A stretch of 64,000 nt of DNA from Rhodocyclaceae bacterium. Its GTDB lineage: Bacteria; Pseudomonadota; Gammaproteobacteria; Burkholderiales; Rhodocyclaceae. The notes under the pieces are model-generated. The model ran no database searches. It was not told where the DNA came from and worked only from the letters and a program-made list of their open reading frames with translations. Positions 1-64,000 of this stretch are shown here, piece by piece. Location of the stretch: the NCBI GenBank assembly GCA_006218025.1, contig VBWA01000008.1, forward strand, positions 124,001 through 188,000. Direction: 5' to 3'. Positions within the stretch are counted from its first letter, which is position 1; the number at the start of each line of letters is the position of its first letter. A program made the translations under genes and the position numbers.

Positions 1-1
1 G

Positions 2-1093
2 CTGACCGGATCGGCGGCGCTGCTGGGGCTCTCGGCCTTCGCCGCACTGGCGCCGATCCTCGTGGTTGGGCCGCTGGCCGGGGCGTGGATCGACCGCCAC
101 GACCGGCGCCGGCTGCTGATGCAGGTGCAGGTTCTGCTCTTCATTCAGGCAAGTGCGCTGGCCGCGCTGACCTGGTTCGAACTGATCGGGCCGACGCTGA
201 TCATCCTGATGTCGCTGTCCCTTGGCGTGCTCAACGCCTTCGACACGCCGCTGCGCCAATCGTTGATTCCGGCCATGGTCGGCGGCCGCGAAGACCTGCC
301 GAATGCGCTGGCGCTGAATGCGATGCTGTTCAACCTCGGCCGCTTCATCGGCCCGCCGATCGCGGGGCTGATGCTGGGTTTCATGTCCGAGGCGGCCTGC
401 TTCCTGCTCAATGCTTTTTCCTACCTGGCATTGCTGTGGGGCATCGCTGCGATGCGTATGGCGGCGAACGCGAAGTCCAGCGGCAGCGTCGGCCATGTCT
501 TCAAGGAGGGGGTGCGCTATGCCATCGACACCTGGCCGATACGCACCTTGCTTATAGTCCTGGCCCTGCTCAATTTCACCGCATCGGCCTATGCCGTGCT
601 GCTGCCGGTATTCGCCAAGGAGGTGTTCCATGGCGATGCGCGCACCCTGGGGCTGCTGTGGGGCGCTGTCGGTTGCGGCGCCTTCGTCGCGACGCTGGTG
701 CTGGCGACGCGCCATTCGGTGCGAGGCAGCCTGAATCTGGCGATTTTCTGCGTGGTACTGGCGGCGCTCGCGCTGGTCGTGTTTCCGCTCACGGCGCAGC
801 TCGCAATCGCCTTGCCGGCGCTGGCGGCGCTGGGCTTCGGCATTTCGGGCGCCAACGTCGGCATCAACACGGTGCTGCAGACCATCGCCCCCGATCGCCT
901 GCGCGGCCGGGTGGTTTCATTCTTCTCCAGCATCCGTTTCGGCCTTGATGCCTTCGGCGGGCTGATTGCCGGCAGCATCGCCGCGCTGGCCGGCGCTCCG
1001 GCCACGCTGCTCGGCGAATCTGCGATACTGCTCGCCCTCTGCGTCTGGCTGCTGCTGCGTGCCGGACGCCTGCGTCAATCGGTAACCACATGA
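2..1093 (+). CDS. MFS transporter, truncated at the left window edge
   Basis: The frame is open from base 2, so the true start lies outside the window. The first visible residues form a transmembrane stretch followed by GPLAGAWIDRHDRRR, the typical loop-2/3 motif A of the major facilitator superfamily (compare GxLADRxGRR). At least nine further hydrophobic helices follow, with internal positive loops. The closest family is probably MFS_3 (EntS-like exporters), judging from the N-terminal lobe. The substrate cannot be told. The stop overlaps the next start as ATGA, so the downstream LysE-type exporter is probably translationally coupled. It should act in the inner membrane as a proton-driven exporter. 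The missing part is roughly the first 50-60 residues. Confidence 0.85.
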   Translation: MTGSAALLGLSAFAALAPILVVGPLAGAWIDRHDRRRLLMQVQVLLFIQASALAALTWFELIGPTLIILMSLSLGVLNAFDTPLRQSLIPAMVGGREDLPNALALNAMLFNLGRFIGPPIAGLMLGFMSEAACFLLNAFSYLALLWGIAAMRMAANAKSSGSVGHVFKEGVRYAIDTWPIRTLLIVLALLNFTASAYAVLLPVFAKEVFHGDARTLGLLWGAVGCGAFVATLVLATRHSVRGSLNLAIFCVVLAALALVVFPLTAQLAIALPALAALGFGISGANVGINTVLQTIAPDRLRGRVVSFFSSIRFGLDAFGGLIAGSIAALAGAPATLLGESAILLALCVWLLLRAGRLRQSVTT

Positions 1094-1719
1094 TCTCGCC
1101 GGAAATCCTGCTCGCCTTCCTTGCCGCCTCCGCGCTGGTCACCATCGCACCGGGGCCGGACAACCTGATGGTGCTGTCGGTGGGCATCAGCCGCGGCCGC
1201 ACCGCAGGCATCGGCTTCGGCCTCGGCTGCGCACTCGGTTGCTTCACGCATACGCTGTGGGCGACGCTGGGCATCGGCGCCGTGGTGCTGGCCTCGGAGG
1301 CCACGTTCACGACGCTGAAAATGGCCGGCGCCGCCTATCTGGTCTATATCGGCCTGATGGCTTGGCGGCATGCCGGGAAAATGGCGCTGGTGCAGATCGA
1401 TGCGGGTGCCGCGGAACCGATCGGGGTGCACCTGCGTCGCGGTTTCATCGCCAATGTCATCAATCCCAAAGTGGCTTTGTTCTTCATCGCCTTCCTGCCG
1501 CAGTTCGTCGATCAGACGCGCGGCGCGGTATGGCCGCAGATGCTGCTGCTGGGCGCCCTGTTCGCGGCGCAGACCGTGGTGATTTTCGGCAGCCTCGGCT
1601 GGTTCGCCGGCAGCATCGGCGCGCGCCTGCAGCGGCAGCCCAAGCTTGCGGTCTGGCTCGACCGCTGTGCCGCGGCAATTTTCATCGGGCTGGCTCTGCA
1701 TCTGGCAACGGCGCGCTGA
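1090..1719 (+). CDS. LysE/RhtB family amino-acid exporter
   Basis: This 209-residue inner-membrane protein has about six hydrophobic helices. The family signature PGPDNLMVLSVGISRG sits near residue 20, followed by a glycine-rich helix and a typical RRGFIANVINPKVALFF segment near residue 120. Length and layout match LysE/RhtB translocators, which export amino acids or derivatives such as lysine or homoserine lactone. The specific substrate is not predictable. The ATG overlaps the stop of the preceding MFS gene by four bases, so both exporters probably form one operon. A copy of the dispersed VGAG-type repeat begins five bases after the stop codon. Confidence 0.9.
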   Translation: MISPEILLAFLAASALVTIAPGPDNLMVLSVGISRGRTAGIGFGLGCALGCFTHTLWATLGIGAVVLASEATFTTLKMAGAAYLVYIGLMAWRHAGKMALVQIDAGAAEPIGVHLRRGFIANVINPKVALFFIAFLPQFVDQTRGAVWPQMLLLGALFAAQTVVIFGSLGWFAGSIGARLQRQPKLAVWLDRCAAAIFIGLALHLATAR

Positions 1720-1723
1720 CCGT

Positions 1724-1750
1724 CGCCGTGCCGCCGGCGCCGACTCTTGC
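1724..1750 (-). repeat. Dispersed 24-nt repeat R, copy 1
   Basis: Reads CGCCGTGCCGCCGGCGCCGA followed by CTCTTGC, the reverse complement of the family consensus GTCGGCGCTGGCGATACGGC with flanks. It lies directly after the LysE-family stop codon and differs from the consensus mainly in the variable centre. Confidence 0.85.
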
Positions 1751-1977
1751 AAATCGAGCGCTAGCGGCTAATATGCAATAGCGTGCCGGCGAGCTTGGGC
1801 GTGGCGGCGCCCCCGGTGAAGCGGATAGCGAAAGCCGACACGCAGCTCTTGGCGTACGGGGATTATTCCGGAGTAGCAAGAGTCGCTGATCGAAACAAGG
1901 TTTTGTATCATGGCGATGGTATATATATGTCATCTTGATGTATAATTCGCTCTGTTGCTTGTAGGGAATATGTAGCC
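1751..1977 (+). promoter_or_regulatory. Leader/promoter region of the signalling operon
   Basis: This 227-bp gap is GC-rich and self-complementary in its first half and AT-rich in its second half. A perfect TATAAT at 1941-1946 lies 31 bases before the HD-GYP start; no convincing -35 box is seen at 17 bases. The part around 1785-1870 may fold (GCGTGCC, GGCGCC, GCGAAAGCC blocks), but it does not match a riboswitch I recognise. Confidence 0.4.
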
Positions 1978-3063
1978 ATGGCCGCTGCAACGATTCTCAT
2001 CGTCGACGACGAGCCGACAAATCTGTTTCTCCTGACCAGTCTGCTGCGGCCGCAATATCTGGTGCGCGCGGCCAACTCGGGAGCAAGTGCCTTGCGGGCG
2101 GCGGCGAGCGAGCCCCGGCCGGATCTGGTGCTGCTGGACGTGATGATGCCGGCGATGGATGGCTATGCGGTGCTGGAGCGGCTGCGAGAGAACCCCGCCA
2201 CACGCGACATCCCGGTTGTTTTTCTCACTGCGCTGGCCGAGACGGAAGACGAGGAGCGCGGCCTGCAACTCGGCGCCGCGGATTACATCACCAAGCCGAT
2301 CAAGCCGGCCGTGGTGCAAGCCCGGGTACGCACCCAGCTCGAAGCAAAGCAGGCGCGCGACTGGCTGAAGGATCAGAACGCCACCCTCGAAGCCGAGGTT
2401 GTCCGGCGCATGACCGAAAACGATCTTACCCAGCGGGTCAGTATCCGGGCGCTGGCGCATCTGGCCGAAACGCGCGACCCGGAAACCGGCGGCCACATTT
2501 TGCGCACCCAGGGCTATGTGCAGCAACTCGCCATCGGGCTGCGGCAGCATCCGCGTTTCGCCGCCACGATGAGCGAGCGTTACATCGATCTGCTGGCCCG
2601 CTCCGCGCCCTTGCACGACATCGGCAAGGTCGGTATTCCCGATCACATCCTGCTCAAACCGGGCAAGCTCACAGCCGATGAATGGGTCATCATGCAGACC
2701 CACGCCAGGCAGGGCAGCGATGCCATCGAGCAGGCCGAGCGAGACATTGAAATGCCCTTGGAGTTTCTTTCGGTGGCCAAGGAGATCGCCCGCTGGCATC
2801 ACGAGAAATGGGATGGCAGCGGCTATCCCGACGCCCTGGCAGGCGACGCCATTCCCGTCGCCGCCCGCCTGATGGCCTTGGCCGACGTTTTCGACGCGGT
2901 GATCTCGGTGCGCGTCTACAAGCCCGCGATGTCCTATGCCGAGGCTCACGAGATCATCGTTGCGGGGCGCGGCAAGCACTTCGATCCCGACGTGGCCGAT
3001 GTCTTTCTCGCCGGCTTCGACGATTTCGTCGCCATCGCCGAGCGCTATCGAGACGGCGGCTAA
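1978..3063 (+). CDS. Response regulator with HD-GYP c-di-GMP phosphodiesterase domain
   Basis: A 361-residue RpfG-like protein. An N-terminal receiver domain (about 5-120) carries the acidic pair D10-D11, the phosphoacceptor D54 in LLDVMMPAMDG and the KP lysine in ITKPIKP. A helical linker leads to an HD-GYP domain with HDIGKVG (H213-D214) and DGSGYP (from D279), plus the usual histidines, so it should hydrolyse cyclic di-GMP to pGpG/GMP. The start is a clear ATG after TATAAT-containing intergenic DNA. It heads a compact operon of sensor genes, so one of the downstream hybrid kinases probably phosphorylates it, linking that sensor to c-di-GMP turnover in the cytoplasm. Confidence 0.93.
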   Translation: MAAATILIVDDEPTNLFLLTSLLRPQYLVRAANSGASALRAAASEPRPDLVLLDVMMPAMDGYAVLERLRENPATRDIPVVFLTALAETEDEERGLQLGAADYITKPIKPAVVQARVRTQLEAKQARDWLKDQNATLEAEVVRRMTENDLTQRVSIRALAHLAETRDPETGGHILRTQGYVQQLAIGLRQHPRFAATMSERYIDLLARSAPLHDIGKVGIPDHILLKPGKLTADEWVIMQTHARQGSDAIEQAERDIEMPLEFLSVAKEIARWHHEKWDGSGYPDALAGDAIPVAARLMALADVFDAVISVRVYKPAMSYAEAHEIIVAGRGKHFDPDVADVFLAGFDDFVAIAERYRDGG

Positions 3064-3098
3064 GTCGCGACATCCGGAAACCTGACGAAATCCCGGCC

Positions 3099-3947
3099 AT
3101 GGACCCTGTGCCAACCAAGCCGTCAACGGCATCCAACGGAATACAGGCAACTGGAGCCGTCGCGATGCGGCTGGTGTTTGCCTATGCCGTGTTAGCTGGG
3201 CTCTGGATACTGCTCTCCGACAAAGCGCTCGGCTGGCTATTCAGCGATCCGGCTCAGCTTATCCTGGCCAGCACCATGAAGGGATGGCTGTTTGTCGCCG
3301 TGACATCCCTGCTGCTCTTTGGCTTCATACGGCGCCGGCTGGACCAGGCCCTGGCCGTGTCTCTGCGCGAGATTGAAGCGCAGACGGGAAAGGCGCGCGC
3401 GTTGCAGCTGCTCGATGCCATCGCCGAGAGTTCCACCGATGCGATTTTCGCCAAGGACGTCGATGACCGGTTTCTTGTGTTCAACGGGGCGGCGGCGCGC
3501 ATCACGGGCAAGCGTCCCGAGGACGTTCTCGGCCGCGACGAAATGGCCATATTCCCGCCCGAGTTGGCCAGACAGCTTATCGCCGACAACCGCCGGGTCA
3601 TGGCGGAAAATCGCGTCATCAGCTTCGAGGAGACTCTTGTCACGCCGGAAGGGCGGCGGACCCACCTGACCACCAAGGGGCCGATGCACGACGACGCCGG
3701 CAAAGTCATCGGCATGTTCGGCATCTCCCGTGATATCACCGATCGTCAGCAGGCCGAAATGGTTTTGCGCCAGAACATCGAGGAACTGGAGCGCTTCAAC
3801 CGCGTCGCGGTCGGACGTGAGCTGGAGATGATCGGGCTCAAGCGGCAGGTGAATGCCTTGTCGCAGCAGCTCGGACAGAAGCCGCCCCATGCCCTGTCGT
3901 TTCTCGACAACCCGGCGGCGGAGCCGAAGGCAGGCGAGGCGCCATGA
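3099..3947 (+). CDS. Membrane PAS-domain protein without kinase domain
   Basis: The chosen ATG gives a 282-residue protein. Longer upstream reading only overlaps the HD-GYP gene in another frame. Residues about 22-40 and 58-78 are two transmembrane helices flanking a short periplasmic loop; the N-terminal FAYAVLAGLWILLSD style is shared by many Rhodocyclales sensors. A PAS domain follows (about 105-225, with FAKDVDDRFLVFN and a PAC tail ending in GMFGISRDITDRQQAE), then a short coiled coil. No histidine kinase, GGDEF or EAL domain is present. It may be a sensory partner that signals through the coiled coil to the hybrid kinase, whose ATG overlaps its stop as ATGA. The role is inferred from context only. 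Confidence 0.8.
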   Translation: MDPVPTKPSTASNGIQATGAVAMRLVFAYAVLAGLWILLSDKALGWLFSDPAQLILASTMKGWLFVAVTSLLLFGFIRRRLDQALAVSLREIEAQTGKARALQLLDAIAESSTDAIFAKDVDDRFLVFNGAAARITGKRPEDVLGRDEMAIFPPELARQLIADNRRVMAENRVISFEETLVTPEGRRTHLTTKGPMHDDAGKVIGMFGISRDITDRQQAEMVLRQNIEELERFNRVAVGRELEMIGLKRQVNALSQQLGQKPPHALSFLDNPAAEPKAGEAP

Positions 3948-6286
3948 ACGCGCGTCTGGCCCTGTCCATCGCGCTGCCCTTCATGGCCTGCGCCGTGCAA
4001 TGGGTGTTGTGGGACACACTCATGCCCTACGTCTGGTTCCTGTTTTTCCCCGCCGCGTTTTTCAGCGCATGGATCGGCGGTCTGGTCGGCGGTCTCGCGG
4101 CGACGGTCATCAGCACGCTGCTGGTCTGGTATATCTTCATACCGCCGGCTTTCTCCTTCGCACTGGACAATCCCGCCTCCGCGTTTTCCATCGTGGTGTT
4201 CGTTGTCATGGGTGGCCTCTTCGCCTTCGTCTTCGAACGCCTCAAGCAGGCGATGCAAGGTACCGACGAGGCGCTGGCAGATGCCGAAGCGGGCAAGGAG
4301 AAGATCACCCAGCTCTACCAGCAGACACTGGAACTGGACAAGCTGAAGAGCCAGTTCTTCGCCAATGTCAGCCACGAGCTGCGCACGCCGCTCACCCTCA
4401 TTCTCGCGCCGCTGGAGCAGCGCCTGCGCCGTCCCGCCAGCGCCGACTCTTCGGAGACGGAGCGCCGCGAGACCGAGATCATGCTGCGCAATGCGCGCCT
4501 GCTTTATCGCCATGTCACCGACCTGCTCGACGCCGCCAAGATCGAGGCCGGCCGCATGACGCTGGCGTGGTCGCGGCTCGATCTCGCCCGCCTCGCGCGG
4601 GCGATGGCCAGCCACTTCGAATCGTTGGCCGCGGAACGTCGTATCGACTACCGCGTGACCGTCCTGGAGACGCTGATGGCCGAGGCGGACAGCGAAAAGC
4701 TGCAACGCGTGCTGCTCAACCTCCTCTCCAACGCCTTCAAGTTCACGCCCGACGGTGGCGCCATCGCCCTGCGCCTGTCGCAAGACGACGGCCACGCGTT
4801 GATCGAAGTGCTGGACAACGGCCCCGGCGTGCCTGCGGCGTTGCGCGAGACGGTATTCGAGCGCTTCTGCCAGGGCGAGGCCGACGCGCCGCGGCGCCAT
4901 GGCGGAACCGGCCTGGGTCTGTCCATCGTCAAGGACTTCGTCGAACTGCACGGCGGCACGGTGAGCCTGAGCGAGGCCCCGGATGGCGGTGCGCTGGTTT
5001 CGGTACGCCTGCCGTTGACGGCGCCAATCGGCACGACGCTTGGCGCTTCGCTACCATTCGATGAAGTGATCGAGCGCCAGGCCATCGAGGAACTGGAGGT
5101 GCGCCCGGCGATCGCGACCCCGGACGCGGCACCAGCGGCCGGGGCCAATGTGCCGCTGGTGCTGGTGGTCGAGGACAATGCAGACATGAACGAATTCATT
5201 GCCACCGCCCTGCGTCCGAGCTACCGCGTAGCCTGCGCCTTCGATGGCCGCGATGGCATGGAACAGGCGCTCGCGCTGCATCCCGACCTGATACTCGCCG
5301 ACGTGATGATGCCGGTGATGAACGGCGACGAAATGGTGACGGCGCTGCGCCGCGAACCCGGCATGGAAGGCGTGCCCATCGTCATGCTCACCGCCAGGGC
5401 TGACGACGAGTTGCGCGTACGCCTGCTCAAGTTGGGTATCCAGCAGTATGTCAACAAGCCTTTCGCCGTGGAGGAGCTTCTGGCGCGGGTGGGCGGGCTG
5501 GTCACGGAGCGCAGGCGCACGCTGGAAGAGCTGCGCCGCCTCAATGCCGACCTGGAGCGGCGCGTGATCGAGCGCACTGCCGAGCTGAGTGCCGCCAACA
5601 CCGAACTGGAAAGCTTCGCCTTTGCCGTCTCGCACGACCTGCGCGCGCCGCTAAGGGCCATGAGCGGCTTTTCGCAGGCACTGATTGAAGATTACGGCAG
5701 CCAGCTGCAAGGCGAGGCGAAGATCTATCTTGGCCAGATCGACCTCGCCAGCCTCAAGATGGGCGAGATGATCGATGGCATCCTCGTTCTTTCGCGCAGC
5801 ACTCGCGGCGAGCTGCGGCGGGATGTCATCGATTTCTCGGCGCTGGCGACACGGCTGCTCGAAGAACTGGCGCGCGGCGAACCGGCGCGACAGATCGCCC
5901 GGCAGGTGGAAGCCGGTCTGCGCGCCACGGGCGACGCGCGCATGATTGAAATGATGCTGCGCAATCTGCTGGGCAACGCCTGGAAATACACCGGCAAGAC
6001 CGACGCACCGGCAATCCGCGTGTTCTCGGGCGAAGTCGATGGCCAGCGCGGTATCTGCGTTGCCGACAACGGAGCCGGTTTCGACATGGCCCATGCCGAT
6101 CAGTTGTTCCGGCCCTTCCACCGTCTGCATCGTCAGGAAGAGTTCCCGGGCATCGGCATCGGGCTGGCCACCGTGCAACGCATTGTTCACCGTCACGGGG
6201 GCGAGATCAGGGCCGTGGCGGCGCCCGGTGCCGGCGCAACGTTCTGTTTCACGCTGCCGACCGGGACTCCGGAGGAGACATCATGA
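3944..6286 (+). CDS. Hybrid sensor kinase with two histidine-kinase cores
   Basis: A 780-residue protein. The N-terminus (about 1-100) has four helices resembling the KdpD/DUF4118-type membrane region. A first HisKA/HATPase core follows with H144 in NVSHELRTP and the N and G boxes (LLNLLSNAFKFT, GTGLGLSIVKDF). Next is a receiver with D453 in ADVMMPVMNG and KP in YVNKPF. A coiled coil then leads to a second kinase core with H564 in AVSHDLRAPLRAMSGFS, the bacteriophytochrome-like type, and a degenerate but recognisable ATPase (LLGNAWKYT, GIGIGLATVQRI). Two complete kinase cores around one receiver are uncommon. ATGA overlaps on both sides indicate translational coupling with the PAS protein and the receiver gene. 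Confidence 0.9.
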   Translation: MNARLALSIALPFMACAVQWVLWDTLMPYVWFLFFPAAFFSAWIGGLVGGLAATVISTLLVWYIFIPPAFSFALDNPASAFSIVVFVVMGGLFAFVFERLKQAMQGTDEALADAEAGKEKITQLYQQTLELDKLKSQFFANVSHELRTPLTLILAPLEQRLRRPASADSSETERRETEIMLRNARLLYRHVTDLLDAAKIEAGRMTLAWSRLDLARLARAMASHFESLAAERRIDYRVTVLETLMAEADSEKLQRVLLNLLSNAFKFTPDGGAIALRLSQDDGHALIEVLDNGPGVPAALRETVFERFCQGEADAPRRHGGTGLGLSIVKDFVELHGGTVSLSEAPDGGALVSVRLPLTAPIGTTLGASLPFDEVIERQAIEELEVRPAIATPDAAPAAGANVPLVLVVEDNADMNEFIATALRPSYRVACAFDGRDGMEQALALHPDLILADVMMPVMNGDEMVTALRREPGMEGVPIVMLTARADDELRVRLLKLGIQQYVNKPFAVEELLARVGGLVTERRRTLEELRRLNADLERRVIERTAELSAANTELESFAFAVSHDLRAPLRAMSGFSQALIEDYGSQLQGEAKIYLGQIDLASLKMGEMIDGILVLSRSTRGELRRDVIDFSALATRLLEELARGEPARQIARQVEAGLRATGDARMIEMMLRNLLGNAWKYTGKTDAPAIRVFSGEVDGQRGICVADNGAGFDMAHADQLFRPFHRLHRQEEFPGIGIGLATVQRIVHRHGGEIRAVAAPGAGATFCFTLPTGTPEETS

Positions 6287-6723
6287 AAGCCAGATCCATT
6301 CTGCTCGTCGAAGACAATCCGCAGGACGAAATGCTGATCCTGCGCGTGCTCAAGAAGATCAACCTCGCCAACGAAGTGGATGTCGTGCGTGACGGCCAGC
6401 AAGCGGTCGACTACCTGTTCGGCGAAGGCGAATTCGTCGCCCGAGCCGGGACGGAGCTGCCGGCCGTGGTGCTGCTCGACATCGGCCTGCCGCGCCTGTC
6501 GGGGCTGGAAGTGCTGGCGCGCCTGCGCGCCGACCCGCGTACCCGCTTACTGCCGGTGGTGATCCTGACCTCGTCCGACGAGCACAAGGATCGCCTGAAA
6601 AGCTACGAGAGAGGTGCCAACAGCTTCGTCAGAAAGCCGCTCGCCTTTGCCGAGTTTGCCGAGACCGTGGCACGACTGGGTGTCTACTGGCTGGCCACCA
6701 ACGAACCACCGCCGAAACGATGA
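6283..6723 (+). CDS. Single-domain response regulator (Rcp1-like)
   Basis: A 146-residue stand-alone receiver. [15 protein letters not shown] at the start supplies the acidic pair, D66 in [11 protein letters not shown] is the phosphoacceptor, and FVRKPL gives the conserved lysine. The YLFGEGEF insertion before the phosphorylation site is typical of the Rcp1/CheY-like receivers paired with phytochrome-type kinases. That matches the second kinase core of the gene just upstream, with which it overlaps by four bases. It has no output domain, so it probably shuttles phosphate within the relay or acts by protein contact. Confidence 0.92.
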
Positions 6724-6730
6724 GTCGGCA

Positions 6731-10825
<4,095 letters not shown>

Positions 10826-10859
10826 TGCGGCAGGATTGGCCGCGGATGGGTCATCCGCC

Positions 10860-11291
10860 TCAGCCGCGCGTGTTCGACTGCGGCGAAAACTCCGCGAGTT
10901 CGATCTTCGCCGCGGGCTTCCAGCCCTTCTTGCGGTGTTCCGCGACCACGTTGGTGAAGATGCCGCCGCGCACATAGAAGCGCGCGGTCAGGCGCATGAA
11001 GCGCGGCCGCGTGGCCTTGACCAGGTCGTCGAGGATGCGGTTGGTGACATCCTCGTGGAAATGTCCTTCGTCGCGGAAACTCCAGATGTAGAGCTTGAGG
11101 CTTTTGAGCTCGACGCAGACCTTGTCGGCGATGTAATCGAGCGTCAGCACGGCAAAATCCGGCTGCCCGGTCTTGGGACAGAGGCAGGTGAATTCGGGGA
11201 TTTCCATGTGGATCTGGTAATCCCTGTGCGGCGCTGGGTTGGGGAAGGTTTCCAGCGCCTTGGCGCGGGTCGGAATGGCTGGCTTCGGCAT
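10860..11291 (-). CDS. queF: NADPH-dependent 7-cyano-7-deazaguanine reductase QueF
   Basis: A 143-residue protein of the short, unimodular QueF type, which reduces preQ0 to preQ1 in queuosine tRNA modification. Visible motifs are [15 protein letters not shown], with the catalytic cysteine and aspartate, and the conserved [20 protein letters not shown] that binds NADPH and substrate. The T-fold end is intact. It is transcribed away from smc; the 91-bp gap between the two starts must hold both promoters. No preQ1 riboswitch was recognised in that gap. Confidence 0.95.
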
Positions 11292-11382
11292 GCTGTGTGC
11301 CTGCGGGTAAAGGGTCGGGACAGATTATAATGGCCCGGCTCCAGAGCTGTACCTTTGACATCATCTTTCCGGTTCATCCCAA

Positions 11383-14300
11383 GTGCGTCTAAACAAGCTG
11401 AAACTTTCGGGCTTCAAGTCTTTTGTTGAGCCCACTACCGTGCTGTTTCCCGGCCAGTTGGCGGGCGTGGTCGGCCCCAACGGCTGCGGCAAGTCGAACA
11501 TCATCGACGCCGTGCGCTGGGTGCTGGGCGAATCCAAGGCCTCCGAGCTGCGCGGCGAGTCGATTCAGGACGTGATCTTCAAGGGCTCGGGCAACCGCAA
11601 GGAAGTCAGCCGCGCCAGCGTCGAGCTGTTCTTCGACAACGCCGAGGGCCGTGCCGCCGGCCAGTGGAGCCAGTACACCGAAATCACGGTGAAGCGCCTG
11701 CTCGACCGCGAAGGCAATTCGAGCTACTACATCAACAATCTTCACGTGCGCCGCCGCGACGTGATCGATCTGTTCCTCGGCACCGGCCTCGGGCCGCGCG
11801 CCTACGCCATCATCGGCCAGGGCATGATCTCGCGCATCGTCGAAGCCAAGCCCGAGGAGCTGCGCTTCTTCCTCGAAGAGGCGGCCGGCGTCACCAAGTA
11901 CAAGGAACGGCGCAAGGAAACCGAGCACCGCCTCGAGGATGCGCGCGAGAACATCGCCCGCGTCGATGACATCCGCAACGAGCTCGAAGTTCAGGTCAAC
12001 CACTTGCAGTCGCAGGCGACGGTGGCGCAACAGTACCGTGATCTGCATCAGCAGATGGCGCACAAGCAGACGCTGCTGTGGCTGAAGAAGCGCAACGACG
12101 CGCAGCACGACGCCCAGCGCCTGGCGCGCCAGGTCGAGGAGGCGGTCAATCGCGTCGAGGGCGAAACTGCACAGTTGCGCGAGATCGAAGCGCGTGTCGA
12201 GCATGCGCGCGAGAGCCATTATTCCGCTTCGGACGCCTTGCACGCGGCGCAGGCCGAGATGTTCGCGGCCAATACCGAAGTCAGCCGTCTCGAATCCGAA
12301 ATCGGTCATTTGCGCGATTCGCGCGCGCGCCTGGAAGCGCGCCTCGGCCAGTTGGACGCCGAGCAAGCCCACTGGCAGGCGCAGCAAAGCCAGTTGGCGG
12401 AGGACGAAGCGCGCTGGAATCTGCTGCTGGAGAATTCGCGCACCCGGTCCGCCACCGCCACGGCCCGCCACGAGGAAGCCGCCGCGCGGCTGCCCGATGC
12501 CGAGGATGCCGTACAGGCCGCCGGAGGCGATGTCACCGAAGCGCGTCGCAGTTTGAGCGAAGCCGAGCAGGCATTGCGCCTGGCCGAGGCCGACAAGGGA
12601 CACGCCCAGCGCGCACTGGAAAACCTCGCACAGCGCCGCAGTCGATTGGAGCAGGACCGGCAGGCGCTCGGCGCACCCGATCCGGCATTGCTCGCCGCGT
12701 CACAGGAAAACGAGCAGCGCGCCGAAGAGGCGCTGGCGCTGGCCCAGGAGCGCCTGGCGGCACTGCAAGCGGTCATACCGACGGCCGAGGCGCAGCTGCG
12801 CACGGCGCGCGAAGCCCTGCAGGCCGCCCATCGCAGCCTGACCGAGACCCGCGCCCGCCATGATGCGCTGGCGCATTTGCAGGCGAGGGTGGCGCAAAGC
12901 GGCGAGATCGGCGACTGGCTCAAGGCGCGCCATCTGGCCGATGCCAAGCCGCTGTGGCAGGCGATCCAGGTCGAGGCCGGCTGGGAAACCGCGGTCGAAG
13001 CCGTGCTGCGCGAGCGCTTCTCCGCGCTGACTGCCGATGCCGACACCGTGCGTGCCGCGCTTGCCTCGCCGCCCCCCGCGATCATTTCGCTTGCGCTCAA
13101 AGATCGCCATGCGAACGACCTACCCCCCGGCCCCCTTCCCGAGGAAGGGGGTGACGGTGGCTCGCTACGCTCGAATAGTCTGACCGGACAGGATTCGCTG
13201 CGCAGCAAGGTGCGCTGCGACGATTCGCGCTGGTCGGGCGTGCTCGATGAATGGCTGGCCGGCGTCTCCGTTGCCGACGATCTGGCGACCGAATTGCCGC
13301 TGGCCGCGGGCCAGCGCGTCTCGCGTGCCGGCCATTTGCTGACCCCCGCCGGCCTCACGCTGTATGTGCCGGATGCGAAGACCCACGGCGTCATTGAACG
13401 CCAGCGCGAGATCGACGAACTGGCCGGCCTGCTGACGGCACGTGCCGACGCCGAGGATGCGGCACGCGAAATTCAGCGTGCGGCCGAGCAGCATCTGGCC
13501 GACAGCCAGGGCCAGCTCAGCGCGGGGCGGCGCACTATGCAGGAGGCGCAGCAGGCCTTCCATGCGGCGCAGGTCGAGGCGCTGAAGCTTTCCCAGGCCC
13601 AGGCCCGCTTCGAGGAACGCTCGGCGCAAATCGATCGCGACCTGGCCGAGCTGCAGCGTCAGGACGAAACCGAACAGGCGCGGCGCGAGCGCGCCGAAAC
13701 CGAGGGCGAATTGCAGCGCGAGCGGCTCGGCGAAGTGCGGGAGCGCCTCGAACAGGCGCTCGAAATCCATCGCTTGAAGGATGCGGCGCTGCGCGAAGCC
13801 AGGGCGCTCGAAATCCAGCTCGGTCGCGAAGCCCAGGAGGCCGGCTTCTCCGAACGCGAATGCCTGTCGAAGCTCGAAGACAACGCCCGCGCCGCGGCGA
13901 CCGCGGCCAGCCAGCTGCAGCGCGTCGAAGGCGAGACCCGCGCCGCACGCACCGAAGTGGCCGGCATCAGCGACACCGTGTTGCAGGAACAGTTGCACAC
14001 CGCGCTGGATGCGAAGCAGGGCAAGGAGTCGGCGCTGGCGGAACGGCGAAATGTGCTCGAAACGGCCGCCGGCGAACTGCGCAGCCTCGACGAACAGCGC
14101 ATGAAGCTGGAGCAAGGCATCGTTCCGCTGCGCGACAAGATCAACGACCTCCGGCTCAAGGCGCAGGCCGCCCAGATCAACGAAGAGCAATTCCGCGAAC
14201 GGCTGGCCGAAGTGCATGTCGTCAGCGAAGAAGATGAAGCGCCCTTTGCCGAAGAGCTCGCCGCCGGCGGCGCAGACCGGCTCAAGGACAGCGTCCTGCA

Positions 14301-14964
14301 AGGGGAAATTGCGCGGCTCACGGCAGAGATCGAGACGCTCGGCCCGGTAAATCTGGCCGCGCTGGAAGAGCTCGCCACGGCCTCCGAGCGCAAGGGTTTC
14401 CTCGACGCGCAATCGACCGACCTGGCCGAGGCCATCGGCACGCTGGAAGACGCCATTCGGCGCATCGACCGCGAAACGCGCGAGCAGCTACAGGAGACCT
14501 ACAACACGGTCAACACGCATTTCGGCACGCTGTTTCCGCAGCTGTTCGGCGGCGGCGAAGCGCGGCTGATACTGACCGGCGACGAGATTCTCGATGCCGG
14601 CATCCAGATCATGGCGCAGCCGCCGGGCAAGAAGAACACCACGATCCATCTGCTCTCCGGCGGTGAAAAGGCGCTGACCGCAATTGCCCTGGTGTTCGCG
14701 CTGTTCCAGTTGAACCCGGCGCCGTTCTGCATGCTCGACGAGGTCGATGCGCCGCTCGACGACTCGAACACCGTGCGTTTCTGCGACATGGTCAAGCGCA
14801 TGTCGGTGCAAACCCAGTTCGTTTTCATCTCGCACAACAAGATCGCCATGGAAATGGCCCAGCAGCTGATCGGAGTGACCATGCAGGAACAGGGCGTGTC
14901 GCGCGTGGTGGAGGTCGACATCGAAGAGGCGCTGCGCCTCGCCGACGATCAGAAGGTGGCTTGA
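11383..14964 (+). CDS. smc: Chromosome segregation protein SMC
   Basis: A 1193-residue ATPase that works with ScpAB in chromosome condensation. The GTG start gives MRLNKLKLSGFKSF, the standard SMC N-terminus; Walker A is GPNGCGKSN. Long coiled coils (about 170-500 and 665-1010) flank a hinge, and the C-terminal head has LSGGEKALTAIALVFA (signature) and FCMLDEVDAPLDD (Walker B). The hinge is odd: about 30 residues (near 572-605) are proline/glycine/serine-rich and correspond to DNA with a perfect 9-bp hairpin, which looks like an inserted repeat. It is followed by zipA three bases after the stop and then ligA, the usual betaproteobacterial order. Confidence 0.95.
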   Translation: MRLNKLKLSGFKSFVEPTTVLFPGQLAGVVGPNGCGKSNIIDAVRWVLGESKASELRGESIQDVIFKGSGNRKEVSRASVELFFDNAEGRAAGQWSQYTEITVKRLLDREGNSSYYINNLHVRRRDVIDLFLGTGLGPRAYAIIGQGMISRIVEAKPEELRFFLEEAAGVTKYKERRKETEHRLEDARENIARVDDIRNELEVQVNHLQSQATVAQQYRDLHQQMAHKQTLLWLKKRNDAQHDAQRLARQVEEAVNRVEGETAQLREIEARVEHARESHYSASDALHAAQAEMFAANTEVSRLESEIGHLRDSRARLEARLGQLDAEQAHWQAQQSQLAEDEARWNLLLENSRTRSATATARHEEAAARLPDAEDAVQAAGGDVTEARRSLSEAEQALRLAEADKGHAQRALENLAQRRSRLEQDRQALGAPDPALLAASQENEQRAEEALALAQERLAALQAVIPTAEAQLRTAREALQAAHRSLTETRARHDALAHLQARVAQSGEIGDWLKARHLADAKPLWQAIQVEAGWETAVEAVLRERFSALTADADTVRAALASPPPAIISLALKDRHANDLPPGPLPEEGGDGGSLRSNSLTGQDSLRSKVRCDDSRWSGVLDEWLAGVSVADDLATELPLAAGQRVSRAGHLLTPAGLTLYVPDAKTHGVIERQREIDELAGLLTARADAEDAAREIQRAAEQHLADSQGQLSAGRRTMQEAQQAFHAAQVEALKLSQAQARFEERSAQIDRDLAELQRQDETEQARRERAETEGELQRERLGEVRERLEQALEIHRLKDAALREARALEIQLGREAQEAGFSERECLSKLEDNARAAATAASQLQRVEGETRAARTEVAGISDTVLQEQLHTALDAKQGKESALAERRNVLETAAGELRSLDEQRMKLEQGIVPLRDKINDLRLKAQAAQINEEQFRERLAEVHVVSEEDEAPFAEELAAGGADRLKDSVLQGEIARLTAEIETLGPVNLAALEELATASERKGFLDAQSTDLAEAIGTLEDAIRRIDRETREQLQETYNTVNTHFGTLFPQLFGGGEARLILTGDEILDAGIQIMAQPPGKKNTTIHLLSGGEKALTAIALVFALFQLNPAPFCMLDEVDAPLDDSNTVRFCDMVKRMSVQTQFVFISHNKIAMEMAQQLIGVTMQEQGVSRVVEVDIEEALRLADDQKVA
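13100..13200. repeat. Repeat-like insertion with hairpin inside the SMC hinge
   Basis: CCCCCTTCC at 13131-13139 and GGAAGGGGG at 13143-13151 form a perfect 9-bp stem with a CGA loop. The surrounding ~100 bases translate into a low-complexity PPGPLPEEGGDGG-type stretch unlike SMC hinges. The composition suggests an intergenic-type repeat that has landed in frame; the exact borders are not visible. Confidence 0.5.
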
Positions 14965-14966
14965 AC

Positions 14967-16090
14967 ATGGCAATCAGCGAACTGCAAATTGCCCTGATCG
15001 GCGCCGGCGCGGCGGGAGTGGCCCTGGTCTGGGGCTACAACGTCTGGCAGGACCGCCAGCACCGCAAGACCGCCGACCGGATATTCAAGGGCGGGCAGGG
15101 CGACGCACTGCTGGATGGGGAGGAGGCAGCCGCGGCCGCTGCGCCGACGGCGGCTATCCCGGGAGAACCTGGAGAATGGCGGGAGCCGCACTTTGGCGAT
15201 ACCGCCGATGCTGCGGAGCCAGTCGTCGACCTGCCATTGGCGCAGGAGGAATTCGGACCGCCGCTGTCGGCCGAGTGCGCCGATGCCGTGGCGGATTGCG
15301 TGCTGCATCTGGCTGCGGCCGATCCGGTGCCGGCGCCTGCCGTCCAGGCCATGCAGAAGGCATGGGCGGCGGAACTGAGCAAGCCGCTGCACTGGCTGGC
15401 CAGGGACGATGCCGAGGGTAGCTGGAAGCAGGTCGATGCCCACGATACTGGGCGTTACCGCGAATGGGCGGTCGCGCTGCAGCTGGTCGATCGTCGCGGG
15501 CCGGTTTCGGACGGCGAACTGGCGCGCTTCTTCGACGGCGTGCAGCAGGTCGCGCAGCAGACCGCGGCGACCCTGGAACTGCCTTCGCGCGGCGAAATCG
15601 TGATGCGTGCCGCCTCGCTCGATGAATTCTGTGCCGCGGTGGACATCCAGTTCGTGCTGCATGTCGTCGAAGCCACCGGAGGAGTATTCGCCGGCACCAA
15701 GCTGCGCGGCGTGGCGGAAGCGGCCGGTCTGGTCCTGGAAACCGATGGTGTGTTCCGCGCCCGCGACGAAGCTGGCGGCGAATTGTTCACCGTGGCCAAT
15801 CTCGGCGCGGAGCGGCTCGAGGCCGAGTCGATCAAGTCGCTGGCAACCCATGGCCTGACCCTGAGCATGGATGTGCCGCGCGTGACCGACGGGGCGCTGG
15901 CCTTCGACCGCATGCTGGCGATCGCGCGGCAACTCGCGGCCGCGCTGGGCGGAGTATTGGTCGATGCGCAGCGCGCGCCGCTGGCCGACGCCATGATCGA
16001 GGCGATTCGCGCCAAGACGGCCGAACTGCAGCAACGCATGCGCGACGGCAGCATCGTCCCCGGCAGTATCAGGGCGCTGCGCCTCTTCTC

Positions 16091-16094
<4 letters not shown>
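14967..16094 (+). CDS. zipA: Cell division protein ZipA homologue
   Basis: The ATG at 14967 gives 375 residues. One N-terminal transmembrane helix (about 4-22, short periplasmic end) is followed by a charged/proline-alanine-rich linker. The C-terminal FtsZ-binding domain starts near residue 210 (EFCAAVDIQFVLHVVEATGGVFAGTK in sense, ending RQLAAALGGVLVDAQRAPL). ZipA tethers FtsZ to the inner membrane at the division septum. Position between smc and ligA is the conserved order in betaproteobacteria, which supports the call since ZipA sequences diverge. A TTG six bases upstream is possible but less likely. The stop codon sits inside a dispersed repeat (16091-16119). Confidence 0.85.
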
Positions 16095-18754
<2,660 letters not shown>

Positions 18755-18758
<4 letters not shown>

Positions 18759-19578
18759 AGAAGGTCACCAAAGCCGTATTCCCCGTCGCCGGTCTCGGCA
18801 CCCGCTTCCTGCCGGCGACCAAGGCCAGTCCGAAGGAAATGATGCCCATCGTGGACAAGCCGCTGATCCAGTACGCGGTGGAGGAGGCGGTCGCGGCCGG
18901 TATCACCGACATGATCTTCGTCACCGGCCGTTCCAAGCGCGCCATCGAGGATCATTTCGACAAGGCCTACGAGCTGGAAAGCGAACTCGAGCACCGCGGC
19001 AAGACCGAGCTGCTGGAATTCGTGCGCAACATGATCCCGAAGAACATCAACTGCATCTACATCCGCCAGCCTGAGGCCCTGGGCCTGGGCCATGCGTCAT
19101 GAAGCAGATGGTGGATGTCTATGACCACTATGGCAGCTCGGTGATCGGCGTGCAGCAGGTGCCGCGCGAGGACACCCGCAGCTACGGCATCGTCGAGTCG
19201 AAGCCGATGACCGAATCGCTGGAACAGATCCTGCGCATCGTCGAAAAGCCCAAGCCCGAGGAGGCGCCGTCGACGCTGGCCGTGGTCGGGCGCTACATTT
19301 TGACGCCGCGCATCTTTCATCACCTGGCCAACATCGGCAAGGGCTCGGGCGGCGAGATCCAGCTTACCGACGGCATCGCCGCGCTGCTGGCCGAAGAGCA
19401 GGTACTGGCCTATCGCTACAAAGGCACGCGCTACGATTGCGGCTCCAAGCTGGGCTACCTCGCGGCGACCGTGGCCTTCGGTCTACGCCACCCCGAAGTC
19501 GGCAAGGAGTTTGCCGCCCTGCTGAGGGCGATGTCCGATGGATACCATCCCCGGCACTCTGCCGGGGATATAAAATGA
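18755..19578 (+). pseudogene. galU: UTP-glucose-1-phosphate uridylyltransferase GalU, disrupted by internal deletion
   Basis: Two pieces of one galU lie in different frames. Piece one (18755-19102) runs from [20 protein letters not shown] to PEALGLGHA and then stops at TGA 19100. Piece two continues from about 19096 with [19 protein letters not shown] to the normal C-terminus. Between GHA and VMKQ intact GalU has about 25 more residues, including the metal/sugar-binding aspartate region around ILADDLID, so roughly 75-80 bases are missing and the frame shifts. The enzyme would make UDP-glucose for envelope sugars. Either the gene is dead here or the sequence was assembled wrongly. ATGA overlaps link it to the ORF6N gene and hpt. 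Confidence 0.85.
19549..19567 (+). other. Hairpin before the hpt start
   Basis: CCCCGGCA (19549-19556), loop CTC, TGCCGGGG (19560-19567). It overlaps the 3' end of galU and ends eight bases before the hpt ATG. There is no T-run, so it is more likely an mRNA structure than a terminator. Confidence 0.5.
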
Positions 19579-20120
19579 ACCCGCAGGAGGCTTGGAAGAT
19601 TTTCGAGGAGGCCGATCTGGTCTGCTCGGCCGAAGAGTCGGCGCTGGCGGTACGGCGCGTCGCCGCCGAGATCACGGCGCGCCTGCGCGACGCCAACCCG
19701 CTGGTGCTGGCAGTGATGGGCGGCGCGGTGGTATTCACCGGCCAGCTGCTGACGCAGCTCGCCTTTCCGCTGGATTTCGATTACCTGCATGTCACGCGCT
19801 ACGGCGACGTCACCACCGGCGGGCAACTGGCCTGGATCGTCGAGCCGCGTTCCGATGTCGCCGGCCGCGTCGTGCTGGTGGTGGATGACATCCTCGACGA
19901 GGGCGTGACCCTGGCCGCGATCACCCAGCGCCTGCGCGAGCAGGGCGCGAGCGAGGTGCTGAGCGCCGTGTTCGCCGACAAGAATCTCGGCCGCAGCAAG
20001 CCGATCGCCGCCGATTTTGTCGGGGTGCACCTGCCGAATCGCTACGTCTTCGGCTTCGGTATGGACGTCAAGGGTGCGTGGCGCAACCTGCCGGCGGTTT
20101 ATGCGGTGAAGGGTCTTTGA
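19575..20120 (+). CDS. hpt: Hypoxanthine-guanine phosphoribosyltransferase
   Basis: The ATG at 19575 gives 181 residues. The PRPP-binding motif is VVLVVDDILDEGVTLAAI (acidic pair DD) and an early VMGGAVVFTGQLL supplies the pyrophosphate loop, as in type I purine phosphoribosyltransferases. It converts hypoxanthine or guanine plus PRPP to IMP or GMP in purine salvage. The start codon overlaps the galU stop as ATGA, suggesting coupling. Longer in-frame starts inside galU are rejected. Confidence 0.9.
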   Translation: MNPQEAWKIFEEADLVCSAEESALAVRRVAAEITARLRDANPLVLAVMGGAVVFTGQLLTQLAFPLDFDYLHVTRYGDVTTGGQLAWIVEPRSDVAGRVVLVVDDILDEGVTLAAITQRLREQGASEVLSAVFADKNLGRSKPIAADFVGVHLPNRYVFGFGMDVKGAWRNLPAVYAVKGL

Positions 20121-20210
20121 TCGCGGCCGCCATAGGGCTGTCGTCGGAAACCCGAGCGCGCGCGGCGCTGGCTCGGCGCAACAGTTTTTTCACAAAGGCC
20201 TGCGCAGGGC

Positions 20211-20240
20211 TTGCAACTTGCGCGGAATTAGTGGAACAAT
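20211..20240 (+). promoter_or_regulatory. Probable promoter of the HU gene
   Basis: A -35-like TTGCAA at 20211-20216 and a -10-like AACAAT at 20235-20240 with an 18-base spacer lie just upstream of an AAGGGG ribosome-binding site and the ATG at 20269. Confidence 0.5.
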
Positions 20241-20268
20241 GCGTTTTTTCAAACCGAAGGGGAATTCG

Positions 20269-20634
20269 ATGAACAAGAGCGAACTGATTGAAGCAGTGGC
20301 TGAGCGTGCCGAGCTTTCCAAGGCAGCCGTCAACAAAGCCATCGATGCACTGACCGAAGTTATCACCTCTGTAATTTCCAAAGGCAATCCGGTTGCCCTG
20401 ATCGGATTTGGCACCTTCAAGTCCGTGAACCGCGCCGCACGCACCGGCAAGAATCCGAAGACGGGCGCTCCCCTGAAGATTGCCGCCAAGGCAGTGCCTA
20501 AGTTCTCCGCAGGCGCCGGCCTCAAGGCCGCTGTTGCCGGCAAGAAGCCGGTGGCCAAAAAGGCCCCCGCCAAGAAGGCACCGGCTGCGAAGAAGCCTGC
20601 TGCTGCCAAGAAGCCCGCCGCCAAGAAGAAGTAA
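20269..20634 (+). CDS. HU-family histone-like protein with lysine/alanine-rich tail
   Basis: A 121-residue DNA-bending protein. Residues 1-90 match the HU/IHF fold (MNKSELIEAVAERAELSKAA, GFGTFKSVNRAARTGKNPKTG). Unlike classical 90-residue HU it carries a tail of about 30 residues built of (A/P)AKK repeats, like histone H1 or mycobacterial HupB; such tailed HU proteins are known in betaproteobacteria. The tail should increase non-specific DNA binding and compaction. The chosen ATG follows AAGGGG. A strong intrinsic terminator follows. Confidence 0.93.
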   Translation: MNKSELIEAVAERAELSKAAVNKAIDALTEVITSVISKGNPVALIGFGTFKSVNRAARTGKNPKTGAPLKIAAKAVPKFSAGAGLKAAVAGKKPVAKKAPAKKAPAAKKPAAAKKPAAKKK

Positions 20635-20655
20635 GAAGGCGCACTTCAGTCATAA

Positions 20656-20684
20656 GGGCAACCCGCGGGTTGCCCTTTTTGTTT
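20656..20684 (+). terminator. Intrinsic terminator after the HU gene
   Basis: GGGCAACCCG and CGGGTTGCCC (20656-20675) form a perfect palindrome followed by TTTTTGTTTT. Confidence 0.9.
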
Positions 20685-20708
20685 TATGTCCGCTGCGTCC
20701 TCGCGGCG

Positions 20709-20728
20709 GACGGTATCCCCTAGTGGGA
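20709..20728. repeat. Dispersed repeat T, copy 1
   Basis: GACGGTATCCCCTAGTGGGA. The same 20-mer with one change (G for A) occurs at 26639-26658. Both copies lie in intergenic DNA. Confidence 0.7.
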
Positions 20729-20814
20729 TTGTGCGTTGAAACTGCCTCAGAACTCGCGAAGAAATCGTAGCGAGCGGGCCGCAGCGGGGTGCGGCCGGAG
20801 CGCAGCTACCGGAA

Positions 20815-20843
20815 GCGCAGTAGATTTATTCACGAGTTCTCAG
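20815..20843 (-). repeat. Stop-codon-associated repeat S, copy 2
   Basis: In the minus direction it reads CTGAGAACTCG then TGAATAAATCTACTGCGC, matching 16091-16119 with only a few changes, and overlaps the TGA stop of the DUF1015 gene. Confidence 0.7.
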
Positions 20844-22084
20844 TCCAGCACGTGGGATACGAGGCCATCAGCCAGCTTGGGTTCGAACCAGGTCGACTTC
20901 GGTGGCATCACGTTGTTGCTGTCGGCCACGGCCATGAGTTGATCCATGCGCGTCGGATGCAGCGCGAATGCCACCGCCATCTCGCCGGAATCGACGCGCT
21001 TTTCCAGTTCGGCCAGGCCGCGGATGCCGCCGACAAAATCGATGCGCTTGTCGCGGCGCAGGTCGGCGATGCCCAGCAGCGGGCCCAGCAGATGATTCGA
21101 CAGCAGCGAGACGTCGAGGCTTTCCACCGGGTCGTCGGGGATCAGTTCGGGCTTGATCGTGAGCTTGCGCCAGCGTCCGGCGAGGTACATGCCGAACTCG
21201 CCGGGGCGGGCCGGATGCACGCGCTGCGCGCTGTCTTCGACCGTGAAGGCGGTGCCGAGGCGTGTCACCAGCGCCGACTCGTCGAGGCCGTGCAAGTCCT
21301 TGACCACCCGGTTGTAGTCCATGATCTTCATTTGGTGATGAGGAAAAATCACCGACAGGAAGGAGTCGGCCGGCGACTGTCGTCCCTGCTGATGGCGCGC
21401 CGCGGCCACGCGCGAGGCGGCGGCGGAGCGGTGATGGCCGTCGGCGATATACAGCGCCGACAGGGCATCGAAGGTCTGCGTTATCGCGGCGATCTTTGCC
21501 GCATCCTGCAAGACCCATATCTGGTGGCGGATGCCGTCGTCGGCGGTGACGTCGGCCGCCGGAACGCCCTGCGCGATGGCGTCGATCAGGGCGTCGGCCG
21601 TGGCTGAGGCGGGATAGGCGAGCAGCACCGGTCCAGTCTGCGCGTTGAGCGCCTCGATCTGGCGCACGCGATCATCTTCCTTGTCGGGCCGCGTGAATTC
21701 GTGCTTGCGGATGCGGTTGCTGTCGTAATCGGCAACGTTCGCGGCAGCCACCAGGCCGGTCTGGACGTGGTCGCGGTCACCATCGTTGCCGGGCATGGTC
21801 AGGCGATAGGCGTAGTAGCAGGGCGCGTCATCACGCACCAGCACGCCGGCGGCAAGCATTTTCCGCAGGTTTTCGGCGGCCTTGGCATAGACCTCGGGAG
21901 CGTAGGGATCGACCTCGCGCGGCAGATCGATTTCCGGCTTGGAGATGTGCAGGAATGACCAGGGTTTGCCTGCCGCACGTTGGCGTGCTTCGTCGCTGGA
22001 AAGCACATCGTAGGGCGGTGCCGCAACAGCGCCCGCCTGGCCGGCGGCGGGGCGCAGCCCACGGAAAGCTTGAATCAGACTCAT
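20840..22084 (-). CDS. DUF1015 family protein
   Basis: A 414-residue protein matching DUF1015 along its length: MSLIQAFRGLRPA and AAPPYDVLSSDEAR at the start, RKHEFTRPDKEDDRVR in the middle, ADGHHRSAAA near residue 215 and VMPPKSTWFEPKLADGL near the end. The family is widespread in bacteria but biochemically uncharacterised; the conserved DGHHR and KHE motifs suggest an enzyme. It follows aroG after a gap of eight bases on the same strand, so it is probably co-transcribed with mfd and aroG. The stop lies in repeat S. Confidence 0.9.
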   Translation of the reverse strand: MSLIQAFRGLRPAAGQAGAVAAPPYDVLSSDEARQRAAGKPWSFLHISKPEIDLPREVDPYAPEVYAKAAENLRKMLAAGVLVRDDAPCYYAYRLTMPGNDGDRDHVQTGLVAAANVADYDSNRIRKHEFTRPDKEDDRVRQIEALNAQTGPVLLAYPASATADALIDAIAQGVPAADVTADDGIRHQIWVLQDAAKIAAITQTFDALSALYIADGHHRSAAASRVAAARHQQGRQSPADSFLSVIFPHHQMKIMDYNRVVKDLHGLDESALVTRLGTAFTVEDSAQRVHPARPGEFGMYLAGRWRKLTIKPELIPDDPVESLDVSLLSNHLLGPLLGIADLRRDKRIDFVGGIRGLAELEKRVDSGEMAVAFALHPTRMDQLMAVADSNNVMPPKSTWFEPKLADGLVSHVLD

Positions 22085-22092
22085 GGGGACTC

Positions 22093-23175
22093 TCAGGCGG
22101 GGTTGACGTTGGCGAGCGAGCCGCGCAGCGCGGCAGCGGCGTCGCGGATCATTTTTTCGGTGGTCGGCCAGTCGACGCAGGCATCGGTGACCGAGCAGCC
22201 GTATTTCAGCTGCGACAGATCCTCGGGAATCGGCTGATTACCCGCCTCGATGAAGCTTTCGATCATGAGGCCGACGATCGAACGATGGCCGGAATTGCGC
22301 TGGGCGCGAATCTGGTTCACGCAGTCCTGCATGACCAGCGGCTGCAGGTCCGGCTTCTTGTAGCTGTTGGCATGGGAGCAATCGACGACGATGTTGTGCG
22401 GCAGGCCGGCCTTGGCCAGCGCGGTCTCGGCCAGCGCGACGCTGACCGTGTCGTAGTTCGGACGCCCGCCGCCGCCGCGCAGCACCAGGTGGCCGTAGCG
22501 GTTGCCCGCCGTGCGCACCACGCTGGAACGGCCCTGCATGTTGATGCCGAGAAAGCTGTGCGGGCTGGCAGCGGAAATGATCGCGTTGACCGCGGCGTCG
22601 AGCGAGCCATCGGTGCCGTTCTTGAAGCCGACCGGGGCGGAGAGGCCGGACGACATCTCGCGATGAGTTTGCGATTCCGAGGTGCGCGCGCCGATCGCCG
22701 CCCACGCGATGAGGTCGCCGAGGTATTGCGGGGCGATCGGGTCCAGGGCTTCGGTGCCGGCCGGCAGCCCGATTTCATTCACGGCCAGCAGGAATTCGCG
22801 TGCCTTCTGCATGCCTTCCTCGATGTGGAAGGAATCGTCCATGCGCGGATCGTTGATGTAGCCCTTCCAGCCTGTCGCGGTGCGCGGCTTTTCGAAATAC
22901 ACCCGCATCACCAGCACCAGGGTGTCGGCGACTTCGTCCGCCAGCTTCTTCAGGCGCCGCGCGTAATCAAGGCCGGCGACCGGATCGTGGATCGAGCAGG
23001 GACCGACAACGACGAAGACGCGTGGATCGGTTCCGTCGAGGATGCGTTCCAGCGTTCGCCGTCCCGTCAGCACCGACTCTGCGGCGGTATCCGAGAGCGG
23101 CACGCGGGCATGAATCTCCTCCGGCGTGGGCATCGGCTCGAAGGCTTCGATATTGAGGTTTTCAGTGATCTGCAT
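22093..23175 (-). CDS. aroG: 3-deoxy-7-phosphoheptulonate synthase, class I
   Basis: A 360-residue enzyme that condenses phosphoenolpyruvate and erythrose-4-phosphate, the first step of the shikimate pathway. Class I motifs are clear: VVVGPCSIHDP, RVYFEKPRTATGWKGYINDP, GARTSESQTHREMSSG, and the metal-binding DCSHANSYKK. The length fits the AroF/G/H group, whose feedback amino acid cannot be assigned from sequence alone. Its ATG overlaps the mfd stop by one base. Confidence 0.93.
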   Translation of the reverse strand: MQITENLNIEAFEPMPTPEEIHARVPLSDTAAESVLTGRRTLERILDGTDPRVFVVVGPCSIHDPVAGLDYARRLKKLADEVADTLVLVMRVYFEKPRTATGWKGYINDPRMDDSFHIEEGMQKAREFLLAVNEIGLPAGTEALDPIAPQYLGDLIAWAAIGARTSESQTHREMSSGLSAPVGFKNGTDGSLDAAVNAIISAASPHSFLGINMQGRSSVVRTAGNRYGHLVLRGGGGRPNYDTVSVALAETALAKAGLPHNIVVDCSHANSYKKPDLQPLVMQDCVNQIRAQRNSGHRSIVGLMIESFIEAGNQPIPEDLSQLKYGCSVTDACVDWPTTEKMIRDAAAALRGSLANVNPA

Positions 23176-26100
23176 CAGGGTTTCAACTTGTTGAAGAGTT
23201 CTTTTACCGCGCCAACGCGTTCCTTCAGGTTCGCGCTCGGTTTCTGCCAGAGCAGCTTGTCCTGTCCCGCCAGCTTGAAGCTGCGGTCGCTCTGGAGCAG
23301 TCGGATGATTTTCGCGGGGTCTATCGGAGGGTTGGGCACAAACTGCAATTGTATCGCGGCGGGGCCCGCATCCAGCTTGGCCAGGCCCAGCGCGCGGCCG
23401 GCCAGGCGCAGGCGGTGGGTTTCCAGCAGGGCCTGGGTCTGCACCGGCATTTCGCCGTAGCGGTCGATCAGTTCTTCCTGCATGGCGCGCAGGTCGTCCT
23501 CGCTGTCGCAGTTGGCCAGGCGCTTGTAGAGCGTCAGGCGTTCATGCACGTCGGGGCAGTAGTCGTTGGTCAGCAGCGCCGGCACGCGCAGGTTGATTTC
23601 CGAGGTGATCGACAGCGGCTGGGTCAGGTCGGGTACCTTCTCGCCGGCCTTTAACGCCTTCACCGCGGCATTGAGCATGTTGGTGTACATGGCGAAGCCG
23701 ATCTCGTGGATCTCGCCGCTTTGCGATTCACCGAGCACTTCGCCGGCGCCGCGGATTTCGAGGTCGTGCATGGCGAGGAAGAAGCCGGAGCCGAGCTCTT
23801 CCATGGCCTGAATGGCTTCGAGGCGGCGCTTGGCCTGCGCCGTCGGCTTGGCGTCTTCGTGGGTCAGCAGGTAGGCGTAGGCCTGGTGATGGCTGCGCCC
23901 GACGCGGCCACGCAACTGGTGCAGTTGCGCCAGGCCGAACTTGTCGGCGCGATTGATGACGATGGTGTTGGCATGCGGGTTGTCGATGCCGGTCTCGATG
24001 ATGGTCGAGCACAGCAGCAGGTTGTGCTTCTGCTGGGTGAATTCGCGCATCACGCGCTCCAGTTCGCGCTCCGGCAGCTGGCCATGGCCGATCACCATGC
24101 GCGCCTCGGGCAGCAGGGTTTGCAGCCGCTCCTTCATGTTCTCGATGGTGTCGACTTCGTTGTGCAGGAAATAGACCTGGCCGCCGCGCTTGAACTCGCG
24201 CAGGCAGGCTTCGCGCACCTGGCCGTTGGACCACTTGGTGACGAAGGTCTTGATCGCCAGGCGCTTCTGCGGCGGCGTCGCGATCACCGAAAAATCGCGC
24301 AGGCCTTCCAGCGACAGTCCCAGGGTGCGCGGGATCGGTGTCGCGGTCAGGGTCAGCACATCGACCTGTGCCCGCAGCGCCTTCAGCGCCTCCTTCTGGC
24401 GCACGCCGAAGCGGTGTTCTTCGTCGATGATGATGAGGCCGAGGCGATCGAATTTCACATCCTTCTGCAGCAGGCGGTGGGTGCCGATCAGTATGTCGAT
24501 CCTGCCCTGACCCAGCAGTGCGACGGCCTCGTCCTGCTCTTTCGCCGACTTGAAGCGCGAAATCTCGGCGATCTTGATCGGCCAATTGGCAAAGCGGTCG
24601 CTGAAGTTCTGGTAATGCTGCTCGGCCAGCAGCGTGGTCGGACAGAGGATCGCGACCTGCTTGCCGTCGGCCACCGCGACGAAGGCGGCGCGCATCGCGA
24701 CTTCGGTCTTGCCGAAACCGACATCGCCGCAGACCAGGCGATCCATCGGCTTGCCCGACTTCATGTCCTCGATCACCGCATTGATCGCGGTCTGCTGGTC
24801 GGGCGTTTCCTCGAAGCCGAAACCGTCGGCGAAGGCCTCCAGGTCGTGCTGCTTGAAGCTGAACTTGTGGCCCTCGCGCAGGGCGCGCTGGGCGTAGAGG
24901 TGCAGCAGCTCGGCGGCGGTGTCATGCACCTGTTCCGCGGCTTTCTTCTTGGCCTTTTCCCACTGGCCCGAGCCGAGCGTGTGCAGTTGGATGGCCTCAG
25001 GGTCGGCGCCGCTGTAGCGCGAGATCACCTGTAATTGTGCGACGGGCACGTAGAGCTTGGCGCCATCGGCATATTCGAGGTGGAGGAACTCGGTGTCGCC
25101 CTCGCCGAAATCCATGTGCAGCAGGCCCAGATAGCGGCCGATGCCGTGGCTCTCATGCACCACAGGGTCGCCCACCTTCAGCTCGGACAGGTCGCGCAGC
25201 CAGCCTTCGAGATTGGCGCGGCGCGCGTCGGAGCGGCGTCCGCGCGGACGGGCCGTGGCGGCGTACAGCTCGTTTTCCGTAACGATGGCAAAACCGTCGA
25301 GCAGGAAGCCGCCGGAGAGCGGGCCGACGCCGAGCATGAAGCGCGATTCGTCAGCAAGGAAGCCGGCGAAATCGGCGCAGGATGCCGGCAAGAGGCCATA
25401 TTCGGCGAGGTAGTCGGCCAGCGTCTGGCGTCGCCCCGGCGATTCGGCCAGCAGCAAGACGCGGCCGCCATGCAAGCCGAGAAAGCCGCGCAGGGCCGCC
25501 AGCGGATCGTCGGCCTTGCGGTTGACCGCCAGCGCAGGCAAGGTCGCCGTAGCACCGGCGCCGACTCTTGCAATCAATTGCGGCAGCAGCTTGGCGGCGA
25601 CGAAGAATTCCTCGTCGCGCAGAAACAGCTCGGTCGGTGGCAGCACCGGGCGCGAGCGGTCGCCGCCGAGCATCTTGTAGCGGCCTTGCAGGTCGGTCCA
25701 GAACTCGGCGATTGCGCCGGCGACGTCGCCGTGCAGCAGCAGTGTTGCGTCCTGCGGCAGGTAGTCGAACAGCGTCGCAGTGGCGTCGAAAAACAGCGGC
25801 AGGTAGTACTCGATGCCGGCAGGCAGGATGCCGTTGGAGACATCTTTGTAGAGGCCGATGCGCGAGGCGTCGCCCTCGAAGGCTTCGCGGAAGCGCTGGC
25901 GGAACATGGTGCGGCCGGCGTCGCCGGCGGGGAACTCGCGCGCCGGCAGCAGCCGGATTTCCGGCACCGGATAGAGCGTGCGCTGGCTATCGACGTCGAA
26001 GCTGCGGATGGTTTCGACTTCGTCGTCGAACAGCTCGATGCGGTAGGGCAGTTGCGTGCCCATCGGGAACAGGTCGACCAGCCCGCCGCGCACGCTGTAT

Positions 26101-26582
26101 TCGCCGGCGGCAACGACCTGGGTCACATGCTGGTAGCCGGCGACCGTCAGCTGGGTACGCAGCTTGTCGAGGTTCAGCCGCTCGCCCTTCTTCATGAAGA
26201 AGGTGTGGCCGGCCAGAAAGGCGGGCGGCGCCAGGCGCGTGATCGCGGTCGAGGCCGCCGCGATCAGCACTTCGCATTCGCCGCGCGAGACCGCATACAG
26301 GGTCGCCAGCCGCTCCGAGATCAGGTCCTGGTGCGGCGAGAAGTTGTCGTAGGGCAGGGTTTCCCAGTCCGGCAGCAGATGCACCCGCAGATCGGGCGCG
26401 AACCAGGCGATTTCTTCCGCGAGGCGCTGGGCTTCGAGCGGGCTGGCAGTCACCACGGCCAGCAGTCGACCGGGCTGGGCGAGCTGCGCCAGCGCCAGGG
26501 CATCGGCGGAGGCAGCCAGGGGCGGCAGATCGAGGCGTTGGCCCGGTTTGGGCAGTGCGGGCAGGGACAGCAGGGACTTCAT
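23175..26582 (-). CDS. mfd: Transcription-repair coupling factor Mfd
   Basis: An 1135-residue translocase that removes stalled RNA polymerase and recruits UvrA. Visible are the UvrB-like N-terminal module (PDWETLPYDNFSPHQDLISERL), the RNAP-interacting domain (VGDPVVHESHGIGRYLGL) and the helicase motor with GDVGFGKTEVAMRAAF (Walker A), DEEHRFG (motif II), TLTATPIPRTL and QLRGRVGRSHHQAYAYLL. The C-terminal TRCF domain is present. At about residues 338-346 the sequence RVGAGATAT is encoded by a copy of repeat R, an in-frame insertion in the N-terminal half. Confidence 0.95.
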   Translation of the reverse strand: MKSLLSLPALPKPGQRLDLPPLAASADALALAQLAQPGRLLAVVTASPLEAQRLAEEIAWFAPDLRVHLLPDWETLPYDNFSPHQDLISERLATLYAVSRGECEVLIAAASTAITRLAPPAFLAGHTFFMKKGERLNLDKLRTQLTVAGYQHVTQVVAAGEYSVRGGLVDLFPMGTQLPYRIELFDDEVETIRSFDVDSQRTLYPVPEIRLLPAREFPAGDAGRTMFRQRFREAFEGDASRIGLYKDVSNGILPAGIEYYLPLFFDATATLFDYLPQDATLLLHGDVAGAIAEFWTDLQGRYKMLGGDRSRPVLPPTELFLRDEEFFVAAKLLPQLIARVGAGATATLPALAVNRKADDPLAALRGFLGLHGGRVLLLAESPGRRQTLADYLAEYGLLPASCADFAGFLADESRFMLGVGPLSGGFLLDGFAIVTENELYAATARPRGRRSDARRANLEGWLRDLSELKVGDPVVHESHGIGRYLGLLHMDFGEGDTEFLHLEYADGAKLYVPVAQLQVISRYSGADPEAIQLHTLGSGQWEKAKKKAAEQVHDTAAELLHLYAQRALREGHKFSFKQHDLEAFADGFGFEETPDQQTAINAVIEDMKSGKPMDRLVCGDVGFGKTEVAMRAAFVAVADGKQVAILCPTTLLAEQHYQNFSDRFANWPIKIAEISRFKSAKEQDEAVALLGQGRIDILIGTHRLLQKDVKFDRLGLIIIDEEHRFGVRQKEALKALRAQVDVLTLTATPIPRTLGLSLEGLRDFSVIATPPQKRLAIKTFVTKWSNGQVREACLREFKRGGQVYFLHNEVDTIENMKERLQTLLPEARMVIGHGQLPERELERVMREFTQQKHNLLLCSTIIETGIDNPHANTIVINRADKFGLAQLHQLRGRVGRSHHQAYAYLLTHEDAKPTAQAKRRLEAIQAMEELGSGFFLAMHDLEIRGAGEVLGESQSGEIHEIGFAMYTNMLNAAVKALKAGEKVPDLTQPLSITSEINLRVPALLTNDYCPDVHERLTLYKRLANCDSEDDLRAMQEELIDRYGEMPVQTQALLETHRLRLAGRALGLAKLDAGPAAIQLQFVPNPPIDPAKIIRLLQSDRSFKLAGQDKLLWQKPSANLKERVGAVKELFNKLKP
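25545..25571 (-). repeat. Dispersed repeat R, copy 2, inside mfd
   Basis: Plus-strand CGCCGTAGCACCGGCGCCGA followed by CTCTTGC. Read in the gene's direction it encodes ARVGAGATA in frame. Confidence 0.8.
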
Positions 26583-26638
26583 GGAATGCAGGTTGCGGGT
26601 TGGTCGCGAATTATATGTCTGCCACCCAACGGAAGGCA

Positions 26639-26693
26639 GACGGTATCCCCTGGTGGGACACGCAGCGCCGTCTCGCCAGCGCCGACTATTGGC
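26639..26693. repeat. Repeat T copy 2 next to repeat R copy 3
   Basis: GACGGTATCCCCTGGTGGGA (26639-26658) is followed after seven bases by an R copy at 26666-26689 (CGCCGTCTCGCCAGCGCCGA plus CTAT). Both lie between mfd and the lipoprotein gene. Confidence 0.75.
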
Positions 26694-26758
26694 AGGAACG
26701 GAACCGACCCGGGTGGCGAGCCGGCAGGGCTGGGGCGGTCGCTACCGCGTTCGGGGAA

Positions 26759-27073
26759 TCATCGAGTTGACGGGATTTGCCCCGGGTTCAGGCAACGCCC
26801 CTTCTTTTCAAGCCAGGACGCGACATTCTCCACCACCATCACGCTGCCGGAAATAATCGCCGAAGCGGCCGATGCGACACCCATGACGACAAGCGTAGTG
26901 ACACAGCTTTCGTCACGACATCCCATCAGGGAACCGACCTGGTAAGCCTCGAGAGTCATCTTCCGCTCGTAAACTCCACACTCCGGGTCATATACGACGG
27001 TCGTCTCCGGCATATAGACGCAGCCGCCGAGCAGGATGGGTATGGAGGCGAGCACGGTGGCCAGCCGAGCCAT
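26759..27073 (-). CDS. Small predicted lipoprotein
   Basis: Starting at the ATG at 27073 the protein has 104 residues: MARLATVLASIPILLGGC is a lipoprotein signal peptide with the lipobox LGGC. The mature part contains four further cysteines and a second hydrophobic segment (about 55-78, TTLVVMGVASAASAIISGSV). In-frame starts at 27094 or 27136 would lengthen the signal only. I do not recognise a family. Downstream on the opposite strand there is no gene partner; the membrane protein gene at 27166-27801 lies upstream on the same strand. Confidence 0.65.
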   Translation of the reverse strand: MARLATVLASIPILLGGCVYMPETTVVYDPECGVYERKMTLEAYQVGSLMGCRDESCVTTLVVMGVASAASAIISGSVMVVENVASWLEKKGRCLNPGQIPSTR

Positions 27074-27165
27074 CGAAGTTCCGGAAAGAAGCATTCGCTT
27101 TTCGAGCGGAGCCAGCGTCGCGCGGCGTGCGGGCAAGCACGCCGCCCCTGGCGAATATGTGGAGA

Positions 27166-27801
27166 TCAGGTCAGCCTGAGCAGCAGGATTCCGAAATTCA
27201 CCACGACGATAAGGGCTCCCGACGTGATTATCCAGCCCGCCACTCGTGGATTTCCGTCAAGCCACTGGTCAAAGCCCACGTGCATGCGATCTCCGTTGCG
27301 AACAAGGGTGCGAGTGGAGTACCAGCGATTTGCACGCGTTTCGATCGCACGCAAGGCCTTCGGGAAGAAAATCAGCATGAGGCCGACTGCAATCGCAAAC
27401 AGACCGCCTGCGATCAGGATCCTGCGCACGCTTTCAATCATCAAGACTTCAAAGGCACGCGGGACATTCAGGGGAATTGCCGCGGCAACCCGCTCAGCAT
27501 CGATTTGCGCAATCAGCACAAAAACCGAAAATCCCGCCAATAGAATCGAAACTGCGCCAATCGAATAGCGAAAGCGATGCTCTGCCGCCGCAGTGTCCTG
27601 TGATATCGCAAGCCATTTTGTGGCGGGTCGCGTGGATACCCAGCGGTTCATGTAGTCGCAAAACCGGCGTGTCCGCGCGTGGTTGACGATAAGCCCGACG
27701 CCGACAGCGAAGGCGATGATTCCGAATACAAAGAAGAGCCGGTAGACGAAGATGATGAAAATCTGACCGGCCGTTGGGTCGTTCATGACTTGTTCGATCA
27801 T
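27166..27801 (-). CDS. Four-helix membrane protein with internal duplication
   Basis: A 211-residue protein with about four transmembrane helices. The two halves resemble each other: FAVGVGLIVNHARTRRFCDYMNRWVSTR and, about 110 residues later, FAIAVGLMLIFFPKALRAIETRANRWYSTR, each a helix followed by a basic loop with an NRW(V/Y)STR motif. This points to an ancient tandem duplication. The family is not recognised; it is probably an inner-membrane protein. A small lipoprotein gene follows 93 bases downstream. Confidence 0.7.
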   Translation of the reverse strand: MIEQVMNDPTAGQIFIIFVYRLFFVFGIIAFAVGVGLIVNHARTRRFCDYMNRWVSTRPATKWLAISQDTAAAEHRFRYSIGAVSILLAGFSVFVLIAQIDAERVAAAIPLNVPRAFEVLMIESVRRILIAGGLFAIAVGLMLIFFPKALRAIETRANRWYSTRTLVRNGDRMHVGFDQWLDGNPRVAGWIITSGALIVVVNFGILLLRLT

Positions 27802-27903
27802 GATGGTTTCCCCGGGAGAAGGAACGGTGATGACTTCAAGGGTAAGAACTTCCAGACTGTCCGATCATACTCGCCGCCGACGCCTGCGTCATTGCGGCGG
27901 AAA

Positions 27904-28248
27904 TCAGCTCCAGGGACCCCGGATCACGTTTTCCTCCGGGGTGTCCGGCAGGTTCAGGGTGATCACGAGCACCCGGCTGCCGAGCATGGCGATGCTGCCG
28001 GCAGTGCGATCGTTGCCGGTATCGCTGTACTCGAAATCATAGATGCGACGGATGCGCATGGCGCCGTCGCCATCCCTGCCCAGGCTGAGCCGCTGGATGG
28101 CAACGGTGTCGTCGAGCAGCAGCAGATGCTCCGCGTTGCAGGCAGCCTTGGCTGCCGCCACGGCCGTCTCGCGTGCCTTGAGGCTGTCGAGCCACAGCCA
28201 GCCGGTGGCGGCCAGCAGCATGAGTCCGAGAAGATCGAGCAGGTCCAT
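27904..28248 (-). CDS. DUF3301 domain protein
   Basis: A 114-residue protein with one N-terminal membrane helix (about 4-22) and a soluble part matching DUF3301: ARETAVAAAKAACNAEHLLLLDDTVA, then RRIYDFEYSDTGNDR and GSIAMLGSRVLVITL. The family occurs in gamma- and betaproteobacteria and has no known function. It is divergent from the PGDYG gene. Confidence 0.85.
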   Translation of the reverse strand: MDLLDLLGLMLLAATGWLWLDSLKARETAVAAAKAACNAEHLLLLDDTVAIQRLSLGRDGDGAMRIRRIYDFEYSDTGNDRTAGSIAMLGSRVLVITLNLPDTPEENVIRGPWS

Positions 28249-28374
28249 GCGATCAGCCTAACCTAAATTGCACTCGGGTCCCCGACGCCCTTGTTTTCCA
28301 GTGCACGGGCAGCAGGTTTCATTGCCGGTGACGATTGTGAGAAACTTCGACGTCAATCTTTTCTCGGTCCCGCC

Positions 28375-28806
28375 ATGCTTGAACTCAAGAATATCGATCT
28401 GGCCAGCGACGCCTCGGCCGCGCTTTTCGTCAAAGACGAAGTCGTCGAGGTCGTTTTTGCCAGAGCTGATGGCGAACTGATCAGCCGCGAAGGACCCAAT
28501 CGCTTTCAGGCGGGCGATGCACTGATCACCGGTTCGACCGGCGACCGGTGGAGCGTTTCGCGCAGTCGCTTCGATGCCAAGTACCTCCCCGTGGTGCCCG
28601 TCAAGGCCGGCGAGGACGGACATTACCGGTCCAGGCCCGTGCCCGTGCTGGCAAGGCAGATGGCCGAAGGCTTCACGCTCGCCCGATCCTCCGGCGGCGA
28701 CGTGCTGCAAGGTCTGGCGCAGGACTGGGTGCTGCAATACGCGCCGGGCGACTTCGGGGTCGTGGAAAACGCGCGATTCCAAAAGGTCTATCGTCCGCTC
28801 GCTTAA
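28375..28806 (+). CDS. PGDYG-motif protein
   Basis: The ATG at 28375 gives 143 residues. The C-terminal segment YAPGDFGVVENARFQKVY resembles the PGDYG motif (here PGDFG) of a small family that I recall as uncharacterised. The middle (SREGPNRFQAGDALITGSTGDRWSVSRSRFDAKY) suggests a nucleotide or small-molecule sensing fold, but this is speculative. It ends four bases inside the convergent AI-2E family transporter gene. Confidence 0.7.
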   Translation: MLELKNIDLASDASAALFVKDEVVEVVFARADGELISREGPNRFQAGDALITGSTGDRWSVSRSRFDAKYLPVVPVKAGEDGHYRSRPVPVLARQMAEGFTLARSSGGDVLQGLAQDWVLQYAPGDFGVVENARFQKVYRPLA

Positions 28807-29804
28807 ACCAGCCCGGCGTCGATCAGTTCCTGCTTGAGGTAGGCGTAATAAACCGGCGCGGCGACGACGCCCGGCAGGCCGAAGGCGGCTTCCATGACCA
28901 GCATGGCCAGCAGCAGTTCCCATGACTGCGCCGAGATGCGCGCGCCGACGATGCGCGCGTTGAGGAAATATTCGAACTTGTGCACCACGACCAGGAAGGC
29001 CAGCGAGCCCATGGCGACTTGCGGCGAATGGGCGAGGCTGACAATGACAATCACCGTATTCGAGACCAGATTGCCGATCACCGGCAGCAGGCCGACGACG
29101 AAGGTCAGGGCGATCATGGTTTTTGTCAGCGGCAGATGGATGCCGAGCAGGGGCAGCAGCACGGCAAGGTAGAGCGCGGTGAAGACGGTATTGATGGCCG
29201 AAATGCGCACCTGGGCGAAGACGATGCGACGAAACGCTTCGGCCAGACGGCGCGCACGCTCGGTCAGCGCCGCAGCCAGCGGCTGCGTGATCCGCTGGCC
29301 ACCGACTTCGCGCAGCGCGAGCAGGGCGCCGATGACGAGGCCGATCAGCACATGCGCCATGACGACGACGGCTTCCCTGCCGATTGTCTGCATCTGGCCT
29401 GCGTGTTCGCGCAGCCACAGTACGGCGGCAGTCTTGGTGCCTTCGACGCTGTCGGGCAGGGCGCCGACCAGCCAGTCCGGCAGGGAGTGGCGGGAGTTCT
29501 CGAGGATTTCCGCCATCTTCTGTGCGAGCGCGGGGAGGCTGCCCGAATCGCTCCTGACGAAGGCAATGGCCAGTACCGTGGCCAGTACCGTGGCGCCCAC
29601 GACAATCGCGGCGAGGAAGGCCACGGCCGTCTGTTTCGCCCGCAAGCCGGATAGCCGGCTTTCCAGCAGCGGGGCGGTCAAGTGCACCAGTTCGTACACC
29701 AGCAGGCCCGCCAGCAGTGCCGGCAGCAGATGCAGTTTGAGTAGCAGGATCAGCGCCACGGCGGCGAGGAGCCACGAGGCTTGTTGGATGCGGTGAGCGG
29801 GCAT
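28803..29804 (-). CDS. AI-2E/PerM family membrane transporter
   Basis: A 333-residue inner-membrane protein with about eight hydrophobic helices. Family marks are the long central amphipathic region (about 75-140), LTFVVGLLPVIGNLVSNTVIVI and LVVVHKFEYFLNARIVGARI, ending in a typical MEAAFGLPGVVAAPVYYAYLK. The family (UPF0118) includes TqsA and Na+/H+ antiporters; the substrate here cannot be told. It is monocistronic as far as can be seen. Confidence 0.9.
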   Translation of the reverse strand: MPAHRIQQASWLLAAVALILLLKLHLLPALLAGLLVYELVHLTAPLLESRLSGLRAKQTAVAFLAAIVVGATVLATVLAIAFVRSDSGSLPALAQKMAEILENSRHSLPDWLVGALPDSVEGTKTAAVLWLREHAGQMQTIGREAVVVMAHVLIGLVIGALLALREVGGQRITQPLAAALTERARRLAEAFRRIVFAQVRISAINTVFTALYLAVLLPLLGIHLPLTKTMIALTFVVGLLPVIGNLVSNTVIVIVSLAHSPQVAMGSLAFLVVVHKFEYFLNARIVGARISAQSWELLLAMLVMEAAFGLPGVVAAPVYYAYLKQELIDAGLV

Positions 29805-29934
29805 GGAAGGGCTCGGTGGTGTTGGACCGGGCTATTCTCGCCGCTCGGAGCCCTGGCCGCAATGCCGGAAGGATGATCGCGAGTCGGCGCAAGGGCACTA
29901 GCCTTGTGCGGGCAGGGTAGGGTACATTTCACCG

Positions 29935-31344
29935 ATGAGCGAAGAATCCCGTTCCGCTGCACAGCCCGACCGGTCCGGCGCGCCATCGGGCGACGAATCG
30001 GCGGAGCCGCGTTCGGTGCGGACCGTGGAGATGCTCGCTGCCGCGGCAGGCGCTTCGGCCGAGGACGGCATCTGGCTCGACGTGATTCGCAAGATGGACG
30101 AGGTCTATAACGACCTGCTCCAGTACGAAGTCGCGCTGGAGGAGAAGAACGCGACCCTGGAAGATACCCAGCAGTTCATTTCCTCGGTGCTGACTTCGAT
30201 GTCCGACCTGCTGATCGTCTGCAGCCGGGCCGGGGTCATCGAGAGCGTCAACGAGGCGCTGGCCTCGCTGCTCGGCGTCGATGCGGCATCGCTGTACGGG
30301 CGGACGATATTCGATCTTTTCGCCGACGAGGAGTCGCGCGAGCAGGCCGGGCGCCTGCTTTCCGATCAGAGCAGTCACGCCGTGGACGACATCGAGATGC
30401 AGCTCAAGGCGGTCAATGGCAGCGCCATCCCGGTATCGCTCAACTGCACGCCGCGCTACAACGGCGTCGGCAAGATGCTGGGCCTCGTAATCACCGGCCG
30501 CCCGGTGGGCGAGCTGCGGCGCGCCTACCAGGCGCTGCGCCGCGCCCACGAGGACCTCAAGACCACCCAGCAGCAACTGATCCATTCCGAGAAGATGGCC
30601 TCGCTGGGGCGTCTCGTGGCCGGCGTGGCGCACGAGCTGAACAATCCGATCAGCTTCGTCTATGGCAATACGGTGGCGATGAAACGCTATGCCGAGCGCC
30701 TCGCGCGCTACCTTGCCGCGATTCATGGCGACATGCCGCGAGAAGAACGCGAAGCCCTGCGCCGCGAGTTGCGCATCGACCGCCTGCTCGACGACCTGCC
30801 ATCGCTGATCGACGGCACGGTGGAAGGCGCGGAGCGCACCCGAGATATCGTCGACGCCCTCAAGCGCTTCTCGGCAACCGATCGCGACGAGCGGCAGCCC
30901 TTCGATCTGGTCGAAGTGGTCGAGCGCGCCGTGCAGTGGGTGTGCAAGGCCACGGCCGACCAGTTCGCGGTGCACCTCGACCTTCCCGAATCGCTGGAAG
31001 TCATCGGCTCGCCCGGGCAGTTGCAGCAGGTGGTCATGAATCTGGTGCAGAACGCGGCGGACGCCACCGAGAATGCGCGCGAGCGGCGGCTGGAGATATC
31101 CGGACGGGTCGAAGAAGGCGAGGCCGTCATCGAGTTCCGCGACAGCGGCCCCGGCATTCCTGCCGAAAACCTCGACAAGCTGTTCGACCCTTTCTTCACC
31201 ACCAAGCCCGTCGGGCGCGGCACCGGTCTCGGCCTGGCGATCAGCTACGGCATCGTCGAGCGCCACGGCGGCAAGCTCACGGTGAGCAATCATCCCAAGG
31301 GCGGCGCCCTGTTCAGCCTGCGCCTGCCGCAGGCAAAGAAATGA
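29935..31344 (+). CDS. hupT: HupT/HoxJ-like PAS sensor histidine kinase
   Basis: A 469-residue cytoplasmic kinase. An N-terminal coiled coil leads to a PAS domain (about 80-200), then HisKA with H233 in [16 protein letters not shown] and the long helical insert [39 protein letters not shown] that characterises HupT/HoxJ kinases. HATPase motifs [10 protein letters not shown] and [11 protein letters not shown] are intact. In hydrogen-oxidising proteobacteria HupT, with a regulatory hydrogenase, controls hydrogenase expression through HupR/HoxA. No such regulator is in this window. The overlap ATGA with a hydrogenase assembly gene supports the assignment. Confidence 0.82.
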
Positions 31345-32309
31345 CGGCCGGCATCGACGCCGGATGCGTCCGCCTGCGAATTGGCAGCGCCGATGGCCGG
31401 ATCAGCAGCGTCAGCGTCGCCAGCGAACGTCCGGCCGTCGCGTCTTACTTGCGGGGCCGCCCGGCCGACGATGCGGTGCGCCTGGTGCCCCTGCTGTTCG
31501 CCTTGTGCGGCCAGGCGCAGGGGCGTGCCGCCGCGCTGGCCCTGGCGGCCGCACGCGGCACGGAAGTTCCGGCGCAGCTGGATTCCGCGATTCAGCGCGA
31601 AGCCCTGCGCGAGCATTTGTGGCGCTGGCTGCTCGACCTTCCCGTGCTGCTGGGCGAGGTTGCGCTGCGCGAGGAGCTCGTGGCGGCGGCGCGATGGGCA
31701 AGCAGCGGGCAGCGCGACGAACTGGCGGCGCTGCTGAACGATGCGCGCATCGGTGCGCTGCGCCGGCGTTTGGCAACCATGGAAGACGTCAGCGAGCCCG
31801 CGCCGCGCCTGCTGCCGTTGCTGGATGCACGGGCGTCGCTGGACTGCTGGCCGCGGCTGGATGCCGATTTTTGCCGGATGCCGCACTGGCAGGGCGCGGC
31901 GGCCGAAACCGGCGCCATCGCCAGGCAGAACAACAGTGCAGGAACTACCGCGACGGCATTCGCCGCGCGCTGGCTGGCACGCCTTGAGGAATTGCGCGAC
32001 TGGGCAAGCGGCACCGAGAAAGTCGGCGCTGGTGGTACGGCGAGCGCGGCGCAATTGAGCGTCGGAAGCGGACGCGCACTGGTCGAAACCGCACGCGGCC
32101 TGCTGATGCACGAGATCGTGCTCGATGGCGAGCGGATTGCGGACTACTTCATCGTTGCGCCCACCGAATGGAACTTCCACCCGCAGGGCCCACTGGGGGG
32201 CTGGTTGATGGGGCGCGATGCCGCCGACCGCGAGGCCCTGCAAGCCTTCGCTGCCCGCGCGGTGGCGGCGCTGGATCCCTGCGTGCGCTGGGAACTGGAG
32301 TGGCTATGA
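31341..32309 (+). CDS. hupK: [NiFe]-hydrogenase assembly protein HupK/HoxV
   Basis: A 322-residue protein. The C-terminal third, RGLLMHEIVLDGERIADYFIVAPTEWNFHPQGPLGGWLMG and AALDPCVRWELE, resembles the end of the [NiFe]-hydrogenase large subunit but lacks the full set of nickel-binding cysteines. This is typical of HupK/HoxV, a scaffold for the Fe(CN)2CO moiety. The start overlaps the kinase stop (ATGA). Residues about 227-234 (KVGAGGTAS) are encoded by repeat R in frame. The structural hydrogenase genes are not in the window. Confidence 0.8.
   Translation: MTAGIDAGCVRLRIGSADGRISSVSVASERPAVASYLRGRPADDAVRLVPLLFALCGQAQGRAAALALAAARGTEVPAQLDSAIQREALREHLWRWLLDLPVLLGEVALREELVAAARWASSGQRDELAALLNDARIGALRRRLATMEDVSEPAPRLLPLLDARASLDCWPRLDADFCRMPHWQGAAAETGAIARQNNSAGTTATAFAARWLARLEELRDWASGTEKVGAGGTASAAQLSVGSGRALVETARGLLMHEIVLDGERIADYFIVAPTEWNFHPQGPLGGWLMGRDAADREALQAFAARAVAALDPCVRWELEWL
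32020..32043 (+). repeat. Dispersed repeat R, copy 4, inside hupK
   Basis: AAAGTCGGCGCTGG then TGGTACGGCG, in frame, encoding KVGAGGTA. Confidence 0.85.
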
Positions 32310-33932
32310 AGTCTTCTGCGCAGTCAGGCTCAAGGCCACGGCTTCGGCGACCTTGATGCCGTCGACCGCCGCCGAGAGAATGCCTCCCGCATAGCCGGCG
32401 CCTTCGCCGGCGGGAAACAGGCCGCGCGTGTTGAGGCTCTGGAACTCATCGTCGCGCGTGATGCGGATCGGCGACGAGGTGCGCGTTTCGACCCCCGTCA
32501 GCAGCGCATCATCCATCGCGAAGCCGGCGATCTCGCGGCCGAAGGCCGGTAGCGACTCTCGCAGCGCGGCGACCACGTAATCCGGCAGGCACCTTGCCAG
32601 ATCGGTCGGCTGCACGCCGGGCGTATAGGACGGCACTACCGAGCCGAGCGTGGTCGAGGGCCTGCCGGCGAGGAAGTCGCCGACGCGCTGCGCCGGCGCG
32701 TTGTAGTTGCCGCCGCCGGCTTCGAAGGCAAGGCTTTCCCAGTGGCGCTGAAACGCGATGCCGGCGAGCGGATCGCTATTGTCACCTTGGCCTCCGGGAT
32801 AGTCTGCAGGCGTGACGCCGACCACCAGCGCGCTGTTGGCGTTGCGTTCGTTGCGCGAATACTGGCTCATGCCGTTGGTGACGACGCGGCCCGGCTCCGA
32901 GGTGGCGGCCACCACGGTGCCGCCCGGGCACATGCAGAAACTGTAGGCCGAGCGGCCGTTGTTGCAGTGGTGCACCAGCTTGTAATCCGCCGCGCCGAGC
33001 AGCGGATTGCCGGCGTTCTTGCCGAAGCGGGCGCGATCGATCAGGGACTGCGGATGCTCGATGCGCACGCCGATCGAAAACGGCTTGGCCTCGATATGCA
33101 CGCCGCGCGCATGGAGCATCGCAAAGGTGTCGCGCGCACTGTGGCCGACCGCCAGCACGATGTGCGTCGCGGCGAGATATTCGCCGCCGGCCAGGCGCAG
33201 GCCGCGCACCTGCCCGTGCTCGATGTCGATGTCCTCGACGCGGCTGCCGAAGCGGATCTCGCCGCCCAGCGATTCGATCCCGGCACGCATGTTCTCGACC
33301 ATCGTCACCAGCTTGAAAGTGCCGATGTGCGGCTTGGCAACGTAGAGGATTTCCGGCGGTGCGCCGGCCTTGACGAATTCGGTCAGTACCTTGCGCCCAC
33401 GGTAAGCGGGGTCCTTGATCTGGCTGTAGAGCTTGCCGTCGGAAAACGTGCCGGCACCGCCTTCGCCGAACTGGACGTTGGATTCCGGATTCAGCTGTCC
33501 CTTGCGCCACAGGCCCCAAGTGTCCTGTGTGCGCTCGCGCACCGCCTTGCCGCGCTCGAGGATGATCGGGCGAAAGCCCATCTGCGCCAGGATCAGCCCG
33601 GCGAACAGCCCGCAGGGGCCGGTGCCGATCACGATCGGCCGCGGCATCGGTGGCACTTGCGGCGCCTTGGCGACGAAGTGATAGGCCGTGTCCGGCGTCG
33701 GGCCGACATGCCGGTCGCCTCGCAACCGCGCCAGCAGGGCCTTTTCGTTCTTTACCTCGACATCCAGCGTGTAGATGAAAACGATGGCCGAAGGTTTTCT
33801 GGCGTCATGACTGCGGCGGAAGATCGAATAGCCGACGAGTTCATCCGCCGCAATGCCCAGGCGCTTGAGAATCGTGTTGTGCAGGTCGCTTTCGCTGTGG
33901 TCGAGGGGGAGTTTGAGTTCGGTCAGGCGCAT
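32304..33932 (-). CDS. FAD-dependent dehydrogenase (COG2509 type)
   Basis: A 542-residue flavoprotein. After an N-terminal cap of about 95 residues the dinucleotide motif is PIVIGTGPCGLFAGLILAQMG, followed by QFGEGGAGTFSDGKL and a second FAD motif near the end (GLFPAGEGAGYAGGILSAAVDGIKVAEA). The family is widely conserved but its substrate is unknown. It is convergent with hupK, overlapping by six bases. Confidence 0.88.
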   Translation of the reverse strand: MRLTELKLPLDHSESDLHNTILKRLGIAADELVGYSIFRRSHDARKPSAIVFIYTLDVEVKNEKALLARLRGDRHVGPTPDTAYHFVAKAPQVPPMPRPIVIGTGPCGLFAGLILAQMGFRPIILERGKAVRERTQDTWGLWRKGQLNPESNVQFGEGGAGTFSDGKLYSQIKDPAYRGRKVLTEFVKAGAPPEILYVAKPHIGTFKLVTMVENMRAGIESLGGEIRFGSRVEDIDIEHGQVRGLRLAGGEYLAATHIVLAVGHSARDTFAMLHARGVHIEAKPFSIGVRIEHPQSLIDRARFGKNAGNPLLGAADYKLVHHCNNGRSAYSFCMCPGGTVVAATSEPGRVVTNGMSQYSRNERNANSALVVGVTPADYPGGQGDNSDPLAGIAFQRHWESLAFEAGGGNYNAPAQRVGDFLAGRPSTTLGSVVPSYTPGVQPTDLARCLPDYVVAALRESLPAFGREIAGFAMDDALLTGVETRTSSPIRITRDDEFQSLNTRGLFPAGEGAGYAGGILSAAVDGIKVAEAVALSLTAQKTS

Positions 33933-34324
33933 TGAAATATCGCCGCAGTCGGTGGCGAAAAGGCAGTCATTCTATCGTCCCCGGCTGCTGTCCAAGAGCA
34001 AACCGGCTGGCCCGTGGCGGGCGCCACGGCAGAGAGGCGGTAAAAGTCGGCGCTGGTGACACGGTGAGCAGGGTGGTTCGCGACGAATTGTGGCGCCGGT
34101 TGCTTCTCGGCCGAAGCGGCCATCGATGACCATTCTCTCTATGTCTCGGTGCGGCCATGAAGAGACGGTGACGTGGCGAGGAAGTTGCCATGCGGGCCGT
34201 CCGGTCGGCACTCGACAGCCGACATTCATAAGCGAATGCGCTACGACGCTTGATCGGTCTTAAGCGACAGCCGGCGTCGTATAGTCGTGGCAGACTGAAC
34301 TCATTCACGTTCGGAGGGCGCCAA
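33933..34324. promoter_or_regulatory. Intergenic region before the WYL gene, with repeat R copy 5 and an operator
   Basis: This 392-bp region has no gene. Repeat R lies at 34043-34066 (AAAGTCGGCGCTGGTGAC then ACGGTG). A lone CGACAGCC occurs at 34213-34220. The operator-like dyad is at 34265-34282 with a -10-like TATAGT at 34280-34285 overlapping its right arm. GGAGGG precedes the WYL start. Confidence 0.7.
34265..34282 (+). promoter_or_regulatory. Putative WYL-regulator operator, site 1
   Basis: CGACAGCCGGCGTCGTAT: half sites CGAC and GTCGTAT separated by seven bases, 42 bases upstream of the WYL gene. It is identical to site 2 except for the three central bases. Confidence 0.65.
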
Positions 34325-35353
34325 ATGCCACGCAAGTCGAAGAAAAAAGCCAGCAGCACCCTACAACGTCAATGGACCATGCTGCGGGCGATTCCAAGAT
34401 TGCCGCGAGTTATCGGCACAAGCGAATTGATCGCCCGCTTGGCCAATGCGGGATTCAACGTAGATTTGCGTACGATTCAGCGCGACCTCAACACTCTTTC
34501 CGAAGTGATGCCGCTTGCCTCAGATCAACACAAGCCACAGGGGTGGGGTTGGTTGCCGAATGCAGGTCAGTTCGACATCCCAGGGCTGGAGCCGCAGGCC
34601 GCACTGGCGTTCCATATGGCCGAAGCGCACCTTCATTCCGTGTTGCCGGCCAGTACCCTGGAATCTCTTCGTCCCTGGTTCGATACCGCCCACGGCGTTC
34701 TCGATGAGCATGGCAATGGCCTCTCCAAATGGCCCAACAAGATTCGGGTGCTGCCGCGCGGCTTGCCGCTGAAAGTTCCAGTCATCAAGCCCGAGGTCCA
34801 GGCAGCCGTCTACCAAGCTGTATTGCAGGACTGCAAATTGAGCATCATCTACAGCAAGAACTCAGACAAGGCCGACATCGACGAACAACCCCCTAGCATC
34901 GTCTCGCCTCTGGCATTGGTAGTGCGCGATGGTGTCGTGTATCTCGTCTGCGTGTATGACGGCTACAGTGACCCTCGCCAGCTTGCCTTGCACCGCATGC
35001 GTTCCGCTGAACTGCTGAATGATCCGGCGCAGCGACCGAAAGGCTTTTCCATTGACGGCTACATTGCCGAGGGGGAGTTTGGCATTCCGCTCAACCCCCG
35101 CCCGATAAAGCTGGAAGCCGAGTTCTGCCGGCGTGTTGCCATTCATCTGCAAGAATCGCCCATTTCGGAAGACCAGACGATTCGCGACAGCGATGAAGAC
35201 AATATCCTGCTGCGCGGTACCGTGCCCGATACGATGGAACTGCGCCTCTGGCTCAAGAGCTTTGGTGATGACGTAGCAATACTCAAACCAGTCGCCCTGC
35301 GCAAAGAGTTTCGGGACATGGCGGATAATCTGAAGGACTATTACAGCGACTGA
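34325..35353 (+). CDS. WYL-domain transcriptional regulator
   Basis: The ATG at 34325, preceded by GGAGGG, gives 342 residues. Residues about 10-70 form a winged-helix DNA-binding domain (TSELIARLANAGFNVDLRTIQRDLNTLSEVMPL). The WYL domain (about 150-240) has SIIYSKNS..., ISPLALVVRDGVVYLVCVYDGYSDPRQLALHRMRSAELL-type sequence, and a C-terminal WCX domain follows. Such regulators, for example the BrxR/CapW group, commonly repress defence or mobile-element genes and respond to nucleic acids or nucleotides. Here matching dyads precede this gene, the next gene and a gene at 38344, so autoregulation is likely. Confidence 0.88.
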   Translation: MPRKSKKKASSTLQRQWTMLRAIPRLPRVIGTSELIARLANAGFNVDLRTIQRDLNTLSEVMPLASDQHKPQGWGWLPNAGQFDIPGLEPQAALAFHMAEAHLHSVLPASTLESLRPWFDTAHGVLDEHGNGLSKWPNKIRVLPRGLPLKVPVIKPEVQAAVYQAVLQDCKLSIIYSKNSDKADIDEQPPSIVSPLALVVRDGVVYLVCVYDGYSDPRQLALHRMRSAELLNDPAQRPKGFSIDGYIAEGEFGIPLNPRPIKLEAEFCRRVAIHLQESPISEDQTIRDSDEDNILLRGTVPDTMELRLWLKSFGDDVAILKPVALRKEFRDMADNLKDYYSD

Positions 35354-35397
35354 GCCACTTTTCCCCTTAACGCCTCGCTACCTCGGCTGACAGAAAA

Positions 35398-35415
35398 CGA
35401 CAGCCCTTGTCGTAT
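35398..35415 (+). promoter_or_regulatory. Putative WYL-regulator operator, site 2
   Basis: CGACAGCCCTTGTCGTAT, 21 bases upstream of the first paralogue's ATG. With three more bases the left arm reads AAACGAC, making a near-perfect dyad AAACGAC-N7-GTCGTAT. Confidence 0.65.
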
Positions 35416-35436
35416 CTCCTTCGTATCCTGTGCCAC

Positions 35437-36315
35437 ATGGATATGGAAAACGACATCCGCTACGAAATTGCGATCTGGCTGACCGGGCAAAATCCCTGGA
35501 TACACCAGCAGCGCGAATCACTCGCCAACGCCTATCCGTTTCTCGCTCCGGCGCTGACAAAACCCAGCAATAAGACAGTTGACGCGGCAATCATGGCGGC
35601 CATTCAGCGTCGCGAACGTCCCGACGAAACACTTCCCGAACTGCTCGGCATCAGCCGAGCCGCTGCTTCCTTACTGAAGGATGCCGATGTGGAAATACTC
35701 GGAGAAGGCTGGTGCCGGCATCCGGTAGAACTGCTTCGAGCCCTGAATATCGTTGACCCGACCGCCCGACCCCGCACCCACTATGATTGGGCGGTATTTC
35801 ATCGCTACTGGATGATCGTCGGCCTTCATCAATGCCCGGCCTATCTGGCGCCAGTTCCAAATTCACATCGGCGCATGTTTGTGCTGGAACATCTGTTTCG
35901 CGGACTTTGTCTCATTGGTTACCAGCCTCAATGCCACGGACTCGCCAACCGGCTCGTCAGCGGGCAGGAGGGATTTCCGGGTCTCCAATTCATCGACTAC
36001 GTGATCTTCATTGAATCCTGCTTGGTCGATGTGGCCTACGGCTTGCAGACCTTCAAAGCCGAAGACCGCGAATACTTTATCGAGCCCATCGGCTCCGGCC
36101 CGACGCGGGCGGAATACCTGCTTATGCGCTATCTCGCCGAAGAGCAGGTGCGGCAATGGGAAGTCTGGCGCGGTCTGATGGTGGTTCAGAAGTGCTCGGC
36201 CCCGACCGTTCCGCCTTTGCCAAATCCCAAGGACATTCTGCGCAAAGTGCTGCCGGATTTCGATGAGGCGGTGCGCTGGATCAAGCAATACCCGGTATCG
36301 ATAGGCGGCGGCTGA
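35437..36315 (+). CDS. Unknown protein, first of two tandem paralogues (WYL island)
   Basis: The ATG at 35437 (alternative at 35443) gives 292 residues, soluble and mostly helical. It shares with the next gene an ordered set of motifs: VDAAIMAAIQRRE, LLGISRAAASLLKDA, RHPVELLRALNIVDP, VLEHLFRGLCLIGY, VRQWEVWRGLMVV and PDFDEAVRWIK. I do not recognise the family; there are hints of PcfJ-like proteins, too weak to name. It starts directly downstream of an operator-like dyad matching that of the WYL gene, so it is probably WYL-controlled. Confidence 0.7.
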   Translation: MDMENDIRYEIAIWLTGQNPWIHQQRESLANAYPFLAPALTKPSNKTVDAAIMAAIQRRERPDETLPELLGISRAAASLLKDADVEILGEGWCRHPVELLRALNIVDPTARPRTHYDWAVFHRYWMIVGLHQCPAYLAPVPNSHRRMFVLEHLFRGLCLIGYQPQCHGLANRLVSGQEGFPGLQFIDYVIFIESCLVDVAYGLQTFKAEDREYFIEPIGSGPTRAEYLLMRYLAEEQVRQWEVWRGLMVVQKCSAPTVPPLPNPKDILRKVLPDFDEAVRWIKQYPVSIGGG

Positions 36316-36333
36316 CATGCCTCTCAAGAAACC

Positions 36334-37149
36334 ATGAAAGCAGAGATTCTTGAATGGTGCGCGGCCACTCATGTGATCATGCAGAAGGTGCGCCACAACC
36401 TGGCGGCGCGATATCCGGTGATCGCTTTGGCACTTGCTCGCTCGAATGAAAACCCAACCTTGCTCGCTATCAACGCCGCCATCGACCGCAGCGAGCCTGT
36501 CGCCAATGCCATCGCCGGCATCGTCGGCGTGAGCCCGGCAGCCGTCGACCGTCTAGAAAATGTCGCTTCGGAGACGGTGACCGAGGCATGGGTTAAGTGC
36601 CCAATCGAACTGTTCTGGGCAATAGACGTACTGCATCCACTGGATGGCCCGCAGACGCCGGAAGAATGGGGCTTGCTGCGAAAACTCTGGATCAACACGG
36701 GACTGGAAGAACACGAATCCTATCGAACCGCTGTCGGGATCAGTCGAGACCGGCAGCTCGTCTTGGAATACCTGTTTCGTGGCCTGTGTGCGCAGGGCTA
36801 CGGCGAGGCAACCCAAGTGCTCTCCGACCGCCTTGTTGCGCTGCTTCCTGGTATCGAAACCGATCCGGAATACATCTGGCCATTCCCCTGCTATGTCAGT
36901 TTTGTCGAGGAGGCACTGACTCGGATGGTCGGGCGAAAGCGTGCAGAGCCATCGAATGATGCCGAGTGCCTACTGATGGGCTATCCACTTGTCGAATTGA
37001 TCCGCCAGTGGGAAAGCTGGCGCTGCATTGTCGCGGCGCATGGGAAAGTTCAGATCGAAGTCGTGAGCGGATCCGAAGACCTAGCCAAGACTCAATGGAT
37101 AATGCGGATTGTCATACCCGACTTTGACAAGGCAATTCGACCATATTAG
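36334..37149 (+). CDS. Unknown protein, second tandem paralogue (WYL island)
   Basis: A 271-residue protein, 18 bases after the first paralogue. Matching motifs in the same order: LLAINAAIDRSE, IVGVSPAAVDRLENV, KCPIELFWAIDVLHP, VLEYLFRGLCAQGY, LIRQWESWRCIVAA and PDFDKAIR. The gene pair therefore arose by duplication and has diverged strongly, as is common for subunits that form hetero-complexes. No catalytic motif or membrane helix is evident. It converges with the minus-strand small gene, overlapping by four bases. Confidence 0.7.
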   Translation: MKAEILEWCAATHVIMQKVRHNLAARYPVIALALARSNENPTLLAINAAIDRSEPVANAIAGIVGVSPAAVDRLENVASETVTEAWVKCPIELFWAIDVLHPLDGPQTPEEWGLLRKLWINTGLEEHESYRTAVGISRDRQLVLEYLFRGLCAQGYGEATQVLSDRLVALLPGIETDPEYIWPFPCYVSFVEEALTRMVGRKRAEPSNDAECLLMGYPLVELIRQWESWRCIVAAHGKVQIEVVSGSEDLAKTQWIMRIVIPDFDKAIRPY

Positions 37150-37484
37150 CGTGCGCGAATTACAAGCTTCCACCTAAACTCTTCAGTGCAGGGTATGTTG
37201 ATATCTTGGGATATACGCTTAATCGACGCGGCGTAGTCATCAAATCCAAGGTCATATCGAATCATCTTTTCCATTGACACAAGCGTATCGTTATCCCACC
37301 GAACAAAATGCGGATCGGCAGTCACTAATCCAAAGTAGACCGTCCTAGAAGAGAAATGCCAATTCAGCATTAACGTATCTGCCAGATCGAGTTTTCTGGC
37401 GGACGAACTATAGAGGCACCACCCTCTTCCCGTGTAAAAAGAGAGAATTGATTTTCGCGGCCAAAGAAATGAAGTCCGTGTCAC
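37146..37484 (-). CDS. Small hypothetical protein downstream of the nuclease-like gene
   Basis: The GTG at 37484 gives 112 residues; an AAGGG lies about nine bases before it and the preceding gene stops 13 bases upstream, so the two probably form one transcript. The sequence has a possible beta-rich start (WPRKSILSFYTGRGWCLYSSS) and an acidic, helical second half (DDYAASIKRISQDI). No family is recognised. Base composition is lower in GC than the chromosomal neighbours, in line with a transferred island. The start is uncertain. Confidence 0.5.
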   Translation of the reverse strand: MTRTSFLWPRKSILSFYTGRGWCLYSSSARKLDLADTLMLNWHFSSRTVYFGLVTADPHFVRWDNDTLVSMEKMIRYDLGFDDYAASIKRISQDINIPCTEEFRWKLVIRAR

Positions 37485-37497
37485 GACTGGCCCTTGC

Positions 37498-37971
37498 TCA
37501 ATCGGGTTTGAAATCGGGCCATTTGTTTTTGAACTTTTCGACCTCTTTAACTAAAATCTCACAACCACGCCACCCGTTCTTTTTGCCCGGTGAGGCTGCC
37601 CATACCAAGGTGTTTTCGGCGTCGATTTTCGCCCTCGGATCGTCTTTCGATTTCCTAGCAACCAGTTTCTTCCACGCCGAGACATCAAGTACATAGAAAT
37701 CCGGCGAAGCCGGGGGCTCCGCCTTGTCCTTGCCCGCATAGTCAACGAATACAAGAAGGTCACCATCCTCCCAGATACCGGTAACTCTAGCCCATGATCC
37801 ACCCTGCTTAGACTTCACCGAAACTTTAAACACCTGATCTTTTGCTACGACAAGGATGTCTGTCTTCTTTCTATTTCCAAGAGTCAGTTGGCAATAAACA
37901 CCGCGTCTGCATAGATCTGCCGCGACAGCATACTCACCAGCCAAACCGAGCGCCTCAGTAGGAATCTTCAT
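37498..37971 (-). CDS. PD-(D/E)XK-like nuclease-fold protein
   Basis: A 157-residue protein. GLAGEYAVAADLCRRGVY near residue 10, KKTDILVVAKDQVFKVSVKSKQ near residues 36-57 and later helices fit the PD-(D/E)XK restriction-endonuclease-like core, with a helix glutamate, the TD aspartate and the VSVKSKQ lysine as candidate metal ligands. Such small proteins are often resolvase- or restriction-like. The assignment is from motif spacing only. It lies in the island next to the WYL genes but on the opposite strand, with a small partner gene downstream. Confidence 0.55.
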   Translation of the reverse strand: MKIPTEALGLAGEYAVAADLCRRGVYCQLTLGNRKKTDILVVAKDQVFKVSVKSKQGGSWARVTGIWEDGDLLVFVDYAGKDKAEPPASPDFYVLDVSAWKKLVARKSKDDPRAKIDAENTLVWAASPGKKNGWRGCEILVKEVEKFKNKWPDFKPD

Positions 37972-38343
37972 AGCAAAAAATCCGGAAATGTTGTACTTGA
38001 AAAGTATGCACAGCTCGCCGTCTCTCCGATCTCAATTTCCTGTTCGTTGTTAGACGTATTGATTCTACCCCGCAGAATCCCGGCTCTAGGAACTCACAGA
38101 GAGTTCGCATCGACCAGCGCGCTAGGTTTCGTTCGTGCTCACAGTTGGTTCACGGTACGGCACGACGTTATCCCGACGCATTGTCACTACGAAAAGCAGA
38201 CGACAGTGCAGTTCCGATAATAGTCGGCGCTGGTGAGACGGCGATACCCCGCCTGTCGCTAAACGACGCTAATCGTCGCAAGCTCCCCGCACACTCCCTT
38301 CGCCCACTTTGCAAGGGCTCATTCAAATTCAAGGGAGCGAATC
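37972..38343. promoter_or_regulatory. Intergenic region with repeat R copy 6 and operator site 3
   Basis: This 372-bp gap between divergent genes has no gene. Repeat R occupies 38219-38243 (AATAGTCGGCGCTGG then TGAGACGGCG). The dyad AAACGAC-N7-GTCG at 38261-38278 lies 65 bases before the next ATG. The rest shows nothing I can name. Confidence 0.65.
38261..38278 (-). promoter_or_regulatory. Putative WYL-regulator operator, site 3
   Basis: In the minus direction CGACGATTAGCGTCGTTT: CGAC-N7-GTCGTTT, the same spacing as sites 1 and 2. It precedes the DUF4352-like membrane protein gene. Confidence 0.6.
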
Positions 38344-39585
38344 ATGATCAAGGCGGGCGGAATTCTTGCCATCATTGCCGGGCTGCTGGGATTGCTGGCG
38401 GGCGTGGTGACACTGTTTATGGGCGGGCTGGGCGCGGCTTTTGCCACCGGTGGCGCAAGCATGGTGGTCGGCATGGGCTGGGGTGGCATCCTGTTTTCGC
38501 TGCTGGTCGTGGTGTATGGCGCCATAGCGTTCGCTGCGCCACGCGCCGGGGCGACGGGGCTTGCCCTTTCGGCCATCGCCGGCATGGTATTGGGCGGCAC
38601 ACTGGTGGCGATCCTGATGGCTCTGGCGTTGATTGCCGCCGTGATGGTGTGGCTTGGGATGAAGAAGGCGGAAGACGGTCAGCAGCTTGTTACAGCCGGT
38701 CGCTGGAAAGGCATGGCTGCTGCGGTGGTCGCACCGGTTCTCGCCGCAGCGCTGATCGGCGGTCAGGTATTCGGGTCAAAAGAGAGCGCATCGGAATCCG
38801 CCGCCGCAGCCCCTGGCGTGCAGATTGCCCAAGTGGGGCAGACCGCCCATTCAGGCCAGTTCGACGTCACGGTGCGCGGCGTGCGTTTTGCCGAGACGCT
38901 GGGACGGGGATTCGGCGAAGAAAGGGCAACACCGGGAACAGTTTTCGTGATACTCGACGTGCTGGTGCGTTGCGTGGACAACGAGAGCCGCTTCTACACC
39001 TCCGGCGATCTGCTGGTGGAACTGGATGGCAAGATGCTGAAGTTTGACCGAAGCGAAACGGTGCTCGGACTAGAGTCGCCTGTCGGCAGCATCAATCCGA
39101 TGACGGAAAAGTCGGGCTATGTGGTGTACAAGATTCCGACCGCCGCCGCGAACGCGCCGCTGCACTGGACACCGGGGCGCGGCTTCGACAAGGTGCGCTT
39201 CGCACTCAATGCGCCCGTCAGCGGCGTATCGTCATCAAAATCATCTGTCGAATTGCCCGCGAACGCGAGTGCAGGTGGTGCCGTTGCAGATCGGACTGAT
39301 ATTGTCGGGCGCTACGCAAGCCAGGGTGGCAGCACACTGGATATTCGGCGGCAGGGCAACGGACAACTGGGGATTTCTTTGTTTGCAATTGGTCCCACCG
39401 GAAATACGGGGGAAGCCGACGGTTCGCTGGTGGTCGCAGGCAACGCCTATACGTATCAGAATGCTGAATTGGACTGCCTGCTGACCTTTCGCATTGCAGG
39501 CAACGCTGTTGCGGTAACGCAGGAAGGAATATGCGGATTTGGCATGAACGTGAGCGCAGAAGGAACCTACCGAAAACAGTCTTGA
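38344..39585 (+). CDS. Membrane protein with DUF4352-like extracytoplasmic domain
   Basis: A 413-residue protein. Residues 1-115 form four hydrophobic, glycine-rich helices, and a fifth helix lies near 125-140. The following domain (about 155-290: AQVGQTAHSGQFDVTVRGVRF ... TPGTVFVILDVLVRCVDNESRF) resembles the immunoglobulin-like DUF4352 fold of surface proteins. The C-terminal 95 residues (DIVGRYASQGGSTLDIRR ... GICGFGMNVSAEGTYRK) form a beta-barrel-like module with a pair of cysteines, similar in style to lysozyme-inhibitor domains. It follows operator site 3. The role is unknown; sensing or protection of the envelope is a guess. Confidence 0.65.
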   Translation: MIKAGGILAIIAGLLGLLAGVVTLFMGGLGAAFATGGASMVVGMGWGGILFSLLVVVYGAIAFAAPRAGATGLALSAIAGMVLGGTLVAILMALALIAAVMVWLGMKKAEDGQQLVTAGRWKGMAAAVVAPVLAAALIGGQVFGSKESASESAAAAPGVQIAQVGQTAHSGQFDVTVRGVRFAETLGRGFGEERATPGTVFVILDVLVRCVDNESRFYTSGDLLVELDGKMLKFDRSETVLGLESPVGSINPMTEKSGYVVYKIPTAAANAPLHWTPGRGFDKVRFALNAPVSGVSSSKSSVELPANASAGGAVADRTDIVGRYASQGGSTLDIRRQGNGQLGISLFAIGPTGNTGEADGSLVVAGNAYTYQNAELDCLLTFRIAGNAVAVTQEGICGFGMNVSAEGTYRKQS

Positions 39586-39698
39586 CGGGAACACTCGAAA
39601 CCGACCAATCACGACTCTTTGACAGGAACACCGACATGACAATCACAGTGACGAAGTGACCAGTCAGCATCACCCAAGAGAGTTCCTAAGGAGTTCGC

Positions 39699-40262
39699 AT
39701 GGCTAGAGATTCTTACCGAATACTTGGACAAGGCCATTTGGATGGCGCGTGCTTTCTTTACGCTATCGCGAATGCAATGCTCTGCCTCACAAATCGGACG
39801 AATGAGAGAGTTCCGCAGAAACGCTGGTCGAAAATGATTTCATTCCTAAACGCTGGCGATTTTCTGGATGGTTGCATCGGGACAGCAAAAACTGACGACA
39901 ATCCAGATTTGCAGGAACTGCTGGCGTACGAATGCATTTGCAGACTTGATCCGAAATCCAAGTACGTGGTGGAGACCAAGAATCACCTGACTTGGCGCAG
40001 CAACTTCGATCAACTGGCGACACAAGATACGGTCTTGCTCCTGCCGACCCGAGAACACTGGTATTGCCTTGTCGATACGCAGGACAAATTGGCCTACCTT
40101 GCATGTTCAGCTGCATGGCAGGAATCCCGGAGCAAATACCGGGAAGACACGAGTCCCCGTTTGAGCCGGGTATGTAACAAGACTATCGCCTTCAAGGAAT
40201 TGACGATCTATCAGAAGCGAGCGATCCTAATTTCGAGGATATCAAAGCGCGCCAATGGGTAG
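39699..40262 (+). CDS. Papain-like cysteine-peptidase-fold protein
   Basis: A 187-residue protein without signal peptide. GQGHLDGACFLYAIANAM at residues 10-27 resembles the papain-type Q-x6-C signature (oxyanion glutamine, nucleophile cysteine starting the central helix), and EHWYCLVD near residue 121 supplies a candidate histidine. A catalytic third residue is not clear. It could be a protease, a transglutaminase-like enzyme or an inactive relative. It lies between the WYL island genes and an IS30 element, on lower-GC DNA than the core, with GGAG upstream of the ATG. Confidence 0.55.
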   Translation: MARDSYRILGQGHLDGACFLYAIANAMLCLTNRTNERVPQKRWSKMISFLNAGDFLDGCIGTAKTDDNPDLQELLAYECICRLDPKSKYVVETKNHLTWRSNFDQLATQDTVLLLPTREHWYCLVDTQDKLAYLACSAAWQESRSKYREDTSPRLSRVCNKTIAFKELTIYQKRAILISRISKRANG

Positions 40263-40353
40263 GTATGTCTGCGCCTGCCAGATAACCGATGCACTGCCGG
40301 GCTGACCAACGAACTGCCCGTTGCATTATTTTCACGACCGACTCCTATACATC

Positions 40354-41582
40354 CTTGGATTCAACCGGTGGATGCAACAGATTGGCTGAATCGTTCAGCG
40401 GGTGTTTCGTAGTTTAGTGTTTTCCTTGGGCGCCCATTCAGTTTCCTGGCTACGGCATTTAGTTGTACTTGCGAGTAGCCCGAGATGTCTATGCCCTTGG
40501 GGAAATACTGCCGCAATAGCCCATTCGTATTTTCGTTAGACCCGCGTTGCCAAGGACTATGTGGATCGCAGAAGTAGACCTTGATGTCAGTCGCCAACGT
40601 GAAGCGCTTGTGGCCGGCCATTTCCTTGCCTCGATCCCACGTGAGTGATTTGAATAGTTCCTGTGGCAACTTGCGTGCATTCTTGATCAAGGCGCTGATG
40701 ACCGTTTCGGTATCCTTGCCGGCGACCTTCACCAGCATTACATAGCGTGTATGCCGTTCGACGAGAGTCGCAATCTGGCTGGTGTTGTCTCCGAACAGCA
40801 GATCCCCCTCCCAGTGTCCTGGTACCGCCCGATCTTCAACTGTGGCTGGACGCTCGCTGATCGATACGGTGTCAGTGATCCTGCCGTGATTTTCCATCTT
40901 CTGAGTGTGATGGCGCGAACGGCGCATTGCTCGTGTCCGCCTCAAATGCTGCAACAGCTCCTTCTTCAAGGCACCACGGGCTTGAATGTAGAGGCTGCGA
41001 TAGATGGTCTCGTGTGACACGTGATAGTTCTCGTCTTCAGGGTAAGCACGCTTCAGCCACCCGGCAATCTGCTGCGGCGCCCACTGCCCTTGGAGCTTAC
41101 CGGCCACGATGTTCGCCAACTGTCGATTCTCGGCCAACTTACATGTCTTGGGGCGACTTGCCCGATCCCAGGCCGCCTGGTCTGCTCCACTGGCGCGATA
41201 CCATCCTCGCCCACCATTGCGATTGATCTCGCGGCTGATGGTCGATGGTGCCCGCCCCAGGCGCGTTGCCACCGAACGCATCGAGTGGCCCGCCACCATC
41301 GCACGGGATATCTCTTCACGTTCGGACAAGGTCAGCGCTACTTTCGCGCGGCACCGGGGTGCCGGCCGTATTCCACCCCTCTCGGCCAGAATGCGCTGTA
41401 CCGACGAGTGATTCCTATCAAACAACTGTGCGATCTGTTGGAGGGACTCACCTTTCTGCCAGCGCTCCCACATCTGCGCCTTCTGACTTTCCGTGTAATA
41501 AATCCTCGGCCTTTGTTTCATTTGCAACACTCCTTCTGCATATGCAGTTTCTAGTGTGTTGCATCCACCGGTTGAATCCAAG
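40354..41582. mobile_element. IS30-family insertion sequence, intact
   Basis: Length 1229 bp. Perfect 26-bp terminal inverted repeats lie at 40354-40379 and 41557-41582; they start CTTGGATTCAACCGGTGG and continue ATGCAACA. One transposase gene on the minus strand fills the element, and its stop codon lies within the left inverted repeat. A target duplication is not obvious; the outermost C/G pairs may belong to flanking DNA. Confidence 0.92.
40361..41521 (-). CDS. IS30-family transposase
   Basis: Starting at MKQRPRIYY (ATG 41521) the protein has 386 residues. Residues about 1-110 contain helix-turn-helix segments (ESLQQIAQLFDRNHSSVQRIL, and the IS30-type LTLSEREEISRAMVAGHSMRSVA with LGRAPSTISREINRNG). 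The DDE catalytic core has D in VPGHWEGDLLFG, D in SLTWDRGKEM and E in GSNENTNGLLRQYFPKG. All are present, so the element may be active. A longer in-frame start would run into the inverted repeat and is rejected. Confidence 0.94.
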   Translation of the reverse strand: MKQRPRIYYTESQKAQMWERWQKGESLQQIAQLFDRNHSSVQRILAERGGIRPAPRCRAKVALTLSEREEISRAMVAGHSMRSVATRLGRAPSTISREINRNGGRGWYRASGADQAAWDRASRPKTCKLAENRQLANIVAGKLQGQWAPQQIAGWLKRAYPEDENYHVSHETIYRSLYIQARGALKKELLQHLRRTRAMRRSRHHTQKMENHGRITDTVSISERPATVEDRAVPGHWEGDLLFGDNTSQIATLVERHTRYVMLVKVAGKDTETVISALIKNARKLPQELFKSLTWDRGKEMAGHKRFTLATDIKVYFCDPHSPWQRGSNENTNGLLRQYFPKGIDISGYSQVQLNAVARKLNGRPRKTLNYETPAERFSQSVASTG

Positions 41583-41682
41583 TCACAGAGCAGTCGGTGA
41601 GATTCCGTTTGTCATGCGGCCCTTATGGGCACGGAGCGGTAGCTCGTCCAAGCTGAACCATTGTCCGCAATGGCCAAATAGC

Positions 41683-41833
41683 CGCCGTATCGCCAGCGCC
41701 GACTTTCAGCATTGGACAGTACGACTGTTGTGGCCGAGATGCAGACTGTCGCCTCTTGGCGCAGACCATATTCCCCGCCCGACTTTCAGGGCTGCCGGGA
41801 CGCCGACCAAAGTCGGCGCTGGCGATACGGCGA
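41683..41833. repeat. Inverted pair of repeat R (copies 7 and 8), MITE-like unit
   Basis: Copy 7 at 41683-41706 (CGCCGTATCGCCAGCG then CCGACTTT) is the exact reverse complement of copy 8 at 41810-41833 (AAAGTCGGCGCTGG then CGATACGGCG). Between them are 103 bases of non-coding DNA. The unit lies just after the YhhN gene's stop and near the IS30 element. Confidence 0.85.
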
Positions 41834-41846
41834 TGCGCTACGCCGG

Positions 41847-42497
41847 TCAGGCCTTGCGCCTGATCGCAGTCGCGGCGAACAGCGTTTGTCCGGCCCAGTA
41901 GGTGAGGATGATGGCAAACGCAGCACCCGGCAGGGGCTGGGCGAAGCGGTGGATGCCGATCAGCATGTCGGAAAAGCCGAACAGGATCGCGCCGGCCAGC
42001 GGGCCCCAGCGGATCAGGGCGTCGGCTTGCGGTTCCAGCGCGCAGGCGGCGGCGCGCCAGATCATCGCGCCGATGACGAGCACATAGACCGCCAGCGGCA
42101 GCGTCAGCGCGCCGGCGCCGGGCAGCATCAGCCACAGCCCCGTTCCGGCAAAGATCGTGACCGGCGCCAGCAGCGCCAGGCCAGGAGTGCGGCTCCATTG
42201 CAGGAAGGCGGCGACATACAGGCCGTGGCCGATGGCGAAGGCGATCATGCCGGGCAGGAAGGCATTGGGCAGCGCCAGGCAGACATCGCCCACGGCACCC
42301 GCCAGCAAACCCCAGGCGATGCGGCGTCCGGCGCCGCTGCCGGCGTGGCGCCACACCGCCACGGCCAGCGCGACCACCAGCCATGGCTTGGTCAGCAGCT
42401 TGAGCCAGAACAGGTCGAGCGCGAGCCCGACCAGGTACAGGCAGGCCGCCAATACGGCGGTGACGATGAGCAGTACCGGATTCATGTGCCGGCTCAT
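41847..42497 (-). CDS. YhhN family protein, putative lysoplasmalogenase
   Basis: A 216-residue membrane protein with seven to eight helices. WGLLAGAVGDVCLALP and FAIGHGLYVAAFL, later GAILFGFSDMLIGIHRF, are typical of the YhhN/TMEM86 family, whose animal member hydrolyses the vinyl-ether bond of lysoplasmalogen; the bacterial function is unsettled. The ATG at 42497 overlaps the MFS stop by one base; ATG 42485 is an alternative. It is the last gene of the minus-strand operon. Confidence 0.85.
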   Translation of the reverse strand: MSRHMNPVLLIVTAVLAACLYLVGLALDLFWLKLLTKPWLVVALAVAVWRHAGSGAGRRIAWGLLAGAVGDVCLALPNAFLPGMIAFAIGHGLYVAAFLQWSRTPGLALLAPVTIFAGTGLWLMLPGAGALTLPLAVYVLVIGAMIWRAAACALEPQADALIRWGPLAGAILFGFSDMLIGIHRFAQPLPGAAFAIILTYWAGQTLFAATAIRRKA

Positions 42498-43666
42498 CAG
42501 TGGGATGACTTTCGATGCAGCCACAGCAGCGCAGTCGCCAGCGCCGTCATGGCGACGATGGGCAGGGCGTAGGTGTTGAGGCTGGCCCAGCCGGTGCTGG
42601 TGACCAGCACGCCCGACGACAGCGACGTGAGGCCCTGCACGCCGAGCACGATGAAGTCGTTGGAGCCCTGCACCTTGGCTTTTTCTTCGGGGCGATAGGT
42701 CTCGGTCAGCAGCGTGGTGCCGCCGATGAACAGGAAGTTCCAGCCCACGCCCAGCAGCACCAGCGCCCACCAGAAATGCATCAGCGTGACGCCGGAGAGC
42801 GCAATGCCGATGCAGACGAACATCAACGCCGCGCCGACGATCAGGATGTTCAGCACTCCAAAGCGCTTGATCAGTCCACCCGTGAAAAACGACGGCGCGA
42901 ACATCGCGATGACATGCCATTGCAGGATGAAGGCGGTGCTTGCAAAGGGAAGCCCGCAGATGTCCATGGCCAGCGGTGTCGCCGTCATCAGCAGGTTCAT
43001 CACGCCATAGCCGCAGGCGGCGGCCAGCACGGCGACGACGAAGGCGGGCTGGCGCGCGATCCGGTGCAGCGGGCGGCCGACGGCCTTTTGCTCGCTGGCC
43101 GACAGGGGCGGGATGTCCAGCCGGCTGGCAATCAGCATGGACAGCGCGGCAAAGCCGATCAGCGCGCCATAGGTGGCAAGGTAGGTCGGCTCCAGCAGCG
43201 TGCGCGTCAGCTTGCCGACTTCCGGCCCGATTACGCCGCCGAGGATGCCGCCGGCCAGGGTGAAGGAGATGGCCTTGCCCTTCCAGTCCAGCGGTGCGGC
43301 ATCGGCGGCGGCGAAGCGGTATTGCTGGCCGAAGGCGTTATAGACCCCGGCAAACACGGTGCCGAAGCAGAGCAGCCAGAAGCTGCCGATGCTGACGGCG
43401 AAGGCGGAAATCAGCGCGCCGAGCATGCCGATGCCTGCGCCGAGCATGAAGCCGGCCCGGCGACCGTAACGCTTCATGAAGAAGGCGGCCGGCAGGGTCG
43501 CCAGCGCGCCGCCGATCACATACGTCGTGATGGGCAATGTCGCCAACCGCTTGTCGGCGGCGAGTTGCAGGCCGAGCAGGCCGTTGATTGCGACCAGCGT
43601 GATGCCGTTGGTCAACAGCAGGGCCTGCGCCGCGGCCAGCAGCGCGATGTTTTTTCTGTGGTTCAT
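42497..43666 (-). CDS. MFS transporter
   Basis: A 389-residue protein with about twelve helices in two halves. MKRYGRRAGFMLGAGIGMLGAL is a motif A-like loop. A central basic loop (near residue 200, SEQKAVGRPLHRIARQ) joins the halves, and LLTETYRPEEKAKVQGSNDF sits before helix 10-11. The substrate is unknown. The ATG overlaps the DUF2189 gene's stop (ATGA), and its own stop overlaps the YhhN start, so translation is coupled on both sides. Confidence 0.9.
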   Translation of the reverse strand: MNHRKNIALLAAAQALLLTNGITLVAINGLLGLQLAADKRLATLPITTYVIGGALATLPAAFFMKRYGRRAGFMLGAGIGMLGALISAFAVSIGSFWLLCFGTVFAGVYNAFGQQYRFAAADAAPLDWKGKAISFTLAGGILGGVIGPEVGKLTRTLLEPTYLATYGALIGFAALSMLIASRLDIPPLSASEQKAVGRPLHRIARQPAFVVAVLAAACGYGVMNLLMTATPLAMDICGLPFASTAFILQWHVIAMFAPSFFTGGLIKRFGVLNILIVGAALMFVCIGIALSGVTLMHFWWALVLLGVGWNFLFIGGTTLLTETYRPEEKAKVQGSNDFIVLGVQGLTSLSSGVLVTSTGWASLNTYALPIVAMTALATALLWLHRKSSH

Positions 43667-44439
43667 GGAGTTTGGGGTTCGATCAATGCGCGGTAGGCGT
43701 GCCAGGTGGCATGGCCAACCAGCGGCATGGTGATGATGAGGCCGAGGAAGGCGGTGGCGATGCCGATGAGGGTCAGCAGAACGACCAGCGCACCCCAGAT
43801 CAGCATCATCGGCAGGTTGCGCACCAGGGCCAGAAAGCTCGCCAGCATGGCGGTGATCGTATCCTGGTTGCGCTCCAGCATCATCGGGATGGAAACCACC
43901 GAAACTGCAAACACCAGCCCGGCGAAGATGCCGCCCACGGCGAGATAGGCGAGCAGGAATTCGATGTTGTCGAACTTCAGGATCTGCGTCATGAAGCTTC
44001 CCAGGGTCGGCATGCCGCCCTGATAGAAGAGGGCGAAGATCACCAGCGAGGCGCGCGCCCAGACCAGATAGATGACGATCAGGATCATCGAGTAGATGCC
44101 GAAGCAGCCGATGTTCCGCTTCCAGACCGTCAGCGTGGCCGGCAGGCTCAGCGCTTCGCCGGTCTCGCGACGGCGCGAGAGTTCATAGAAGCCGATGGCA
44201 AGAAACGGCCCGACCAGCATGAACCCGGCGGTGACGGCCGTGACCAGTTGCACGGCATGGCGGAAGGCCATGAAGAGCAGGAAGCCGCCGAGGGCAAAGC
44301 AGATGCCATAGAACAGGCTGGCGAAGCCGCTGGCCCTGAGATCGTCTGCACCGCGCCGCAGCCAGTCGAATGGCGCAGACAGCGGCAGCCCGGTGCGGAC
44401 TACCGGAAAAGGGCGGTGCTGTTCCTGAGGAGTTTCCAT
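43663..44439 (-). CDS. DUF2189 membrane protein
   Basis: A 258-residue inner-membrane protein with about six helices. The start PFDWLRRGADDLRASGFASLFYGICFALGG and the middle GPFLAIGFYELSRRRETGE are hallmarks of DUF2189, a proteobacterial family of unknown function often near redox or membrane-stress genes. It overlaps the MFS gene by four bases and follows the hydrolase gene after 16 bases. Confidence 0.88.
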   Translation of the reverse strand: METPQEQHRPFPVVRTGLPLSAPFDWLRRGADDLRASGFASLFYGICFALGGFLLFMAFRHAVQLVTAVTAGFMLVGPFLAIGFYELSRRRETGEALSLPATLTVWKRNIGCFGIYSMILIVIYLVWARASLVIFALFYQGGMPTLGSFMTQILKFDNIEFLLAYLAVGGIFAGLVFAVSVVSIPMMLERNQDTITAMLASFLALVRNLPMMLIWGALVVLLTLIGIATAFLGLIITMPLVGHATWHAYRALIEPQTP

Positions 44440-44455
44440 GGTGGTTTCCGGCTGG

Positions 44456-45271
44456 TCAGACTATGAAAGCGCGCAGGGCGTCAAGCACCGCATCGGGCTG
44501 CTCGGCCATCAGCGCATGACCGGCGCCGTCGAGGCTTACGCTCCTGACGTCCTTGATTACGGCGGCCAGTTTGGCGGCGGCTTTGGGATGCGTCATCATG
44601 TCCCGGCTGCCGCTGATGATCAACGCCGGACAGGCCAGCGCAGCGGCGGCTTCCATGCCGTGGCCGTAAGCGTTGCAGGCTGCCAGATCGTTGTGCAGCA
44701 CGCCGGGCTTCTGCCGTTCCATGAGGCGGCGCGCAGCGCCCAGCATCCACATGCCCGGCACGGTGTTGCCACCGACGGTGCCGCGCGGCGAATGCGACCA
44801 GCTGTTGATCATGGCGATCGCCTTGGGTTCATTGTCCTTCGCCGGGCCCAGCAGGACGTCGGATACCGGCATCGGCACGGCGGTGCCGATCATGGCAATG
44901 CGGGCGATGCGTGCCGGATGACGGAAGGCGCATTCCAGCGCCGTCAGCGAACCCATGCTGTGGCCGACCAGCGAGACGGTTTTCGCCGCGAAGTTTGCCG
45001 TGTCGCCAGCGCCGACTCTCTCGAGCAGCAATTCGATCCAGTCGGCCAGATCTTCGATCGACGGCAGTGGGCTGCCGGCGCTGCGGCCGTGACCGGGAAG
45101 ATCCACGGCCAGCACGGCAAAGCCGTGGTGGGCGAACCAGCGGCTTTGCAGGCCCCAGACGCTGTGGTCGTTCTGCGCGCCGTGGATGAACACGACGCAG
45201 GGCAGGCTTGCATCAAAAGGCTTGCCGCCGGTGTAGGCGTATGCCGCCTGGCCGTTGATCTCGATTTGCAC
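44456..45271 (-). CDS. Alpha/beta-fold hydrolase
   Basis: A 271-residue hydrolase. VFIHGAQNDHSVW gives the oxyanion loop, VDLPGHGRSAG follows, GHSMGS carries the nucleophilic serine, and GSRDMMTHP plus GAGHALMAEQPDAV supply the acid and histidine. The substrate is unknown. Between the second and third motif, residues about 85-92 (RVGAGDTA) come from an in-frame copy of repeat R. It lies two bases after the metY stop on the same strand, in one operon. Confidence 0.9.
   Translation of the reverse strand: MQIEINGQAAYAYTGGKPFDASLPCVVFIHGAQNDHSVWGLQSRWFAHHGFAVLAVDLPGHGRSAGSPLPSIEDLADWIELLLERVGAGDTANFAAKTVSLVGHSMGSLTALECAFRHPARIARIAMIGTAVPMPVSDVLLGPAKDNEPKAIAMINSWSHSPRGTVGGNTVPGMWMLGAARRLMERQKPGVLHNDLAACNAYGHGMEAAAALACPALIISGSRDMMTHPKAAAKLAAVIKDVRSVSLDGAGHALMAEQPDAVLDALRAFIV
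44996..45019 (-). repeat. Dispersed repeat R, copy 9, inside the hydrolase gene
   Basis: Plus-strand TGCCGTGTCGCCAGCGCCGA then CTCT. In the gene's direction it encodes RVGAGDTA in frame. Confidence 0.85.
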
Positions 45272-45273
45272 GA

Positions 45274-46557
45274 CTACGCCTTCGCTGCGGCAGCGAGGCC
45301 ACGGTTGAGGTCTTCGATCAGGTCGCCGGCATCTTCGAGGCCGATCGACAGGCGGATGGTGCCGGGGTGGATGCCTGCGGCAACCAGCGCCGCATCCGAC
45401 ATGCGGAAATGGGTGGTGGACGCCGGGTGGATCACCAGCGATTTGGCATCGCCGACGTTGGCCAGGTGCGAGAAGACCCGCAGGGCCTCGATAAACTTGC
45501 GGCCCGCCGCGCGACCTCCCTTGAGAGTAAAGCTGAAGACCGACCCGGCACCGCGCGGCAGCAGTTTTTGCGCCAGCGCATGGTCGGGGTGGTTGTCCAA
45601 TTCGGGATAACCAACGCCTGCCACGGCTTCGTGCTTCACCAGATGTGCAACTGCCTGGCGCGTGTTGGCGATGTGCCGTTCCATGCGCAGCGGCAGGGTC
45701 TCGACGCCTTGCAGCAACTGGAAGGCGGTCATCGGGCTCATGCAGGCGCCGAAGTCGCGCAGGCCCTCGCGGCGCGCCCGCAGCAGAAAGGCGGCCACGG
45801 TGGATTCCTCGCTGAAATCCATGCCGTGGAAGCCTTCATAGGGCTCGGTGAGCGTCGGAAATTTCCCGGATTTGTCCCAGTCGAAGCTGCCGCCATCGAC
45901 CAGCAGGCCGCCGATGGCGACGCCGTGGCCGCCGAGAAACTTGGTGGCGGAATGAAAAATCAGGTCGGCGCCGTGATCGAAGGGGCGCATCAGCCAGGGC
46001 GTGGTGAAGGTGCTGTCCACCATCAGCGGCAGGCCGTGCTCATGGGCCAGCGCCGCCACCCGCGGGATGTCCAGCACATCGAGTCCCGGATTGCCCAGCG
46101 TTTCGCCGAACAGCAGGCGCGTTTCGGCGCGGATCGCGGTGCGCCAGGCGTCGAGGTCGCGCGGATCGACGAAGGTGGTGGTGATGCCGAAGCGCGGCAG
46201 CGTGTAGTCGAGCAGGTTGTGCGAACCGCCATAGAGCGAGCGGCTGGCCACGATGTGGCTGCCGGCGCCCATCAGCGTGGCGATCGCCAGGTGCATCGCC
46301 GCCTGGCCCGAGGCCACCGCAATCGCCCCGACGCCGCCTTCGAGCGCCGCGATGCGCTCTTCGAGCACCGCGTTGGTCGGATTGGAGATGCGCGAATAAA
46401 CATGGCCGGCGCGCTCCATGTTGAACAGCGCGGCGGCCTGATCGGAATCCTTGAAAACGAACGAAGTGGTGAGGTAGATCGGCGTCGCCCGCGCACCGAA
46501 GGTTTCGTCCGGCACCTGGCCTGCATGCAGGGCGAGCGTATCGAAGTTGTAAGTCAT
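45274..46557 (-). CDS. metY: O-acetylhomoserine sulfhydrylase (Cys/Met metabolism PLP enzyme)
   Basis: A 427-residue PLP enzyme. TLALHAGQVPDETFGARATPIYLTTSF at the start, SRISNPTNAVLEERIAALEGG, SRSLYGGSHNLL and FHSATKFLGGHG with the PLP-binding lysine are typical. Length and the N-terminal pattern favour MetY, which makes homocysteine from O-acetylhomoserine and sulfide; cystathionine gamma-synthase or MetZ are shorter. It heads or nearly heads an operon with a hydrolase, DUF2189, MFS and YhhN genes. Confidence 0.88.
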   Translation of the reverse strand: MTYNFDTLALHAGQVPDETFGARATPIYLTTSFVFKDSDQAAALFNMERAGHVYSRISNPTNAVLEERIAALEGGVGAIAVASGQAAMHLAIATLMGAGSHIVASRSLYGGSHNLLDYTLPRFGITTTFVDPRDLDAWRTAIRAETRLLFGETLGNPGLDVLDIPRVAALAHEHGLPLMVDSTFTTPWLMRPFDHGADLIFHSATKFLGGHGVAIGGLLVDGGSFDWDKSGKFPTLTEPYEGFHGMDFSEESTVAAFLLRARREGLRDFGACMSPMTAFQLLQGVETLPLRMERHIANTRQAVAHLVKHEAVAGVGYPELDNHPDHALAQKLLPRGAGSVFSFTLKGGRAAGRKFIEALRVFSHLANVGDAKSLVIHPASTTHFRMSDAALVAAGIHPGTIRLSIGLEDAGDLIEDLNRGLAAAAKA

Positions 46558-46566
46558 GAGTTCCTG

Positions 46567-46791
46567 TCAGGCGTATTCGTCGGGATCGGGATCAAGCAAG
46601 CGCTCCAGCGCCGAGATGCGGTCCTTGATCAGCAGTTTTCGCTTCTTCAGGCGCCGCAGCATCAGTTGGTCTTCCGGCGGCGTCAGCGTCAGGCGGCTGA
46701 TCGCGTCGTCGAGATCGCGATGCTCGGTGCGCAAGTCGACCAGACGGGCCTGCAGGATCTCGGGAGTAGCAGTCGCGTCGATGGGTTCCAT
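46567..46791 (-). CDS. YdcH/DUF465 family small protein
   Basis: The ATG at 46791 gives 74 residues: a helical hairpin with ARLVDLRTEHRDLDDAISRL and the conserved basic end QLMLRRLKKRKLLIKDRISALE. This is the YdcH (DUF465) pattern; the family is SlyX-like and of unknown function. It stops nine bases before the metY start on the same strand. In-frame codons further upstream are not needed. Confidence 0.85.
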   Translation of the reverse strand: MEPIDATATPEILQARLVDLRTEHRDLDDAISRLTLTPPEDQLMLRRLKKRKLLIKDRISALERLLDPDPDEYA

Positions 46792-46884
46792 GGCGCTATG
46801 GTATTGGCGCAACCGATTCTTGGCAACCAGCCCCGCGATGCGCCAGACTCCCCGCACCAATCCCTGTTCCGTCAAAAAGCGGCA

Positions 46885-46913
46885 TTGACTGGGGTGTGGA
46901 GGTCAAGGATACT
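46885..46913 (+). promoter_or_regulatory. Sigma-70-type promoter of the CBS gene
   Basis: TTGACT at 46885-46890 and GATACT at 46908-46913 with exactly 17 bases between. Transcription would start near 46920, giving a leader of about 70 bases before the GGAGG and ATG. Confidence 0.7.
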
Positions 46914-46991
46914 TGGTCGCGCGCACTTGCAGCGCCGATCCATCGATGCTGGCTTGATTCACCCGACCAATTCGCAGTGTGGAGGAACGAC

Positions 46992-47423
46992 ATGACGACG
47001 ATCAAACAAATCCTGGCCGGGAAGACACGGCCGATCACCACCGTCGGACCCGACGACACGGTAAAAAGCGCAATCGACCTGATGCGGGAACGCGATATAG
47101 GTGCAGTCATGGTTGTTGCCGGCGGCAAACTGGTCGGCATCTTCACGGAACGCGACTGCCTGCACAAGGTGCTGGCGCTCGACGTCAACCCGCGCGAAAC
47201 CCTGGTGCGGGAAGTAATGTCCCAGAAGGTGCGAATCGCGACACTGGACCTGGAGGTCTCGCAGGGCCTGGCGCTGATGACCGAACGCTTTTTCCGTCAT
47301 CTGCCGGTACTGGACGAGCATGAGAATATTCTCGGCATCGTCTCGATCGGCGATCTGGTCAAGGCGAAGATTTCAGAGCAAACCTTCATCATCGAGCAGA
47401 TGGAGCGATATATCGCCTCCTGA
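46992..47423 (+). CDS. CBS-pair domain protein
   Basis: The ATG at 46992 follows GGAGGAACG. The 143-residue protein is a pair of CBS motifs (DTVKSAIDLMRERDIGAVMVV ... GIFTERDCL; and VSQGLALMTERFFRHLPVLDE ... GIVSIGDLVKA), a fold that binds adenine nucleotides and regulates other proteins. No fused enzyme domain is present. Its target is unknown. It stands alone between two minus-strand groups. Confidence 0.92.
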   Translation: MTTIKQILAGKTRPITTVGPDDTVKSAIDLMRERDIGAVMVVAGGKLVGIFTERDCLHKVLALDVNPRETLVREVMSQKVRIATLDLEVSQGLALMTERFFRHLPVLDEHENILGIVSIGDLVKAKISEQTFIIEQMERYIAS

Positions 47424-47465
47424 GGGGCAAACGGGACGGCGGCGTGCGGCCCAGTTCGGTTCCTG

Positions 47466-48107
47466 TCACTCCGCCAGTCCGTGCTCGAGGCCGTAGCGAA
47501 TCAGCTCCGCCGTGCTCTTGAGGCCCATTTTTTCCAGCAGACGGGCGCGGTAGGTGCTGACGGTGGCGACGCCGAGGTTGAGCTTTTCGGCGATCTGCGT
47601 CAGCGTATTGCCGGTGGAAATAAGCACCAGCACCTGATATTCGCGATCGGTGATCCGTTCATGCGGCGATTTGTCGGAATTGTCGGATATCGCTTCCGCC
47701 AGTTGCTGGGCGACGGCCGGGCTCAGGTATTTCTGGCCGGAGGCCACCTGGCGAATCGCGGTGACCAGCAGCTCGGGCGCGCTCTGCTTGGTGAGGTAGC
47801 CCGAGGCACCGGCCTTCAGGGCGCGCACCGCGTATTGTTCTTCCGGATGCATGCTGAGAATCAGCACCGGCAGGCGCGGGAATTCCTTCTTCAGCGCCTT
47901 GAGGGTATCGATGCCATTCCGGTTGGGCATCGAGACGTCGAGCAGAAACACGTCCCAAGGCTGTTGCCGGGCAAGCTGCAAGGCTTCGGCGCCATCGTCG
48001 GTCTCGCCGGTCACGACCAAGTCCTCGGTTTCGGAAAGAATCTGTTTCAGGCCCTGCCGCACTATGGCATGGTCATCGGCAATGAGAACGTGGATTTTAT
48101 CGGCCAT
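47466..48107 (-). CDS. NarL/FixJ-family response regulator
   Basis: A 213-residue regulator: receiver (about 4-120; D11-D12, D57 in LLDVSMPNRNG, KQ in YLTKQSAPE) and a LuxR-type helix-turn-helix (about 145-210; LTQIAEKLNLGVATVSTYRARLLEKMGLKSTAELIRYGLEHGL). It starts two bases after the stop of the sensor kinase, so the pair is cotranscribed. The target genes are unknown. Confidence 0.94.
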   Translation of the reverse strand: MADKIHVLIADDHAIVRQGLKQILSETEDLVVTGETDDGAEALQLARQQPWDVFLLDVSMPNRNGIDTLKALKKEFPRLPVLILSMHPEEQYAVRALKAGASGYLTKQSAPELLVTAIRQVASGQKYLSPAVAQQLAEAISDNSDKSPHERITDREYQVLVLISTGNTLTQIAEKLNLGVATVSTYRARLLEKMGLKSTAELIRYGLEHGLAE

Positions 48108-48109
48108 GG

Positions 48110-49636
48110 TTAAAACAGGTTGCGCTGCAATTCCTCTTCGCTCGGAGGTTCCACACCCGCGCGTTCCGGAACGCGCAGGATGATGTGAGTGCCGCCGTGT
48201 TCTGCCGGCCCGATGGAAAACTCACCGGCAAGGCTCAATACCCGCTCGCGGATCCCGCGCAGACCAAAGGATTTCGGCTTCTGCATATCCACCTCCGAAA
48301 TGCCGCGTCCGTTGTCCCTGATCTCGAGCAGGATGTTACCGCTTTCGCGCCGCAAACGCATGACAACCAGCGATGCGTGCGCATGTTTCGCGATATTGGT
48401 CAGCGCCTCCTGGGCAATGCGGAACAGTGCCAGCGAAGTATCCGGTTCCGGCTCGATGGCATCTTCGTCGCACTGGACCCGGCACGGGATGCCGAAGCGC
48501 TGGCTGAAGTCCTCCGCCTGGCATTCGATGGCGGCGGGCAGGCCGAACTCCTTGAGAATGCCGGGGCGCAATTCACGGGCGACGCGGCTCGCCGTGCTCA
48601 TCGCCTGATCGAGCAGATGTTCGATCGAGTGGGCCTTCTCGCGCAAATGGTCGGCGCCCTTCGGCAGCTTGCTGGCCAGGTACGCGGCTTCGATTTTCAG
48701 AAAAACCAGAATGGAGCCGAGCTCATCGTGGATGTCGCGCGAGATCCGTTCACGCTCTTCTTCCTTGACCGCTTCGAGGTGAGTCGAAAGCTCCGCAAGC
48801 TGCTGCCGCGAGGCGCGCAGTTCGGATTCATTCTCCTTGCTCTCGGTGACATTGGTGGCGATTCCACGCCATTCGACGACCCCTGAATCGAAACGATGCG
48901 GCGTCGACCGCAGGTTGATCCACTTTTGCCGGGTACGGCCGCGGGTGTGGCCTTCCCAATTGAGCAGCGTGCCGTTCGCGGCGGACCTGCTCAAGGCGTT
49001 TTCGAGACTTTTTCCCTTTTCGACGTCGAAGGCATCGAACAGCCTGTTGGCCGAAGCCAGCAGGTGCTGCTGCTTGAAGCCGAAGAGCTTCTGGCAGCCT
49101 TCGCTGACGAACAGAAAACGAAACCCGCCCTCGATATCGCGCCGCAAATGGAACAGCATGCCCGGCAGGTTGGATGCCAGCGCATCGAAACGCGCCTGGC
49201 TCTCGTTGAGCATTTCCAGCGCGGCGCGATGGTCGGCGCGATGGCGGGCTTCGCGCACTTCGCGCTCGACGGCGGGAATCAGCCGTTCCAGGCGGTCCGC
49301 ATCGATCACGTCGCGCGCCCCCGCCTTCATCGCCGGCTGCATGGCGCGTTCGTCGTCGGGGCCGGCGACGACGATCAGCGGCAGGTCGAAGCCGGCCGTA
49401 TCGATCTGCTGCACCGCCGCTTTTACCGAAAGCAAGGCAAGGCCCGGAATGTAGAGCACTGCGTCCCACGGCTGCTCGGGCAGGGCCTCGCGCAGCCCGG
49501 CCGGGGTGTCGACGCGGTGAAATTCACAGACCTTGTCCGCCCCGGCAAAGACAGGATGCAGGCGCGTCACGACCTCGTCGGATGCGGCGATCACAAGCAG
49601 ATTCAAAGGCTGACGGGGAGTCGAACTGGCGACCAT
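48110..49636 (-). CDS. NarX-type sensor histidine kinase with degenerate receiver
   Basis: A 508-residue cytoplasmic kinase. Residues about 10-130 have a receiver-like fold, but the phosphoacceptor position reads AVLYIPG without aspartate, so it is a pseudo-receiver. A PAS domain (about 145-265) follows. The HisKA_3 domain has H303 in RERISRDIHDELGS, and the HATPase has IAQEALTNIAKHAHAS and GLRGIRERV. It pairs with the adjacent NarL-type regulator. The signal is unknown. Confidence 0.9.
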   Translation of the reverse strand: MVASSTPRQPLNLLVIAASDEVVTRLHPVFAGADKVCEFHRVDTPAGLREALPEQPWDAVLYIPGLALLSVKAAVQQIDTAGFDLPLIVVAGPDDERAMQPAMKAGARDVIDADRLERLIPAVEREVREARHRADHRAALEMLNESQARFDALASNLPGMLFHLRRDIEGGFRFLFVSEGCQKLFGFKQQHLLASANRLFDAFDVEKGKSLENALSRSAANGTLLNWEGHTRGRTRQKWINLRSTPHRFDSGVVEWRGIATNVTESKENESELRASRQQLAELSTHLEAVKEEERERISRDIHDELGSILVFLKIEAAYLASKLPKGADHLREKAHSIEHLLDQAMSTASRVARELRPGILKEFGLPAAIECQAEDFSQRFGIPCRVQCDEDAIEPEPDTSLALFRIAQEALTNIAKHAHASLVVMRLRRESGNILLEIRDNGRGISEVDMQKPKSFGLRGIRERVLSLAGEFSIGPAEHGGTHIILRVPERAGVEPPSEEELQRNLF

Positions 49637-49686
49637 GGGCGACGTCGGATAGGGCGAAGTTGAAGTTTATAGCGGATCGGCTCCGT

Positions 49687-49692
49687 TATAAT
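49687..49692 (+). promoter_or_regulatory. -10 element of the tRNA-Thr gene
   Basis: TATAAT lies ten bases before the mature tRNA 5' end. The upstream TTGAAG is 21 bases away, so the -35 is weak. Confidence 0.5.
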
Positions 49693-49702
49693 TCGCTTTG
49701 TA

Positions 49703-49778
49703 GCCGGCATAGCTCAGTTGGTAGAGCAACCGCCTTGTAAGCGGTAGGTCGTCAGTTCGATTCCGACTGCCGGCACCA
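49703..49778 (+). tRNA. tRNA-Thr (anticodon TGT)
   Basis: A 76-base cloverleaf with encoded CCA. Acceptor arms GCCGGCA and TGCCGGC pair perfectly, the D loop is AGCTCAGTTGGTAGAGC, the anticodon loop is CTTGTAA with TGT at 49736-49738, and the T loop has TTCGATT. A strong terminator follows. Confidence 0.97.
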
Positions 49779-49786
49779 GGTAAAAA

Positions 49787-49822
49787 GCAAAAAGGCCACT
49801 CTTCGGAGTGGCCTTTTTACTT
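49787..49822 (+). terminator. Intrinsic terminator after tRNA-Thr, possibly bidirectional
   Basis: AAAGGCCACTC, loop TTCG, GAGTGGCCTTT, flanked by A-runs on the left and T-runs on the right. It could also end minus-strand transcripts of the HigBA module. Confidence 0.9.
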
Positions 49823-49840
49823 TTGCGGCTGCTTGAACTG

Positions 49841-50152
49841 TCAGGCCGCCATCGGCGCGGGGATAACGTGCATCGGCGCGGCCTTGAATCGCTGCTCTGC
49901 CTGCCAGACATCGTAGGCGCTTTGTTCTGCCAGCCACAGGCGGGCTTCGCCCCCGCGTTCCTTGCCCAGCCATGCTTCAATGCGCAGCGCCATCTCAGGC
50001 GAGATAGCGGCGCGGCCATTCAGCACGCGGGAAAGCGTCACGCGGGCCACGGCCAATTGTTGCGCGGCCTCGGTCACGGAAAGCCCCAGCGCCGGCAGCA
50101 CGTCGTCGCGCAGGGTCAGGCCGGGGTGTGGCGGATTGTGCATTCTGCTCAT
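49841..50152 (-). CDS. higA: HigA-type antitoxin
   Basis: Starting at the ATG at 50152 the protein has 103 residues: MSRMHNPPHPGLTLRDDVLPALGLSVTEAAQQLAVARVTLSRVLNGRAAISPEMALRIEAWLG, the XRE helix-turn-helix of the HigA group. It neutralises the toxin and represses the operon. As usual for HigBA the antitoxin comes second, 13 bases after the toxin's stop. Confidence 0.9.
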   Translation of the reverse strand: MSRMHNPPHPGLTLRDDVLPALGLSVTEAAQQLAVARVTLSRVLNGRAAISPEMALRIEAWLGKERGGEARLWLAEQSAYDVWQAEQRFKAAPMHVIPAPMAA

Positions 50153-50165
50153 GGTCAAATTCCTT

Positions 50166-50447
50166 TCAGTGATAGTCCTGATAATCCACCAATACGGCAT
50201 CAGTCCCGTCAAAAGTGAAGGTCATGCGCCAGTTACCGTTCACCGTCACCGAGTAATGTCCCTTGAGTTCTCGGCCCTTCAGCGGATGCAAGCCCCAGCC
50301 CGGCAGACTCATCCCCTGGACATTGGTCGTTTCGTTCAGGCGTCGCAGCATGGCGGCCAGTCGCGGAGCGTGGGCGGTCTGAATGCCGGCCTTGGTCCCT
50401 TTCTCGAAAAAGGCTTGCAGCCCCTTATGCCGGAACGTCTTGATCAT
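50166..50447 (-). CDS. higB: HigB-type toxin
   Basis: A 93-residue RelE-superfamily ribosome-dependent mRNA interferase: MIKTFRHKGLQAFFEKG, PPGWGLHPLKG-like LPGWGLHPLKGRELKGHYSV and NGNWRMTFTFDG with the conserved aromatic and basic residues, ending VLVDYQDYH. It is followed directly by higA. Confidence 0.92.
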   Translation of the reverse strand: MIKTFRHKGLQAFFEKGTKAGIQTAHAPRLAAMLRRLNETTNVQGMSLPGWGLHPLKGRELKGHYSVTVNGNWRMTFTFDGTDAVLVDYQDYH

Positions 50448-50496
50448 GGCTCATTGTATCGCGTAACGGCACACGCATCAATATCAATCAACGCTT

Positions 50497-50520
50497 CGCC
50501 GTGCCGCCAGCGCCGACTTT
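50497..50520 (-). repeat. Dispersed repeat R, copy 10
   Basis: CGCCGTGCCGCCAGCG then CCGACTTT, upstream of the HigBA module. This is the last copy before the integrated element; I noticed none to its right. Confidence 0.85.
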
Positions 50521-50634
50521 CACGCCTCGACTGATTGGCCGTCATCCTGCGCCGCATCAGTCCACATCTACGACAACTACTATGGGGTGGGGACGGGAAT
50601 ATATGAAGCCTCCCAAGGTTCGTGAACCGGGGAG

Positions 50635-50665
50635 GCAAAAAAAGACCGGAGGTGAGTCCGGTCTT
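50635..50665 (-). terminator. Intrinsic terminator downstream of the tmRNA-like 3' end
   Basis: AAGACCGGA and TCCGGTCTT with loop GGTGAG; in the minus direction the stem is followed by a run of T. It lies nine bases beyond the CCA end of the remnant and marks the native end of that RNA gene. Confidence 0.8.
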
Positions 50666-50673
50666 CAATTTGT

Positions 50674-50728
50674 TGGTGGAGGCGGCGGGAATTGAACCCG
50701 CGACCCTGGCTCAACCATGCGGGTCGGA
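50674..50728 (-). ncRNA. ssrA: 3'-end remnant of tmRNA (ssrA), attachment site of the integrated element
   Basis: In the minus direction it reads GCGGGTTCAATTCCCGC, a T arm, then CGCCTCC A CCA, an acceptor 3' strand with CCA. This looks like the 3' end of betaproteobacterial tmRNA. The 5' strand would carry the G3-U70 type wobble of alanine acceptors, so a tRNA-Ala end is a less likely alternative. The RNA body is absent upstream; instead an integrase follows at once. It is therefore one attachment end, and the intact gene should lie at the other end of the element. Confidence 0.7.
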
Positions 50729-50772
50729 TTGAAATGCTGACCAAAGGCTGACCAAGTGCCTCAGAAAACTTG

Positions 50773-51984
50773 TCAGATGTTGGCTGACTTCGGTTCAATT
50801 CCTCCTTCGGGAATTGAACCGGCGTCCGTGGCCCAGAATGTCGAAACGGCCTTGCCGCCGGAGTCGAGTTCGGTGTCCGGCATCCAGCGGCCGTAGGTCT
50901 TGCGGATCATGGCCCAATCGCTGTGACCCATCTGCTGGGCGACCCACATGGGGTGTTCGCCGGCCGAGAGCATCATGCTGGCGTAGGTGTGGCGCGTCTG
51001 GTAGGGGTAGCGGTAGCGGATGCCGGCCCGCTTGAGTGCCGGCGCCCACATGGTTTTGCGGATCGGCTGGTCGCCGGTCCAGCGCTTGCCGTTGCGCGGG
51101 TTCTGGAATATCTCGGCATCGTTCAGGAAGGTGAAGGCTTTCTGGTCCTTGAGGGCGGCGAGCGCAGGGGCGAGCAGTCTGACATCGCGCACGCCGGCGC
51201 GGGTTTTGGTGGTCTCGACGGTATCCTTGGCGGCCTGCGTCGAGGCTTTGCTGATGCGGACGATGCCGCGGATGAAGTCGACGTCGCCCCAGTTGAGGGC
51301 GACGAGTTCGGAGGTGCGCAGGCCGGTCCAGAAGGCGAACTGCACCAGATTGCGTGCCTGGCCTTCGAGCCTGGCCAGAATGGCGGTCTGTTCTTCCTGG
51401 GTGAATGGGTCGATGTCGTCCTGCGCGTCGGTGGGGGCGGCGGCTTTTTCATAGGTCCAGCCAGCGAGCGGGTTGGCGGCGATCAGTTCGTCTTCGAAGG
51501 CTTCCTGTAGGGCAGCGCGGAAGACGCTCAGGATGTTGGCGATGCGTTTGTTGCCGGCTTCAAGGGTGGCGGCCCAGGTCTTGATTTCCGAGCGCTTCAA
51601 TTCGGCGATCGGGCGATCACCAAATTGCGGAATCAGGATCCCGTCGATGGTCTTGCGGTAGTCGTTGCAGGTGCTGGCCTTGAGTTGCGGTTTCTTTGCC
51701 GCGAGCCATGTATCGAGGTGCTTTTCTACCGTGAGCGCTTTGCCGCTGCGGGCGGCAAACTGCTTGGCCTTGGACGAATCGGGGAATGTGGTCAGATAGT
51801 CGAATGTGCCTGTTGAAATGGCGTGAAGGATTGCAGCTCGGTGTTGCGCCGCACGCTTCAGGTTAGCGGGGCTGGGCTCAAGCCTGATCCTCTCTCGGCA
51901 GCGGCCACCCTGGTAGTAAAAGTCGATTTCGATGGTTGACTTCGAGCTGGCCCGAACACCGTCGAATTTGCGCTCTCCACCCAT
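50773..51984 (-). CDS. int: Tyrosine-family phage/ICE integrase
   Basis: A 403-residue recombinase. The N-terminus (about 8-45, KFDGVRASSKSTIEIDFYYQGGRCRERI) is the DUF3596-type arm-binding domain, then a SAM-like core-binding domain, then the catalytic domain with R in TGLRTSEL, HTYAS in TRHTYASMML, GHSDWAMIRKTYGRW and the nucleophile Y364. The gene's last codons run toward the attachment site and include a 12-bp inverted repeat with T-arm-like sequence. Its start overlaps the excisionase gene by 127 bases. Confidence 0.94.
   Translation of the reverse strand: MGGERKFDGVRASSKSTIEIDFYYQGGRCRERIRLEPSPANLKRAAQHRAAILHAISTGTFDYLTTFPDSSKAKQFAARSGKALTVEKHLDTWLAAKKPQLKASTCNDYRKTIDGILIPQFGDRPIAELKRSEIKTWAATLEAGNKRIANILSVFRAALQEAFEDELIAANPLAGWTYEKAAAPTDAQDDIDPFTQEEQTAILARLEGQARNLVQFAFWTGLRTSELVALNWGDVDFIRGIVRISKASTQAAKDTVETTKTRAGVRDVRLLAPALAALKDQKAFTFLNDAEIFQNPRNGKRWTGDQPIRKTMWAPALKRAGIRYRYPYQTRHTYASMMLSAGEHPMWVAQQMGHSDWAMIRKTYGRWMPDTELDSGGKAVSTFWATDAGSIPEGGIEPKSANI
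50791..50821. repeat. 12-bp inverted repeat in the integrase 3' end
   Basis: CGGTTCAATTCC (50791-50802) and GGAATTGAACCG (50810-50821). It contains the same GGTTCAATTCC T-arm core as the nearby RNA-gene remnant, so it may be a second recombination or arm site. Confidence 0.6.
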
Positions 51985-52148
51985 TCGTTGTACCCCTCGA
52001 CATCAATCAGCACCCGGCCATCCGGGGCGCGCTTGAATTCCAATCCTTCGCGCCATACGCCGTCGCGCACCTTGGTGCGGATCGCGTCCGGAGTATAGCC
52101 CGACCAATCCGCGAAGCGCTTGATGGTCATGTAGCGAACGGCGATCAT
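51858..52148 (-). CDS. Excisionase-like small DNA-binding protein
   Basis: A 96-residue protein. MTIKRFADWSGYTPDAIRTKVRDGVWREGLEFKRAPDGRVLIDVEGYNEWVE is a winged-helix excisionase pattern known beside integrases of this type. The 3' part overlaps the integrase start in another frame. It should bias recombination toward excision and may regulate int. Confidence 0.85.
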   Translation of the reverse strand: MIAVRYMTIKRFADWSGYTPDAIRTKVRDGVWREGLEFKRAPDGRVLIDVEGYNEWVESANSTVFGPARSQPSKSTFTTRVAAAERGSGLSPAPLT

Positions 52149-52237
52149 TGTGCGGCCCAGTAGTAACTTGTGACGTGTAAATCTAATCCGACCGTACTGC
52201 TTTTCTGGGGCTCAAAAGCGCACAGACCGGGCGCATT

Positions 52238-53950
52238 TCAAATTAGGCCCGCTTCCTCCAGAAATCGCGACTCAACGCCCTCGTCCATGGCACTGCTGAG
52301 AATCAAGCGATTTTTTGCGCGAGTCATGCCGACGTACATCAGCCTGCGCTCTTCCTCTTCGGATGAATCGGTATGCGGAAGATTTCCATCCTCGGTGCCC
52401 ATGATCCACACGTTGTCGAACTCAAGCCCCTTGCAGGAATGGAGAGTCATCAGATGGATTCCAGCTGACTTCTGCTTGTTGTCGGCTGTCGTAAGGAACC
52501 GCAAGCGCTGCCCCAGTGATCCGGACAGTTTGGCGACGGATGACTCCAGTCGATTCAGCATGGCAACCTGCTGATCGTTCTTGCAGTGAGGTAGAAGCCA
52601 GGCTGATACTCCATGCACCACCAGTTCAACCCGGCCTTTTCTCGCTTGCTCGGTCCATGACGAGAAACCGGCCAGCAATCCCGCCACTCGCTGGTGGTGA
52701 TCGCCTTCGGGGCCACGCAATTCGAGGATCTTGGTGAGGTACTGCATGCAATCACCTTCACCTTGAACTTCGCGTGAATTCAAGTAGGCAGGGGCCACCC
52801 CGGCAAAGGCCAGTGCATTCGCGGCGCCTGTCCAGCCACCATCGAGCACGCTACGCTGGATACCCAGAAAGGCGCTTCCGAGTTTTCGGTCCCATATCCT
52901 CTTGCCCCCGGTACGTTTGTACGGGATACCCGATCCGCTGAGGCAAATCTCGATTGGATCCAGCTGACTATTGGTTCGCCCGAGAATCCCCCATTCGGCG
53001 TCGATGCCGAGCGTCCTGATCCGGTCCGCCACAATATCGGCCTCATCCCAGCGGTCAGAGGCTCTGACTATCTGGATATCGCCTGTGGATGTCCTGAACG
53101 CCTCTATGCGCTTCGGCGCTCGCTCCTTGTTGTGGGCGATCAGCTTTGCGGCATGATCCAGAATGTTAGGTGCGCAGCGGTAATTCAGCGGCAGGGTTGT
53201 CTCAGTCGATGCCAGGGTCTCGGTGACCTCGATCAGACCTGCATACCCCATGGCATGCCGGAAGGCGTACAGACTTTGATCATCATCCCCGACCAGGGTG
53301 ACCTCGATGCCGGCGAGGCCGTGAGCTTTCACCCATGCCACCTGCACTTCATCCATATCCTGAGCTTCGTCGACCAGCAGCCAGCGGATGGGCAGGGTCA
53401 GCAACTCGCCGGATTTGATTTTCTGGACAGCCGACAGCACGATGTCCGCGAAGTCCATCGCGCCCTCGGATGCGAGCGTGTCCTGGTAGGCGATATAGAT
53501 CGCCTCGATGCCTGGGTCCGCAAAGAGTGGCGTTCTGATCCTCGCCTTTGCACTATCGATGTTTTTGACGACATCCTCGAACGTCGCTTCGATCGGATGC
53601 TGGGCCATGCATCGGCGCAGTACCGCCATCCTTTCTCCATCTGACAGCAGGCGCTTCGGTTTCTGGCCACGTGGCAATCGCCTGAGCTGCGAGAGTGCGA
53701 TGGAGTGAAAAGTTCCCACCGCGAGACGCCGCGCAACATCGGCACCACAGGACGGAAGGATACGTGCCTTGAGTTCCTCGGCCGCGTCTCGAGTGAAGGT
53801 GACGGCGCACAAGCGTCCCTTGTCATGCGATGCAAGCAACCAAATGGCTCGCTCGGAAAGTACGCGAGTTTTACCGGAGCCAGGACATGCAAGAACAGTG
53901 CAGTGGCCGACGGTGGAAACCGCACGCTCCTGGTGCGGATTCAGGTCCAC
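52238..53950 (-). CDS. UvrD/Rep-like superfamily I helicase
   Basis: A GTG start directly after the previous stop gives 570 residues. Motifs: Q (LNPHQERAV), Walker A ACPGSGKTRVL, Ia VTFTRDAAEEL, II LLVDEAQDMDEVQ, III VGDDDQSLYAFRHA, IV-like PLNYRCAPNI, V TLHSCKGLEFDNVWI and VI RRLMYVGMTRAKNRL. It is a 3'-5' DNA helicase, probably for replication or repair of the element. It is transcribed with the upstream 212-residue protein gene, away from the plus-strand recombination genes. Confidence 0.92.
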   Translation of the reverse strand: MDLNPHQERAVSTVGHCTVLACPGSGKTRVLSERAIWLLASHDKGRLCAVTFTRDAAEELKARILPSCGADVARRLAVGTFHSIALSQLRRLPRGQKPKRLLSDGERMAVLRRCMAQHPIEATFEDVVKNIDSAKARIRTPLFADPGIEAIYIAYQDTLASEGAMDFADIVLSAVQKIKSGELLTLPIRWLLVDEAQDMDEVQVAWVKAHGLAGIEVTLVGDDDQSLYAFRHAMGYAGLIEVTETLASTETTLPLNYRCAPNILDHAAKLIAHNKERAPKRIEAFRTSTGDIQIVRASDRWDEADIVADRIRTLGIDAEWGILGRTNSQLDPIEICLSGSGIPYKRTGGKRIWDRKLGSAFLGIQRSVLDGGWTGAANALAFAGVAPAYLNSREVQGEGDCMQYLTKILELRGPEGDHHQRVAGLLAGFSSWTEQARKGRVELVVHGVSAWLLPHCKNDQQVAMLNRLESSVAKLSGSLGQRLRFLTTADNKQKSAGIHLMTLHSCKGLEFDNVWIMGTEDGNLPHTDSSEEEERRLMYVGMTRAKNRLILSSAMDEGVESRFLEEAGLI

Positions 53951-54589
53951 CTATGCAACGAGAGCGGATACAGGCGATTCCGTTTCCGTTGGGGTTACGG
54001 CAATGGCTGGGGATGCTGAATCAGTCTCGGCTACACGGCTAGTGTTTTTTCGGGCGGCGATGCTCGCTCGACTGGCCAGACCGCGAAAGCCCCCGGCAAT
54101 GCGCAAGAGGCGGCGCTTCCATTCATACAGGCTGCTGGAATAGTTTCCGTCCGGGATCGAACCCGATAACCAAAGGGTGTCGAATTTTCCAACCAATCCA
54201 TCAAACTCGCGGATGAGTCCGATGTAGCGGACTGCGCGAGGAGAGGTGATCCTGGCCTCAAGCTCCTTCGGGTTCGAGTAGGTGACGCCGGCAAACTCGA
54301 TACCGTTTGCATCGGCCAGCTTTTCAAGTCGAGCCACCTCGGTACGCATGTCTTCGAACATCTTGTCCAGGCGATCATCAACAATCGTCTCTACCTCGCG
54401 CGCCTGCTCGTCAGTGCCAATGACACGCAACACGACTGACAGAGAGAAAATTGCATTTGCGCAAAGCTCGAATCCCCGATCAAACACCTGCTGGGCATGA
54501 AGAGAATGAAGTCTTACCTTCTGCGTGAAGTAGGGCCGACTGATGTCGTGTGACGCAGATGGAATGAACGCGGGCGGCCTGGTTGCCAT
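53951..54589 (-). CDS. Integrative-element protein, tentatively DUF1845/AcaB-like
   Basis: A 212-residue soluble helical protein. TQKVRLHSLHAQQVFDRGF, then DDRLDKMFEDMRTEVARLEKLADANGIE and a segment ending in YIGLIREFDGLVGKFDTLWLSGSI, resemble in layout the DUF1845/PFL_4669 proteins of integrating conjugative elements (relatives of the AcaB regulator). The match is by pattern only. Its stop codon abuts the helicase's GTG, so they form an operon. Confidence 0.5.
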   Translation of the reverse strand: MATRPPAFIPSASHDISRPYFTQKVRLHSLHAQQVFDRGFELCANAIFSLSVVLRVIGTDEQAREVETIVDDRLDKMFEDMRTEVARLEKLADANGIEFAGVTYSNPKELEARITSPRAVRYIGLIREFDGLVGKFDTLWLSGSIPDGNYSSSLYEWKRRLLRIAGGFRGLASRASIAARKNTSRVAETDSASPAIAVTPTETESPVSALVA

Positions 54590-54811
54590 CTATGAACTCC
54601 TGGTGAGATAGGCTCATGCTACAAAACCAGGCGCCGGAATCGAATGCGAAAAGCGCACAAAAGTGCACCGTCTGGCGGTTGCAAATCAGAAACGGCTCAG
54701 TGAAAATGGCTCCACATTCGTTGTGCCTAGTGCCATCGATGAAGCGGTAGCTGGCCGCTGGAAACAATCAGCATTTACGTGCCGTTCATGCCAGTGCGTG
54801 GCGGTATTCAT
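54590..54811 (+). promoter_or_regulatory. Divergent control region of the integrated element
   Basis: The region separates the minus-strand helicase operon from the plus-strand recombination operon. At 54744-54775 it holds GCGGTAGCTGGCCGCT with AAACAATCAGCA, a block repeated before other genes at 55837, 58549 and 61436. No gene is seen. Confidence 0.5.
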
Positions 54812-54868
54812 CAACCCCTGCGGGATGCCCATCCCGCAATGGGGAAAGGTGTTTCCAGGGGTTTTTAC
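54812..54868 (+). promoter_or_regulatory. Structured leader, radC-RNA-like, copy 1
   Basis: Outer stem AACCCCT/AGGGGTT encloses two perfect hairpins: GCGGGAT-GCCC-ATCCCGC (54820-54837) and GGAAA-GGTG-TTTCC (54843-54856). A GGAGG and ATG follow. It resembles the radC RNA motif found upstream of DNA-processing genes of mobile elements. Confidence 0.65.
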
Positions 54869-54879
54869 CTGGAGGCATC

Positions 54880-55239
54880 ATGGAAAAAGTTCTTCTGGTT
54901 GCATCGCTTATCGGGACAGTCCATCTTTTCCTGCTTGCTGTTGGCAGGTTCGGACACCTGGCATTTTCACCGCCGGTGGCCACACCTGAACACTGGCCCG
55001 GCGCGCAAAAGATCCCCGAATGGCACCGATCCGTGTCCGCGTCCTCGCTTGCCAGTCATGACGATGGCGAGGAGGACTGGTCGAAGTACGACGTACCTGC
55101 CTTTATTCGGCGCGGTATTCCGATGCCGAAGCTGGACGTCGTCCAACCGAAAAAGCCGGCCAAAAGAAAGAAGGCCGTCAAAAAGTCGCAAGTTGTTGCT
55201 CCCACCGAAACCGAAGCCCGGTTTGAAGTGGTGCTCTAA
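54880..55239 (+). CDS. Membrane-anchored small protein with FtsZ-tail-like motif
   Basis: A 119-residue protein after GGAGG. Residues 3-25 (KVLLVASLIGTVHLFLLAVGRFG) form one membrane helix, followed by an acidic linker and, at about residues 70-82, YDVPAFIRRGIPMPK. DVPAFIRR closely resembles the conserved C-terminal peptide of FtsZ (DIPAFLRKQ type), which binds FtsA, ZipA and other division factors. A lysine-rich stretch (KKPAKRKKAVKK) precedes the end. I know no family for it. It is the first plus-strand gene of the element and follows a structured leader. Confidence 0.7.
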   Translation: MEKVLLVASLIGTVHLFLLAVGRFGHLAFSPPVATPEHWPGAQKIPEWHRSVSASSLASHDDGEEDWSKYDVPAFIRRGIPMPKLDVVQPKKPAKRKKAVKKSQVVAPTETEARFEVVL

Positions 55240-55259
55240 CTCGACACTCTGAAGCGATT

Positions 55260-55320
55260 CAAACCCATGCGGGGATACTTTCCCCGCCTGGGGCCTGGTG
55301 TCTCCGCATCTTTTTCAAGG
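55260..55320 (+). promoter_or_regulatory. Structured leader, radC-RNA-like, copy 2
   Basis: AAACCC, then the perfect hairpin GCGGGGA-TACTT-TCCCCGC (55269-55287), then GGGGCCTGGTGTCTCC. It lies directly before the first 26-residue gene. Confidence 0.55.
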
Positions 55321-55327
55321 AGACATC

Positions 55328-55408
55328 ATGGAACTCGTTCTTATCGCGTGCTGCATTAGTGGCTTCGTCATCAGTCGTCCGATCATTCGGGCGCTGGGTC
55401 TGCGCTAA
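55328..55408 (+). CDS. 26-residue membrane peptide, copy 1
   Basis: ATG to TAA, with GGAG before the start. MELVLIACC starts a single hydrophobic helix and the end is SGFVISRPIIRALGLR, a basic amphipathic tail. A second gene (55554-55637) encodes nearly the same tail, which supports translation of both. The family is not recognised. It may be a small inner-membrane regulator; possible toxicity is untested. Confidence 0.65.
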   Translation: MELVLIACCISGFVISRPIIRALGLR

Positions 55409-55435
55409 ACCAGCACCAACCTCGCCTGTGGGAAT

Positions 55436-55481
55436 CCCGCAGGCCTAAAGATTTTCGAAAGAGAGTCCTTAGGCCTGCGGG
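55436..55481 (+). other. 13-bp hairpin between the two micro-genes
   Basis: CCCGCAGGCCTAA (55436-55448) and TTAGGCCTGCGGG (55469-55481) pair perfectly around 20 bases. No T-run follows. It lies in the spacer between the two small peptide genes. Confidence 0.7.
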
Positions 55482-55553
55482 GTTGTTACGGGCGCGCATC
55501 AAGCCTGGCAACTCGTGTGGGGTTCATTCATCAACCCGACAAGGAGCCTAGCC

Positions 55554-55637
55554 ATGATATTTCTGATACTCGCGATGTGTGCCGTTTCTGGTTTCATCAT
55601 CAGCCGCCCCATCGTTCGCGCGCTGGGGCTGCGATGA
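55554..55637 (+). CDS. 27-residue membrane peptide, copy 2
   Basis: ATG to TGA, preceded by AAGGAG. MIFLILAMCAV is hydrophobic and SGFIISRPIVRALGLR matches copy 1 with two conservative changes (V to I, I to V). The DNA differs at many third positions, so the peptide, not only the DNA, is conserved. The GGGTT/AACCC element in its leader (55519-55537) may be a short version of the radC-like structure. Confidence 0.65.
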   Translation: MIFLILAMCAVSGFIISRPIVRALGLR

Positions 55638-55972
55638 CGACTGGCACCTGTCGTCAAGATGCGTCTCACCCCTTGATCGTCAGGCATCACGCAAACCGGA
55701 TATTGTGGTTTGCGTGATGCGTGATCCACCTATCCCGCGCTTTGGTGCGGGCTTTCCAGAACTCATCGCGCGGTGTGCTGCGGTGTGCTGCGGAAAGCCA
55801 GATTGTCGCTTCTGGGTAACCAGGAGCATCAAGAGGCGGTAGCTGGCCGCTCGAAACAAACAGCCATTAGCGACAGTCAGGCAACTGCCTGTCATTACCA
55901 ACCCCGCCAGGGACGCATGTTCCCGGCAGGGAATGAGTGCCTTCAGCGGGAATCTTGCCTCTGGAGGTAGAA
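55638..55972 (+). promoter_or_regulatory. Composite leader region A (335 bp without a gene)
   Basis: Three parts are seen. A 14-bp hairpin GCATCACGCAAACC / GGTTTGCGTGATGC lies at 55684-55720. From about 55734 comes a module shared with 58443 and 61346: a GC hairpin, GCTTTCCAG and its partner GCGGAAAGC, then GCGGTAGCTGGCCGCT and AAACAAACAGC. The radC-like core (55899-55961) has CAACCCCGCC, CATGTTCCCGGCAGGG and a GGAGG. The recE-like gene follows. Confidence 0.65.
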
Positions 55973-56926
55973 ATGCTTATAGAAACTCAAGTCGGCCTTC
56001 TGTCGATGGCGTCCGAGGAGTACCACCGCAACAAGGACGCTGTCGGGCATTCAAGCCTTGTGCGGATCATGCGGTCCCCGGCGCATTTTCAGGAATACGT
56101 CACCCATCCGCCCGAGCCGACCCCGGCAATGGCATTTGGTACGGCCGTTCACTCCGCGGTTCTTGAGCCGGCCGCATTCGCTTCCGACTATGCGGTATTC
56201 GATGAGTCGCAACTCGAAGGTTCGTTGCAGTCGCTCGATGACTACAAGGCGGCGGCTGCGGAACTTGGTATCAAGGTCGGGAAGATGAAGAAGGAAGAGA
56301 TCAAGGACGCCATCAAGGTGGCCGACGTCGAGTCCAGATTTGTCTTTCGGGAGGATGCAATTGCCAGGTTATATGACGGCAAGCAAATCCTGACACCCAC
56401 CCTGATGATGGCCATCCGGTCCATTCAGGCAAGCATCTCTCGTCACATTGGCGCTTCGCGTTTGCTGGCGAACGGGATGGCTGAAATGTCCGGCTTCTGG
56501 AGTGATCCGGAGACCGGGCTCGGATGTAAGTGCCGACCGGACTGGCTTGCAATGGCCGAAGGAATCGTCACCGGCATCGTGGATGTAAAAACCTGCGTCG
56601 ATGCCTCGGCAGAGGGATTTGCTCGTTCAATCGCCACGCTCGGTTACGACCTGCAGGCGGCGTTCTATCAGGACGGCGTCAAGGCCATTACGGGCAGGAC
56701 GCTCCCGTTCTACTTCATCGCCGTCGAAAAGGACGCTCCGCAAGCGGCAGCGGTCTATCGGGCTAGCGAGGAGGTCATCGACGTCGGGCGCGCCAAGTTT
56801 CGCGGTGCGCTTCAGCTCCTGCAATGGTGTCGTGCGAACAACCGCTGGCCGGCGTATCAGCCAAACGGGGAGATCGAAACGATCGAATTGCCACGCTGGG
56901 CGGCGAACTTTGATCTGGAGAGCTGA
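55973..56926 (+). CDS. RecE/YqaJ-type PD-(D/E)XK exonuclease-like protein
   Basis: The ATG at 55973 after GGAGGT gives 317 residues. An early VGHSSLVRIMRSPAHFQEY and FGTAVHSAVLEPAAF are typical of the DUF3799/RecE C-terminal family. The nuclease core has CKCRPDWL and TGIVDVKTCVDAS, with the aspartates and lysine that bind metal, and a late ATLGYDLQAAFYQDG. It should resect double-stranded ends to give the substrate of the RecT-like annealase encoded two genes downstream. Confidence 0.88.
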   Translation: MLIETQVGLLSMASEEYHRNKDAVGHSSLVRIMRSPAHFQEYVTHPPEPTPAMAFGTAVHSAVLEPAAFASDYAVFDESQLEGSLQSLDDYKAAAAELGIKVGKMKKEEIKDAIKVADVESRFVFREDAIARLYDGKQILTPTLMMAIRSIQASISRHIGASRLLANGMAEMSGFWSDPETGLGCKCRPDWLAMAEGIVTGIVDVKTCVDASAEGFARSIATLGYDLQAAFYQDGVKAITGRTLPFYFIAVEKDAPQAAAVYRASEEVIDVGRAKFRGALQLLQWCRANNRWPAYQPNGEIETIELPRWAANFDLES

Positions 56927-56927
56927 A

Positions 56928-57218
56928 ATGCCGAGCAATCCAATCGAGAAGGTCGCACCTTATCTCTACGAGGTCGGGGATCCGATTCTGTCGATCGCTG
57001 CCCGAGTGGAAGCAAAGGTGGATGCCCTCAAACAGGCGGAAGCCGAAGTTGTTCGTTGCAGACGCGCGCTCAAGGAAAGTCGCCGATTGCTCCTTGCCTG
57101 CGTCAAGCATAGCTATGTGGATTCGGAAATTGAAACCGCAGATGCGATGTGCAACCGACAGAAATTCCGTCCTCAGGCTATGCAAGCCCTCGCACCGAGG
57201 AATAGTCTGAAACGGTGA
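56928..57218 (+). CDS. Small hypothetical protein between the recE- and recT-like genes
   Basis: The ATG one base after the nuclease stop gives 96 residues. The sequence is helical with a likely coiled coil (AARVEAKVDALKQAEAEVVRCRRALKESRR). No family is recognised. Its position suggests a part in end-processing or just a passenger of the operon. Confidence 0.6.
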   Translation: MPSNPIEKVAPYLYEVGDPILSIAARVEAKVDALKQAEAEVVRCRRALKESRRLLLACVKHSYVDSEIETADAMCNRQKFRPQAMQALAPRNSLKR

Positions 57219-57233
57219 AGTAGCAGCAGTAAT

Positions 57234-57308
57234 CAACCCGGCGGGAATGCCATGTTCCCGCAAGGGGCGTGGTGTGACCGCCTTTTCTATTTATTGGAGG
57301 TCAATACC
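57234..57308 (+). promoter_or_regulatory. Structured leader, radC-RNA-like, copy 4 (before recT)
   Basis: CAACCCGGCGGGAA, loop TGCCATG, TTCCCGC (stem 57241-57261), then AAGGGGCGTGGTGTGACC and GGAGG before the recT ATG. The GTGGTG downstream may pair with the loop. Confidence 0.65.
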
Positions 57309-58436
57309 ATGTCACTGCAAGCCTTGAGAAACATCAATCGCAACACGCCCAACGATGCTGAGCAACCGAAAGGTTTCCCGGCCATGCTGGAACAGTTCAA
57401 GGGTGAAATTGCCCGCGCCCTGCCCAAGCACATCAATCCGGACCGCATGGCGCGCATTGCACTTACTGCATTCCGAATGACACCCAAGCTTGGAGAGTGT
57501 GATCCCCGCAGCGTATTCGCCGCGGTCATCCAGTCTTCGCAGATGGGGCTGGAAGTCGGTCTCATGGGGGAAGCGCATCTGGTGCCGTTTGGCAACCAGT
57601 GCCAGCTGATCCCCGGCTACACGGGCCTGATGAAGCTCGCTCGACAGTCCGGACTGGTTCAGGACATCTATGCTCACGAAGTCAGGGTGAATGACGTTTT
57701 TACCCTCAAGCTGGGCATGGAACGCAGTCTCGATCACGAGCCATTGACGACGCTGGGCGGCTTTCCTGCCGCCGACGACGAGCGTGGCGAGGTCGCCGGT
57801 TTCTATTCCGTCGCGGTGTTCAAGGATGGAAGTCGGACGTTTGTGGCGATGGGGCGCAAGGAGGTTGAAAAGATTCGCGATAACTCGCGAGGCTATCAGT
57901 CTGCCAAGCGATACAAGAAGGAGTCTGTATGGGATTCCGACTTTACGGCGATGGGCCTGAAGACAGCGATTCGTCGCTTGTGCAAATTCCTGCCCAAGTC
58001 ACCCGAACTGGCCTCTGCACTGGCGCTGGATGCTGCTGCGGAGCAGGGCAAGGCGCAAAACCTGAATTTGACCGATGTGATCGAGGGCAACTACGCACCG
58101 ATCATTGACGACGAGACGGGCGAGATCGCAGACGCCAAGCCGGTGACGGGCCGCGATGCCAGGCAATCCAGGCCGGGTGGCGATCCGGTTGAGGTGGCTG
58201 ACGCAACTGGAAAGAAGGTGAAAGTGGATGGCGTGTCTGCCATCGCTACCGACCCCTCCGGCCAGGAACCCAGCGCCAGGCTGAAAGCGATCTACGAACA
58301 GATGGCCAAGGCAACAAGCACGGAAGTGCTGGACGAGATTTATGTCCGCGCCGAAGGTGATCTGGATGGAGCCGAACTGGAGGCCTTGATGCGGGAATAC
58401 CGCACATGCAAGGCAGCCATCGGCCGACTGATCTAA
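57309..58436 (+). CDS. recT: RecT-family single-strand annealing protein
   Basis: The ATG at 57309 (spaced from GGAGG) gives 375 residues. LPKHINPDRMARIALTAFRMTPKLGECDPRSVFAAVIQSSQMGLEVG and AHLVPFGNQCQLIPGYTGLMKLARQSG are the RecT core; a C-terminal acidic linker and a 60-residue helical end follow. It anneals complementary single strands and, with the upstream nuclease, forms a RecET-like pair for recombination of the element. Confidence 0.95.
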   Translation: MSLQALRNINRNTPNDAEQPKGFPAMLEQFKGEIARALPKHINPDRMARIALTAFRMTPKLGECDPRSVFAAVIQSSQMGLEVGLMGEAHLVPFGNQCQLIPGYTGLMKLARQSGLVQDIYAHEVRVNDVFTLKLGMERSLDHEPLTTLGGFPAADDERGEVAGFYSVAVFKDGSRTFVAMGRKEVEKIRDNSRGYQSAKRYKKESVWDSDFTAMGLKTAIRRLCKFLPKSPELASALALDAAAEQGKAQNLNLTDVIEGNYAPIIDDETGEIADAKPVTGRDARQSRPGGDPVEVADATGKKVKVDGVSAIATDPSGQEPSARLKAIYEQMAKATSTEVLDEIYVRAEGDLDGAELEALMREYRTCKAAIGRLI

Positions 58437-58442
58437 ACCCCT

Positions 58443-58676
58443 CCCCGTGCTTCGGCACGGGGCTTTCCAGAGCATGGAGCGGTCCGTGCTGCGGAAAGCG
58501 AGTTATTCAAAATTGTTCCCCTGGCTATGCCAACGGGACATGAAGGTAGCTGGCCTTCTGAAACAAACAGCATCTGGCTGCAATCGGGAAACCGGTTGCC
58601 ATTAAAACCCCGCCGTGGGGCGCAAGCTCCCGGCAGGGAACGAGCGCCTCCGGCGGTTTTTCGTCTGGAGGTTGCA
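58443..58676 (+). promoter_or_regulatory. Composite leader region B
   Basis: CCCCGTGC-TTCG-GCACGGGG (58443-58462), then GCTTTCCAG, AGCATGGA/TCCGTGCT, GCGGAAAGC (58462-58499), the GGTAGCTGGCC block with AAACAAACAGCA, and a radC-like core (58605-58662) ending in GGCGGTTTTTCGTCTGGAGG. Confidence 0.65.
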
Positions 58677-59333
58677 ATGGACGTTGTAATCAATCACGAG
58701 CAGGAGTTGTTCGTTGTTTCCGCTGGCAAGGGGTATTCAACCCTGGGCTTCGAGCATGTCTTCAAGCAATTGAAGCAACTCGTGGCGCGGCTGAATCTCT
58801 CGATCCAGATTCGCGAGGATGAAAAGGGAACCATCGGTCAGTACGCCGATTTTCAGCGCGCCATCAACGAGGCTGCCAAGGCAAATCTCAAGGAGACCTG
58901 GTTCAATCTCGACACTCCCGTCAAGGTTCGCCGAATCCTGGAGCAGTACCGCAGGAGCGGCAAGGCGATTCGCCTCTTCTACGGAGATGTGGAGCGGGGC
59001 GAAGACTGGCTGGAAGAAAACGACGTGGTGGGAAAAATCGGCCGCTCGTCGGGTACTTTCAAGATCCCCATTCTTCTTCAAAACGGTGAGTCATGGGGTG
59101 TCAGCATTCTCGATCACGCGATCGTCAGGCTGATGGATGTGGCAGATCGGAAGGTTCTCTGGGAGCACCCGAAATATCAGGCGCCTCAGTTGCAGATTCT
59201 CGCGAAGCGCGTTGGCGACGACCCCTATTCGGTGTTTGTCGACGGCGGTCCTCACGCAAGCTTCAGAACTTTGGCGAAGGCAGCCCAGTGGGTCGCGTTC
59301 ATGGCCGGTGAGTGCATGGAAGCGCCTCAGTAG
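58677..59333 (+). CDS. Hypothetical integrative-element protein
   Basis: The ATG at 58677 after GGAGG gives 218 residues. It is soluble; the sequence has [34 protein letters not shown]-type mixed alpha/beta (residues about 100-150) and no motif I can name. Similar proteins are common passengers of conjugative elements. It sits between recT and ssb, so a role in DNA processing is possible but not shown. Confidence 0.65.
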
Positions 59334-59344
59334 TCGAGTATTTC

Positions 59345-59419
59345 AACCAACCCGGCGGGATCGTCATGCTCCCGTCAGGGGCATGGTGTGACCGTCCTTT
59401 TCATCACAAGGAGTTCATC
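59345..59419 (+). promoter_or_regulatory. Structured leader, radC-RNA-like, copy 6 (before ssb)
   Basis: CAACCCGGCGGGA, TCGTCATG, CTCCCGTCAGGGGCATGGTGTGACC, then AAGGAG and ATG. It is nearly the same as the recT leader; differences in the stem (A to T partner) are compatible with pairing. Confidence 0.65.
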
Positions 59420-59827
59420 ATGCTTAACAAGGTTCAATTGATCGGTTTTCTGGGGGCTGACCCCGAGCTTCGACGCAGCAATGACAGCGATGCCATTGCG
59501 CGCGCAAATATCGCCACCAGTGAAAGCTGGAAGAAGGATGGCGAGATGCACGAAAAAACGGAATGGCACCGTGTCGTGTTCTTCGGAAAACTCGCCGAGA
59601 TTGTGGGCGACTATCTGAAGAAAGGTTCGCTGGTGTATGTCGATGGCCGTCTCCAGACCCGTTCATGGGACAAGGATGGCGAGACTCGCTACACCACCGA
59701 AATCGTCGTCGAGAGCATGAAGATGCTCCCCAGCGGCGGTGGCAAGGCCAGGGAAGGTTCTGACGCCAGATCGGTGCCGAAAGGAAACCCCAAGGCGGCA
59801 CAACCATTCGATGACGGGCCATTCTGA
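59420..59827 (+). CDS. ssb: Single-stranded DNA-binding protein
   Basis: The ATG at 59420 after AAGGAG gives 135 residues. [22 protein letters not shown] and [34 protein letters not shown] are the OB fold of SSB, and the C-terminal tail is PFDDGPF, the protein-interaction tip (DDDIPF type). It is shorter than chromosomal SSB (about 175). It protects single strands during transfer or replication of the element. Confidence 0.95.
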
Positions 59828-59854
59828 TGGCTTCGCGCTCAGGCACTGTTTTTA

Positions 59855-60004
59855 GCGCCTGACATTACCAACCCCACCGGGGAGTTACCCCGGTCGGGGT
59901 GCCTCTATGCCGGTGGGTAATTCACCGGCCCGCGACGGGGCCTTCCCAAGTGCCTCGCGCGGGCATTTCGGCAGGCCCCGTCCGGGCTACTCATGGAGGC
60001 AATC
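59855..60004 (+). promoter_or_regulatory. Structured leader, radC-RNA-like, copy 7 (before the primase)
   Basis: CATTACCAACCCCACCGGGGAG, then CCCCGGTCGGGG, a GCCGGTGGGTAATTCACCGGC hairpin and GGCCTTCCC. A GGAGG lies at 59995-59999 and the ATG at 60005. Confidence 0.6.
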
Positions 60005-61081
60005 ATGGAAGCAAAGGAAGTCAAGGCTGCTGCACATGGCCGCTGGGGCGGGATTCTCTCGGCCCTTGCGCCACAGCTTCAACCCGCACTTGATCGAGTC
60101 GGTCATCACGTTTCCTGCCCGGTGCACGGCGGCAAGGACGGATACCGTGTGTTTAATGACGTGGATGATTCGGGAGGCGGCGTCTGCAATACCTGTGGCG
60201 TCCATCCCGATGGATTTGCCACGCTGATGTGGGTGTCCGGCATGGATTTCAGGGAAGCACTGAAGTCCGTAGCCGAGTACCTGCGTGTCGGCATCATCGC
60301 CAGGCCGTTTGGCGGGAGAACCATTTCTCGTCAGACCCGAAAGGGCGAAGATGACGAAAAGGCGCGCCAGGCGCTTAACCGGGTCTGGAACGAGTCGATC
60401 GCCCTCTCTCATTCCGATGCTGAACCGGCCAGGTTGTATCTGGCTCGAAGAGGTATCTCGATCCGACAACCGGAAACACTCCGTCTTCACTCATCGCTCG
60501 CGTATTTCGAGGACAGAAAGGAGATCGGTACGTTTCCGGCGATGCTGGCCATGGTGCAGGGTCACGGCGGCAACGCCATCACCATTCACCGTACCTACCT
60601 GACGGCGGACGGCTACAAGGCCCCCGTCGAGTCACCAAAGAAGCTGATGCGGTATCCCAGTCAGCGGAAGCTGTCGGGCGGAGTCATCCGACTGGTGGAG
60701 GCTGGCGCCGTGCTGGCAGTGGCAGAAGGTCTGGAGACGGCTCTCGCGGTCATGGAAGGGACGAAGATGCCGGTCTGGTGCGCGGTCAATGCGTATCTGC
60801 TGGAAAACTTTTACCCGCCACCCGGCGTGAGTCAGATCCTGGTCTTCGCCGACAAGGATCGGCCCTCGGCGCAACATCCAAGAGGGCATGGTCAGGAATC
60901 CGCCAGGCGGCTGGTACAAAGGCTCTGGGAGCGGGGTATCAAGGCCAGTGCCATTGTTCCTGCGGGTGAGATTCCCGCCGGTCAGAGGTCACTGGACTGG
61001 CTCGATGTCCTCAATCGCGATGGCAAGGCAGGTTTTCCTTCCCTGCAATCCGTTGAACATGCCATGCGTCGCGTTGCGTGA
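60005..61081 (+). CDS. DnaG-like primase with zinc-ribbon and Toprim domain
   Basis: The ATG at 60005 is preceded by GGAGG; the ATG at 59993 contains that site and is rejected. The 358-residue protein has a CHC2-like zinc ribbon (CPVHGG ... CNTCG, residues about 36-66) and a Toprim-type catalytic region (LAVAEGLETALAV and ILVFADKD). It should make primers for element replication or lead-strand recovery after transfer. Confidence 0.88.
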   Translation: MEAKEVKAAAHGRWGGILSALAPQLQPALDRVGHHVSCPVHGGKDGYRVFNDVDDSGGGVCNTCGVHPDGFATLMWVSGMDFREALKSVAEYLRVGIIARPFGGRTISRQTRKGEDDEKARQALNRVWNESIALSHSDAEPARLYLARRGISIRQPETLRLHSSLAYFEDRKEIGTFPAMLAMVQGHGGNAITIHRTYLTADGYKAPVESPKKLMRYPSQRKLSGGVIRLVEAGAVLAVAEGLETALAVMEGTKMPVWCAVNAYLLENFYPPPGVSQILVFADKDRPSAQHPRGHGQESARRLVQRLWERGIKASAIVPAGEIPAGQRSLDWLDVLNRDGKAGFPSLQSVEHAMRRVA

Positions 61082-61094
61082 AGGCGGTGACGCC

Positions 61095-61187
61095 ATGGAC
61101 AGGAATGCTGACGTCAGCCCGGTCGATATTGCAACCCTGCCCGGATGCATTGGGTCGGAGATCCCTCGTAACAGGAGGGCATCATGA
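61095..61187 (+). CDS. Possible 30-residue peptide upstream of the 50-residue gene
   Basis: MDRNADVSPVDIATLPGCI, ending in PRNRRAS, overlaps the following ATG by four bases (ATGA). It has no clear ribosome site. It could be a leader peptide coupling translation, or chance. Confidence 0.3.
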   Translation: MDRNADVSPVDIATLPGCIGSEIPRNRRAS

Positions 61188-61336
61188 AATATCAGTACCT
61201 GGGACCACAAACCGTCGCAGAACTCGCGGACGGGAAACGGGTGCTTCTCTGCAAGGGATCGGTGCTTCTGGTCCTGATACTCAGCGCACAACTCAAGGCG
61301 CTCGTGGAGAAGGGCCTTCTGAAGGAAATCGCATGA
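61184..61336 (+). CDS. 50-residue hypothetical protein
   Basis: ATG after AGGAGGGC. MKYQYLGPQTVAELADGKRV then a hydrophobic helix (LLCKGSVLLVLILSAQLKAL) and VEKGLLKEIA. The good ribosome site and the codon use favour a real gene. It may be a small helical or membrane-associated protein of the element. Confidence 0.6.
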   Translation: MKYQYLGPQTVAELADGKRVLLCKGSVLLVLILSAQLKALVEKGLLKEIA

Positions 61337-61345
61337 ATCCGGGGT

Positions 61346-61568
61346 CCGCCGAAAGGCGGGCTTTCCAGAGCGCATCGCGAGGTGCGCTGCGGAAAGCGAA
61401 ATTGTCGCTCCCGGGTAATCCAGGGGTGTCATAGGCGGTAGCTGGCCGCTCGAAACAATCAGCAATCAACGACGCTCAGGCAACTGATCGTCATTCACAA
61501 CCCCGCCGGGGCATTGACCCCGGCGACGGGCTTGGTGCCTTCGGCGGTTTTTTCGTCTGGAGGCAAGC
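61346..61568 (+). promoter_or_regulatory. Composite leader region C
   Basis: CCGCC-GAAA-GGCGG (61346-61359), then GCTTTCCAG, AGCGCA/TGCGCT, GCGGAAAGC (61360-61397), the GCGGTAGCTGGCCGCT block with AAACAATCAGCA, and the radC-like core (61498-61551) with CACAACCCCGCCGGGG, CCCCGGCG and GGCGGTTTTTTCGTCTGGAGG. Confidence 0.65.
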
Positions 61569-61763
61569 ATGTATCACTATGAAGATGGAACGACACGCTG
61601 GCGGCGGTTCAATGGATGCGGCGATGTTCGTGCCTGCCGCGCTCCGCGCGGATGGCAAGCCAGTGCCGACTTGATCGACGTTCACCCGGTGACCGGAAAG
61701 TATCTCGGTGTATCGGACTGGTGGATCAAGGAAGTCAGGGAGGCCGGTCATGGAAAAGCCTGA
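61569..61763 (+). CDS. 64-residue hypothetical protein
   Basis: ATG after TGGAGGCAAGC, ending 14 bases inside the ArdC-like gene. MYHYEDGTTRWRRFNGCGDVRACRAPRGWQASADLIDVHPVTGKYLGVSDWWIKEVREAG is not a known family to me, but the overlap and the strong ribosome site support expression. Confidence 0.6.
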   Translation: MYHYEDGTTRWRRFNGCGDVRACRAPRGWQASADLIDVHPVTGKYLGVSDWWIKEVREAGHGKA

Positions 61764-62571
61764 CTGGAACTCCCTGCTTCAACAGGTACTGACGCTGCCC
61801 GGAACGCTGTCAAAGGCGTACTCGGTATTTCACGACTACTCGCTCGGCAACGCAATCCTTGCGGCATTTCAACTGGCGGCGCGTGGTCTTCCTCTCGCCC
61901 CTATTGCCAGCTTCAATCGCTGGAAAAATCTGGGCCGAAAGGTCAGGAAAGGCGAGAAGGCCCTTTCTCTCATCATGCCGGTCACGGTCAAGAGAAAGGA
62001 CAAGGACGAACACACTCAGGAAGAGGTGACGGGTGGTGCTTACATGATCTTTTTGATGAAGCGCAACTGGTTCAGTCTCGACCAGACGGAAGGCGATGTT
62101 TTCCAGCCGGAGGTGTGGACGCCGGAGTGGGATAAATCAAGAGCGCTTGTCGTGCTGGATATTCGGGAAGTTCCGTTCGAGATGATCGACGGCAACTGCC
62201 AAGGATATGCCAAGCGCGGTGTCCGCGAGGTGGCTGTCAATCCTGTTGCCGCGATGCCATGGAAGACACTTTTCCACGAAGTTGCGCATCACCTGCTTGG
62301 CCACACGGCCACGGGTGACGAGACGGGAGTGATGGCCGACGGCCCCACGATGCCGAAATGCATCAAGGAGGCTGAAGCCGAGGCAACGGCCTACCTGTGC
62401 TGCGCGACCCTCGGGTTGCCAGGCATGGAGGAAAGCCGGGGCTACATCCAGAGCTGGCTCGATGGGAAGGAATTCCCGGAAAAGTCGGCGCGTCGGGTGT
62501 TTTCGGCAGCGGACAAGATTCTCAAGGCGGGTACCCAGGCCTTGAAAGAGGTGGCGATGCGCGATGAGTAA
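61750..62571 (+). CDS. ArdC-like antirestriction protein
   Basis: The ATG at 61750 gives 273 residues. The N-terminal half (about 1-130: LSKAYSVFHDYSLGNAILAAFQL, RWKNLGRKVRKGEKALSLIMP) is the ssDNA-binding ArdC domain; the second half is a zinc metallopeptidase domain with LFHEVAHHLLGH (HExxH) and an EAEAEATAYL glutamate helix. ArdC protects incoming DNA from restriction in conjugative plasmids. It overlaps the 64-residue gene. Confidence 0.93.
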   Translation: MEKPDWNSLLQQVLTLPGTLSKAYSVFHDYSLGNAILAAFQLAARGLPLAPIASFNRWKNLGRKVRKGEKALSLIMPVTVKRKDKDEHTQEEVTGGAYMIFLMKRNWFSLDQTEGDVFQPEVWTPEWDKSRALVVLDIREVPFEMIDGNCQGYAKRGVREVAVNPVAAMPWKTLFHEVAHHLLGHTATGDETGVMADGPTMPKCIKEAEAEATAYLCCATLGLPGMEESRGYIQSWLDGKEFPEKSARRVFSAADKILKAGTQALKEVAMRDE

Positions 62572-62629
62572 TTCGCGTGTCGCCTCCCATGTTCAGGTCT
62601 GGCATGGATGGCAGGCAGCACGTTTCTAA
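62564..62629 (+). CDS. Possible 21-residue peptide after the ArdC-like gene
   Basis: ATG at 62564 overlaps the ArdC-like gene's stop (ATGAG) and ends TAA. MSNSRVASHVQVWHGWQAARF has no feature of note. It may be chance. Confidence 0.2.
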   Translation: MSNSRVASHVQVWHGWQAARF

Positions 62630-62671
62630 AAGATGGAAGTGGCTTCGGCGGCTTCCATATTTACTCCCTCA

Positions 62672-62708
62672 GGGGCCGTATGCGCCCCCTGGGGATGCGC
62701 ACGGCCCC
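62672..62708 (+). promoter_or_regulatory. Long hairpin leader before radC
   Basis: GGGGCCG (62672-62678) pairs with CGGCCCC (62702-62708) and TGCGC (62681-62685) with GCGCA (62697-62701), with a TA bulge and a CCCC-T-GGGG inner core. It differs from the other leaders yet sits at the same place before a DNA-processing gene. Confidence 0.65.
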
Positions 62709-62729
62709 ATTTCCTGAAAGGCAAATGAA

Positions 62730-63338
62730 ATGGAAATGCGCACCATTGAAATGACCAATGCCGATTTGCTGGCGGTTCTCTGTGGCCCGGCGGGTCGCGC
62801 CCTGTCAACACGTCCCCTCTCGGAAATCTTCGGGATCAGGTCGGCACGACAGACAAGCTTCATTGCAGGGGAAGAGCGGACGTCCTACGAGGCGCAGCCG
62901 CAAATCGCCGCTGCGAAGGAGCTTTACATCCGGGCAATGCAGGAAGACATGAGCAGGACGGGCATCAATCTGGCCTCGCCCAGTGCGGCGTCGACATTCC
63001 TGTGTGGCCGGATCGGAGGCTACGAGCATGAAGTGTTCATGTGCCTGTGGATGGATGCCCGGAACCGGTTGATTGTCGCGGAAGAACTCTTTCGCGGCAC
63101 GCTGACCCAGACCTCGGTCTACCCGCGGGAGGTGGTCAAGCGAGCGCTGGTGCACAACGCGGCAGCGGTGATACTCGCTCATAACCATCCGAGCGGAGAA
63201 GCCGACCAGTCGCGGGCGGACGAAATGCTGACGACTAGCCTCAAGGCCGCGCTTGCACTGGTGGATGTCAAGGTTCTGGACCACTTCATCGTGGCCGGGA
63301 ACAAGACGCTTTCGTTCGCCGAAAGGGGACTGCTTTGA
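62730..63338 (+). CDS. radC: RadC-family (JAB/MPN) protein
   Basis: The ATG at 62730 (GAAAGG before it) gives 202 residues. The MPN metal site is [17 protein letters not shown] with the E in [10 protein letters not shown], and DHFIVAG follows. RadC-like proteins are common on conjugative elements; the exact enzymatic role is unsettled. It lacks the full helix-hairpin-helix part of chromosomal RadC. A structured leader precedes it. Confidence 0.92.
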
Positions 63339-63610
63339 AAGGCAGCTTCAAGCCCTTCCGGCAGGAACTGGTTCAGGTGGTCGATCTCGACGAGCGCGGG
63401 TGGTTCAAGTCGCACGTCGAGAATCAGAACGGCCGAACGGTGTTTTCGTTCTCGAATGAGGACGGAAACACCGGCTGGCCGAGTGAAGACGGTCTGTGGC
63501 TTGTCGAGGACGGCTTCATGCGGCACGGGCGCGATACCGGCGGGCTTCTGGAGTATCTGAAGAACGCCGGAATTGCGAAACCGACTGCAACCCTGCGCGT
63601 GGAGGGCTGA
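63335..63610 (+). CDS. Hypothetical protein coupled to radC
   Basis: A TTG start overlapping the radC stop (TTGA) gives 91 residues. The sequence is acidic and aromatic-rich ([35 protein letters not shown]). Family unknown. The unusual start codon is supported only by the overlap and the absence of a nearer ATG. Confidence 0.6.
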
Positions 63611-63614
63611 TGGC

Positions 63615-63860
63615 ATGAGAACTTTGCTCTCCACTCGCCGCGCCATGTTCTACCGGCTCGTCCGACAAGCCAACGAACAGTCATCGCAATGGCTGGAGGA
63701 CGTGCTCAAGGACAAGACGCGGAACAAAGGGCATTTCACCGCAGTTGCTCGCCTGGCCTGCCTGCGAATCCTGGTCTGCCGCGACTACGGCATCAACAGT
63801 CCTTCGGGACTGCCGTATCCGCAGCGGAAAAAGGCGGTGCGGGCGGCGCTCGGCATCTGA
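63615..63860 (+). CDS. Small basic hypothetical protein
   Basis: ATG at 63615, four bases after the preceding stop, with GGAGGG ten bases upstream; 81 residues. Helical, basic: MRTLLSTRRAMFYRLVRQAN, CLRILVCRDYGIN, PYPQRKKAVRAAL. No family recognised. It may bind DNA. Confidence 0.6.
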   Translation: MRTLLSTRRAMFYRLVRQANEQSSQWLEDVLKDKTRNKGHFTAVARLACLRILVCRDYGINSPSGLPYPQRKKAVRAALGI

Positions 63861-63871
63861 AGCAATCCTTT

Positions 63872-63906
63872 CCCAACCGGGGCCACTTCCCGGTTGGGGA
63901 GTGGCC
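63872..63906 (+). promoter_or_regulatory. Leader with H-type pseudoknot pairing
   Basis: CCCAACCGG (63872-63880) pairs with CCGGTTGGG (63890-63898). Inside its loop GGCCACT (63881-63887) can pair with AGTGGCC (63900-63906) after the stem. GGAGGT and an ATG follow. Confidence 0.6.
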
Positions 63907-63929
63907 TCTCACCATTCTGGAGGTCAACA

Positions 63930-64000
63930 ATGAAACTCGATACAGGCGTCGTTCCGGTGGACGAGCAAACCTACCATGCCGTCGCGACAACTCGCGATCC
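63930..64000 (+). CDS. Start of a further element gene, truncated at the window edge
   Basis: ATG after GGAGGTCAACA; MKLDTGVVPVDEQTYHAVAT is visible. Too short to identify; its structured leader suggests another gene of the same regulon. Confidence 0.6.
   Translation, partial: MKLDTGVVPVDEQTYHAVATTRD

Follow-up and report, generated by a model that had tools for sequence, protein, structure and literature searches.

We analyzed a stretch of 64,000 nucleotides from a Rhodocyclaceae bacterium (the window). Toward its end lies a recombination operon with recE-like, recT, ssb, primase, ardC-like, and radC genes, and an AcaB-like gene is divergent from the operon (Table 1). Between 54812 and 63932, we found 12 candidate leaders. 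These repeated leaders are real: models that were trained on some of them find further leaders, and their helices covary, which bears out a first-pass annotation that had seen a regulon of structured leaders here. The leader set extends beyond the window (L003:16464 is window position 64463, and L003:17435-17579 is 65434-65578). A scan of 16 proteins, encoded by some of the element's genes, recognized no known antitermination protein. Also, no attR could be placed by a 14-mer common to the tRNA region and the right side, so the ends of the element are not proven.

Table 1. Genes, leaders, and RNA structures of the operon, in window coordinates.
Feature	Position	Strand	Evidence
AcaB-like gene, divergent from operon	53951..54589	-	Pfam AcaB E 9e-4, 19.5 bits, under curated cut-off of 27
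Dyad GCGCACAAAAGTGCAC, candidate activator box 5' of first leader	54653..54668	+	91 nt before S1
Pseudoknot S1-S2 and hairpin H2, first copy	54740..54808	+	R1 52.7 bits, E 4e-12, non-training row
H1 and SD-sequestering stem, leader of 119-aa protein	54811..54882	+	R2 E 3e-10, training row; SD paired probability 1.0
H1 and SD/AUG stem, leader of micropeptide 1 (ATG 55328)	55260..55330	+	R2 E 3e-14, training row
Degenerate leader of micropeptide 2 (CAACCC then SD, without strong hairpin)	55520..55556	+	No R2 match; weak fold
GC hairpin, stem T (GGCTTTCC/GGAAAGCC), hairpin H0, 5' of second pseudoknot	55740..55831	+	Fold
Pseudoknot and H2, second copy	55832..55899	+	R1 75.6 bits, training row
H1 and SD stem, leader of recE-like gene (ATG 55973)	55898..55975	+	R2 E 0.91 only; SD paired probability 0.98
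H1 and SD/AUG stem, leader of recT (ATG 57309)	57234..57311	+	R2 E 3e-13, training row; AUG paired probability 0.95
recT	57309..58436	+	Pfam RecT E 3e-39
GC hairpin, stem T, H0, 5' of third pseudoknot	58455..58538	+	Sequence and fold
Pseudoknot and H2, third copy (S1 AAGG/CCTT)	58539..58606	+	R1 77.1 bits, training row
H1 and SD stem, leader of gene at 58677	58604..58679	+	R2 E 0.002, non-training row
H1 and SD/AUG stem, leader of ssb	59348..59422	+	R2 E 3e-13, training row
ssb	59420..59827	+	Pfam SSB E 1e-33
H1 and SD stem with long insert, leader of primase gene	59865..60007	+	R2 match 59868-59915 only, E 0.22; GCCTC/GAGGC closes insert
Diverged leader, SD stem CCCTC/GAGGG, before 50-aa ORF	61138..61186	+	No R2 match; fold
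GC hairpin, stem T, H0, 5' of fourth pseudoknot	61338..61430	+	Fold
Pseudoknot and H2, fourth copy	61431..61498	+	R1 76.7 bits, training row
H1 and SD stem, leader of 64-aa ORF before ardC	61498..61571	+	R2 E 6e-6, non-training row
ardC-like gene	61750..62571	+	Pfam ArdcN E 9e-10
Diverged, structured leader of radC	62661..62732	+	No R2 match; fold
radC	62730..63338	+	Pfam RadC E 2e-41
H1 and SD stem, leader of last window gene (ATG 63930)	63868..63932	+	R2 E 0.027, non-training row

Two RNA modules can be distinguished among the leaders. Module 1 consists of a hairpin, H1 (CAACCC...GGGG), followed by a stem in which the Shine-Dalgarno (SD) sequence forms the 3' arm, often together with the AUG; here, TGGTG pairs with CACCATG. 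The words that had been noticed earlier turn out to be the two sides of H1 (CAACCC and AGGGG, the G/C hairpin), the AUG-pairing strand (TGGTG), and the SD (GGAGG). The "CATG-like loop" that was listed with them is not shared, as the loop is not constant. With each leader folded alone, the SD has a paired probability of at least 0.75 in 8 of the 12 window leaders (the 55328 leader was scored on AAGG, not GGAG). A conserved helix contains the SD and the start codon region, as would be expected if module 1 were an SD-sequestering translational attenuator. Module 2, which is present on fewer leaders, is a 5' domain with stem S1, the loop UAGCUGG, an A-rich linker, CAGC, and then hairpin H2. The CAGC pairs back to the loop to form a second stem (S2). 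With covariation in S1 and pairing between loop and downstream strand in S2, this is an H-type pseudoknot. Many leaders carry H1 and the SD stem without the pseudoknot.

A covariance model of the H1 and SD module (R2; 10 training leaders, 4 of them from the window) matches 9 of the 12 leaders on the gene strand at E ≤ 1; at this threshold, it misses those that precede 55554, 61184, and 62730 (radC). R2 has just one other match in the 64 kb window, a partial one (E = 0.049) that lies antisense to the 55260 leader. R1, the model of the pseudoknot (trained on 10 rows, 3 of them from the window), finds four copies in the window and no further match there at E ≤ 1. (An R1 match at L061:6651, in one of 13 genomes searched, looks false by eye.)

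S1, H2, H1, and the SD stem all covary strongly. The first-pass annotation had proposed this comparison of the copies and was ready to give up the regulon if there were neither a model hit nor covariation. In the pseudoknot and H2 (105 distinct rows, from a search of 54 sources that are part of the collection), the covariation score is 0.413, versus at most 0.070 with the partner slid. In H1 and the SD stem (110 distinct rows, from a search of 32 sources, again part of the collection), it is 0.213, versus at most 0.097. Because the models served both to select and to fit the alignments (A8 and A9), the pair counts (94.8% and 89.1% of cells pair, respectively) and the bias for G-U over A-C (78:10 and 138:48; shuffled, 145:93 and 156:71) lean towards the structures; the bias is as expected for function in sense RNA. 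Considering the stems singly, both sides change in all five pairs of S1 (94.7% paired) and in 9 of the 10 pairs of the SD/AUG stem. Swapping arms between 82 leaders lowers stability (z = -12.0 for H1 and -15.3 for the SD/AUG stem).

S2 is nearly invariant (98.3% paired): CUG/CAG is found in 139 of the 163 matches of S1, spacing, and linker. Two true copies have natural double changes (GCUA/UAGC at L153:7107- and CCG/CGG at L058:18586), and one has a G-U (L114:2953-). Eight non-canonical S2 matches pair, two of them in L069 and L101; of the other six, which were inspected, three are true leader copies, and those in L057, L067, and L167 are not. Against S2, its outermost pair is lost in 14/142 copies, which end in CAGA or CGGA, and one copy (L062/L034) is mismatched further. 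There is also a near-canonical S2 match that is unpaired, at L070:496, and its status is uncertain.

An alternative anti-attenuator hairpin, of the 3' arm of H1 with the 5' arm of the SD stem, is attractive by eye, and covariation supports it weakly (z = -2.9 and -1.8 for two splits). With a mechanical score of the SD stem, operon genes can be told from tra genes only modestly (p = 0.006, with 5 of 16 window starts off by 1-2 bases). Five of eight IncC tra genes also score highly, and we set this score aside as too blunt a discriminator.

H1 is conserved beyond what hiding the SD requires. This would fit a feedback loop, in which a nucleic-acid-binding protein of the element, such as SSB or RecT/Bet, would bind the pseudoknot or H1. 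Free protein would repress, incoming single-stranded DNA would titrate it, and the operon would then be translated. The autoregulation of T4 gene 32 has a comparable logic. Both SSB and RecT are encoded in the operon, and the ssb, bet, and exo genes of IncC have R2 matches. But the many leaders with only H1 and the SD stem argue against feedback, which we consider quite unlikely.

No Rfam family matches the leaders at its gathering threshold. In particular, the leaders are almost certainly not the radC RNA (RF01754), as the first-pass annotation had proposed. The gene neighborhood would fit (radC, integrating elements), but RF01754 has no match at gathering in the window, or at E ≤ 5 within 54-64 kb. 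It had no match in the element's own genome either (these genome searches lacked a responding positive control), nor at gathering in 5 + 18 related loci. The radC RNA identity is therefore rejected on these searches. A match to the SAH riboswitch at 61373-61484 (24.1 bits; gathering is 37) occurs at one copy only, and we treated it as chance. A riboswitch, with a small molecule that would bind the pseudoknot and set the downstream hairpins, is suggested by the compact pseudoknot, whose loop and linker are nearly invariant and which lies directly 5' of the SD-sequestering platform. But these leaders precede unrelated genes of one element family, many carry the platform without the pseudoknot, and the single SAH-riboswitch match is weak, so a riboswitch seems very unlikely.

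The leaders are also present on the plasmid pSTJ2, on an IncC plasmid, and on many proteobacterial contigs. R2 matches the IncC bet leader (E = 5e-6; L211:17853-17933, with its end on the start codon of bet), and it matches 9 of the 15 IncC operon starts that were examined (E ≤ 1). To judge by these sequence matches, module 1 spans beta- and gammaproteobacterial elements, before many cistrons. We found no clear phage case that would point to a phage origin: none of the phage records is similar to the ardC-side leader, and S1 has at least 4 of 5 pairs in 3/33 pattern matches on viral contigs, versus 121/142 on genome contigs (with a pattern one base longer than the viral one).

We then considered where the pseudoknots lie. 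In relatives, a promoter precedes the first copies, and most later ones come after a GC hairpin or a second stem (stem T). A terminator-like hairpin precedes 70 of 139 copies (reverse complement, 36), a promoter-like site scoring at least 9/12 is present at 19 (reverse complement, 7), a single copy has both, and 51 have neither; under a second set of rules, 34 have neither and 12 have both. These placements are relevant to an antitermination RNA, and strong terminators are few. The terminators behind pseudoknots are weak: requiring at least 5 T in 8 bases leaves one clear junction case in pSTJ2 (L021:23448), and none at the junctions of the window or of IncC.

The spacing of these upstream elements is tight. 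Where a terminator-like hairpin is present (70 copies), the T-run lies 72/73/75 nt (quartiles) from S1. Stem T scores at least 9 in 72/139 copies, versus 62/417 shuffles, and where it is found, its arms end at nearly fixed positions relative to S1 (quartiles -77/-75/-73 and -38/-36/-31). This could reflect RNA processing and stability. RNase III or RNase E would cut at the GC hairpin and stem T, the GC hairpin would protect the upstream 3' end, and H0, the pseudoknot, and H2 would protect the new 5' end, so that a long transcript would become stable, translationally controlled mRNAs. But first copies have the pseudoknot behind a promoter and, by eye, without stem T, so protecting a processed end is not its sole use. 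We consider processing to be unlikely as the main explanation.

No promoter-like site was found in L003:6500-20000, which holds this element's leaders (4.0 expected), and the scan gave no site at the window's own first copy. There were 3 sites in L211:13900-27400 (9.5 expected) and 9 in 14300-34000 of pSTJ2 (6.5 expected), of which 4 are inside the operon on the gene strand. Because of these sites in pSTJ2 and the lack of a promoter at the window's first copy, a single transcript is not established. The lack of promoter-like sites in the L003 region also bears on whether the leaders are single-stranded DNA promoters or primer sites (Frpo or ssi type), which would allow transcription of the first-entering strand. 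Frpo promoters are described for leading regions (PMC11541004), and the gene set here (ssb, ardC, radC, recT) resembles leading-region content. But the promoter hexamers are missing from the region, the SD/AUG pairing suggests RNA, and the G-U bias fits the gene-sense strand, while Frpo would fold on the transferred template strand. This alternative is highly improbable.

Upstream of the first leader is the dyad GCGCACAAAAGTGCAC, whose IncC counterpart is GCCCAAAATGGAC. The pattern was derived from the window itself, so its exact match there is no test, and allowing 3 mismatches gives 2 matches versus 0.93 expected, which is not unusual. In related copies, 22 of 33 matches to a looser expression for the box lie at -83 to -96. 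A box similar to those preceding traN and dsbC is located 84 nt before the first copy on the IncC plasmid. According to the relevant passage of a review (PMC4542580), the bet/exo promoter depends on AcaCD/SetCD, and in SXT, bet and exo are highly transcribed and are held by a strong translational attenuator upstream of bet. The same passage thus supports, by analogy with a related element, an activator-driven promoter together with a translational attenuator. Given the IncC box near the first copy and the AcaCD/SetCD-dependent promoter, coordinated control linked to transfer, as the first-pass annotation had suggested, is plausible.

The explanation that we tentatively favor, although we would put it somewhat short of an even chance, is that both modules are cis-acting elements in the mRNA of a single long operon for recombination and establishment. 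Module 1 would be a translational attenuator before many cistrons, with strong transcription and low translation of the held cistrons. In relatives, module 2 is found after the promoter of the operon and recurs after internal junctions made up of a GC hairpin and stem T. It may assist either RNA polymerase or the RNA itself across regions that are not translated. Most likely, it would keep RNA polymerase moving (by processive antitermination or Rho protection) where the RNA is untranslated and rich in hairpins, and it would be reloaded at each junction. What we infer for the window is that the operon is transcribed as one unit, what the pseudoknot does, and how the attenuators are released. 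A broader proposal is possible but doubtful: a new RNA family common to IncC-type and betaproteobacterial conjugative elements (perhaps SXT/R391), in which a reiterated pseudoknot relay would keep the polymerase or the transcript intact along the ~18-25 kb of an operon in which SD/AUG hairpins shut the cistrons. Recombination and anti-restriction functions would then be stored as poised mRNA and released on transfer or damage.

Among carriers of drug resistance, IncC plasmids are prominent, and hybrid elements arise in part through their recombination genes. An RNA that is conserved, unmatched in Rfam, and placed on many genes of the operon would help explain strong transcription with weak translation, and the leaders would serve as a sequence tag for such operons across Proteobacteria.

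How do these leaders compare to known systems? The put RNA and other processive antitermination RNAs are simple hairpins. Like them, the first pseudoknot copy in relatives immediately follows a long operon's promoter, but this candidate antitermination RNA is reiterated at internal junctions. Like the radC RNA, as described in the first-pass annotation, the leaders precede mobile-element genes, but they lack a match to its covariance model. Our literature search for precedents found only the bet attenuator of SXT, in a review (PMC4542580). There too, a recombination operon is driven by an activator and has a translational hold ahead of its single-strand annealing gene, and R2 matches the bet leader of IncC (SXT itself is known here from the review's description). 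The difference is that module 1 precedes many cistrons and is joined by a pseudoknot module, which the passage on SXT does not mention. Finally, like Frpo and ssi sites, the leaders are repeated, hairpin-rich elements before ssb and anti-restriction genes, but they have conserved SD and AUG pairing and a sense-strand wobble bias instead of promoter hexamers. Alongside the Frpo promoters, they may give establishment genes another leader system.

Inspection of the window from 54812 to 63906 gave 12 candidate leaders with recurring words (CAACCC, a G/C hairpin, AGGGG, TGGTG, and GGAGG). The R2 covariance model, built on the short module (module 1), matches nine of them on the gene strand at E ≤ 1; training rows account for four of the nine, and the other five have E values from 6e-6 to 0.91. 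The window scan missed the leaders of 55554, 61184, and radC itself, and its sole other match is a partial, opposite-strand one on one leader. With the model of the 5' domain (R1, module 2), the window yields only four copies, of which three served as training rows. Given these matches, the observation in the first-pass annotation that most genes of the element have similar structured leaders stands.

Its identification of the leaders as radC RNA does not. The Rfam model (RF01754) has no match at gathering in the window (and none at E ≤ 5 in the leader region), nor any in the same genome, five related loci, or eighteen further loci. (A class-level search matched 0 of 229 genomes, but the controls were silent too, so it says little alone; the direct scans are the actual test.) Among the other Rfam families, none scores at or above gathering at the leaders in the window or related loci. 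A sub-threshold match to the SAH riboswitch we regard as chance.

We then examined the structure of each module. Module 1 begins with hairpin H1, in which an outer CCC/GGG clamp encloses an inner stem and its variable loop. The stem directly 3' of H1 has a 5' arm running from (C)ATGGTG into YCYCC, opposite a 3' arm of the form GGAGR...CACCATG. TGGTG is thus predicted to pair with the start-codon region, and YCYCC with the Shine-Dalgarno sequence (SD). Covariation among copies, a check that the first-pass annotation proposed, bears out this module and most of module 2. Searches of 32 sources supplied 110 distinct rows, in which both partners vary at 13 of 18 pairs (score 0.213 versus at most 0.097 with slid partners). 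When arms were swapped among 82 leaders of less than 80% identity, H1 lost stability (z = -12.0), and so did the SD/AUG stem (z = -15.3).

In module 2, stem S1 (4-5 bp) closes the loop UAGCUGG and is followed by a linker, CAGC, and hairpin H2. By base complementarity, CAGC can pair with GCUG of the S1 loop to form the second pseudoknot stem (S2). Of 142 copies chosen for S1 pairing with an expression permitting linkers of 8-12 nt, 141 have a 10-nt linker; longer ones occur in at least two further copies. In 105 distinct rows from 54 sources, all 14 pairs of S1 and H2 show changes on both sides (score 0.413 versus at most 0.070 with slid partners). S2 is almost invariant, so covariation says little about it. 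Its pairing is kept by double changes in two true copies and via G-U in one. Counter to S2, the outermost pair is absent in 14 of the 142 copies (CAGA or CGGA), and one copy (L062/L034) has a further mismatch. Without selection for S1, at least 4 of 5 S1 pairs form in 121 of 142 genome-contig matches to the loop-linker pattern among those listed, and in 3 of 33 on viral contigs. The 21 listed matches with fewer pairs are probably chance, as a few others may be.

In both modules G-U outnumbers A-C by more than shuffling predicts, with counts of 78:10 (145:93 shuffled) and 138:48 (156:71 shuffled), a bias to which the models used in selecting the rows partly contribute. This excess points to gene-sense RNA as the functional form. 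The R1 match ends no more than 3 nt from the start of the R2 match in each of the four long leaders of the window, so a long leader consists of module 2 and then module 1.

R1 matched 13 of 399 genomes at the order level (including the window's own and one probable false match) and, at the class level, 1 of 369, its own. The loop-linker pattern occurs in at least 116 named stretches; those listed include Sulfuritalea, Accumulibacter, Dechloromonas, Vibrio, Shewanella, Photorhabdus, Alcanivorax, Comamonas, an Edwardsiella plasmid, a Providencia chromosome, and the Providencia plasmid p8538-NDM-1. A 331-bp leader stretch of p8538-NDM-1 matches 861 PLSDB records (840 typed conjugative), of which we looked at one in detail, pSHE-CTX-M, typed IncC. 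There, R2 matches at E ≤ 1 for 9 of 15 gene starts examined. Plasmid pSTJ2 carries a similar operon (recE-, recT-, ssb-, primase-, ardC-, and radC-like genes) adjoining AcaB-family, FlhC-family, and MobH genes.

Several neighbouring features are listed in the table. A long G/C-rich stretch between the first pseudoknot copy and tRNA-Asp may be structured. Pfam and NCBIfam give no match for the small window protein, nor for the window protein between recT and ssb; the small protein carries a motif that resembles the FtsZ tail. The micropeptides are similar, ending in SRPIIRALGLR-type sequences in the window and pSTJ2, and the L058 one has a like start. The tRNA-Thr and recombinase gene probably mark the left end of the element; L017 also has tRNA-Thr near its element copy. 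Since genes resembling cob genes begin near the orphan H1-like match and a repeat search of the right side found no attR repeat, the element may be truncated there.

Features of the leaders and their surroundings (L numbers are loci; L003 and L004 are from the window's genome, L021 is pSTJ2, L211 is pSHE-CTX-M)
Feature	Location	Remark
Pseudoknot copies, IncC	L211:14203, 15246, 20081, 23913	around ssb, bet, exo
Longer linkers	L018:5111, L018:11651	
S2 double changes	L153:7107-, L058:18586	
S2 via G-U	L114:2953-	
Stem T, example		GGCTTTCC/GGAAAGCC
Stem T	L003	GCTTACC/GGTAAGC
Stem T	L053	CTTTTTATGACGCA/TGCGTCATAAAAAG
tRNA-Asp (GTC)	L021:14899-14972, L017:16176-16249(-), L018:3469-3542	~300 bases 3' of first pseudoknot copy
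Small protein, hydrophobic N-terminus	window 54880-55239; L021:17814-18173	FtsZ-tail-like motif KYDVPAFIRRGIPMPK; KYDIPTFIRRGIPMPK
Micropeptides, early cistrons	window 55328, 55554; L021:15220, 15449; L058 after 7281	
HEARO RNA (RF02033)	L018:5195-5431	directly 3' of pseudoknot copy (R1 match 5107-5181), at H1's expected place
HEARO RNA (RF02033)	L071:7213-7451	
Orphan H1-like match	L004:2510-2556	E 0.003; 3' of last helicase gene
tRNA-Thr adjoining tyrosine recombinase gene	window 49703-52148	
Protein between recT and ssb	window 58677-59333	pSTJ2 gene at matching place annotated 'cysteine protease'

We also considered how the operon is transcribed. It extends in a single direction from 54.7 kb as far as L004:2508 or beyond, and a promoter scan found no promoter-like sites in L003:6500-20000. 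The same scan gave 3 sites versus 9.5 expected in the IncC plasmid and 9 versus 6.5 expected in pSTJ2 (4 within the operon on the gene strand). First pseudoknot copies in relatives are preceded by a promoter, TTGACA-16-TAGAAT in L017, L018, and L021 or TTGACA-17-TATTTT in L053, L055, L056, and L058; the scan found none of this quality before the window's own first copy. Later copies have a GC hairpin, stem T, and hairpin H0 on their 5' side. Simple rules were applied to the 139 copies with enough upstream DNA. The first set gave a terminator-like hairpin for 70, a promoter-like site for 19, both for 1, and neither for 51; under a stricter scan, the terminators are mostly weak. The second gave stem T only for 60, a promoter or box only for 33, both for 12, and neither for 34 (8 of these, among those listed, show a shorter CTTTCC/GGAAAG stem).

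Silent cistrons and long untranslated leaders would invite Rho and pausing, and a conserved pseudoknot 3' of the promoter and of junctions is how an antitermination or protection element would be expected to look. We tentatively propose that the pseudoknot could be such an element. That it acts in processing or stability seems rather unlikely, and feedback by a protein is more doubtful still.

The window's first leader is preceded by the dyad GCGCACAAAAGTGCAC. The first IncC leader is preceded by GCCCAAAATGGAC, which resembles the boxes before traN and dsbC, AcaCD targets according to PMC4207636. A review (PMC4542580) reports that SetCD/AcaCD-dependent promoters drive bet and exo, with the highest ChIP-exo peaks; that these genes are highly transcribed but, in SXT, kept down by a strong translational attenuator 5' of bet; and that this attenuator also occurs, untested, in IncA/C plasmids. 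R2 matches at the IncC bet leader, which suggests that the published attenuator is module 1. From this match and the published account, module 1 is probably a widely used translational attenuator. Neither Rfam nor the open literature searched describes the spread of module 1 over the operon or the pseudoknot module; what is already known is the bet attenuator, in one element.
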